A DNA stretch of 32,872 nt from a virus: IMG/VR virus record IMGVR_UViG_3300030118_004217, positions 1 to 32,872 of that record; one strand, given 5' to 3'. The position numbers were made by a program, and so were the translations under genes. Of the stretch, positions 1 to 32,872 are shown one piece after another (position 1 is the first letter of the stretch; every line of letters begins with the position of its first letter). The notes under the pieces are model-generated. The model did no database searches, was not told the origin of the DNA, and worked only from the letters and a program-made list of their open reading frames with translations.

Positions 1-288
1 AGCCGCCGTGTTGCCTGCCGCTCCTGCGGCTTTGTGCACGGTGATGGTTGTGCCCGAAAAGGTGGCTACATCCGCCACTGCAACACCCGCTACCGTATCT
101 CCATCGTCGTTGTTGTCGGTGATAGAAATGCTGTGGGGAGTCACTGCCGCCGGGTTGAGGATGACACCATCAATGGATGTCAGAATTGAACCAAGTTCAA
201 TGCTGACAGATGATGCCGCTGTGTAAGAACCGGTTACAATCATTCGGTCGCCAAAGTAGGTTGGTCGGGGGTCAATCGTTACTGCCAT
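1..288 (-). CDS. Capsid-accessory-like protein, partial (runs off left edge)
   Basis: The first 96 codons of a gene that continues beyond the window. The ATG at 288-286 follows AGGAGATGA by six bases and lies two bases after the TAA stop of the upstream gene, so the start is secure. The visible part is rich in Ser, Thr, Val and Gly with alternating hydrophobic residues, as in beta-sandwich virion proteins; it includes SGTTITVHKAAGAAG. No family is recognised. Its place after the major capsid protein and two small proteins suggests a head-decoration, head-completion or early tail protein, which is an inference from gene order. The C-terminus is not visible. Confidence 0.72.
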   Translation of the reverse strand, partial: MAVTIDPRPTYFGDRMIVTGSYTAASSVSIELGSILTSIDGVILNPAAVTPHSISITDNNDDGDTVAGVAVADVATFSGTTITVHKAAGAAGNTAA

Positions 289-290
289 TT

Positions 291-689
291 TTATTCATCT
301 CCTGTGGGGGTTTCTGTGGTTTCCTCTGCTGGTGCGGGTTCCTCTGCTACAGGCTCTGCGGCTGGAGGATTTAGATGTTCCTCAACCAGTACCAGTAGTT
401 TGGACTTCGTTGCATATCCGGGGAGTTCAACGCCTCGCTCCGTGAGCCATGCGCTGATGTCCTTCTTGACCCAACCTGAGTCGGGGATGCCATCGTCGCC
501 TTCGTCAACAGAGACCTCAGCGTTGGCATCGCCTTCAACAAGGAAGGCCGAGGGATTGGAACAGATTGGAACTCGGTATCGGTCAAGCCATTCTTGGCTG
601 ACTTCTACAGGTTCCTTGCGGACCCAACTGTCCTTGCTGTCAGGGCGCTTTCGGTAGACCGTCGCACCGATGTAGGTGATGGTAGGCAA
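291..689 (-). CDS. Small protein with HeH/SAP-like fold, head-completion candidate
   Basis: A 132-residue protein. The start is TTG at 689, chosen because GAGGTGA lies six bases upstream, directly after the TGA of the preceding gene. Residues about 72-105 (WVKKDISAWLTERG, then YATKSKLLVLVEEHL) have the helix-extension-helix pattern of HeH/SAP/Rho-N-type nucleic-acid-binding modules, a pattern common in small phage head genes next to the capsid gene. The last 25 residues are Pro-, Glu- and Thr-rich and probably disordered. Neighbours are a capsid-accessory protein and a beta-rich protein, so a role in head completion or DNA contact inside the head is plausible. The exact function is unknown. 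Confidence 0.75.
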   Translation of the reverse strand: MPTITYIGATVYRKRPDSKDSWVRKEPVEVSQEWLDRYRVPICSNPSAFLVEGDANAEVSVDEGDDGIPDSGWVKKDISAWLTERGVELPGYATKSKLLVLVEEHLNPPAAEPVAEEPAPAEETTETPTGDE

Positions 690-700
690 GCCTACTCACC

Positions 701-1162
701 TCAGTTCAGCAAGACTACAGTGACCGTTCCTGCACCAGCCGCTTCGCCGTGAAGGACGATTGCGGGTAGCGAACCACCAGTCTTGGTCGCCGGAGCGGTT
801 CCAGTGTTGGTGAAGGTAGCGGAAAGCGTTTTGTCAGCCACGGCGAAGTTCTGTCCGAGAATGCCGATGATTTTGGAAGCACCTGCGCTGATGGTCATGG
901 TTTCCTCATTTGCACTCGCCAAGGTGAATGCGATGGTCACCAAGCGCATGCTACCTGCGGCGTTGCCGTCGGTGTTGCTTGCAGTGAAACCGCCGAGGCT
1001 ACCGGGATATTGCGTCCCGTAGCCTTTCAGCCAATCAGTCTCGTCAATTGGGGTACCCGTTCGCAGGTCAAGGTCCAAGAGGACCGAAACCGTACCGTTG
1101 GTGAAATCGCCGTCATCGTAAGAAATCGTCAATTGCTTGTGTTCTGCCGTTCGTGTCGTCAT
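701..1162 (-). CDS. Beta-rich capsid-associated protein, decoration candidate
   Basis: A 153-residue protein starting at ATG 1162, with AGGAGATGATG just upstream. The sequence is dominated by Thr, Gly, Ala and Ser with beta-type alternation (for example LTISYDDGDFTNGTVSVLLD near residue 11) and has no cysteine, membrane segment or catalytic motif. It directly follows the major capsid protein gene, the usual position of decoration (cement) proteins in HK97-type viruses. No homologous family is recognised from sequence, so the decoration role is a positional inference. Confidence 0.7.
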   Translation of the reverse strand: MTTRTAEHKQLTISYDDGDFTNGTVSVLLDLDLRTGTPIDETDWLKGYGTQYPGSLGGFTASNTDGNAAGSMRLVTIAFTLASANEETMTISAGASKIIGILGQNFAVADKTLSATFTNTGTAPATKTGGSLPAIVLHGEAAGAGTVTVVLLN

Positions 1163-1198
1163 TTTTCATCATCTCCTGTTGTTTGTCTCCATGAAACC

Positions 1199-2326
1199 TC
1201 ACTGGAGGTCGCGGATTGAACCCTGACCTCCGAAGAAAGTTGTCCACACTTCACCCATGGTTCGGTAAAGTCCCTCTTGTCCGAGGCGGTTGATGGCGAA
1301 TGGGTCGCCAGTTTCAATGCCGCTCTCAAAGTATTGGGTTGGCTTTGCAGTGGAGAAGTACACATAGTCCGTGTCCAGCATGTAGATACGGCTGATGCCG
1401 TCGCTTGCCATCTCCTTGGTTGGGATGATTGGAACACCGTTGTAGGTAGCCACGATGAAACCGGCTTCAACACCGGGAACACCCTTGACACCGTTGAAGG
1501 TGGGAACGACTCGCTTCTCTTCCATGAATCGCTGTTGTGCTTGGAGGAGTTGCTGGATTCGCATCAAGGTGTCGTAGCCCGTGAGCATGACCTTGGGGTT
1601 GCCACCGCGCTCCCAAATGAGGCGGAAGACTTCATCCAAGTGGTCAAGGCTGAGCGTACGGTTGGCGGAACTGCTGTCAGCGGAGTCCTCACCGAACGAC
1701 CAAGTGTTGGCACTGCGGTCAATGCTGTAAATGTCTTCGTCGTTGGTGTCGTAGTGCGTACCGGAGACCATGCTGTTGTTTCCAGTGGTGATTCGGTCAA
1801 GCGACTCAATGTCGTTTCCTGCAACCGTGGTGACATCCTCGGTGAGCATGTCGTTGATGTGCTCTGCGTGGTGCTTGCCCATCTCTTCCTTGAGGACAGA
1901 GCGGATGTCGCCAAGTCCATCGTCCTTGTCGTTGAGGAAGATGGCCGTTTCGCTCATGTCAAAGGAGTGAGCGATGGTCTTTGGCTTTGCGGCCACATTT
2001 TGGAAGGTTGGCTTGGTGGTGTCAGGCAGGGTGCCGTTCTCAGCGATGCCGCCGCCGACGACCTTGGAAGGCTTGGCGGTGACAACACGCCATCCACTTC
2101 GGTCCCAAGGCTTCTTGGGGAGGATGGAGAAAGCGTTGAACTCTTGGTTCAACTGGGACCACACTTTGCGACCGTAGATGGCTTGGTAGGTACCAGCCGT
2201 CGTGGACAGCAAGGGTGCGTCTGCTTTCAAAAGTTCGCTACCAGTGTAGGAATAGCCCATGCTTGAGCCTGCGCCGTAGTAGTACCGTTCCATGTCGTTG
2301 ATTGTTCTCATGTAGTTTCGTGCCAT
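1199..2326 (-). CDS. HK97-fold major capsid protein
   Basis: A 375-residue protein starting at ATG 2326, behind AAAGGAGTGATGAAG. It lies 15 bases downstream of the protease-scaffold gene, the classic protease/scaffold/capsid order. Its length is typical for HK97-type capsid proteins. An aromatic and Gly-rich N-arm (RYYYGAGSSMGYSY) is followed by a region like the P-domain and spine helix (SVLKEEMGKHHAEHINDML near residue 143), then a helix-rich stretch (DHLDEVFRLIWERGGNPKVM) and GVPIIPTKEM, the usual strand pattern of the A-domain. The C-terminus contains GDPFAINRLGQEGLYRTMGE. The fold call rests on gene order and pattern; no conserved catalytic residues are expected. Confidence 0.85.
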   Translation of the reverse strand: MARNYMRTINDMERYYYGAGSSMGYSYTGSELLKADAPLLSTTAGTYQAIYGRKVWSQLNQEFNAFSILPKKPWDRSGWRVVTAKPSKVVGGGIAENGTLPDTTKPTFQNVAAKPKTIAHSFDMSETAIFLNDKDDGLGDIRSVLKEEMGKHHAEHINDMLTEDVTTVAGNDIESLDRITTGNNSMVSGTHYDTNDEDIYSIDRSANTWSFGEDSADSSSANRTLSLDHLDEVFRLIWERGGNPKVMLTGYDTLMRIQQLLQAQQRFMEEKRVVPTFNGVKGVPGVEAGFIVATYNGVPIIPTKEMASDGISRIYMLDTDYVYFSTAKPTQYFESGIETGDPFAINRLGQEGLYRTMGEVWTTFFGGQGSIRDLQ

Positions 2327-2341
2327 TCTTCATCACTCCTT

Positions 2342-3208
2342 TCATTGGTGGAAGACACTCCCGGCCAGCCTGTGAACATCAGACCAGTCCATGCTTCCAA
2401 GTTCTTCCGTTGATGGGATTTCAACGGTGGAGGTGGATTTGCGAAGTTCCGTACCGGGTGAGGCCGAACTGATGTTGTCAATTCGCTCGCTCAAGTCGGA
2501 CAGAGCCTTCTCAATGTTGGCAAGAGGCGTACGAGCGTCAAAGGATTGAGCGGCTCGTGCGTCAGCATCAGCCTGCATTTCTTTTTGAAGACGGTCAGCA
2601 AAGACAGAACCAAGGTTAGTCTTGAACTGCTCTTCAAGAGAAGCGGCTTTGTAGACTTCGTAAGCGGCCTCAAGGTCAGAAGCACTTACATTAGATGGGT
2701 TCAGATAACCCTTTTCAACAGTGCCTCCAGCGTTGGAGTTGAGTTTGCCGATGGCGTTGGTGGAAGGAGAGCCGCCCTCTTGGGCACGGCCCTTGACCTG
2801 ACCAGCGAAGTAATCAGCGCCGTCGCCAATCTGCTCAGGGGTTGAGCCGAGGTTGGCCTTGGAAAGTTGGTCAAAGTGGTCTCGTGCACCAACGATGTCA
2901 ACACCCTGAGACTTGAGAGTGTTCTCCATCCAGTTCAGGTAGTCCGTGGTGATAACATCGCTGTACTCACCCTTGGCCATGTCGCCGTGAGCCATCTTGT
3001 GCTCTCCACCGCCGTACATGCCTTCTTTCTTGTCATCGTCGCCATCTGCCATCTCTTTGGCCTTGTCGTCTTTCTTGTCTTTCTTGTCTTCCATGTGTTC
3101 TTTCAGACCTTCGGGCATGCCCTTGTCTTCTTTTTCCATGGCATCAAGCCGTCCGTTCAATCTGTCCAAAACGCTGGACAATTCGCCCAATACATTGTCA
3201 TCACTCAT
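2342..3208 (-). CDS. Internal in-frame scaffold product (nested start)
   Basis: Inside the protease-scaffold gene, ATG 3208-3206 is preceded by a perfect AAGGAGG (3223-3217) with an eight-base gap. That is a better ribosome site than the main start has. The internal start falls exactly between the protease domain and the scaffold region and would yield a 288-residue scaffold starting MSDDNVLGELSSVLDRLNG. This resembles the nested protease/scaffold genes C/Nu3 of phage lambda (established knowledge). That the site is used here is an inference from its position and strength. Confidence 0.55.
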   Translation of the reverse strand: MSDDNVLGELSSVLDRLNGRLDAMEKEDKGMPEGLKEHMEDKKDKKDDKAKEMADGDDDKKEGMYGGGEHKMAHGDMAKGEYSDVITTDYLNWMENTLKSQGVDIVGARDHFDQLSKANLGSTPEQIGDGADYFAGQVKGRAQEGGSPSTNAIGKLNSNAGGTVEKGYLNPSNVSASDLEAAYEVYKAASLEEQFKTNLGSVFADRLQKEMQADADARAAQSFDARTPLANIEKALSDLSERIDNISSASPGTELRKSTSTVEIPSTEELGSMDWSDVHRLAGSVFHQ

Positions 3209-3745
3209 TGTTGTGTCCTCCTTCAATATGCGGAATGTCGCCTCCGGGTTTATACCTTTTTCACAAATAGTTACCTCGTGCAGTTCCAGTTTGGAAATTT
3301 CGGTGTAATCACCGTGTTGCTGGTCACTCTTACGCATGCGCTTGAATGCCTGCCCTCCAATGCTGAAACCACGCAGGGCTCCTTTGCGAATCTCGTTGGC
3401 CACTTCTCGGGCCTTTTCAATGTCGTCTCTTAACTGAATAACGACAAACATACCAGCATCATCAACGCCGGATTTCCAAACACGACCGTTGGAATCAGTG
3501 TAGGATGGTATGACTTCTCCGACTTGAATGTTGGAATGTGCAAGTTGCACATTTCGGTAGCCGTCAGCCTTCATGAAGCCGTCAAAGGCATTCTTGAGTG
3601 CACTCCTTGTGATGAGGTCGCCTTGCTTGTCAACCATTTCAACCGAAGCGTACCCGGCGATAACAAGGTCATTGTCGGCCTTGACAATGCTGATGCTCCC
3701 GCTGTGCTGGACAGGGGAGGTTCGCAGAGTCAGTGCAGAAGCCAT
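2342..3745 (-). CDS. Prohead serine protease fused to scaffold region
   Basis: A 467-residue protein. Residues 1-175 match the S78/U35-type prohead protease fold: AGYASVEMVDKQGDLI near residue 30, the probable catalytic His70 in LAHSN, the nucleophile Ser128 in RGFSIGG, and ISKLELHEVTICEKGINPEA as the last core strand. Residues 176-467 are charged and helical with a Lys/Asp-rich linker, as in delta/scaffold proteins that fill the prohead and are then digested. The tail ends with MDWSDVHRLAG, close to a motif in the protein at 9878-10252. No Shine-Dalgarno precedes ATG 3745; instead a TATA box lies about 27 bases upstream, so the mRNA is probably leaderless. An internal start at 3208 may give free scaffold. 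Confidence 0.9.
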   Translation of the reverse strand: MASALTLRTSPVQHSGSISIVKADNDLVIAGYASVEMVDKQGDLITRSALKNAFDGFMKADGYRNVQLAHSNIQVGEVIPSYTDSNGRVWKSGVDDAGMFVVIQLRDDIEKAREVANEIRKGALRGFSIGGQAFKRMRKSDQQHGDYTEISKLELHEVTICEKGINPEATFRILKEDTTMSDDNVLGELSSVLDRLNGRLDAMEKEDKGMPEGLKEHMEDKKDKKDDKAKEMADGDDDKKEGMYGGGEHKMAHGDMAKGEYSDVITTDYLNWMENTLKSQGVDIVGARDHFDQLSKANLGSTPEQIGDGADYFAGQVKGRAQEGGSPSTNAIGKLNSNAGGTVEKGYLNPSNVSASDLEAAYEVYKAASLEEQFKTNLGSVFADRLQKEMQADADARAAQSFDARTPLANIEKALSDLSERIDNISSASPGTELRKSTSTVEIPSTEELGSMDWSDVHRLAGSVFHQ

Positions 3746-3768
3746 TGGCCAAGAGACATCGCTCTTTG

Positions 3769-3776
3769 TATATAAT
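3769..3776 (-). promoter_or_regulatory. TATA box of the protease-capsid unit
   Basis: On the minus strand TTATATAC directly follows the stop codon of the giant gene. Its centre lies about 27 bases before ATG 3745, which has no Shine-Dalgarno. This is the spacing expected for an archaeal TATA box driving a leaderless transcript. It would let capsid genes be made independently of the long upstream operon. Confidence 0.6.
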
Positions 3777-6700
3777 CAAGTACGGAAGACGGCCTTGTCA
3801 GATGAGACTTCTAAAACACCCTGTTCCATAGGCACAGTCATGCGTTTTTCATCTTCTTCTTCCTCTGTTTTTGGCTCAATGGTAAAGTCTTCGCCGGGTC
3901 GCTTCCTGTTGTCATAATCCGGCATGGTTTTTTCATCGTGCAGATTTGTTGGTCCCATCGGTGATTCAATGGGAGTAGCGTAGTCTATGCCCAAACCCAT
4001 GGTACCGGTGCTTGACTGGCCAACGGCTCCAACCCCGCTTTTCAAAAATTTATCAATCAGCGTCAAACCCTTAACCAAGACTTTCTTCTTCTGTTTGTTT
4101 TCCCACCAGTTCGTATCTTTTTCTTTATGAGGTTCAATGAGAGGTTTGGCCTCACCCTCGGATTCGTGAACTTCTTCTTTCTCTGCTATTTCAAGCCCAG
4201 CCTTCAACAACGCACCCGCCACAGGACTCCAATACTGCCGCTGACTTTCAGCAAGGCGAATCAGATACCCGTTATTGGCCAGCGGAGAATGCACCGTCCA
4301 CATGTTACCGGTCTGAGTACACTTGTAGAGTACATCGCCTTGCGGCATCGCAATACGAATACCGGACTTTGCTCTGCTGATTTCGCACAGCCATTGGATG
4401 CTTTCTGATTTGGCGAGCATACCGAGTGTTTCTCTGCTGACCAGCCCCTCTCCTTCTGCTTCACCAATCAACTTAGAACCTGTCAGGGTGTACACATCGT
4501 CGCCACCGGTTGTCTCCACTTTGCTGACATTGGCGACATTGACCCTGACATGGTCACCTTCGTTGAACTTTTCAGGACTGTTGAATGCCACACCGACATC
4601 CATGTACATCTCGCCCTCTGACTCTACCGCTCTATCACCAATCTCTTCGTCTCTTGTGATGGGTCCAGTGCCAAGTCGGTAGGTGTAAGGACCGGCACCT
4701 CTTCGCTCCAGCACTCGCAAAACAACATCACTGCCGGGTTTGAGCATCACCCATTTGGGATGGCGCAGTTCACCGACCATGTAGACTGAACTGGCATCTC
4801 TGAGTAGGAGTGTGTCGTGTGTCTTGTTCAAGTCTTCTACCGTCGTTTTGAGGCCTTCGTCGTCGGTCAGTCTCGTATCGCTGGCGCTGGGAACATGAAT
4901 GTTTTCAACGCCTTCCAATCCACCACGCACGATTTTGATGCGGTCGTTAAGGGGCACATCGTGGACGGCTTTTTCTGCGTATTCAATCACATCAAAAATG
5001 TAGTAGCCCTCTTCGGTCTTGATGACATCCGCATGAAAATCCTCGTCCGTGACTTTCTTGAAGTTCTCTTTGTCCTCATCGCTGAGGTTGAACGATTTGG
5101 ACGACACCTCATCGTCCTCCTTCTTGACAAAGCCCCGCTCGCCTTCGGGCATGTGAGAAACAATCCAATCACCCGTGAAACCTCGCAAATCACCGAGGTC
5201 GTCCAGTTCAAAAATGCGGTGCATGGCTTGAAGGATAGGGACTTCCTTGCCCAATTCCTTGCGAATGATGTCAGGATTGGTCAAGTCAGCCAAGCCGATT
5301 TTAGTTTTGGTGACGGAATGCTTGTCGCTATGCCGAGTGATACCTCGCTCGTCCGGCTTGAACTGCGCCCCCATGCGGTCCAGTCTGTTGAGACCGTCCC
5401 GATGAAGTTGATGGTCGGGATGCCTCAGCATTTCCATCCATTCAGGAGGTGCCACTTGCTCCCAAAACTTTCCGAGTGGCTGAATCAATCGTTGTGCGTG
5501 CCCTTCGGGCACAGGCGTGATGCTGACATTTCCGTTTCTTGAGATGCGATACTTGAAGTTGGGACGGAACTCATCGCCGAACTCGTGTCGCAGACCAGTG
5601 GAGTTGTATAGGCTATGAACAGAATGTGCATTGGGTCCGAACTGGTCAACAGGCACGCCGGTCATTTCGTCAGAAGTCTCGGTGACACTTTCAGGCATGG
5701 GTACATTGGGGTCGTTGGTCAGAATGCTGTCCAACTTCTGCATGACATTCCAGTAGTCGTTTTCGTTCTTCTGCATATTGGAGCCGCCCGCAGAGGGTTT
5801 GGTCTCGTGAACAACTTCGCCTTGTTTGTTTTCTTTACGCTGACGACGAGGGTCACTGTTGAACGCCAAATGATGATGAAGGCCGAGTTGTGAGTTGCGC
5901 TCTTCGGCTCTGTGGCCGATGGTGTTGTAGATTCGGTTGACCAATTTCAAGAACTCTGTGTTGCGAGAACGCTTGTCTTTCTTCAACGATTCATGTTCTT
6001 TCTCAATGTCAAGGTCAGGCTGTGACTGCTGGAGGTACTGGCGCATGGTCATAACAGGCGCTGAATACGAGGGGTCTTGCTGATAATTTGGAAGGAAGGT
6101 GTTTCGGATGTAGTCAAGGAAGGTGGCGTTGTGATATTCGTTGCTGGGGTCAAGTCCCAACTGTTGCATCAGCGCCTCGTTGTCACCCAAGGTTTCAGCA
6201 CTCATCATCGTCTCGTGACCTTGGAACGCCTGTTTTACCTGTGAACCAATGTCAAGTTGTCCAGCCAGCCCTTCTTTGGTGATTCGGTTGTGTCCTCGTG
6301 TGTGAATCCCGTGCTGGTCGTGCGGCACCGTGTTGAGATAGTCGTTGGCCATCATGGCGAACATTCGCATGTTTGCTTCCACCGTCTCGTGGTCCAAGTT
6401 GGGATTGAAAATGTGATTGAAGAGTTCAGGGTCGGACTGGAGTAGATTTTTGAGATGCACGCCTGCACTGGTCATGGCGTTAGTATCGGCCACCAACTTG
6501 TCTTGTAGAATGCTGTCGTGCCCGTCAGGAGAAAACCTTTGACCGCGTTTCTTACTTGCCTGTTCCAACTGAGCCTCCAAGTCGTCCAACCGTTGGTTGT
6601 TTTCAACCATGCGTCTACGGATGTCTTCCATTCCGGCTTCGTCTTTGATTTCCCGACGAACCTCCATTTGTTCTTGTAAAAGTGACATCTCTGCAATCGC

Positions 6701-9463
6701 GTTTTCATACTCTTCGGTCGCAGGTGACGGTGGCTGTCGTGAAAGAATGGGCGTCACGGAGCCAGCCGGATTAAGACGACGAGGCACACCCATTTCAGCA
6801 AAGGTAGTAGGCTGATGTGCGCGAAGACGGTGTTCTTCCTTCAATCGCTCCATGGTGCGTTCGTATTCCTTGTCCAACATGTCGTGTTGTTCGTCGGTGA
6901 CGGCTTTGGCCTTGTCCGAAGAGTATCGCTCCTCAAGTGCTTCTATTTCTGCATCCAAATCACCCACCGCTAATTCATCAGGATGTCGGCGGAGTGACAT
7001 AAAGTCCTCTTCGTGGTTTCGCAAAGTTGGCTGAATCCGACGGTCCGTGATGTGCAGAACATCCTGATGCGGATTCATCGGAGCATTGGCGGCACCAAGC
7101 ATGGTACCGAGAAGTGCGTAACTGTGCGCTCCGTGCGACATCATTCTTTCGTCACTAAGCGACCCGCCTTTTGTGCTAAATGGATGAGTGACCATCAACG
7201 CCCCGCCTCTACCCATCATTTTTTTGTGACTGACATCAGCCGCCCCAGCATCGCCTGTACGGCGACCTTGATGATAGTCTGAAAGAACCTGATTGTTGTA
7301 CGCAGAATCAACCGTCGCACCGTGTCGTGCGAACTGAGCGTTGTAGCCGCCCGTGCCTGCGATACTGGACGACATGACAATGTTGTGAGGACCGAGATTA
7401 CTGGCCGCATCCTCGGGTGCGCCTCGTACATTCGTACGAATGATATTTTGACCTTGGCGCATCTCAAACATTTGGTTCTCTTTTTGACCAAACGGCGCAA
7501 GGAACGGCATCATTTTGTAATCTCTGACTGCACCTTCTGCATCGTACTCGTGCCGACCTTCAATGCCGGACTTGGTTCGTGAAAACAAGAGACTGTGTTC
7601 TCTGACACCTTCCGTCTCAGGCTCAAACTCAACCTGTGTTTCTTCTTGTTCCTCTTCGGGCAAAAAGTCTTCACCGTAAAAACCACTCAGGTCCAGTCCC
7701 TCTTCCTTTGGCTGTTGCGCTACTTCTCTGTACGACAAAGTGTGGTGATGGAGTTTGTCAAACAACTCGTTCGGGTGCTTGGCAAGACCACCTTTACCTT
7801 TGAACGGCAACTGCCAAAAGGTAGAGAGCGTTTCATGACCCTGTTCAGGGTTCATGTAATCGTACTCTTCGTTGTCCATAGCGAAGCCGTAGTGCATCGG
7901 AGCATGGTTACGCGCCATTCTACCGACACCGGCCAACTGCTTCGCATCAATCGCTCGCTTTTCAAAAATCTCGTCAATCTCTTCTTGTGTGAATGCTCCG
8001 CCGTCCCACAACTCACCGTAGGTGGGATGCTCACCAGCAGGGTACAGTTGATGATTTTCGTCCACACCGAGAAGCATTCGCATGGTTTGATAGCCGGGGT
8101 AGTATTCCTCCTTTCTGCCCGATTTGTCCGTGCCTTGAAGTTTTCTGTAGCCCACAACTTGCAGACTTTCTCTTCCAAACTCGTCTTTGACCTTCTGCAT
8201 CACGGGTACTTCTGCGTTGCTGATAGGCTCGTACGGACCAAGGCCTTCAACGATGTATCGGTCTTCTTCCATTTTGTTGTGATGAGCGATGGCACGGTCG
8301 TATGCGTTCGGCTTACCCGGCGTTTGTGTGTCTCTCATCGCTTCGTAATTCTGAGACGGGCTGACTTCAATGGCCGAACTCGGCAGTGCTTTGGGACGAA
8401 TCATCAGACCCTCACCGGGCCGTCCGGGGTCTCGGACCCAGTGGTTGTAGAGTCCTGAAAATCGCTGATGGAAGTTTCTGATGAACCGTGGCATCCAATT
8501 TGGATTACCGTTGTGCGTGTTGGTACGGAACGCTTGTTCAGGATTTGCTCCGTACTTTTTCATGTGGTCGTAAGCGGCGTTGCGCTCTTCGGGTGTGAGC
8601 CATTCCATACCGAAGAAGTAATCCATGAAACCAAGGTTCTCCTTCCATTCAGCCTTTTTCTCGTTGATGTGACGCTTTCTCAATTCGTGCGCTACTTGGT
8701 CCTCGTCCATGCCCTGCTCTTCCAACGAAGCCGTCAACTCGTCCACAGCACGCTGGTTGCGCTGTGTCCATTCCCGGTAGTCATGTTCGTAAAACGCATG
8801 ATTGGTGCCGTGTGTGGTATCAAGTTGACCGTAGTGGAACTTGTTGTGCAAAAAACCGTGGTCGTCGTTATCTCTCACCCACTGCTCCCATCTACCTTCC
8901 TTGTGATGTGCTTTCTGACTTTCTGACTCTGCATACGGGTCGTCAGGGTGCACATAAAAATCGCCCACAATGTTGTGATACTCTCCGTGAAGGGGGTTCA
9001 TGTCGGAACCAAGATAGTTGTGCGTGCGGTACGGGTCGTTCACATCACCGTCTACCATTTGCCACGGTCGTCCAGCAAGCCCTTGTCCGGGTTCGGGAGG
9101 GACAATCCGACCTTTGTCGTAACTGGGATTGTCGGCAAGATTCATTCCCGCACCGTGCCCCATGGCATAACTCATCTGTTGCTCAGTCAGACCCTGAGAC
9201 TGCTCCATGCCCATGCCCTCGGTGCTGAGGTCGTATGCCCCCGAAGGCCCGCTCATTTGTTGCTCATCTATTTTCTTGATGACAGAGTTGAACATTTTCA
9301 GCAGAGCCTCGTCCTCGTCACTGAGGATGTAGCCTCTGCGTTCTGCACTGATGGCAGAAAAGTAAAAATCAGCACCTGCATCAAACTTGCCGATGCCGTC
9401 AACCAATGACTTGTAGAAGGTTTGTCGGTTCCTGTCAAGGGTGTCCAGCGGACCTTCTCGCAT
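3776..9463 (-). CDS. Giant 1,895-residue virion-like protein with degenerate DNA-ligase-like domain
   Basis: The start ATG 9463 follows GGTGATGTAA. Most of the protein is hydrophilic, rich in His, Met, Glu, Asn and Gln, and matches no family I recognise. A charged coiled-coil stretch runs from about residue 838 to 985. Residues about 1425-1660 follow the order of ATP-dependent DNA ligase motifs: MPEGER at 1438-1443 where ligases have KxDGxR; YIFDVIEYAEKAVHDVPLNDR around 1488-1508, like motif IIIa; LLLRDASSVY near 1551, like motif IV; KWVMLKP at 1570-1576, like motif V; then a beta-rich OB-like section. The adenylated lysine is replaced by Met1438 and the EG of motif IV is absent, so ligation is unlikely. 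Lying in the head operon, it could be an internal virion or injected protein; that role is inferred. Confidence 0.8.
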   Translation of the reverse strand: MREGPLDTLDRNRQTFYKSLVDGIGKFDAGADFYFSAISAERRGYILSDEDEALLKMFNSVIKKIDEQQMSGPSGAYDLSTEGMGMEQSQGLTEQQMSYAMGHGAGMNLADNPSYDKGRIVPPEPGQGLAGRPWQMVDGDVNDPYRTHNYLGSDMNPLHGEYHNIVGDFYVHPDDPYAESESQKAHHKEGRWEQWVRDNDDHGFLHNKFHYGQLDTTHGTNHAFYEHDYREWTQRNQRAVDELTASLEEQGMDEDQVAHELRKRHINEKKAEWKENLGFMDYFFGMEWLTPEERNAAYDHMKKYGANPEQAFRTNTHNGNPNWMPRFIRNFHQRFSGLYNHWVRDPGRPGEGLMIRPKALPSSAIEVSPSQNYEAMRDTQTPGKPNAYDRAIAHHNKMEEDRYIVEGLGPYEPISNAEVPVMQKVKDEFGRESLQVVGYRKLQGTDKSGRKEEYYPGYQTMRMLLGVDENHQLYPAGEHPTYGELWDGGAFTQEEIDEIFEKRAIDAKQLAGVGRMARNHAPMHYGFAMDNEEYDYMNPEQGHETLSTFWQLPFKGKGGLAKHPNELFDKLHHHTLSYREVAQQPKEEGLDLSGFYGEDFLPEEEQEETQVEFEPETEGVREHSLLFSRTKSGIEGRHEYDAEGAVRDYKMMPFLAPFGQKENQMFEMRQGQNIIRTNVRGAPEDAASNLGPHNIVMSSSIAGTGGYNAQFARHGATVDSAYNNQVLSDYHQGRRTGDAGAADVSHKKMMGRGGALMVTHPFSTKGGSLSDERMMSHGAHSYALLGTMLGAANAPMNPHQDVLHITDRRIQPTLRNHEEDFMSLRRHPDELAVGDLDAEIEALEERYSSDKAKAVTDEQHDMLDKEYERTMERLKEEHRLRAHQPTTFAEMGVPRRLNPAGSVTPILSRQPPSPATEEYENAIAEMSLLQEQMEVRREIKDEAGMEDIRRRMVENNQRLDDLEAQLEQASKKRGQRFSPDGHDSILQDKLVADTNAMTSAGVHLKNLLQSDPELFNHIFNPNLDHETVEANMRMFAMMANDYLNTVPHDQHGIHTRGHNRITKEGLAGQLDIGSQVKQAFQGHETMMSAETLGDNEALMQQLGLDPSNEYHNATFLDYIRNTFLPNYQQDPSYSAPVMTMRQYLQQSQPDLDIEKEHESLKKDKRSRNTEFLKLVNRIYNTIGHRAEERNSQLGLHHHLAFNSDPRRQRKENKQGEVVHETKPSAGGSNMQKNENDYWNVMQKLDSILTNDPNVPMPESVTETSDEMTGVPVDQFGPNAHSVHSLYNSTGLRHEFGDEFRPNFKYRISRNGNVSITPVPEGHAQRLIQPLGKFWEQVAPPEWMEMLRHPDHQLHRDGLNRLDRMGAQFKPDERGITRHSDKHSVTKTKIGLADLTNPDIIRKELGKEVPILQAMHRIFELDDLGDLRGFTGDWIVSHMPEGERGFVKKEDDEVSSKSFNLSDEDKENFKKVTDEDFHADVIKTEEGYYIFDVIEYAEKAVHDVPLNDRIKIVRGGLEGVENIHVPSASDTRLTDDEGLKTTVEDLNKTHDTLLLRDASSVYMVGELRHPKWVMLKPGSDVVLRVLERRGAGPYTYRLGTGPITRDEEIGDRAVESEGEMYMDVGVAFNSPEKFNEGDHVRVNVANVSKVETTGGDDVYTLTGSKLIGEAEGEGLVSRETLGMLAKSESIQWLCEISRAKSGIRIAMPQGDVLYKCTQTGNMWTVHSPLANNGYLIRLAESQRQYWSPVAGALLKAGLEIAEKEEVHESEGEAKPLIEPHKEKDTNWWENKQKKKVLVKGLTLIDKFLKSGVGAVGQSSTGTMGLGIDYATPIESPMGPTNLHDEKTMPDYDNRKRPGEDFTIEPKTEEEEDEKRMTVPMEQGVLEVSSDKAVFRT

Positions 9464-9479
9464 TTACATCACCAGCCGC

Positions 9480-9872
9480 TCAAAGAAGACGGCTGGAGAT
9501 TCGGTCAACGGACTTCTTCAAATCGCTCATTCTTGGTCCGTCGCCGCCTGTGAAGTTTTCAAGAGCGCCTGTCGTACTGAAAGCCGTCGGGTAGTAAGGA
9601 GAGGTGCGCGTCAACACATCGCTGTTTTCAGAGATAGCGCCTTTGTTCGCCACATCCTCAACAGCAGGAACTACATTGTTGGTGTAGTAAAAGGCGTTGG
9701 GAGTCTGTGAAGGTTGGATTTCAAAACGAGCATGACCCACTTGAGAGCCCTCTTCTTGACTGGAATAGTCAGGCATGCTACCTTCTTTCTTGGCGATGCG
9801 GTCCTCAAGTGCCTTTGCGGCTTTGAGAAGTTCGTATGCTTTGTCGTCTGCCAGTTCAAATCTCGGTCTCAT
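9480..9872 (-). CDS. Small hypothetical protein with FEIQP motif
   Basis: About 130 residues. ATG 9872 is preferred because GGAGTG lies eight bases upstream; a GTG at 9881, overlapping the previous stop, is an alternative. The N-terminus is helical (DDKAYELLKAAKALEDR) and the centre contains ARFEIQPSQTPNAFYY; the FEIQP core recurs in the 375-residue protein at 18036-19163. There is no membrane segment or cysteine. It lies between a coiled-coil protein and the giant gene in the head operon, so it is probably a minor virion component. No family is recognised. Confidence 0.65.
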   Translation of the reverse strand: MRPRFELADDKAYELLKAAKALEDRIAKKEGSMPDYSSQEEGSQVGHARFEIQPSQTPNAFYYTNNVVPAVEDVANKGAISENSDVLTRTSPYYPTAFSTTGALENFTGGDGPRMSDLKKSVDRISSRLL

Positions 9873-9877
9873 CGTAT

Positions 9878-10252
9878 TCACTCCATACCCATTTGGTTGC
9901 CGACGGAGCCCACATCCTTGGCTTGTTCAGCCAAAGCGTGAATCTCTGACCAGTCCATGTTGTGGAAGTCAGCGTTGGTCTGCGGCATTTCCAAATCACT
10001 GCCGTCTTGTGCTTTGAGAACCATGGCGTCAGAGACATCGCCTCGGAAGCCGTCAACGAGCACATCCTCGGGACGCTGAGTGCGAGCCTGCACGAAGCCT
10101 GCTTTCCTCAGCATCAACGAGGGGTCGTTGACCATTTTCTTGAGTTCTCTGTTTTCGGCTTGCAAGTCTCGCAGACCTGCATCCATGGATTCCATTTTGG
10201 TGATGAGGGCGCTCATGAGACGCTCTGCGACGCTTTCTCTCTCTTCTGTCAC
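9878..10252 (-). CDS. Coiled-coil protein with C-terminal MDWSEIH motif
   Basis: A 124-residue protein starting at GTG 10252, with GAGGTGA five bases upstream immediately after the preceding stop. Residues about 8-45 form a strong heptad-type helix (ERLMSALITKMESMDAGLRD continuing to ELKKMV). The C-terminal region carries MDWSEIHALAE, nearly the same as MDWSDVHRLAG at the end of the protease-scaffold protein. That likeness suggests a common partner in prohead assembly or a common processing site. It has no enzyme motif. It lies two genes downstream of the portal; a scaffold-like or chaperone role is a guess. Confidence 0.68.
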   Translation of the reverse strand: MTEERESVAERLMSALITKMESMDAGLRDLQAENRELKKMVNDPSLMLRKAGFVQARTQRPEDVLVDGFRGDVSDAMVLKAQDGSDLEMPQTNADFHNMDWSEIHALAEQAKDVGSVGNQMGME

Positions 10253-10261
10253 AGTTTCACC

Positions 10262-10603
10262 TCACAGAGTTCGGTTGTTCAGTTTGCGATTGAGCGGACC
10301 AAACCTGCTGGTTCGGATGGTGCCGGGAAGCACATTGGTCGTCCCCGTGTGCACGGATTGCACTTCGTTTGTTTTTCGGACAGGTACGCCACCTGCGTAG
10401 ATTTCGTTGATACCAGTGCTCGGTGCGGGTTCACTCTTCATGACCGTGGTCGTAATGTCCTTGTTGATGAAGTCAGCGTACTTTAAAATCTCATGAATGT
10501 GCGTTCGTGCAGTGACGCCATCTTGCTTCTCAAGTGCGTCGTAAAACGCATCCACATGAGAGCGCATTTTGCGTGCCATAGGGTCAAGTTTCCTCAAGTC
10601 CAT
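10262..10603 (-). CDS. Small hypothetical protein downstream of portal
   Basis: About 113 residues. ATG 10603 is favoured because GGAGAT lies just upstream; TTG at 10615 and ATG at 10609 are in frame too. The N-terminal 60 residues are helical and basic (RKLDPMARKMRSHVDAFYDA), and the C-terminal half is Thr/Asn-rich and probably extended. It lies 35 bases after the portal stop and ten bases before the coiled-coil gene. No family is recognised. Its position suits a head-tail connector or portal-associated protein, but the sequence gives no direct proof. Confidence 0.62.
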   Translation of the reverse strand: MDLRKLDPMARKMRSHVDAFYDALEKQDGVTARTHIHEILKYADFINKDITTTVMKSEPAPSTGINEIYAGGVPVRKTNEVQSVHTGTTNVLPGTIRTSRFGPLNRKLNNRTL

Positions 10604-10638
10604 GCCCATCTCCAATACACCACTTGACTTTAAGTTTC

Positions 10639-12372
10639 CTAAGCCCCTCTTGGATTCCTTGCGTTGAGGATGCCTTGGCTGGCTTGTTCAACTCCGCCCG
10701 GCGATGCACCTCGTTGCTGAACACTGGACATCGGACTACCTGAACCGAAACTGGTTCTGTTTTGCGGACTCGCAGGACCACGGTTTCTCAACCCCATGCC
10801 CTCGCCACCGGGGTTAGCCATACCCGGAACTTGCGCCTGTCGCCCCATCTGCGCCGCCAGTTGCGGGGGTATGTTGCGACTGGGCAGTGCGCCCGGTGTC
10901 CCCATACCACCGCCCATTTGCATGCCGCCCATTGGTTGCTGTTGAGGTGGTGCTTCCGTGGGGTCAGGTTGCTTGTAGATGAAACGAATGTCTCGGTTGG
11001 CGTCTTCTTTGAGTTCAGGTTTGTAGCCCATCATCATCATGCGCTGAGCGATGTTGACTTCCATCTCATCTCTGCGAAGACGAGTCACCTCGTCTTCCTC
11101 TTCGTTTGGATAAAGAGTGAGTTTCCAATCAGTGACATCCATCTGCGAAACCATCCTTGGGAACAGGTGGTCAGTGTAGACTTTGTGACCGAACTCCACA
11201 GCACGGTTCGTGACAAGAATCTGCATACCTTCGTTGTTCAGCCCACCGGACTTGCCCGTGTCCATCATGAACACATTGGACACACCGTAGAACGCCGCTA
11301 TGCGCTGTCGCATTTCATCACGAGCAGGAATGTACTGCATTTCCTCAAGGCTGTCCATGAGTTTGACCCAATTGACGCCACCTTTGCCGTTGCCCTCTGT
11401 AGCGATTTTGGGAATGTAGTGAGGGTCTCGTTCCAATTTTTCATCGGTGGCTTTCCAAAACGACTTCATGGATTCAAGGTTCTCGGTGGTGATGCTGAGA
11501 ATACCTCGTGGAATGCGGCGCTTGGAATAAGCGGTGTACATGTAATTGTCCATCGCTGTAAGCGTCATAGCCTGTCGCCACAATGTGGACACAGGCGACC
11601 TGCCGTACAACTTGGAAGGCTGATACTTGCTCACATGAATGACTTCACCTTTGAGGTAATACTGCGTTTTGCCGCTCCCTGCGGTGTTGACATGGTGAAC
11701 ATCCTCCATCTCTGTCCCGCAGACGGGACAGTTCTTGTCGTCTTGCGAGTAGGCTTTAACCTCGTTGCGGTGGATTGGACAAACTCGGAAACGCCCGCCC
11801 CGTACACCACGCTTGTCGGCGATGATACGCATAAAAATCGGGTCGCCACGAACGATTTCTTTGATGCGGTAAAAGGCCATTTCGTTGGTTTCGGGGTCAA
11901 TGAAGTATTCTTTGATGAGGATAAGGAAGGCATCGTCGGTGATGTTGAGGTCGTATTCAACCTCTCTCATGACATCCATGAAAGTCTGTTCCATGGAGTT
12001 GCGCTGTTCAAGGAGCCATCGTGGGTAGACCAACTGATTTGGGTCCGGGTCTCTGACTTCTCCTCCACACTCAACGCACATTTCCACATCGTGCTGGTAT
12101 TCTTTGTCACAGTCAACGCACTTCTTGTGAAATTTCTTATCCCAGTAGTAGCCTCGTCGGAAAATCTCCTGCTGGAGCGTGCTGAGTACGGTTCGCAAAA
12201 TCAGATTCTCGTTGGCGACAGCGTACAGTGCAGGTATAGTAATACCCTGCACAAGAACAGGTTCCTGAATACCGGTGGTCCACAAAGGCATCTGTGGCTC
12301 AGGGGTGCTTCTCCTACGGAACGGATTGCCAATGGATTCCAACAATCTGCCAACTCTTCCCTTCTCTGCCAT
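10639..12372 (-). CDS. Portal protein with two inserted zinc ribbons
   Basis: A 577-residue protein; ATG 12372 shares its A with the TGA of the upstream gene (TGATG) and follows GGAGGG by six bases. The order after the large terminase, the length, and the pattern GEVIHVSKYQPSKLYGRSPV, then AFYGVSNVFMMDTGKSGGLN, then VTDWKLTLYPNEEEDEVTRL fit the portal family that forms the DNA-entry ring. Two zinc-ribbon-like insertions stand out: Cys85/Cys88 with Cys99/Cys102, and Cys198/His201 with Cys215/Cys218. They interrupt the N-terminal half of the portal. The last 110 residues are Gly-, Gln-, Met- and Pro-rich and probably disordered. The portal call is firm from context; zinc binding is predicted. 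Confidence 0.85.
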   Translation of the reverse strand: MAEKGRVGRLLESIGNPFRRRSTPEPQMPLWTTGIQEPVLVQGITIPALYAVANENLILRTVLSTLQQEIFRRGYYWDKKFHKKCVDCDKEYQHDVEMCVECGGEVRDPDPNQLVYPRWLLEQRNSMEQTFMDVMREVEYDLNITDDAFLILIKEYFIDPETNEMAFYRIKEIVRGDPIFMRIIADKRGVRGGRFRVCPIHRNEVKAYSQDDKNCPVCGTEMEDVHHVNTAGSGKTQYYLKGEVIHVSKYQPSKLYGRSPVSTLWRQAMTLTAMDNYMYTAYSKRRIPRGILSITTENLESMKSFWKATDEKLERDPHYIPKIATEGNGKGGVNWVKLMDSLEEMQYIPARDEMRQRIAAFYGVSNVFMMDTGKSGGLNNEGMQILVTNRAVEFGHKVYTDHLFPRMVSQMDVTDWKLTLYPNEEEDEVTRLRRDEMEVNIAQRMMMMGYKPELKEDANRDIRFIYKQPDPTEAPPQQQPMGGMQMGGGMGTPGALPSRNIPPQLAAQMGRQAQVPGMANPGGEGMGLRNRGPASPQNRTSFGSGSPMSSVQQRGASPGGVEQASQGILNARNPRGA

Positions 12373-13679
12373 CACAATCCCTCCGCCCAATTCATGACTG
12401 TTTCACGGTCTACTCCCCATTCTCGCAGAGAGTCCTCGCCTTTAACGGTTCCATCCCTGTTGGAGAATTGCACGAATCGCTTCAACTGCGTTTTCCGCAC
12501 GGGGTCTTTCTCCTCAATGTAAGCCAACACCGCCTTTGCCTGCATGTCTTTCATCCGTAGATGAGGCGTCAATTGTCCCAGTAGTTTGTTTAAGTCGTCT
12601 TTGGCGTAGAAACTGACACGGTGCTGACTTCGTTGGTTGTCCGAGTACACTTTTTGGTCAAGTTGTAACACACCTGCACCTATGTGCTTGTGCAACTCTT
12701 CGCAGTGCATCCGACCTCGGTCACCGGTGGCGATGAATCCTGCTCTTGGCTCTCCTCGTTCAGTGATGGTGATGTAACCGTCAGCGTCAAGGAAGCCTGC
12801 GGCATAGGCCCACGGGTCTTTGAGAATCAAACCTGAGCGGTCTATGCACATGTATTCACCTTTACGATGCGCTTTGATGATGTTGATTTCTTCACCATAC
12901 ATGTTCAGCAACTTGGATAGCCGATTGGCATTTAGCCTTGGCACTCCCTTTTCTATGAGGTTCTGCGTGATGGTTCTCGCCTTCATCGCACCTTTTTCTT
13001 GCAACTCTTCTTTGGCAAGACTCATCCACTTTTGTTGTTCTTTGGACAGATTGTCAAATTGATGCAAAGCGTTTCTCCAAACCTTCCTTGCATCCTGTTT
13101 CTGTGTCATAGCCCCAACCCAAGCGTTTTTTTCTTCTTCTCCCCACACATCCTCAAACTCGTCCAATTTGAGCAAGGCCTCTTCGGCACTGTCCCAAAGG
13201 TGACAGGCTCTGAGGAGGCTCGCCTTTCTCGTATCGCCGAACAACCGCAAGGCTCGTAGGTCTTTGTTGGTCAGTCCCATTTTACGCATGGTGTCTCGGT
13301 GTCCCTCGGCCCATCCCAATTTAGCCAGCGTTGCCTCCACTTCCAAACTCTTGAGGCTACGGACGCTGGCGATGATGTTGTCAATTTCGTCTTTGTCTTC
13401 TTTGAACACTCGGCGTGCTTTTCGCAAATCACGAATCACAGCGTTGGCACTCTTGCCGATTTTGTCTTCAAACCAACCTTCGCCGGTCGGTGAAAAGGGA
13501 GCGTATTGAGGAGGTGGCACCTGCTCTTCACTGAACAGCACCGACTGCGATGCGATGGATTTGGCGATGTTTTCGTCCACCATCGGATGGCCGAGCAGGT
13601 TGCTGGCGATGGTGTTGAGAATGTCATGGCCCATGTCAACCGAATGAACAGCGTTTCCGACACTCAGGCTTGGCCACAT
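12372..13679 (-). CDS. Helical protein with C-terminal LAGLIDADG endonuclease-like domain
   Basis: 435 residues; ATG 13679 has GGGTGAT just upstream, and a TTG 12 bases earlier is an alternative. Residues 1-275 are helical and unknown, with a DNA-binding-like stretch (NLIEKGVPRLNANRLSKLL near 250). From about residue 280 comes KDPWAYAAGFLDADGYITIT, a single LAGLIDADG motif (AGFLDADGYI at 294-303), followed by the beta-strand and helix pattern of that fold to the end. One motif per chain implies a homodimer in known homing endonucleases. It is neither inside an intron nor in an intein here; it sits as a full gene between large terminase and portal, coupled to both. It may be a repurposed DNA-binding packaging factor or a free-standing homing gene. 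Confidence 0.75.
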   Translation of the reverse strand: MWPSLSVGNAVHSVDMGHDILNTIASNLLGHPMVDENIAKSIASQSVLFSEEQVPPPQYAPFSPTGEGWFEDKIGKSANAVIRDLRKARRVFKEDKDEIDNIIASVRSLKSLEVEATLAKLGWAEGHRDTMRKMGLTNKDLRALRLFGDTRKASLLRACHLWDSAEEALLKLDEFEDVWGEEEKNAWVGAMTQKQDARKVWRNALHQFDNLSKEQQKWMSLAKEELQEKGAMKARTITQNLIEKGVPRLNANRLSKLLNMYGEEINIIKAHRKGEYMCIDRSGLILKDPWAYAAGFLDADGYITITERGEPRAGFIATGDRGRMHCEELHKHIGAGVLQLDQKVYSDNQRSQHRVSFYAKDDLNKLLGQLTPHLRMKDMQAKAVLAYIEEKDPVRKTQLKRFVQFSNRDGTVKGEDSLREWGVDRETVMNWAEGL

Positions 13680-13709
13680 AACATCACCCAACTTTTGGTA
13701 TCACATAAA

Positions 13710-15191
13710 TCATGCTGTGAACCAACTTGCTCCTGCGACATGTCGTTGAGGTACATCGCCAAACCAATCGTCTACGCCCTCAAGGTAATCATCCAACAGA
13801 ACAATCGTGCCCCTGAACTCCTTCGTTGCCCAGTTGGCCAACGCCACGCTCACAGCCAAGTCATCGTGACTGCCCACCGATTCCAACCGCCCGTTTTTCT
13901 GCATGCCGAACCGACTGAGTTCGGTCTCAAGCGTTCTCGTGAATTCTTTGCTTCTCTCGTCGCCCCAAGGCGTTTTGATGTGCCCTTGCTCAAACGCAAG
14001 AAGCAGACTCATGAACATGGACTCTTTCTTGGCCCTCGTTGTCATGAAAATTTTAATTGGCATGTCCGCCGCCATTTCACGCATCTCTGCTTCCAACATG
14101 CGCTGGAAGTTGTTACCTTCCAACTCAATGAGGTCAGGCTGAAACTTGCTGTTGAGGGCAACCATCATGCGCTTCTGCGCCATGGACGACAGACCCTTTT
14201 CGTGAACACTGTGAATCAACTGCTTCACATCTTCACCGGGCAACATACGCATGACTGTCATGGCCGTGTAGTCAGCATTTTTGTCAGAAGAAATGGCAGG
14301 GTCGTAGCCGATGAAGTGCTGTCCGAAAATACCTGTGGACTCGCCTTTGTCGTCGTATTCGTACTCGGCCTTGTCCATCAGACGCAGAGTTGGGTCACGA
14401 GCCTTTTCCAACAAGTGCATGGGAAACATGCTGGACATATCGTGGATAGGTTCGCAGAGGTATTCACGAGCGAACTTGATGGCAGGCATGGATTCCTCGC
14501 GCTGTTTGAGGGCTTCAAGTGGCCATCGTCCGGGCCATAATGGTTTGCCGTCGGGCTGTATAGCAGGGTAAGTCTCCACGGTGAAGGTGTCTTTGTCCTC
14601 CAACTCGGCGTACAGGTCGTTGTACGAAAACGGTGTACCGACCATCATCAAACGGCCGGTGTGGTGAAGAACAGGGAGCAAGACGGTGTAGAACCAATCA
14701 GCGGCTCTTTGCAACTCCGAACTGGTCGTACCCCACAAGATGTCATCGCAAACAACAACATCCGGGTGAAAACCACGGGTAGCGCCGCCCACCGACTTGG
14801 CCATGATACGACTGCCGTTGGTGAACTCAAAGTAGGACTTGGCCCAAGGCTTGCCCTGTGGCTTAAGTCCCTTAAGAATGTCAGCGGAATCAATGTTGTT
14901 TCGGATGAATCGCATGTGTTCTAAGGTCTGCTCAAGGCTGTGACTGAACACCATGATGTGCGTGTTGGGGTTGAACGCCGCCAGCCACAAAGCGTAGGAC
15001 ATGAAGAACACCGACTTGCCGTGGTCACGAGATGCCTTGACGCAGTAGTAGCGATTCTCGTTCAAACCTTTCAGCCATTCTTCGTGATGATGTGACAGTT
15101 CAAAGTCAAGAATCTCAGTGAAGAAATAAGCGAACGATTTCTTTGACATTTGCGTGTCCATCTCGTGAACGAGGTCGTTGATGTCAGCCAT
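13710..15191 (-). CDS. terL: Terminase large subunit (packaging ATPase-nuclease)
   Basis: 493 residues; ATG 15191 overlaps the preceding TGA (TGATG) with GGGTGG six bases upstream. The N-terminal ATPase has a variant Walker A, ASRDHGKS at 53-60, and a Walker B VVVCDD at 145-150 with the usual catalytic acidic residue. The C-terminal RNase H-like nuclease has Asp297 in GYDPA, LIELEGNNFQRM around 378, and Asp443/Asp444 in SHDDLAVS as its metal ligands. This is the motor that drives genome DNA into the prohead and cuts it. Next to the LAGLIDADG-domain protein and the portal, it is the most secure assignment in the window. Confidence 0.95.
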   Translation of the reverse strand: MADINDLVHEMDTQMSKKSFAYFFTEILDFELSHHHEEWLKGLNENRYYCVKASRDHGKSVFFMSYALWLAAFNPNTHIMVFSHSLEQTLEHMRFIRNNIDSADILKGLKPQGKPWAKSYFEFTNGSRIMAKSVGGATRGFHPDVVVCDDILWGTTSSELQRAADWFYTVLLPVLHHTGRLMMVGTPFSYNDLYAELEDKDTFTVETYPAIQPDGKPLWPGRWPLEALKQREESMPAIKFAREYLCEPIHDMSSMFPMHLLEKARDPTLRLMDKAEYEYDDKGESTGIFGQHFIGYDPAISSDKNADYTAMTVMRMLPGEDVKQLIHSVHEKGLSSMAQKRMMVALNSKFQPDLIELEGNNFQRMLEAEMREMAADMPIKIFMTTRAKKESMFMSLLLAFEQGHIKTPWGDERSKEFTRTLETELSRFGMQKNGRLESVGSHDDLAVSVALANWATKEFRGTIVLLDDYLEGVDDWFGDVPQRHVAGASWFTA

Positions 15192-16168
15192 CAATTACCA
15201 CCCTGTTGTTCTCGTTCAAACTTTTCTCGTTGAAGTCGTTCAAGTGATGGGCTCATGTTGCCAACCACAGCGGCAGTACCCGGCGACATCTCATCCTCTT
15301 CGTCATCGTCAGGAGCAGGTGCAGAACCTCTAAGTGCATCATTTGTCCGATTTTTATTGAACTGGTCGCTTTCATTTTCAATGCTGTTTATTTCAGCAGA
15401 AGCACTGTTTTCTCCCAATTGAGGTATAGAATTGCTTACTGCTACAAGACTCTGTGGGGAAACTACAGAGCCATCGGCCCTTGTTACACCTTCCATCGGG
15501 TCAACAACTCCCACCGAGCCTTCTTTTTGGCGTTGCTGGTTTCGGGCTGTTTGGTTGAACAAGTTCATACGCTCTTCTATTTCGTTTTCGGGTACCCCAG
15601 CGGCTACAAGTGATTCTCGCAAATCACGGTAGGCCTGTGCAAACTTACGATTCTCTGCACCAAATTGAGCGCCTTCTGCGGCGGCTTGTGCTCTCTGCCT
15701 TGCTCGTGCTTCTCTTGCTTGCTGAGCGGCAAGTTCGTCTTCCCGGTTCACTTCTGCAACCCGACGACGCATTGTTGCGGGATTTATACGCTCGTTGACA
15801 TCGTATCGTCTGTTGTCAAAGCGACCCTCTGCGGACATACGAGCATAGTCCCTTCTTGCCTCTTCATCCATGTCGGCCCTCGCTTGCCTTTCACGACCGA
15901 CAAACCTTCTACCAAGGCCGCGACCGAGTGCCGCTCCTTGAGCGCCTCCGCTCACCATGCTTTGAGCGAGTCCGCCAAGACTACGATGACGACCAGCAAG
16001 TGCACCAAGAACACCGACAAGTCCTCCGCCGATACCACCCAGCCTTTCTCTCATTGTCGTACCTCTTGGCCTACCGCCTCTGTTCCCACCTACCACCATG
16101 ATAGGTGGGCCACCGCTGACCGTGTTGTAATTGGGCTCAATGGCCTTGACGACGAGAACCTTGTCCAT
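15191..16168 (-). CDS. Gly/Arg-rich coiled-coil protein upstream of terminase
   Basis: 325 residues; ATG 16168 overlaps the upstream TGA. Residues about 25-90 are Gly-, Arg- and Leu-rich with a short hydrophobic Gly stretch (GGIGGGLVGVLGALAG) that could insert in or lie on a membrane. Residues 95-215 are very charged and helical (EDELAAQQAREARARQRAQA), consistent with a long coil. The C-terminus is acidic and disordered. No family is recognised. A hydrophobic Gly segment followed by a coil resembles internal or ejected virion proteins, but this is a weak comparison. It is coupled to the large terminase gene. Confidence 0.68.
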   Translation of the reverse strand: MDKVLVVKAIEPNYNTVSGGPPIMVVGGNRGGRPRGTTMRERLGGIGGGLVGVLGALAGRHRSLGGLAQSMVSGGAQGAALGRGLGRRFVGRERQARADMDEEARRDYARMSAEGRFDNRRYDVNERINPATMRRRVAEVNREDELAAQQAREARARQRAQAAAEGAQFGAENRKFAQAYRDLRESLVAAGVPENEIEERMNLFNQTARNQQRQKEGSVGVVDPMEGVTRADGSVVSPQSLVAVSNSIPQLGENSASAEINSIENESDQFNKNRTNDALRGSAPAPDDDEEDEMSPGTAAVVGNMSPSLERLQREKFEREQQGGN

Positions 16169-18036
16169 CAGAACTCACCCCGCAGGAAGCCGTCAAAGTA
16201 GCCCATTTTTTTCCGAATCAAATCAATGTCGCTCACGACATCTCGGCTGGTAAGGATGTCAGGGTTCTGTTGGACTATCTCCCCTGTGACTGTGTCAAAG
16301 AATCGCTGACGAGGGTCAAGACTTTGCTGTTGTTGAAACGCTTGTTCAGCAGGCGATGCCATACGAGTTGCCATGGGTCTTGGCGCAACACCGACCGTGC
16401 CACCAGCCATGGGTGGAGGTGCCGCACGAGGTACAGGTTCAGGCGCAGGTGCCATACCGCCACCCACGCCACCGCCCATCATAGGCTCTTCTCGCACTGT
16501 AGAACCTTCGGGAGCAAGCATGTGGTTGCCGTGATAAACGCGAGATTGCCAGTGTTCAGGGGCATCGTATCGCCCAAAGTCGGGCACAGGCGTCTCAAGG
16601 TTGTGGTCTTCATAATTGGTGGGGATGTCGCCGAAACTGAAACGCTCGTGTCCACTGACTCCGAGCAACTTGTCAATAACACCTTGCACTTTGTCTCTGT
16701 ACTCGTCGCTGACTTTGGATTCTGCATCAGAGGCTCGCAGTTGTGTCAAAACACGCTCAAGTGCTTCATCTTGCGATGCGCCTTCGGCCATAAGCCTGCC
16801 TGCGGCGTTACTCAAATGCGCTACCATTTCCTCTGCTCTATGTTTGGAAGACCGAGCGAATGGCGTCTTTTCAGTCAAATCTGCACCCTTCGCATGCTGA
16901 TGATGAAGACTGTAGGTGTCTTGTTTATGATGAGACCCGATACCTCGGATAATTGGACGAAGAACGCCCCCTACACCTTCGCCACTGTCAGAGTTGATGC
17001 CGTGTATTTTTTCTTGAAACAGGAGGCGAATCATGGCCGACCTTGCGATTTGGTTGAGTTCTTCGGGGCTGTGTTCGTGGTCCAGCCCCAACTGGTCAAA
17101 CATGGCCTGCAATTTTTCTCCGTTGAATCCAGCGCCAGCGCCTCTACCACCAGCACCCATCATCCTGAACGCATCGTTTGGCATCAACTCAGCAAGTTGG
17201 TGAGCGTGAACTTCGGGGTGCATCCTTCGGTCCGACATGGACTGACGCTGGTCGGCTGTCAAGTAATGGTCAGGTAACTGACCTGTGTTTTGGTAATTTT
17301 TAAAATCTTGACTTTGAATAGACTGAACAATGCCACCGCTGAGGTCGCCGGGAAGCAAGCGATTGTACTTCACATATCGCAGATTGTTGACCATTTTTGG
17401 GTCAACACCGTAGTCCCTCAGCACTTCGCCCAACTCTCGGTTAAAATGAGTGTACCCTCCATCAATCCAAGTACCCTCTGCCCCGCCGGGGACATTTCCG
17501 ACATTCAATGAGTAGGTCATGAGCGGGCGTGGTCCGCCTTCGTGAATAGGGTCAGCACCTCTGACGAGTCTTCTATGCGTATCTGTTTTGTTGTCGTAAT
17601 ACCTTGAAGCATGCACTTTGCGCCATTGAGGGCTATCAAAGTCAGGAAGCGTGTGGTTGGACTGTCCTTTACCATGAGCAACATCGTGGCGACGGTTGTA
17701 AAGGTCAATGGCCTGTTGCATAACAGTCTGTGCTGACCTTGGGTCAAGTCCAAAGTCTCGCATCAATTCACGGTGCATCCAATCAATGGGGTGAAGACCG
17801 CCCTCCAGCAGTTCGCCCGTCTCAGGGTGATGATTGAACGGCGGGTGGTCGTGTTCTTCGGGGTCGTCGCTGATTCCGGCTGGCGTCGGAGCCCACCCGT
17901 GAGCCATTTGACCGTCAAAAGTCAGCCCTGCGGACTTCAAAAGCGGCCTGTTCAGCGCTTTCAGAAAGTGATTTGTCCCGAAAAACGGGGTCTGTTTGCG
18001 TAGGTAACTGGTCGCAGGAAGGTGAACTTTCCACAT
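16168..18036 (-). CDS. 622-residue His-rich virion-like protein, function unknown
   Basis: ATG 18036 overlaps the preceding TGA, with GGGAGGG seven bases upstream. The N-terminal half is rich in His, Asp, Arg and Tyr (HPPFNHHPETGELLEGG), like parts of the giant protein and of the 267-residue protein at 27504-28307; the three may share an ancestor or structural style. Residues about 255-335 include a helical segment with QAMFDQLGLDHEHSPEELNQ, comparable with LMQQLGLDPSNEYHNAT in the giant protein. A Pro/Ala/Met-rich linker lies near residues 515-575. There is no enzyme motif or membrane segment. It is probably a structural or internal virion protein; the exact role is unknown. Confidence 0.7.
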   Translation of the reverse strand: MWKVHLPATSYLRKQTPFFGTNHFLKALNRPLLKSAGLTFDGQMAHGWAPTPAGISDDPEEHDHPPFNHHPETGELLEGGLHPIDWMHRELMRDFGLDPRSAQTVMQQAIDLYNRRHDVAHGKGQSNHTLPDFDSPQWRKVHASRYYDNKTDTHRRLVRGADPIHEGGPRPLMTYSLNVGNVPGGAEGTWIDGGYTHFNRELGEVLRDYGVDPKMVNNLRYVKYNRLLPGDLSGGIVQSIQSQDFKNYQNTGQLPDHYLTADQRQSMSDRRMHPEVHAHQLAELMPNDAFRMMGAGGRGAGAGFNGEKLQAMFDQLGLDHEHSPEELNQIARSAMIRLLFQEKIHGINSDSGEGVGGVLRPIIRGIGSHHKQDTYSLHHQHAKGADLTEKTPFARSSKHRAEEMVAHLSNAAGRLMAEGASQDEALERVLTQLRASDAESKVSDEYRDKVQGVIDKLLGVSGHERFSFGDIPTNYEDHNLETPVPDFGRYDAPEHWQSRVYHGNHMLAPEGSTVREEPMMGGGVGGGMAPAPEPVPRAAPPPMAGGTVGVAPRPMATRMASPAEQAFQQQQSLDPRQRFFDTVTGEIVQQNPDILTSRDVVSDIDLIRKKMGYFDGFLRGEF

Positions 18037-19163
18037 CAGCCGACCCTCCCGCTCCCCTTAGCGGCAAAGAGAAGGCTGGGAGCGCCCCAGTTCTTGGGGT
18101 CGTCTTCCAAATTTTCGGTAGCACCTTCCGGCTTGGTGGTGCTGTCTTGCGCTTCACGATGTCCCGCCTCACGATTGTTGCCGTGACCGCCTTGCGCCGC
18201 CGCTTTTTTGCTTTTTTCTCTGCGTTCTAAAGCGTCTTTGAGGTCTCGCATGAGCCTTCGCATCTGTGTGAACTGCATGTAGTTCATTTTCTTCCGCACT
18301 TCTTCCATGTCAGCACGGATGCCTTCAACAGACTTGCCAAAACTTTTACCTCTCTCTCGGATTGTTTTTGGCTCTTTGATTTGACCTGAGCCGCCCACCT
18401 TGGGAACGCGTGGATTGTAATCAGTTTCGGCACCGATGCCGTGCCCCGTTGGGATTTGAGGAATATTCCCCATGAGTTTTCGGCGTGCCTGCGTAGCCTG
18501 TTGCTGTCCGTACTTTTGTGCATCCAGTCGCAGGGGCTGTTTGGTTTCAACGCCCAAGTGCGTTCGGTGAACAGCCAGTGGCGCTCGGTCCAATCCTCGT
18601 TTTTTGCCGGGACTGATGGTCCGTGATTGTTGTTTTGAGCGACGAGAAGTGGCGGTTTCAATGCGAGCGCCACCCGGTTGAATCTCAAACTGAGACTGTC
18701 GCCATGTCTTGTCCTTGCTTCGCCCTGCTTCGTCCAACTTGGATTTCATCAGCGACGACCAAGCATCTTCCATCGGCTCACCCGTAGCGAGCATGCCGCC
18801 GGGTGCTGGCATGGTGCCCGTAGCATCGCCGATGCTGAGGTTACCCATGTCAGGCATACCGGTCATGGCTCCAAATTGCTGACCTTCATTGAACTGGTCA
18901 CTCATTTCAAGCGGGTCTTCCTCTTCTTCCATAAGCGGAGGCATCATTGGCGGGTCTTGCTTGGGTATGGTGATTTGCAGGTGAGGCAGTGTTTCACTCA
19001 TCACAGGCTTTTCTTTCTCTGCCTGCTTTTTGTCGCGCATGATTTCCATTTGCTCGGGGTCGCCACCACCGTGCTTGTAGTCATCATCGTCTTTGGAATA
19101 CCCAAGATTGGACTCGCTACGAGGCGAGTACATGCGAGTGTCCGAACCGGTCGCCATTGGCAC
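18036..19163 (-). CDS. 375-residue disordered basic/acidic protein with AW and FEIQP motifs
   Basis: GTG 19163 is chosen because GAGGTGA lies five bases upstream; an ATG six bases later is possible. The N-terminal 130 residues are acidic and rich in Met and Pro. Around residue 135 comes EDAWSSLMKSKLDEAG, then QFEIQPGGARIE near 162, both echoing motifs found in other proteins of this virus. The C-terminal half is strongly basic and helical (RADMEEVRKKMNYMQFTQMR) and ends in a low-complexity tail. It lies directly after the zinc-HTH gene and before the 622-residue gene. No family is recognised; it is probably a virion or DNA-associated protein. Confidence 0.66.
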   Translation of the reverse strand: MPMATGSDTRMYSPRSESNLGYSKDDDDYKHGGGDPEQMEIMRDKKQAEKEKPVMSETLPHLQITIPKQDPPMMPPLMEEEEDPLEMSDQFNEGQQFGAMTGMPDMGNLSIGDATGTMPAPGGMLATGEPMEDAWSSLMKSKLDEAGRSKDKTWRQSQFEIQPGGARIETATSRRSKQQSRTISPGKKRGLDRAPLAVHRTHLGVETKQPLRLDAQKYGQQQATQARRKLMGNIPQIPTGHGIGAETDYNPRVPKVGGSGQIKEPKTIRERGKSFGKSVEGIRADMEEVRKKMNYMQFTQMRRLMRDLKDALERREKSKKAAAQGGHGNNREAGHREAQDSTTKPEGATENLEDDPKNWGAPSLLFAAKGSGRVG

Positions 19164-19173
19164 TCATTTCACC

Positions 19174-19875
19174 TCACAAAATGTCAAGGATGTCTTCATC
19201 CACTGTGCCGTCAGCATTGGCGAGCAGGCTGGCTTTGACTCGCTTCCAAACATCGGGGCTTTCCTTGCCCAATTCAACTTTCAGAACATTGATGGTGTTG
19301 TTGGCAACATTGGTCGTTGGCTCAGCCCACTTCTCTTGATAGGCCGTCAAGTCCTTGAGTGTCTCTCTGACTTCCTTGTGCAGTCGTACCATGTCACTGA
19401 TAACACCGTCGTCGTGAATGTTGGTCTCCAACATGTACTGAGCCAGTTTTCCATTGAGTCCTTGGACATTGTTTCGTAGGATGTCCACCTCTTCGCCGAC
19501 TTTGATAGCCACAACTGCCGCCGAACTCTTCTTGACAAGCGGTTGAAAGTGATGTTTCATGTGCCGGTACACCGAATCCTCACTGCACTCCAATTCGTCG
19601 GCGATACTTTGACAGGTGCGGTCACCTTCAAAGTACGCAACCTCCAACGCACTGCGGTGGTCGCTGGTGCAGACTGCACACGAGTGGTTCGCAGTGCTGT
19701 GATATTCGCCAACATGATTCTTCATGTGCCGCTCTGCTGTGTTGCTCCGCCAACCCATGTCTTTGTCCATAACTTGAGGGTTGGCGATGCCGTCAATGAT
19801 GCTCTGTTCAAGAGCGTCACGGTCGTCGTGCTGACAGAAAGGACAACTCCGCTTAGTCTGACGAACCCCTCCCAT
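19174..19875 (-). CDS. Tandem zinc/HTH DNA-binding protein, small-terminase candidate
   Basis: 233 residues from ATG 19875, without Shine-Dalgarno but with a TATA-like box about 26 bases upstream. Two related modules are visible: Cys11-x2-Cys14 with RHMKNH at 49-54, and Cys66-x2-Cys69 with RHMKHH at 104-109. Each has a helical centre; the second (SIADELECSEDSVYRHM) reads as a helix-turn-helix. Cys2-His2 plus HTH modules of this type occur in phage small terminases and DNA-packaging regulators. The C-terminal half is helical and could oligomerise. It begins the transcription unit that includes large terminase, which supports a recognition role in packaging; the assignment remains tentative. 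Confidence 0.75.
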   Translation of the reverse strand: MGGVRQTKRSCPFCQHDDRDALEQSIIDGIANPQVMDKDMGWRSNTAERHMKNHVGEYHSTANHSCAVCTSDHRSALEVAYFEGDRTCQSIADELECSEDSVYRHMKHHFQPLVKKSSAAVVAIKVGEEVDILRNNVQGLNGKLAQYMLETNIHDDGVISDMVRLHKEVRETLKDLTAYQEKWAEPTTNVANNTINVLKVELGKESPDVWKRVKASLLANADGTVDEDILDIL

Positions 19876-19896
19876 ACCGTACCGCAGGAGGACGGC

Positions 19897-19904
19897 ATGA
19901 ATAA
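19897..19904 (-). promoter_or_regulatory. TATA-like box for the packaging unit
   Basis: On the minus strand TTATTCAT is centred about 26 bases before ATG 19875, which has no ribosome site. The spacing fits a leaderless archaeal transcript. It is only a few bases from the divergent plus-strand box at 19906-19919. Confidence 0.45.
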
Positions 19905-19905
19905 C

Positions 19906-19919
19906 CTTTTTGAATAAAA
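19906..19919 (+). promoter_or_regulatory. TATA-like box for the plus-strand zinc-finger gene
   Basis: The AT-rich stretch TTTTTGAATAAAA on the plus strand lies 17-30 bases before ATG 19936, which lacks a Shine-Dalgarno. It suits a leaderless start. The gene therefore carries its own promoter inside a region otherwise transcribed leftward. Confidence 0.42.
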
Positions 19920-19935
19920 CGACCTACCAACACCG

Positions 19936-20256
19936 ATGAAATTGCCTCGCATCAAGCCCAAAATCATGGGTGTCCCTGTTTCTATAGAGACGGCGAGAAA
20001 CTTGTCACGGGCCGGTAGAGACATCGCTTTGCGCCGATATGTCCCCGATGATGTCAAAAAGATTCGGCTGGACATCTGTAAAGCGTGTCCCAGTTGGAAG
20101 AACTACCGCTGTACCGAGTGCGGATGTCAGATGCGAGTCAAAACCAGCCTAACATCAAGCGAATGCCCCTTGAGGAAATGGGGAAGGCATATCCCGAGTT
20201 TAAATCTCAGAGATGCGAGAATAAATACCAGTGAGCATGAAGAACGCTCCGAATAG
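19936..20256 (+). CDS. Plus-strand zinc-finger protein (moron-like)
   Basis: A 106-residue protein with a basic N-terminus and a clear metal-binding region: CKAC near residue 49, then CTECGC near 60, then ECPLRKWG near 77. The order C-x2-C, C-x2-C-x-C, C-P-x3-KW is a pattern I know from small phage proteins of unknown function. It is the only plus-strand gene among some 30 kb of leftward genes. Its 3' end overlaps the end of the minus-strand membrane-protein gene by 57 bases, and the last 25 residues may be non-conserved. ATG 19936 is supported by the promoter position; ATG 19966 is in frame too. A regulatory or host-interaction role is possible. Confidence 0.75.
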   Translation: MKLPRIKPKIMGVPVSIETARNLSRAGRDIALRRYVPDDVKKIRLDICKACPSWKNYRCTECGCQMRVKTSLTSSECPLRKWGRHIPSLNLRDARINTSEHEERSE

Positions 20257-20442
20257 TCCCAGCACAAGGTACGCCATGGTGTTGCTGTTCATTTTGCTAC
20301 TGGATGTCACCAGTAGAATACACAGCGTGACAATGATGGTCAGAAGTTGCACCATTATCATGTCCACAATCACGCTCTTTCGTGGAGCAAAAATCTCCAT
20401 CGCCGTGTTAGACAGTCCAGCAAATCCGTAATCTCTCATCAT
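20200..20442 (-). CDS. Two-TM small membrane protein
   Basis: 80 residues from ATG 20442 (ATGATG, with GGTGAT just upstream after the previous TGA). Two hydrophobic helices are visible, about residues 24-46 (VIVDMIMVQLLTIIVTLCIL) and 54-74 (NTMAYLVLGLFGAFFMLTGI), joined by a short Ser-rich turn. There is no signal peptidase site or enzyme motif. It ends the second transcription unit, beyond the GTPase cluster, and its 3' end overlaps that of the convergent zinc-finger gene. It could be a virion membrane protein or act in host lysis or exit; nothing in the sequence decides. Confidence 0.72.
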   Translation of the reverse strand: MMRDYGFAGLSNTAMEIFAPRKSVIVDMIMVQLLTIIVTLCILLVTSSSKMNSNTMAYLVLGLFGAFFMLTGIYSRISEI

Positions 20443-20446
20443 ATTA

Positions 20447-21088
20447 TCACCGTGTCCCCATCATTCTGCCCATGAAACTACCAGCGGCGGAGCCAGCCTT
20501 GTCCATGAATCCCTCGTTGGCCAGTGCCGCACTTAGTGCGCCTCCCATCATGGACTGCTGTGCGAACGCCGCAATTTGCTGTTGTTGCATCTCTGCTTGC
20601 TGAATACCCTGCTGACTGGCCATCTGCAACGAACTGAATTGGTTTTTGACATTTTCAGCACTCATGGTCTGTAGGTTCTGAGGAAGAGAAGCGATGTCCA
20701 TTTTCATTTTGCCCTCTTTGTCGTCAATGATAAACTCGGCGTTTTTCAAGATTTCAAGCACCGAGAAACTTACGAGGTCGTTGAACATCTGTAAAAAAGT
20801 CGCCATTTGCGCTCCAACAACAAAGCGGTCAATTGGAGCAAGTGTACGCATCATGGCCAGTTGAATTTCCATTTCAGTAGGAGGTGTCATTGGCTGTTGC
20901 ATCATGCCGGGTTGCATACCCATACCGCTCATCATACCTCCTGCGAACGCATTGTTCTGCGCTTGTTGCATCATACCGTTCTGTTGTGCGAATGGGTTCA
21001 TCGGAGCGGCTACAGGCTGACCACCTGCTTGCGCTCCGAGGTTGAGGGCTCCGTTTTGTTGTTGTCCGTTGTTACCAAATAACATCAT
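20447..21088 (-). CDS. Gln/Met-rich helical protein
   Basis: 213 residues; ATGATG at 21088 follows GAGGTGA, which starts within the TGA of the upstream gene. The first 70 residues are low complexity in Gln, Met, Asn, Gly and Pro. A folded helical domain follows (about 75-150, with RTLAPIDRFVVGAQMATFLQ and FSVLEILKNAEFIIDDKEGK). The C-terminus is Gln-, Ala- and Met-rich with a small hydrophobic Gly/Ala segment. No family is recognised. It is tightly linked to the zinc-binding 333-residue gene and the GTPase gene, so it may belong to the same complex. Confidence 0.68.
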   Translation of the reverse strand: MMLFGNNGQQQNGALNLGAQAGGQPVAAPMNPFAQQNGMMQQAQNNAFAGGMMSGMGMQPGMMQQPMTPPTEMEIQLAMMRTLAPIDRFVVGAQMATFLQMFNDLVSFSVLEILKNAEFIIDDKEGKMKMDIASLPQNLQTMSAENVKNQFSSLQMASQQGIQQAEMQQQQIAAFAQQSMMGGALSAALANEGFMDKAGSAAGSFMGRMMGTR

Positions 21089-21094
21089 TTCACC

Positions 21095-22096
21095 TCATTG
21101 TGTGAACAGACCTTGCTCTGTTTGTGGGAGGGCACCTTGATTGATAACATCATTGGTCACTTCTTGGGGTAGATTTTGCCCTACACTGGGTGCCGGACTT
21201 TGCACAATCCCAAGATTACCTATGGCATCAGAGAGTGTTGGACCCATGTTGGCCATTTCTTGTTGGAACAGGCGCAAATCAAAGACAATCATAGTCACAT
21301 CATTGATACCTGTTTCGGGGTTTTTGTAATGAAGAAGGTTGATGCCGTTGTAGGTTTTGGAGTCCTTTTCCAACTGCATGAAGAACGGTTCGTATTTTTT
21401 GAGCAGTTCAGGTGTGTTGTCTTTTTTCTTCACAATAGAAATGGGCACAGCGACTGTTGAAACACCTTTTTTGACCATTTCACGCATGCCAGTCTTGGTT
21501 TTGTTGTGGTCTTTGTCAGCCTCTGCTTCCCACTTACACAACAAATGGTAGAGGTGAAGATGCTCAGGGCAATAGGTACCCTTCATTTTGCGACCGTTGG
21601 TGACCTGTTCCCGTGCCACAAACGGCTCGGGCGTGCCAGTTACTGGGTTTTTCCAGTACATCTCCCACAAACTTTTGCCGGTTTCTTCATCGGTTATCTT
21701 TGCGTACAAATTGTCGTATTTGATGAGTTCTTCACAGTCACAGCCGTCAATAACACAGAGATTGCTTTGCCGATTGTAGCGGTATTTGCGCCCCCAAACC
21801 CAACGCAGAGGGTTGTACCAAGCCCTTTTCGTCGGCGTCAATAACCTACGAGCCTGTTTGATGTCCTGCTTGCGGGCTTTGCGTGGGTCAGGGTGACGGC
21901 TTGGATAAAAGTTCACTTTGGGAACCTCAATGTTTTGTTTAGCCATTTCCTGCATACCTTGCTGTGCGGCTTGCATTTCCAACAACTGCTCGTGACTGGC
22001 GTTACCTTGTTGCCCCAGCGCCACCAAATGCGATTGACTCATGTTTGCCAAGTTGGCGTCACTTTGTGGCACTCCATATCCTCTTAGTCTCATCAT
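21095..22096 (-). CDS. 333-residue protein with Cys/His metal site
   Basis: ATGATG at 22096, four bases after the GTPase stop. Residues 60-110 are very basic (Arg/Lys) with Trp and Tyr. A probable zinc site follows: Cys114, Cys119 and Cys121 in LCVIDGCDCEE, and Cys176, His179, His181, His184 and Cys187 in YCPEHLHLYHLLCKW. The middle (residues about 210-290) looks like a mixed alpha/beta domain (VAVPISIVKKKDNTPELLKK, INDVTMIVFDLRLFQQEM). The tail is Gln- and Pro-rich. I do not recognise the family. The coupling to the GTPase gene suggests a partner of the GTPase, which is an inference. Confidence 0.7.
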   Translation of the reverse strand: MMRLRGYGVPQSDANLANMSQSHLVALGQQGNASHEQLLEMQAAQQGMQEMAKQNIEVPKVNFYPSRHPDPRKARKQDIKQARRLLTPTKRAWYNPLRWVWGRKYRYNRQSNLCVIDGCDCEELIKYDNLYAKITDEETGKSLWEMYWKNPVTGTPEPFVAREQVTNGRKMKGTYCPEHLHLYHLLCKWEAEADKDHNKTKTGMREMVKKGVSTVAVPISIVKKKDNTPELLKKYEPFFMQLEKDSKTYNGINLLHYKNPETGINDVTMIVFDLRLFQQEMANMGPTLSDAIGNLGIVQSPAPSVGQNLPQEVTNDVINQGALPQTEQGLFTQ

Positions 22097-22100
22097 ATCA

Positions 22101-22817
22101 TCAACTCAACAAATCCAACATTGTGTTTTCTACATTCCATCCAATCTTTGTGGCCATCATTCCCCTCTTCGTAGGAACACCCGCTTTTTGGAGGCGCACG
22201 AGGTCTTCTCGGAATGGGTCAAACATTTTATGTTCTCCGAGCCTCTGCTGTTGCCATAAAATATTTGCTTGGTCATCCCACCACTCGTCCGCTTTGTTCG
22301 CCACCAGCATGATAACTTTTGGAGCATATTTCTTACCTTTCCAACGACTTTTGAGTGTGCGATAGCGATATTGCCTGTGAACGATAGCGTCTACGAGAAA
22401 CTTGAATCCTCCGACAGCCTGAACGGCTGGGTCACCTCCTTGCGTACAGCGGTGGTCAAACAGAAAAACAATCGCTTCCACCTGCCTTGCTACCATGTCG
22501 TCCGTCCACAAATTCCAAAACCGCTCCTCTCCGGCGATGTCAGCCGAGTACACCACTCGTTTGTCGCCTTTCCAACTGACTCGTTTGCGAGTTGCACCGG
22601 GAAGTAAAAAACGATTGATGCCGGGTACCTTGAAGTGCTTCGTTCGTTCGCTCATGGGAATGTCTTCCATTTCTCCGGGCGTCGTCATGTAGCGGTCAAG
22701 TGTCGTTTTACCAACCATGGTCGGTCCGTAGACGCCAACTCTTCTCGGCTTCCAGTAGTGGTACAACTCTTTGGCGAACACAACGCCACCGACAAGTGCG
22801 CTACCTCCCAATGACAT
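22101..22817 (-). CDS. Ras-superfamily-type small GTPase with hydrophobic N-terminus
   Basis: 238 residues; ATG 22817 shares its A with the upstream TGA and follows GGGGAG by six bases. An upstream in-frame extension has no ribosome site. All main G-motifs are visible: G1 P-loop GPTMVGKTT at 31-39; G3 DIAGEERFW starting near 93, like DxxGQE/E; G4 NKAD near 173-176; G5-like ATKIGWNVENTM near the C-terminus, like SAKxGxNVEE in Rab/Ras proteins. The Thr-rich stretch after the P-loop could hold G2. Residues 3-21 are hydrophobic (GGSALVGGVVFAKEL) and could anchor it in a membrane, as in signal-recognition-particle receptor beta. It is flanked by membrane-protein genes. Nucleotide binding is likely; the cellular role is unknown. 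Confidence 0.88.
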   Translation of the reverse strand: MSLGGSALVGGVVFAKELYHYWKPRRVGVYGPTMVGKTTLDRYMTTPGEMEDIPMSERTKHFKVPGINRFLLPGATRKRVSWKGDKRVVYSADIAGEERFWNLWTDDMVARQVEAIVFLFDHRCTQGGDPAVQAVGGFKFLVDAIVHRQYRYRTLKSRWKGKKYAPKVIMLVANKADEWWDDQANILWQQQRLGEHKMFDPFREDLVRLQKAGVPTKRGMMATKIGWNVENTMLDLLS

Positions 22818-23074
22818 CAGTCTCTCCCCGAAAAAATAGCGTCCGACCAACTCTGTAACTTTTCTTTCAACCAATCACCTGACGACTCCCACAAATTCCA
22901 ATCGGTGTAAAACTCAAAGGCACTGACGGTGAACGCCGTTGTTGTTGAAAAAACCAAGACTTTGACCCAACCCCATCCACGCTCGTACGCCACATCCACT
23001 GTGTTGGCGATGTGCATGCTACGGAGGGTTTCCTCCACAGCGTCGTCGCTGGGGGTCTTGAAAATCCGACCCAT
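22817..23074 (-). CDS. Small membrane-associated protein
   Basis: 85 residues from ATG 23074; a GTGATG lies a few bases upstream. The N-terminal 35 residues are polar and helical. Residues about 36-56 (WVKVLVFSTTTAFTVSAFEF) form one probable membrane helix, followed by a Trp-rich amphipathic tail (TDWNLWESSGDWLKEKLQSW). Its stop codon overlaps the GTPase start, so the two are translationally coupled. It is a good candidate for the membrane receptor or anchor of the GTPase, an inference from coupling only. No family is recognised. Confidence 0.7.
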   Translation of the reverse strand: MGRIFKTPSDDAVEETLRSMHIANTVDVAYERGWGWVKVLVFSTTTAFTVSAFEFYTDWNLWESSGDWLKEKLQSWSDAIFSGRD

Positions 23075-23080
23075 GAAACA

Positions 23081-23677
23081 TCACTTGTCCTTACTTTTGT
23101 ACTTACCATCTGCGCCACGAAGTCTTTCGGCAGGCTTCTTTTCGTTGTCAAAGTCAAAGCCAAGCGACAGAGGTGCCGAAGACTTGGGTACGAAGTCAGT
23201 CGTGCCTGTGCCGGTACCCATCATCCGCTGTTCAATCCAAGGCGGTGTTTGACCGGGGTTTTGCTCCATCCAGTTGAGTTCGGCTTCCAACTGTGCCTCT
23301 TGCATGCGAATCTCCATGTCTTGGCGTCGTCGGTCAAACGACATTTCCATACTACGATAGCGTGTACGGCGTTGTTTTTCTTGTGCGGCGATTCTCGCTC
23401 GCTCATCCATGCCCTGCTGAAAGAACATTTTGAACAGATAGTAGGCCACACCTTGAACAGCGAATGCCGCCATGGCGTAGGTGATGCCGTTCACCGTCGG
23501 GTCGTCCAATTTCAACCAGTATTCTGCATCAAAAACAGCGATGGCTATTCCGATAGAAACGGCTTGGGTCAGAATCAAACCCATCAGTCGTATTTCTGCT
23601 TGGTCAGCGTCTCTCATGGGTTCTCTGCCGCTTTGCACAACAATCCCTCTCGGTGTTCGCACCACCACTGTACTCAT
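23081..23677 (-). CDS. Two-TM protein with coiled-coil tail
   Basis: 198 residues from ATG 23677, with a weak GTGAT eight bases upstream. Residues about 30-50 (LMGLILTQAVSIGIAIAVF) and 63-86 (ITYAMAAFAVQGVAYYLFKM) are membrane helices. After them comes a long charged helix, RARIAAQEKQRRTRYRSMEM through about residue 150, predicted to be a coiled coil in the cytoplasm or virion interior. The C-terminus is Lys-, Gly- and Pro-rich. It lies downstream of a strong hairpin and seven bases before the membrane protein coupled to the GTPase. It is probably a structural membrane or envelope-type protein; its function is unknown. Confidence 0.72.
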   Translation of the reverse strand: MSTVVVRTPRGIVVQSGREPMRDADQAEIRLMGLILTQAVSIGIAIAVFDAEYWLKLDDPTVNGITYAMAAFAVQGVAYYLFKMFFQQGMDERARIAAQEKQRRTRYRSMEMSFDRRRQDMEIRMQEAQLEAELNWMEQNPGQTPPWIEQRMMGTGTGTTDFVPKSSAPLSLGFDFDNEKKPAERLRGADGKYKSKDK

Positions 23678-23703
23678 AAAGGTATCACAAAAGTACGAAA
23701 GGA

Positions 23704-23753
23704 GGGCCGAAGAGGGAGAGAGAGCCTCTCCGACCCAATCACTGCGAAGCAGT
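23704..23753 (-). terminator. Double hairpin after the 434-residue gene
   Basis: Directly after the stop at 23756, the minus strand forms a five-base-pair hairpin (23741-23753, ACTGC-TTC-GCAGT). A 12-base-pair stem with two wobble pairs follows (23725-23736 with 23704-23715, nine-base loop), then a T-rich stretch (CTTTCGTACTTTT). This may stop or process the transcript between the 434- and 198-residue genes. Archaeal terminators are normally U-tracts, so the hairpin might instead protect mRNA ends. Confidence 0.5.
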
Positions 23754-23755
23754 CA

Positions 23756-24994
23756 TCACTCTTCTTTCTTTTCAGAATCAAGTTTTTCCCGCTTACCGTT
23801 CTTTGACGGGCCGGGACCGGCTTTTGAGCCGATGACTATGACCATGCCGTGGGCTGGCTTTTTCTTGTCGGCTTTTTGTGTACCTCCGCAGTGCATTTTG
23901 CCGAGGCAATCTTTTTTGTCGCACTCGGAACACTTCGTTTTGTACATCAATTCGTTCACTTGCTTCTTGATTTCTTCACCTGTGTTATTCACAAACATGT
24001 TTTCACCTTTTGTTGTTGTTCCAAATCCACCGAACTCCCGCTGTTGTTCAAAAGAAACGGCCCTTGGGTCGTCTCTGTACGCGCCGGGGTTGAAAATCTG
24101 CCGACCGGCTACAGCGTTGCTCTGTACATTGGAAATATCATTGATGCCGAGTCCTCCTGACCCGAAGCCTTGGGTTTGACCTTGCTGACCGAAGCCACTT
24201 TGAAAACCTGAGTCTTGCCCGGAGTCGCCGCCAAACATGTTACCAAACTGGTCTATAGCGAACTCGCCTGCTTTCAAACCAAGACCGAGCCCCAATCCTC
24301 CTGCTCCTACAAGCGCCGCAGACCCTAAGCCCCTACCCGCCTGTCCTGCCGCCGGAGCGCCTCGGGCGTATTGTTGAGCGGCGCGCAACTGCATGGCAGA
24401 GTCCTCAGCGATACGGTATGCTTCGTCTATTTCTGCATCAGTGGCACGGCTGGCACCTCCACCCCGGTGAGTTGCTCGCCGAGATTGCTGTAGGTTTCTG
24501 AGATGGCCTTGTGCCGCATCGTCGGCTCTTTGAGCGCTGGCCAGTCGTCGTGCACGGTGAGACTCAGCCGCCGCCCTGTCGGCGGCTCGCAAACTTCTCA
24601 CACCTGCCCTGCCACGATTTACCAATGCACCAAGGCCACCTATCGGGACGGCTTGTGAAGCCCCGGCAAGTGCCCTTTGGCCTCCAGTGGGGTTTTCTAT
24701 CGTTTTGTCGTAAAGCAAAGTAGTAGGGTCTGCGACCCTTGCTTCATCGGCGAAGTAAAACGGGTTACGAAGAGTCAAGTCTGCGATAGGGTTACGAAGA
24801 GCCCCATCTGCGATAGGGCTACGAAAAGACCCGTCTGCGATAGGGTTTCTTGCACGAACACCTGCGTTGTAAGCACCTGTGCCCAAAGCGGCCAAACCGA
24901 ATGCCGCCGTGATGGGGTCTATTTTCTCAACCCTGTCAGGGTCTCGCCTAACGACCGACCAAGCATGGTCAATCGGCAAAGAAGACTCCGACAT
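23756..24994 (-). CDS. Gly/Ala-rich repeat protein with C-terminal Cys cluster
   Basis: About 412 residues. ATG 24994 is in frame; TTG 24979 has a better ribosome site (GGAG, six bases) and would start MPIDHAWSVVRRDP, while the upstream extension to 25060 lacks support. The AW motif near the N-terminus recurs in other proteins. Residues about 40-75 hold three nine-residue repeats of the type RNPIADGSF. The centre is Gly-, Ala- and Arg-rich with a hydrophobic Gly stretch (LGSAALVGAGGLGLGLGLKA) that might insert in membranes. The C-terminus has CSECDKKDC and MHCGG, a probable metal site, then a Lys-rich tail. Its architecture resembles internal or membrane-penetrating virion proteins; no family is recognised. 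Confidence 0.7.
   Translation of the reverse strand: MSESSLPIDHAWSVVRRDPDRVEKIDPITAAFGLAALGTGAYNAGVRARNPIADGSFRSPIADGALRNPIADLTLRNPFYFADEARVADPTTLLYDKTIENPTGGQRALAGASQAVPIGGLGALVNRGRAGVRSLRAADRAAAESHRARRLASAQRADDAAQGHLRNLQQSRRATHRGGGASRATDAEIDEAYRIAEDSAMQLRAAQQYARGAPAAGQAGRGLGSAALVGAGGLGLGLGLKAGEFAIDQFGNMFGGDSGQDSGFQSGFGQQGQTQGFGSGGLGINDISNVQSNAVAGRQIFNPGAYRDDPRAVSFEQQREFGGFGTTTKGENMFVNNTGEEIKKQVNELMYKTKCSECDKKDCLGKMHCGGTQKADKKKPAHGMVIVIGSKAGPGPSKNGKREKLDSEKKEE
24762..24842. repeat. 27-bp tandem repeat, three copies, inside a coding region
   Basis: Three head-to-tail 27-base units (24762-24788, 24789-24815, 24816-24842), each starting GGGTTACGAA or a close variant and ending CTGCGATA. On the minus strand they encode nine-residue repeats with the core NPIADG. 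The frame is kept, so copy number can vary without breaking the protein. Confidence 0.85.
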
Positions 24995-25172
24995 GTATAT
25001 CGGCAGGTCTTTTATCGTGATAAGCCTGTTGGAGATACGAATAGTGCTCAGAGGCCTCAATCAACAGGCACAGGGCTTCGTCGCTACCGTCCTGCAACTC
25101 TTGGATTTTTTCCAAGTTCCATTTGCTGACCTTGAGAATCTCAGCAAACAAGTCGTCCCAAATGCTCCTCAA
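24969..25172 (-). CDS. 67-residue acidic helical protein
   Basis: The start is TTG 25172, chosen because AGGAG lies six bases upstream, just after the stop of the preceding gene. The protein is largely helical and acidic (IWDDLFAEILKVSKWNLEKI, then DEALCLLIEASEHYSYLQQA) without a membrane segment or metal motif. Its last codons overlap the start of the Gly/Ala-rich gene, implying coupled translation. It might be a chaperone or antirepressor-like partner of a neighbour; no family is recognised. Confidence 0.62.
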   Translation of the reverse strand: MRSIWDDLFAEILKVSKWNLEKIQELQDGSDEALCLLIEASEHYSYLQQAYHDKRPADIHVGVFFAD

Positions 25173-25183
25173 GTCCTTCTCCT

Positions 25184-25750
25184 CTATCTGACCAGCACAA
25201 CATCCGACTTAAGTGTGCCCCGTTCTTTGAAGTGGCGGGCTCGGTTGCTGTGAGGGTCTTCGGCCACGAGCGTGTGGTCCTTGGTGTGGCTCATGTCAGG
25301 TCCACCCTTGCCATCAATGCCACGGTGTCGGCGTTCCCGTCGGAGTTCGCTACGGTACTTGACCCGTTCCGGCGTGGATTCGTACTTCTTGTCGTACTCC
25401 AACTTGTGTCGCTTGGCTTCAGGGCTGACTGGATTTTTCAAAACGAGCACCGATTTGACAACAGTCGGCTTCCCACCAACACCTTGTCGCTTTGCTCGCT
25501 TCCGCTTGGTCGCCGCTCGCTTTTGTCCACTGGTCATTTCACCGCTGGTCTTCGGCGTCTTGCTGGACACCCTGACCGACGGACGACACTTGGGATAGCC
25601 CTTACGACCTTTCTTTGCCTTGGAACGCCCGCACGGAGGGTGCTTTCCAGTCTTGGGGTCTTTACGAGACACATCCACCCACTTTTCCTTGAACCAGCGG
25701 TTCAAGTCCTTGATAACCAAGGTGTCATGGCAGGTACAACGGTCGGTCAT
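25184..25750 (-). CDS. Lys/Arg-rich Cys protein, DUF5872-like
   Basis: 188 residues from ATG 25750, which overlaps the preceding stop (ATGA). Near the N-terminus are CTCHD, then KWVDVSRKDPKTGKHPPCG and GRKGYPKCRPS, the pattern I associate with DUF5872-type proteins of marine and giant viruses. The centre is a run of Lys/Arg (KRAATKRKRAKRQG). The C-terminal part, YDKKYESTPERVKYRSELRR then GIDGKGGPDMSHTKD, matches a basic module often seen in phage proteins with conserved SHTKD and NRAR. No biochemical role is established. The charge suggests nucleic-acid binding, perhaps DNA condensation in the head. The name of the family is from memory and should be treated as likely. Confidence 0.75.
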   Translation of the reverse strand: MTDRCTCHDTLVIKDLNRWFKEKWVDVSRKDPKTGKHPPCGRSKAKKGRKGYPKCRPSVRVSSKTPKTSGEMTSGQKRAATKRKRAKRQGVGGKPTVVKSVLVLKNPVSPEAKRHKLEYDKKYESTPERVKYRSELRRERRHRGIDGKGGPDMSHTKDHTLVAEDPHSNRARHFKERGTLKSDVVLVR

Positions 25751-25941
25751 TTCTTCTTCCCCTTCTTCTTACCTCGGAACTTGCCTTTGCAGTATTGCAC
25801 GGCCCATCCGTTAGCGTAAGCCGAAGGGTACACCTTGAACTTCCGCTTTGCCGCCGCTTTACCAGCAGGGCAGAGTTTTTTTTCCAAGAAATCAAATGCA
25901 CTGTTGATGCCCACACAATGTCCACAATCGCAGTCTGTCAT
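25747..25941 (-). CDS. 64-residue basic Cys protein, CPAGKAAAKRKF type
   Basis: ATG 25941 follows GGTGATAAAAG, beginning just after the previous stop. The N-terminus has CDCGHC, a possible metal site. The core CPAGKAAAKRKFKVYPSAYA, then CKGKFRGKKKGKKK, is a motif recurrent in small proteins of marine phages and large DNA viruses. Its function is not established. It overlaps the next gene by four bases. With the neighbours at 25184-25750 and 27090-27482 it forms a set of three lysine-rich cysteine proteins, perhaps nucleoid or virion-core proteins. Confidence 0.78.
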   Translation of the reverse strand: MTDCDCGHCVGINSAFDFLEKKLCPAGKAAAKRKFKVYPSAYANGWAVQYCKGKFRGKKKGKKK

Positions 25942-25947
25942 CTTTTA

Positions 25948-27093
25948 TCACCGGGGTACATATCGTTCAGATTGGAAAGTTTGCAAAGGTAGACCACGAG
26001 ATTGCTCGTGCAGGTCTACCATGTTTTGTGTTTCAGCGTCAAAGAGGCTTCGGGTTTGAGGGTCCATGGTTGCAGGGTCTCGGTCGTAAGAAGCACTGAA
26101 CACCCCTTGGCGAACAGCGTTTCTCGCCATTTCTGCAAGCGCCGCCTGCCTTGCTTCCTCTTCATCCACCATAGCCTGCCTTGCTTCCTCTTCATTCGCC
26201 ATAGCCTGCTGAACACGAGGGTCGTCAAGGTTGAAATTGTTGATGTTGACAGGTTGAAACGGGTTGTAGTCTGCTCCGCCCTGACTGAACGAACCGGAAG
26301 CACCGGGCAAGTTCCGCATGGCGTCAATCCGGTCTTGATGGAACTGATTTGCTCTTTCTATGGCTTGGTCACGGTCGGCGAGAATGCGCTCTCGTCGCTC
26401 ATGAGGCATGAGCAATCGGGTTTTGGCAGGACGCGTTTCGTAAGGCTCACCGACATCCTGACGAGCGTACCCGTGATTGTAAAACGATTCACGGCCGAAT
26501 TGATTCAACATGCCGCCGGGAACTTTCATCACTCTCGTGTTAGAACTCATCTGAGGAAAAACCTGCGACCGCATATGAGCCGGTCTCATCGGGTCATACT
26601 GTTTTAATAAATGCCAAGCACTTTCAAGAGCACTTTTCACAATCTCTTTCGGCTCATGAGTGTAAATGTCGCCATCTTCGTGCATAAAAATGTCGCCTCT
26701 GTCAACCATATCCCTCAAAGTGGCTTGTAATTCTTCCTCATCAGGGACAACTTTTCGCAAATTTTTCATCCCAAGCGCCCCGCCCTCCTTTTCAATTTCG
26801 TTCAAAATGGCTTGCTCCGCATCTTCCGACTTCTTCAACTCGGGATGGAATTTCATCGTGACCTTCTTTGCATCTTTTTTGATTGATTTTCCGTCAACAA
26901 GCACCTCAATTGGGTACGGCTTATGCTCATCGTACCAATATGCCATTTCATACCCGCCGTTTTTCAACAGTTTGACAAGAAGACCCCTTTCGTAGTCCTT
27001 GTCCTCGGCCTGTAAAACCATCTCTTTGCCTCTCGGCAAAACCAAATCTACATCCTTGTCCTTTTTCAAAACCTGCCACCAAGTCGGATTCAA
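25948..27093 (-). CDS. Winged-helix-like protein with AW motif and tandem repeat
   Basis: About 381 residues. The open frame extends upstream, but that part is only the shadow of the next gene. TTG 27093 overlaps the preceding TGA (TTGA) and has GAGGTGG five bases upstream, so it is the best start; GTG 27102 is an alternative. Residues 91-145 (AEQAILNEIEKEGGALGMKN, then ATLRDMVDRGDIFMHEDGDI) read as a winged helix with its beta hairpin. SAWHLLKQYDP at about 158-168 repeats a motif found in several proteins here. A ten-residue tandem repeat with core EEEARQA lies near residue 300. The C-terminus is helical and acidic. It could bind DNA; the role is unknown. Confidence 0.7.
   Translation of the reverse strand: MNPTWWQVLKKDKDVDLVLPRGKEMVLQAEDKDYERGLLVKLLKNGGYEMAYWYDEHKPYPIEVLVDGKSIKKDAKKVTMKFHPELKKSEDAEQAILNEIEKEGGALGMKNLRKVVPDEEELQATLRDMVDRGDIFMHEDGDIYTHEPKEIVKSALESAWHLLKQYDPMRPAHMRSQVFPQMSSNTRVMKVPGGMLNQFGRESFYNHGYARQDVGEPYETRPAKTRLLMPHERRERILADRDQAIERANQFHQDRIDAMRNLPGASGSFSQGGADYNPFQPVNINNFNLDDPRVQQAMANEEEARQAMVDEEEARQAALAEMARNAVRQGVFSASYDRDPATMDPQTRSLFDAETQNMVDLHEQSRGLPLQTFQSERYVPR
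26144..26203. repeat. 30-bp tandem duplication, two copies, inside a coding region
   Basis: Two adjacent 30-base units (26144-26173 and 26174-26203) begin GCCTGCCTTGCTTCCTCTTC and differ at only two or three positions. They encode a duplicated ten-residue segment with EEEARQA. The near-identity at DNA level points to a recent duplication. Confidence 0.85.
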
Positions 27094-27482
27094 CAATTCC
27101 ACCTCTTCAAAGCGGCTCCTTTCGGAGTGAGTTTGCCCTTCTTGCTGGTCGGACCTTTGACGCCCGACATGCGAGCACAGAATGATTTGCGTCGCTTGGC
27201 GGCTTTGCTCCCCTGCTTGAGTTTGCTGGGCTTTTTGGTGACGGGTCGCTTGAGATTGGCCCCAGTCTTGCGCTTTGCGGCCGCACGACCTTTGGCGCTC
27301 AACCCACCAGTCTTGGCATGTTTGCTGGGGTTGTAGCCATGGAATGGCTTGGATTTTTTCTTGGCTTTGAGAACAGCAAGGCTCAGTTCCATCGGACTGC
27401 AACAATCGCAGAACGAGACATCGGACCAATCAGTTTTACCAAGGACATCCGCCTCGGTCAACCAATCTATAGCGTCCGCCAT
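27090..27482 (-). CDS. Basic protein with SFCARMSG module, DUF6321-like
   Basis: About 130 residues. ATG 27482 is chosen; GTG 27494 in frame is an alternative, and neither has a strong ribosome site. The N-terminal part is acidic (TDWSDVSFCDCCSPMEL) with three clustered cysteines. The rest is Lys/Arg-rich and ends KSFCARMSGVKGPTSKKGK then LKRWNC, a module I know from small phage proteins (DUF6321-like, from memory). Together with the two basic Cys proteins downstream it suggests a nucleic-acid-binding set. Its final codons overlap the start of the winged-helix gene. Confidence 0.76.
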   Translation of the reverse strand: MADAIDWLTEADVLGKTDWSDVSFCDCCSPMELSLAVLKAKKKSKPFHGYNPSKHAKTGGLSAKGRAAAKRKTGANLKRPVTKKPSKLKQGSKAAKRRKSFCARMSGVKGPTSKKGKLTPKGAALKRWNC

Positions 27483-27503
27483 GTGGCTCGTCACGGCAAT
27501 TCT

Positions 27504-28307
27504 CTACATCAAGGTTTCCAGTGCCTTGAGCATTTTGTTTGCTTCATCGCGTGCCCTCGCCATTTCTCTGAACGCTTCGGGAAGGTGGGAGTAGTCTTTC
27601 TCTTGCGGTATCAACGATTGAGGGACAGCCTGTTCAGGCTCTTGAGGTTCCTGTTGCATCTCGGCAGGTACTTGACGCTCCAAGAAATCAAATCGTTCAG
27701 GTAGGGTTTCGTGAATACCCGTGTTGTCGTAAGCGTTTTCAAGACTCGTGGTCGGCGTGACCTTGATGGTTTGCCGTGTGCGGTCACCCACTGCACGGTG
27801 TCCGACCGTGGCCAACACCAACTTCCCGGTTTTCTTGTCCAGCACAAAGTGTGGCGTCATCACCGTACCAAGTCCCATCTGCCTTTCACTTGAGTCAACT
27901 TTTGGCATGTCGGTCGTGAACGCATTGAATGACATGCTGGGTTGTTTGTGTGGCAATTCGGCCCTTTGGTCCGCAGGTGGCAACTTTTCACCCATCACCT
28001 CTTTCAATTCAGGGTGATTCTCAATCAGGTCGTTGGCCATCATCGCCATGATGGCTTCAATGGTGAAACCGTATTGCCCCAAACCTCTACGCTGAAACTG
28101 ATGGGGGAGGTCTTGGTCAGGGTGATACCGATGTCGTTTGCGGTCAAGGTAGTGTTGAGTGGGTCGCACGCTCACATGTTCTAAACCGCCCTCTTCAATG
28201 AGGCGAATCATGCGGTCGGGAAGCGTCTTGTAGTAATCCGGGGGAAGGTCGCCGTAAAAATCGTACGCTTTAAGCAGAATCCAAGCCTCCTCAAACGGTG
28301 CGACCAT
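27504..28307 (-). CDS. 267-residue protein with N-terminal AW-x-LLK motif
   Basis: ATG 28307 has no ribosome site, but a TATA-like box is centred about 26 bases upstream, so this is probably the leaderless first gene of its unit. The N-terminus MVAPFEEAWILLKAYD has the shared AW motif. The centre is rich in His, Arg and Gln (YLDRKRHRYHPDQDLPHQF) and contains TIEAIMAMMANDLIENHPE, comparable with FAMMANDYLNTV in the giant protein. The stretch GLGTVMTPHFVLDKKTGKLV looks like a beta hairpin. The C-terminus is a Gln/Glu-rich linker and a helix. It is probably a virion protein related in style to the giant protein; no family is recognised. Confidence 0.68.
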   Translation of the reverse strand: MVAPFEEAWILLKAYDFYGDLPPDYYKTLPDRMIRLIEEGGLEHVSVRPTQHYLDRKRHRYHPDQDLPHQFQRRGLGQYGFTIEAIMAMMANDLIENHPELKEVMGEKLPPADQRAELPHKQPSMSFNAFTTDMPKVDSSERQMGLGTVMTPHFVLDKKTGKLVLATVGHRAVGDRTRQTIKVTPTTSLENAYDNTGIHETLPERFDFLERQVPAEMQQEPQEPEQAVPQSLIPQEKDYSHLPEAFREMARARDEANKMLKALETLM

Positions 28308-28327
28308 GGTTGGTCCATGTTATGCTG

Positions 28328-28336
28328 TATCAAAAG
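28328..28336 (-). promoter_or_regulatory. TATA-like box upstream of 267-residue gene
   Basis: On the minus strand TTTTGATAC is centred about 26 bases before ATG 28307. That gene lacks a Shine-Dalgarno, so a leaderless start from this box is plausible. The upstream unit ends just before, at a strong inverted repeat. Confidence 0.42.
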
Positions 28337-28345
28337 CGTTGAGGT

Positions 28346-28421
28346 GGCTGGCAGGCTTGACATGAAAAGAACAAGAAGGTGAACCGCTGAGCCCAAGTAG
28401 CGGATGGAACACCTGCCAGCC
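28346..28421. repeat. 10-bp inverted repeat enclosing a hairpin
   Basis: GGCTGGCAGG (28346-28355) and CCTGCCAGCC (28412-28421) are perfect inverted arms. Inside them CCGCT (28384-28388) pairs with AGCGG (28399-28403). The element lies between the stop of the small zinc ribbon gene and the next TATA-like box. It may end or stabilise the upstream transcript, or be a binding site; the arms are too far apart for a simple terminator hairpin. Confidence 0.6.
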
Positions 28422-28453
28422 GATTGTACGGAATATATGCCGATATTTAACAA

Positions 28454-28603
28454 TCACTCATCCATTGTGAAGGAACTGCATACTTCGCAATACCAAGCAA
28501 TACCTCTGAAAACACCTTGTCGTTTGAGATATACCCGCTTTGTCGGGTGATGATTGCACTGTTTGCAACGCTCACTCTTCCTCTTCCCAGCCAAAGTACA
28601 CAC
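28454..28603 (-). CDS. Small zinc-ribbon protein (about 46-49 residues)
   Basis: Read from the minus strand in the frame of CKQCNHHPTKRVYLKRQG, then AWYCEVCSSFTMDE before a TGA at 28456-28454. Two CxxC knuckles about 26 residues apart (first Cys to first Cys) define a zinc ribbon. GTG 28603 or TTG 28594 can start it, both inside the end of the preceding gene; no ATG is in frame. Its last codons do not reach the next gene. Zinc ribbons of this size in archaeal viruses are often transcription-related, but here the role is unknown. The start is the uncertain part. Confidence 0.62.
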   Translation of the reverse strand: MCTLAGKRKSERCKQCNHHPTKRVYLKRQGVFRGIAWYCEVCSSFTMDE

Positions 28604-28760
28604 CCTGCTCCATTCCTCTCAGCGCACGAAAGCGCATGGTATGGTTAAACGATTTGAGTGCCCGGACATCATGCTCCAAATCTCGTAAGCGTTCCCTTAC
28701 CATCTTGGCATAGACGGTCAGAACGAACAACGCGCCAATAAGCACGATGTCCCATACCAT
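28572..28760 (-). CDS. Single-TM peptide with short coiled coil
   Basis: 62 residues from ATG 28760; a TTG at 28808 overlapping the previous stop would add 16 residues. Residues 1-19 (MVWDIVLIGALFVLTVYAK) are an N-terminal membrane helix. A charged helix follows (VRERLRDLEHDVRALKSFNH), then an aromatic tail ending in four Glu. It could be a small virion or host-membrane protein. It overlaps the downstream zinc-ribbon gene, so the pair is probably coupled. Confidence 0.62.
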   Translation of the reverse strand: MVWDIVLIGALFVLTVYAKMVRERLRDLEHDVRALKSFNHTMRFRALRGMEQGVYFGWEEEE

Positions 28761-28804
28761 GAAACCCCGATTAGGGCTCAATACTTGAAGTTTGGTGTAC
28801 CAAA

Positions 28805-29881
28805 TCAAGCGGCTCGGTCAATCTGAGACTGCTCAGGTGAGCCGTCAGTGCGACCACGCTGTCCTGCGAATTGCATCAAACGCTCACGAATGGCCTGAGA
28901 CTCGGCACTGGCGGGGTCTTGGAACATGCTCATGGTGTCTTCGTCCATGGGGACATTGAGGTCGGGCTTCTCGCCTTGTCGCACACGCTCAAGGTTTTCC
29001 CGGTAGCGGTTGCTCATTTGACGCAGAGGGCGCTCCTTGGTTGGCTTTGCTTCTCGGGGAGGCGTCTTGTCTTCAAAGGTACCGCCAGCGGCCGTGGCCA
29101 TGCCGGAAAGAATGTTGGCGATGGTCTCTTGCTGGGTGGGCTTGCGAGTTTCTTCGGGTTGGTCAACGAACTCACGACTTGCACCGCCAAGGCGTGCGCC
29201 TGTGCCCACACCCTCAACATTTTGAAGCGTGGTGGCTCGTCGTCGGCGAGAGCCCGGTCGCATTCGCTTTCCTTCATCGTCCACACCACGCAGTGGCAAG
29301 TTCATACCTGCACCGGAGCCGCCCCGAATGTCGGTTCGCCCACCACGCTGACCGCCGGTCAGTTGACGACCGGCCGACTGCTCCATGCCTTCACGAGCCA
29401 GTCGCTGTTCTCTTGGAGAAAAGAATGATTCTTCGGGCATAGTGTCAAAACCACGCACATTGGCCATGGAAGGTGCAGAGGTGACGCCCATGGACTGAGT
29501 GTCTCCGGCCATTTCTTCGGCGTCCCTTTGAGAAATCATGGTCTGTTGCATCTCACGCAGAGGCGTCAAGTCTCGCTGAACTCGGCGGTCGGTAGCGGGG
29601 AGTGGGTCGGGCATGAATGTTTCACCGGGGCGCATGTCGCCAGCCTCGGAAGGCATGTCCACTTGACGCATAGGCGACACCATGCGTCGGTTGTCACCTT
29701 GACCTTCAAATTGAGCAGGGATGGTTCGTCGCATGTCCATAACATCGCCAAGACCTTCTTCCCCGGCTTCGGCTCTGCGTCGTGCAAGCATCTGCAAAAC
29801 GGCAGGCGGAAGCGTTCCCATGTAGCCTTGTTGACCGGGTATGGCTTTCAGTAGATTCCAAGCGTGCATGAATGCGCTCAT
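28805..29881 (-). CDS. 358-residue Arg/Met-rich protein with N-terminal AW-x-LLK motif
   Basis: ATG 29881 overlaps the lyase stop (ATGA). The N-terminus MSAFMHAWNLLKAIPGQQ carries the motif shared with other proteins here. The rest is low-complexity: many Arg, Gln, Met, Gly and Pro residues, with no membrane segment, cysteine or catalytic motif. RRMVSPMRQVDMPSEAG and NRYRENLERVRQGEKPDLNV are typical stretches. Most of it looks disordered. The same motif at the N-terminus of likely virion proteins suggests that this too is a virion component. The coupling to the lyase shows the lyase gene belongs to the virus and not to adjoining host DNA. Confidence 0.66.
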   Translation of the reverse strand: MSAFMHAWNLLKAIPGQQGYMGTLPPAVLQMLARRRAEAGEEGLGDVMDMRRTIPAQFEGQGDNRRMVSPMRQVDMPSEAGDMRPGETFMPDPLPATDRRVQRDLTPLREMQQTMISQRDAEEMAGDTQSMGVTSAPSMANVRGFDTMPEESFFSPREQRLAREGMEQSAGRQLTGGQRGGRTDIRGGSGAGMNLPLRGVDDEGKRMRPGSRRRRATTLQNVEGVGTGARLGGASREFVDQPEETRKPTQQETIANILSGMATAAGGTFEDKTPPREAKPTKERPLRQMSNRYRENLERVRQGEKPDLNVPMDEDTMSMFQDPASAESQAIRERLMQFAGQRGRTDGSPEQSQIDRAA

Positions 29882-30720
29882 GCACTTGGGATAGCGTCAT
29901 CGGTTAAAGAGATGCTGATGCGCTCGGCCAATCGCTCAGCCAGCCTGAGTCGTTCTTCGTCAACCCCGGTCTGAAAGCCCCATGCGTGCAAATGCCTGAC
30001 GAGTGTTGCGGTGTTGATGTTGGCTCCACTGCCCTCAGCGAACGGGCAACCACCAAGTCCACCGATGCTGGCATCAAACTCTCGTATGCCGTTAAGTAAG
30101 CCACTTCTTACTAAGGCCACTGCTCGGCTTTCATCGTCTTTATGGTGCAAATGAAGCGCCGCTCTGACGCCTTCGTTCTTCGCCAGTTCGGCCAACTCAG
30201 CGACTTCCTTGGTCGTTCCTGCGCCCACGGTGTCGCAAAACACAACGGTCTGTCCGAACATTTTGGCATCTCGGATGCACGAAATCAGCGTGGAGATTGT
30301 AGGCGTCCCGCTGTAAGGCGAACCGAAGGCCATGCTGATGTAGACTCGGACATTCTTCTTGGGCACCTTGTCCATGAAGGTCTTGTACATCAACACAATC
30401 TCACTGCGGGTCTTGCCCATGTTCTTCATGTTGAAGTCCTCGCACGGCGAAAACACGATGTTGAACTTCTGCACACCGGCCGCAACAGCCCGTTCGTAGC
30501 CACGCCTGTTCATCACCAGCGCACTGCCACGGTCAAACACTTGCTCGGCGTCCGCCATCTGCGGCAAGACCTTCGGGTGAGCAAAACTCACCTCCTCAAT
30601 GTCAGCCAGCCCGCTGTCGTACAGAAGGCCAATGAGTTCCCGTTTCGTATCGGTAGGCACGAAGCGCTTGATGTACTGGAGTCCGTCCCGAGGGCCAACC
30701 TCGTAGACGGAAATGTTCAC
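29878..30720 (-). CDS. HMG-CoA lyase-like enzyme (DRE-TIM metallolyase family)
   Basis: 280 residues. GTG 30720 is preferred because GGGAGG lies seven bases upstream and the GTG overlaps the previous stop (GTGA); a GTG at 30783 would add 21 unconserved residues. Family signatures: YEVGPRDGLQ at 6-15 with Arg11 and metal ligand Asp12; VSFAHPKVLPQMAD; FCDTVGAGT; His190 and His192 in LHLHH; GLGGCPFAEG with catalytic-loop Cys225, and Asn234. In the known enzyme these residues bind the divalent cation and cleave HMG-CoA to acetyl-CoA and acetoacetate. All key positions align without gaps around Cys225. It is slightly shorter than cellular forms (about 300). The substrate in this virus is inferred; another acyl-CoA is possible. 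Confidence 0.85.
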   Translation of the reverse strand: MNISVYEVGPRDGLQYIKRFVPTDTKRELIGLLYDSGLADIEEVSFAHPKVLPQMADAEQVFDRGSALVMNRRGYERAVAAGVQKFNIVFSPCEDFNMKNMGKTRSEIVLMYKTFMDKVPKKNVRVYISMAFGSPYSGTPTISTLISCIRDAKMFGQTVVFCDTVGAGTTKEVAELAELAKNEGVRAALHLHHKDDESRAVALVRSGLLNGIREFDASIGGLGGCPFAEGSGANINTATLVRHLHAWGFQTGVDEERLRLAERLAERISISLTDDAIPSA

Positions 30721-30827
30721 TCCGTCGCCTCCCTCATTAGGCGACAGCATCGGGCACAGTTCACGACTCTCTTTTTTGTCCACGAAGTACGCTTTTCACG
30801 ACCACAGGTTTGGCAGGTGTAGTTCAC
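30717..30827 (-). CDS. 36-residue zinc-ribbon peptide
   Basis: GTG 30827 overlaps the stop of the upstream membrane peptide, and its own TGA overlaps the GTG of the lyase gene, so it is coupled on both sides. GGAGGGG lies six bases upstream. The peptide reads NYTCQTCGREKRTSW, then VVNCARCCRLM, with two CxxC knuckles. Such a short ribbon may bind zinc and contact RNA polymerase or a partner protein; this is speculation. The perfect junctions make it a real gene despite its size. Confidence 0.66.
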   Translation of the reverse strand: MNYTCQTCGREKRTSWTKKRVVNCARCCRLMREATE

Positions 30828-30979
30828 TGGATGCCCCTCCGCATGCCATTGAAGCAAGCCTGATGGAATGCTTCCTCGTCGTCAATGAAGACCACGGTGT
30901 CGTTGGGGTCAGGCGTTGCCAACCACATGGTCAGGAACCCGACCAAGAAAGCGAGGAGAAACAAAGTTGGCAACAGCAT
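30824..30979 (-). CDS. Single-TM membrane peptide, first gene of leftward unit
   Basis: 51 residues from ATG 30979. A TATA-like box is centred 26 bases upstream and no ribosome site exists, which favours this leaderless start over the GTG at 31054 that would add 25 residues. Residues 1-20 (MLLPTLFLLAFLVGFLTMWL) are a membrane helix; the rest is acidic (DPNDTVVFIDDEEAF) and ends with GMRRGIQ. Its stop overlaps the start of the zinc-ribbon peptide. No function is evident. Confidence 0.6.
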   Translation of the reverse strand: MLLPTLFLLAFLVGFLTMWLATPDPNDTVVFIDDEEAFHQACFNGMRRGIQ

Positions 30980-31001
30980 GTGCAGACCGAGTGCGGTGTA
31001 G

Positions 31002-31009
31002 AAAATAAA
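31002..31009 (-). promoter_or_regulatory. TATA-like box for the first leftward unit
   Basis: On the minus strand TTTATTTT is centred 26 bases before ATG 30979, which has no Shine-Dalgarno. It matches the geometry seen at 3769-3776. The TAAAC-motif cluster begins about 75 bases further upstream and may hold regulator sites for this promoter. Confidence 0.45.
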
Positions 31010-31213
31010 TCTATGGACAGGCGGCTGGCTTTGTGATACCAAAAGTTTTGTCACAATTTTTTTTGTGGAGCGCCGTGTGCGGCTAAAGGACGCTAAACTG
31101 CCGTCTAAACTCCATCTCTCCGTCTAAACCGGGGCGTCTAAACTGGCCGTCTAAACCGCAGTGGGCCGTTCTATAGACCGTGGCACTGCGTCGTCTAAAC
31201 TGGCCCGTGCGAA

Positions 31214-31253
31214 GCGTACGCTTGTGAGCGTAGGCGTACACCTGTGAGTGTGG
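31214..31253. repeat. 20-bp tandem repeat
   Basis: Two adjacent units, 31214-31233 and 31234-31253, begin GCGTAC and agree at 16 of 20 positions by eye. They lie in the gene-free stretch between the dense and the distal TAAAC motifs. Their role is unknown. Confidence 0.55.
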
Positions 31254-31291
31254 GCGGGCCCGCTGGTTTTGCGTGGGCTATCGCTCCAGTG

Positions 31292-31311
31292 TGCCAGCGG
31301 TACGGCTGGCA
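31292..31311. repeat. 7-bp inverted repeat (hairpin)
   Basis: TGCCAGC (31292-31298) and GCTGGCA (31305-31311) enclose GGTACG. It is a perfect short dyad in the gene-free divergent region and may act as a protein site or RNA hairpin. Confidence 0.5.
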
Positions 31312-31460
31312 AGTGTGAGTCGTCCCGCTGGCGTGCGTTGGTCGTGGGGAGGAGTCCCTCAACCCACACATATGGGTGGTACATGTGGTGCATTACAGTC
31401 CTTACACCCGCTAAACACCCGCTCGTCTAAACGCCCCTGCCTGTTCCACGGGGGGAGAGA

Positions 31461-31530
31461 AAACCGATGGACTGAGGACTTCCGGTTATAAACCGACAAC
31501 AAAGGAAATGCTCGTCGGTTTCCGACACCA
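31461..31530 (+). repeat. 70-bp direct repeat, copy 1, with TATA-like box and dyad
   Basis: This copy and 31665-31734 align without gaps at about 54 of 70 positions by eye, exactly 204 bases apart. Copy 1 has the better TATA-like box (TTATAAA, 31486-31492). The dyad GTCGG-TTT-CCGAC (31514-31526) falls where transcription would start. It looks like a promoter with an operator, oriented toward the plus-strand gene. Confidence 0.65.
31486..31492 (+). promoter_or_regulatory. Plus-strand TATA-like box
   Basis: TTATAAA lies about 24 bases before the centre of the first dyad. If it is used, the transcript begins near 31514 and has a leader of about 240 bases before ATG 31757. Confidence 0.4.
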
Positions 31531-31664
31531 CCTCTCCCCCTCGGAGAACACAACCCACGACCACCACCTGATGACCCACACCACCTACGGTGTCCATGCA
31601 ACCCATGGCCCGATGGTGAGCGTGTGGGTCGTCGCCGAACAGGTGATAGGTTGTGCCAAGGGGG

Positions 31665-31734
31665 AAACCACTGCACTGAGGGCTTCCCCTTATCAACCGA
31701 CAACAAAGAGGATGGGTGTCGGATTCCGACACAG
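31665..31734 (+). repeat. 70-bp direct repeat, copy 2, with perfect palindrome
   Basis: This is the second copy, nearer the gene. Its TATA equivalent is TTATCAA (31690-31696), weaker than in copy 1. The dyad is better: TGTCGGA-T-TCCGACA at 31717-31731, perfect over seven bases per arm. It is 26 bases upstream of the start codon. It suggests a repressor site controlling the plus-strand gene. Confidence 0.65.
31717..31731. promoter_or_regulatory. Perfect 15-bp palindromic operator candidate
   Basis: TGTCGGATTCCGACA has seven-base arms around one central base and lies about 24 bases after the weak TATA equivalent of the second repeat copy. A related dyad sits at 31514-31526. This pairing of dyads with start-site positions is typical of repressor sites; no repressor gene is identified in the window. 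Confidence 0.5.
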
Positions 31735-31756
31735 AAACACACAGGAGGACAAGAAC

Positions 31757-32392
31757 ATGGCAAACATGGATTGGAACAACACGGACAGGAGCGTTTCCTA
31801 CGCTCTGCAACATGCGCCTACGGTCAAGGTAATGGCCACCTTCGTGCGGGGGAACAAGCCGCACCTTCACCTGCCCATTGACAAGGCAGGCTTCGCCAAG
31901 GGTCGTGTGGAGTTCACACCGGACTACGCACTCTCTCGGTTCACTCGGACGCAGATTCTGAACGGGCTGGCTCAGGTCGCTCGTCGTGCCGCCGCTCACT
32001 TTGACGGTGCATCTGCTCTCCCCACAAAGGCTGGCAAGGCTGGCGCTCTCAGGGTTCTCACGAGCCAGTGGCCCATCTCGTCGGGCAAAAACAAGGGTCG
32101 CAAGGTGAACCTCGCCATGCACGCTCTTGCCGTCGCTCGCCGTGCTGACAAAGCCGCCGCCGCCAACGCCGCACTCGCCGCCGCCATGTTCTCGGGCACT
32201 GCGTACATCGCCGAGGGCATCATGCTCAAGGACGGTGGACACCGTGTGTTCGTCTCACGGGACAAAGCGGCCAAGGCTTGGGTGCGTGCGAACCACCCAC
32301 TCAAGGGCGACTGGTGGACCGACAAGGCCAACAAAGCCTCGTGGGTCGCCAAGGGCGAGGCCAAGGTCTCCCTCCTCGCACCCAAAGAGTGA
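31757..32392 (+). CDS. Plus-strand Ala/Lys-rich protein, unknown function
   Basis: 211 residues. ATG 31757 has AGGAGGAC six bases upstream; the frame is open back to 31508, but that part holds the duplicated promoter and is not taken as coding. The N-terminus is MANMDWNNTDRSV. The body is basic and Ala-rich (ARRADKAAAANAALAAAMF), with KDGGHRVFVSRDKAAKAWV near the end. GC content is clearly higher than in the leftward genes. There is no membrane segment, cysteine or recognised motif. With its own controlled promoter, it may be an early or regulatory DNA-binding protein; this is inference. Confidence 0.72.
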   Translation: MANMDWNNTDRSVSYALQHAPTVKVMATFVRGNKPHLHLPIDKAGFAKGRVEFTPDYALSRFTRTQILNGLAQVARRAAAHFDGASALPTKAGKAGALRVLTSQWPISSGKNKGRKVNLAMHALAVARRADKAAAANAALAAAMFSGTAYIAEGIMLKDGGHRVFVSRDKAAKAWVRANHPLKGDWWTDKANKASWVAKGEAKVSLLAPKE

Positions 32393-32443
32393 GCCCGCAC
32401 CCTGCGAGCCCATTCATCCGAGTCCCTGACTCGTACATCGCTG

Positions 32444-32467
32444 ACCCTTACCCTACGGGGTGAGGGT
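32444..32467 (+). terminator. Stable hairpin after the plus-strand gene
   Basis: CCCTTACCC (32445-32453) pairs with GGGTGAGGG (32458-32466) with one wobble, extended by an A-T pair, around a UACG tetraloop. It is 51 bases after the stop at 32392. No U-run follows, so it may be a stability or processing element and not a terminator. The 3' arm can alternatively pair with CCCTCACCC at 32699-32707. Confidence 0.5.
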
Positions 32468-32522
32468 CGGCCTCACTCTCACAGCGATTCCCAGCGCCGG
32501 GGTAGCAACAATACGGCAGTAC

Positions 32523-32636
32523 ATGACGGGAGGGGTGGCCTTGTGCAACCCCCTCACCAGCGTACAGGTCTTTGGGCGATGCCCAATGTAAATGAGCCTG
32601 CGTGGTACGAGGGTACGGAAGAGCCCCTCCCGTCAT
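32523..32636. ncRNA. Candidate structured RNA element (13-bp closing stem)
   Basis: ATGACGGGAGGGG (32523-32535) and CCCCTCCCGTCAT (32624-32636) are perfect complements. Inside, TTGGGC-GAT-GCCCAA (32572-32586) is a perfect hairpin, and CGTAC (32561-32565) can pair with GTACG at 32605-32609 or 32613-32617. No credible gene crosses it. The nested pairing suggests a folded RNA or a cruciform-type DNA element. Expression is not shown by the sequence. Confidence 0.5.
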
Positions 32637-32775
32637 TCCCACACGAGGGTTTCTTCCCTCAAGACGCCAAGCCCGCAGAGAGCCGGACGCAACCAGTCCC
32701 CTCACCCTACCTGCGGCATTTCTCATTCACATTCACTCGGCTCCTTACGCATAAGGGAACCGCCACACTGCAAGC

Positions 32776-32850
32776 AAGTAAAGCATAGTAACACATACTT
32801 ATTACAATTATTACAATATATACAACATACTACTACTACTTGTTACTACA
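32776..32850. other. AT-rich tract with short repeats
   Basis: After the GC-rich structured section the sequence becomes strongly AT-rich, with repeated TTACAAT-like words, TATATA and a run of ACT triplets. No gene is visible. It could hold a promoter for a rightward gene beyond the window or an easily unwound origin segment. Confidence 0.4.
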
Positions 32851-32872
32851 TTAGGCTCTCACCGTATTGGCG

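Follow-up and report, generated by a model that had tools for sequence, protein, structure and literature searches.

Small GTPases that direct membranes are a hallmark of eukaryotes, and among them the Arf proteins carry the G3 motif DxGGQ with a downstream Trp. In archaea, too, small GTPases were lately linked to the budding of vesicles: Haloferax ArvA, an Arf-like small GTPase whose N-terminus forms an amphipathic helix, is required for this process, and deletion of the zinc-ribbon gene of its operon raises budding (PMC10927574). Giant viruses of eukaryotes also encode GTPases of this fold, which are Rab, Ran or Ras types by annotation. Magrovirales, one of the commonest virus groups of the ocean, are assigned to marine Poseidoniales and are related to Druskaviridae (PMC12999244; PMC10768690). 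We found no mention of a GTPase in the magrovirus papers searched, and an earlier annotation in a table is possible.

Here we describe an Arf/Ras-like small GTPase gene in a 32.9-kb virus record (IMGVR_UViG_3300030118_004217, positions 1 to 32,872; this whole stretch is called the window). The locus resembles that of ArvA/OapA: in both, a small GTPase of Arf-like type that has a helix (predicted for the viral protein) at its N-terminus shares its operon with a zinc protein, and the hosts are of Euryarchaeota type (PMC10927574). The P-loops are similar as well (LGIYG..NVGKTTL in L443). The layout of GTPase and zinc protein prompted us to consider that the viral protein is ArvA itself, but the alignment fails past the P-loop: profile alignment with ArvA homologues covers 34 P-loop columns only, with an E value of 1.6e-4 against 6e-13 for Arf, and the G3 of ArvA, unlike that of the viral protein, is DMPG. 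No Pfam match to ArvB (PF09846) or ArvC (DUF2072) was obtained among the scanned proteins beside the viral GTPase. By analogy, ArvA may offer a functional precedent for a membrane switch in a virus.

Source virus

The window carries genes for the terminase large subunit (TerL), portal, prohead protease and an HK97-type major capsid protein (MCP), the last being 33% identical to the MCP of Haloarcula virus HVTV-1 and its kin. Related long contigs measure 92-109 kb, and PolB was present in all 14 that were tested. The relatives therefore show the traits by which we recognised Magrovirales, namely a head module related to that of Druskaviridae, a genome of 90-110 kb and PolB, the window itself being a 33-kb fragment. 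The HMG-CoA lyase-like gene, present in 45 of 142 loci, also fits Magrovirales, since such a gene is known in magroviruses (PMC10768690). Judging from its gene content, the window fits a tailed virus of magrovirus type that infects marine archaea.

The GTPase gene and its motifs

The GTPase ORF runs on the minus strand from ATG 22817 to a stop at 22101. The mechanically called ORF opens upstream, at TTG 22874; ATG 22817 was preferred because homologue starts lie at or near its position. Translation from the minus strand upheld the coordinates in the preliminary description, as well as all four motifs quoted there (GPTMVGKTT, DIAGEE, NKAD and ATKIGWNVE). The features of the gene and its surroundings are collected in Table 1.

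Table 1 Features of the GTPase gene, its block and the virion module in the window
Feature	Position	Strand	Basis or remark
Major capsid protein	1199-2326	-	33% identity to HVTV-1 MCP
Prohead protease	2342-3745	-	Profile matches
Portal protein	10639-12390	-	Profile matches
Terminase large subunit	13710-15194	-	Profile matches
TerS-like HTH protein, downstream of block	19174-19875	-	Weak matches; position conserved
213-aa Met/Gln-rich protein, same block	20447-21088	-	Homologue in clade 2
333-aa putative zinc protein	21095-22096	-	Cys114 and GTYCPxH shared by the two clades
Arf/Ras-like small GTPase gene, 238 aa	22101-22817	-	Translation, homologues, model, profiles
G5 ATK, residues 222-224	22146-22154	-	Aligned with SAK in clade 2
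G4 NKAD, residues 174-177	22287-22298	-	NKxD invariant
G3 DIAGE, residues 93-97	22527-22541	-	Alignment of homologues
R58-T59, likely switch-I (G2) Thr	22641-22646	-	Invariant in both clades; role inferred
G1/P-loop GPTMVGKTT, residues 31-39	22701-22727	-	GxxxxGKTT invariant, n = 165 sequences
Predicted N-terminal helix, residues 3-22	22752-22811	-	Model; possible membrane anchor
85-aa protein, one hydrophobic segment	22817-23074	-	Stop overlaps GTPase start (TGATG)
198-aa protein, two hydrophobic segments and helical tail	23081-23677	-	Topology; conserved position
HMG-CoA lyase-like gene	29878-30783	-	NCBIfam E 1.4e-63, below cut-off

Across 165 distinct homologues, which fall into two clades with the window protein in clade 1, G1 (GxxxxGK[ST]), G3 (DxxG) and G4 (NKxD) are all fixed. 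Invariant residues are G31, G36, K37, T38 and T39 in the P-loop region, R58 and T59, D93 and G96 of G3, W101 and W104, and N174, K175 and D177 of G4. The R58-T59 pair is the likely G2, because it sits where the switch-I Thr is expected; T59 follows the P-loop Lys by 22 residues, and by 20 in clade 2. At the aligned G5 position, clade 2 has SAK, the canonical form, and clade 1 has ATR or ATK. The residue aligned with Gln61 of Ras, residue 97, is Q, E or D: in clade 1 it is Q in 48, E in 31 and D in 12 of 91 sequences (E in the window), and in clade 2 it is E in 74 of 74, so the conserved catalytic Gln of the Arf motif is not kept. With a dN/dS of about 0.03 against the closest homologue, purifying selection on the gene is strong, and its conservation is far beyond chance.

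A helix of 20 residues is predicted before b1. Its best 18-residue Kyte-Doolittle mean is 1.2 in the window and 1.7-1.8 in the other clade, with a hydrophobic moment of about 0.3, and residue 2 of the homologues varies among S, V, A and G, with no constant Gly2. Such moderate hydrophobicity would suit a monotopic or otherwise weak anchor in the membrane better than an unmistakable transmembrane segment. The likeness to the hydrophobic N-terminus of SR-beta, which had been drawn from the sequence at the outset, extends to a predicted helix of moderate hydrophobicity.

Predicted fold and family placement

We used the AF2 model built on the two-clade alignment (pLDDT 78.9, pTM 0.78), which supersedes a model from clade 1 (44 rows, pLDDT 68). 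Both models have the strand order b1-a1-b2-b3-a2-b4-a3-b5-a4-b6-a5, and the predicted sheet of six strands with antiparallel b2, together with helices a1-a5, gave matches in Foldseek and VIA-align. At the top of the VIA-align results stood Arl8b, Arl10B, Arf1, Arl6, Arl1 and an Asgard Arf (Z 15.0-15.7 over about 160 residues, 2.4-3.0 A), followed by Rag and SR-beta (Z 13.5-14.9) and then by Rab and Ras (about 13). When profiles were compared with those of Asgard families, Arf came first (E 6e-13), ahead of SRPRB (1.4e-11), Rag (2.3e-11) and Ras (2.2e-8), and TerL of the same virus, which is a P-loop ATPase but no GTPase, did not match (E 0.32). In hmmsearch against the PDB, SR-beta, Rab33B, Asgard Arf and Arl8 appeared at E values of about 0.003-0.1.

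Searches with the window protein as a single sequence gave little: phmmer against the PDB found nothing, Pfam returned MMR_HSR1 alone (E 0.29) with no match to SRPRB, PHROGs yielded nothing of note and NCBIfam no match. Clade-2 proteins matched MMR_HSR1, SRPRB, Roc and Ras of Pfam under the cut-offs (E down to 4e-4; SRPRB scored 17.8 and 13.4 bits, its cut-off being 25), and small_GTP of NCBIfam, likewise under its cut-off.

The preliminary description had proposed a Ras-superfamily small GTPase in a virus of prokaryotes, and had named as counter-evidence a best match to a packaging or AAA ATPase or an incompatible strand order. Motifs, profiles and predicted structure bear the proposal out: in the HMM-HMM comparison with Arf, Ras and SR-beta it was the GTPase families that matched, no packaging or AAA ATPase reached significance, and the strand order is Ras-like. 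On these grounds the protein is almost certainly a small GTPase of the Ras superfamily, and its motifs suggest that it would bind and hydrolyse GTP. By profile and model, its place is more exactly on the Arf/Rag/SR-beta side than in Ras proper. Because its distance from Arf (E 6e-13) far exceeds that between Arf and Rag (2e-34), it appears to form a separate branch near Arf, Rag and SR-beta and to be a member of none, so that this side of the superfamily would gain a divergent branch.

Arf/Arl proteins (Arf1, Arl8b, Asgard ArfR1), which gave the nearest structures and the best profile match, share with the viral protein a DxGGQ-type G3 followed by Trp at the same spacing (DIGGQQRFWNLW in many viral homologues) and a helix, here predicted, preceding b1. 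The viral protein, which is 15-19% identical to them over the fold, differs by lengthy inserts within switch I and ahead of G4 and by having neither the G3 Gln nor Gly2 fixed; its gene, moreover, belongs to viruses of archaea and has genes for membrane and zinc proteins as neighbours. SRPRB shares the hydrophobic N-terminal helix before the G domain and matched by profile, by hmmsearch (5ck3, E 0.003) and by structure (Z 13.5), but it scored under Arf in both comparisons and the viral helix is no clear transmembrane segment. Rag/Gtr proteins (Z 14.9), including Asgard LokiRagO, belong to the same superfamily, whereas the viral protein stops after a5 and is without their C-terminal roadblock-type domain. 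The GTPases of giant viruses are likewise virus-encoded and of the same fold, with the best viral structure matches at E 3e-7 and weaker and a Z of 13.0 for the mimivirus Rab (5xc5); the present GTPase, unlike them, is closer to Arf than to Rab and belongs to the core genes of archaeal tailed viruses.

Distribution and a second clade

A first scan of viral contigs yielded 59 relatives with 57-93% identity, and a second one 209. Homologues of either clade were absent from 50,697 phage records (E up to 1). Among viral structures, the best matches, at E up to 0.001, all came from viruses of eukaryotes. Both results are in keeping with the rarity in viruses of prokaryotes that had been supposed beforehand. 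Among 41 long related contigs bearing the MCP, 31 have the GTPase. The other 10 reach merely 2-20 kb upstream of the MCP, the window gene lying 19.8 kb upstream, and they provide no clear counter-example because they end too early on that side. The GTPase is a core gene of magroviruses. HVTV-1 is without it, though its head module is related.

A profile search of MAGs containing virus contigs revealed two homologues of 222 aa with about 30-35% identity, and a scan with this second clade gave 118 relatives, mostly on contigs of up to about 97 kb with a G+C content of about 36%. The GTPases of the two clades are homologous (E 1.3e-32). Most of clade 2 has PolB divided between two genes, as seen in the seven contigs in which both halves could be located. 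Aoguangviridae are annotated with a PolB split in this way (PMC10768690), and the very divergent clade 2 resembles that family. One record of 184.7 kb (IMGVR_UViG_3300021958_000021) has two clade-2 GTPase loci (L372, L400) about 92 kb apart and is probably two genomes joined in assembly.

Matches in MAGs labelled Asgard, Maricaulis and Cytophagaceae were considered as host genes and rejected, as their flanks show binned virus contigs. The presence of magrovirus-like contigs in such MAGs (L141, L142, L143, L349, L350) is a contamination caveat for counts of small GTPases. The cellular genomes searched for homologues were essentially Asgard, and some of their proteins, about 290-300 aa long (L433, L434, L446), have a C-terminal Arf-like domain whose G3, DLGGQRDFWNLW, is close to the viral DIGGQQRFWNLW. 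By sequence, these near-identical G3 motifs offer a lead on a possible cellular origin of the viral GTPase.

A gene block conserved in both clades

The stop codon of the 85-aa gene overlaps the GTPase start, and the zinc-protein gene begins 4 bases past the GTPase stop, so translation is probably coupled. Both the coupling to a membrane-protein gene and the close zinc-protein gene had been pointed out from the sequence at first sight, and both neighbours proved to be conserved. In clade 1, the order is a protein with two transmembrane segments (2-TM, 198 aa), one with a single segment (1-TM, 85 aa), GTPase, zinc protein and Met/Gln-rich protein, then TerS, in nearly all of the 142 loci (2-TM in 137, 1-TM in 133-139, GTPase and zinc protein in 142 each). 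In clade 2, it is a 2-TM protein (127 aa), a 1-TM protein (72 aa), GTPase, zinc protein (220 aa) and a 217-aa protein, with the 2-TM gene in 80, the 1-TM gene in 77, the GTPase in 82 and the zinc gene in 80 of 82 loci; a possible 186-aa ORF stands between GTPase and zinc gene in one of the 82.

The zinc proteins are homologous between the clades (E 1.3e-8), with one Cys and GTYCPxH among their shared invariants, and so are the 213/217-aa proteins (E 1.6e-5). The transmembrane proteins of clades 1 and 2 gave no sequence match to each other and are alike by position and topology alone. A SLATT identity for the 2-TM protein was rejected (18.8 bits against a cut-off of 55). The block sits just before TerS in clade 1; in clade 2 it comes shortly after the MCP, ahead of neck- and tail-like genes. 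Its content is thus kept while its place among the virion genes shifts, which argues for a joint late function.

Proposed role and alternative explanations

We consider that the GTPase, a core gene presumably made with the virion proteins, is probably a membrane-linked late switch. Its N-terminal helix, together with the 1-TM and 2-TM proteins encoded next to it, would hold it against the cytoplasmic side of the host membrane. Upon GTP binding it would there recruit the zinc protein, and the Met/Gln-rich protein may be drawn in as well. Such recruitment may time and place a late step, either virion assembly at the membrane or the deformation or opening of the membrane for exit, and hydrolysis, perhaps aided by the zinc protein, would reset the switch. 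That the action is late is suggested by gene order. Since the position of the catalytic Gln is occupied by Q, E or D, the switch probably depends on help in trans to turn off, and the neighbouring zinc protein would be the foremost candidate for this GTPase-activating role or for that of effector. The step itself is the most speculative part, and we judge a role in deforming the membrane or in exit, as opposed to assembling particles, to be less likely than not.

The same gene order could also be read as that of a soluble GTPase, a checkpoint or assembly timer acting on capsid, neck or packaging proteins, with the membrane genes serving otherwise, for example as a lysis pore. The position of the block directly after the MCP and before neck and tail genes in clade 2, and just before TerS in clade 1, would suit it, as would the homologous zinc and 213/217-aa proteins that accompany the GTPase in both clades. 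We regard it as unlikely, because two membrane-protein genes precede the GTPase in the same order in both clades, one of them overlapping its start codon, because the GTPase bears a predicted hydrophobic N-terminal helix, and because HVTV-1 has a related head module but lacks this gene.

The GTPase fold may alternatively belong to a virion structural protein that does not cycle, in which GTP is a structural ligand or is not hydrolysed. Although the gene lies among virion genes and the catalytic Gln position is variable, this is distinctly improbable: neither the nucleotide-binding motifs nor the putative switch-I Thr varies down to about 30% identity, and purifying selection is as strong as expected of a working switch. 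The variable position does not decide the matter, for substitution of the Gln by itself is compatible with assisted hydrolysis, as in Rap1.

A host-takeover factor that mimics or blocks a small-GTPase pathway of the host, such as ArvA-type vesiculation or protein targeting, would accord with the Arf/SR-beta-like fold and with the occurrence of ArvA-type GTPases in many archaea (PMC10927574). Such genes, however, are usually early and variable, whereas this GTPase is a conserved core gene in a virion module, and the explanation is very unlikely. That the protein is another P-loop NTPase (packaging, RecA-like or AAA) with G-motifs by chance can practically be dismissed, for the matches to RecA and uridine kinase are weak and limited to the P-loop (E above 0.1), those to RecA tandem fusions reach 2e-5 solely by summing repeated matches of 20 residues, and against them stand the NKxD and SAK motifs, the Ras strand order with its b2-b3 hairpin, the Arf-type nearest structures and the unmatched terminase of the virus itself.

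A more speculative reading, which we hold to be rather unlikely as a whole, is that the block forms a viral membrane-remodelling system unrelated to ArvA and ESCRT, in which an Arf-like GTPase, its 1-TM and 2-TM partners and a zinc regulator would shape or open the archaeal membrane for assembly or exit. It would parallel, in a virus of prokaryotes, the membrane work driven by Arf proteins. A deeply conserved GTPase in abundant tailed viruses of marine archaea indicates that switches of this kind also belong to the machinery of viruses of prokaryotes, and the 2-TM/1-TM/GTPase/zinc block provides a defined handle on how these uncultured viruses assemble at the host or leave it.

Other features of the virion module

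Adjoining the prohead protease gene, positions 3776-9463 (minus strand) encode a protein of 1895 aa with a degenerate DNA-ligase domain at residues 1475-1575 (PF01068, E 0.01); its clade-2 counterparts (L353, L427) have a full ligase domain (E 4e-30 and 8e-32) and represent a nucleotidyltransferase within the head module. In the portal protein, two CxxC pairs resembling those of zinc ribbons lie near the N-terminal third of the chain (E 8e-4 for a double zinc ribbon). Between TerL and portal lies a 439-aa gene (12372-13691, minus strand) whose product has a C-terminal match to an HNH-type endonuclease (phrog_5046, E 1.2e-7), possibly a homing insertion. A gene for a 106-aa Cys-rich protein (19936-20256, plus strand) lies within the virion operon, which itself runs on the minus strand, and this orientation opposite to the GTPase recurs in 122-123 of the 142 loci.
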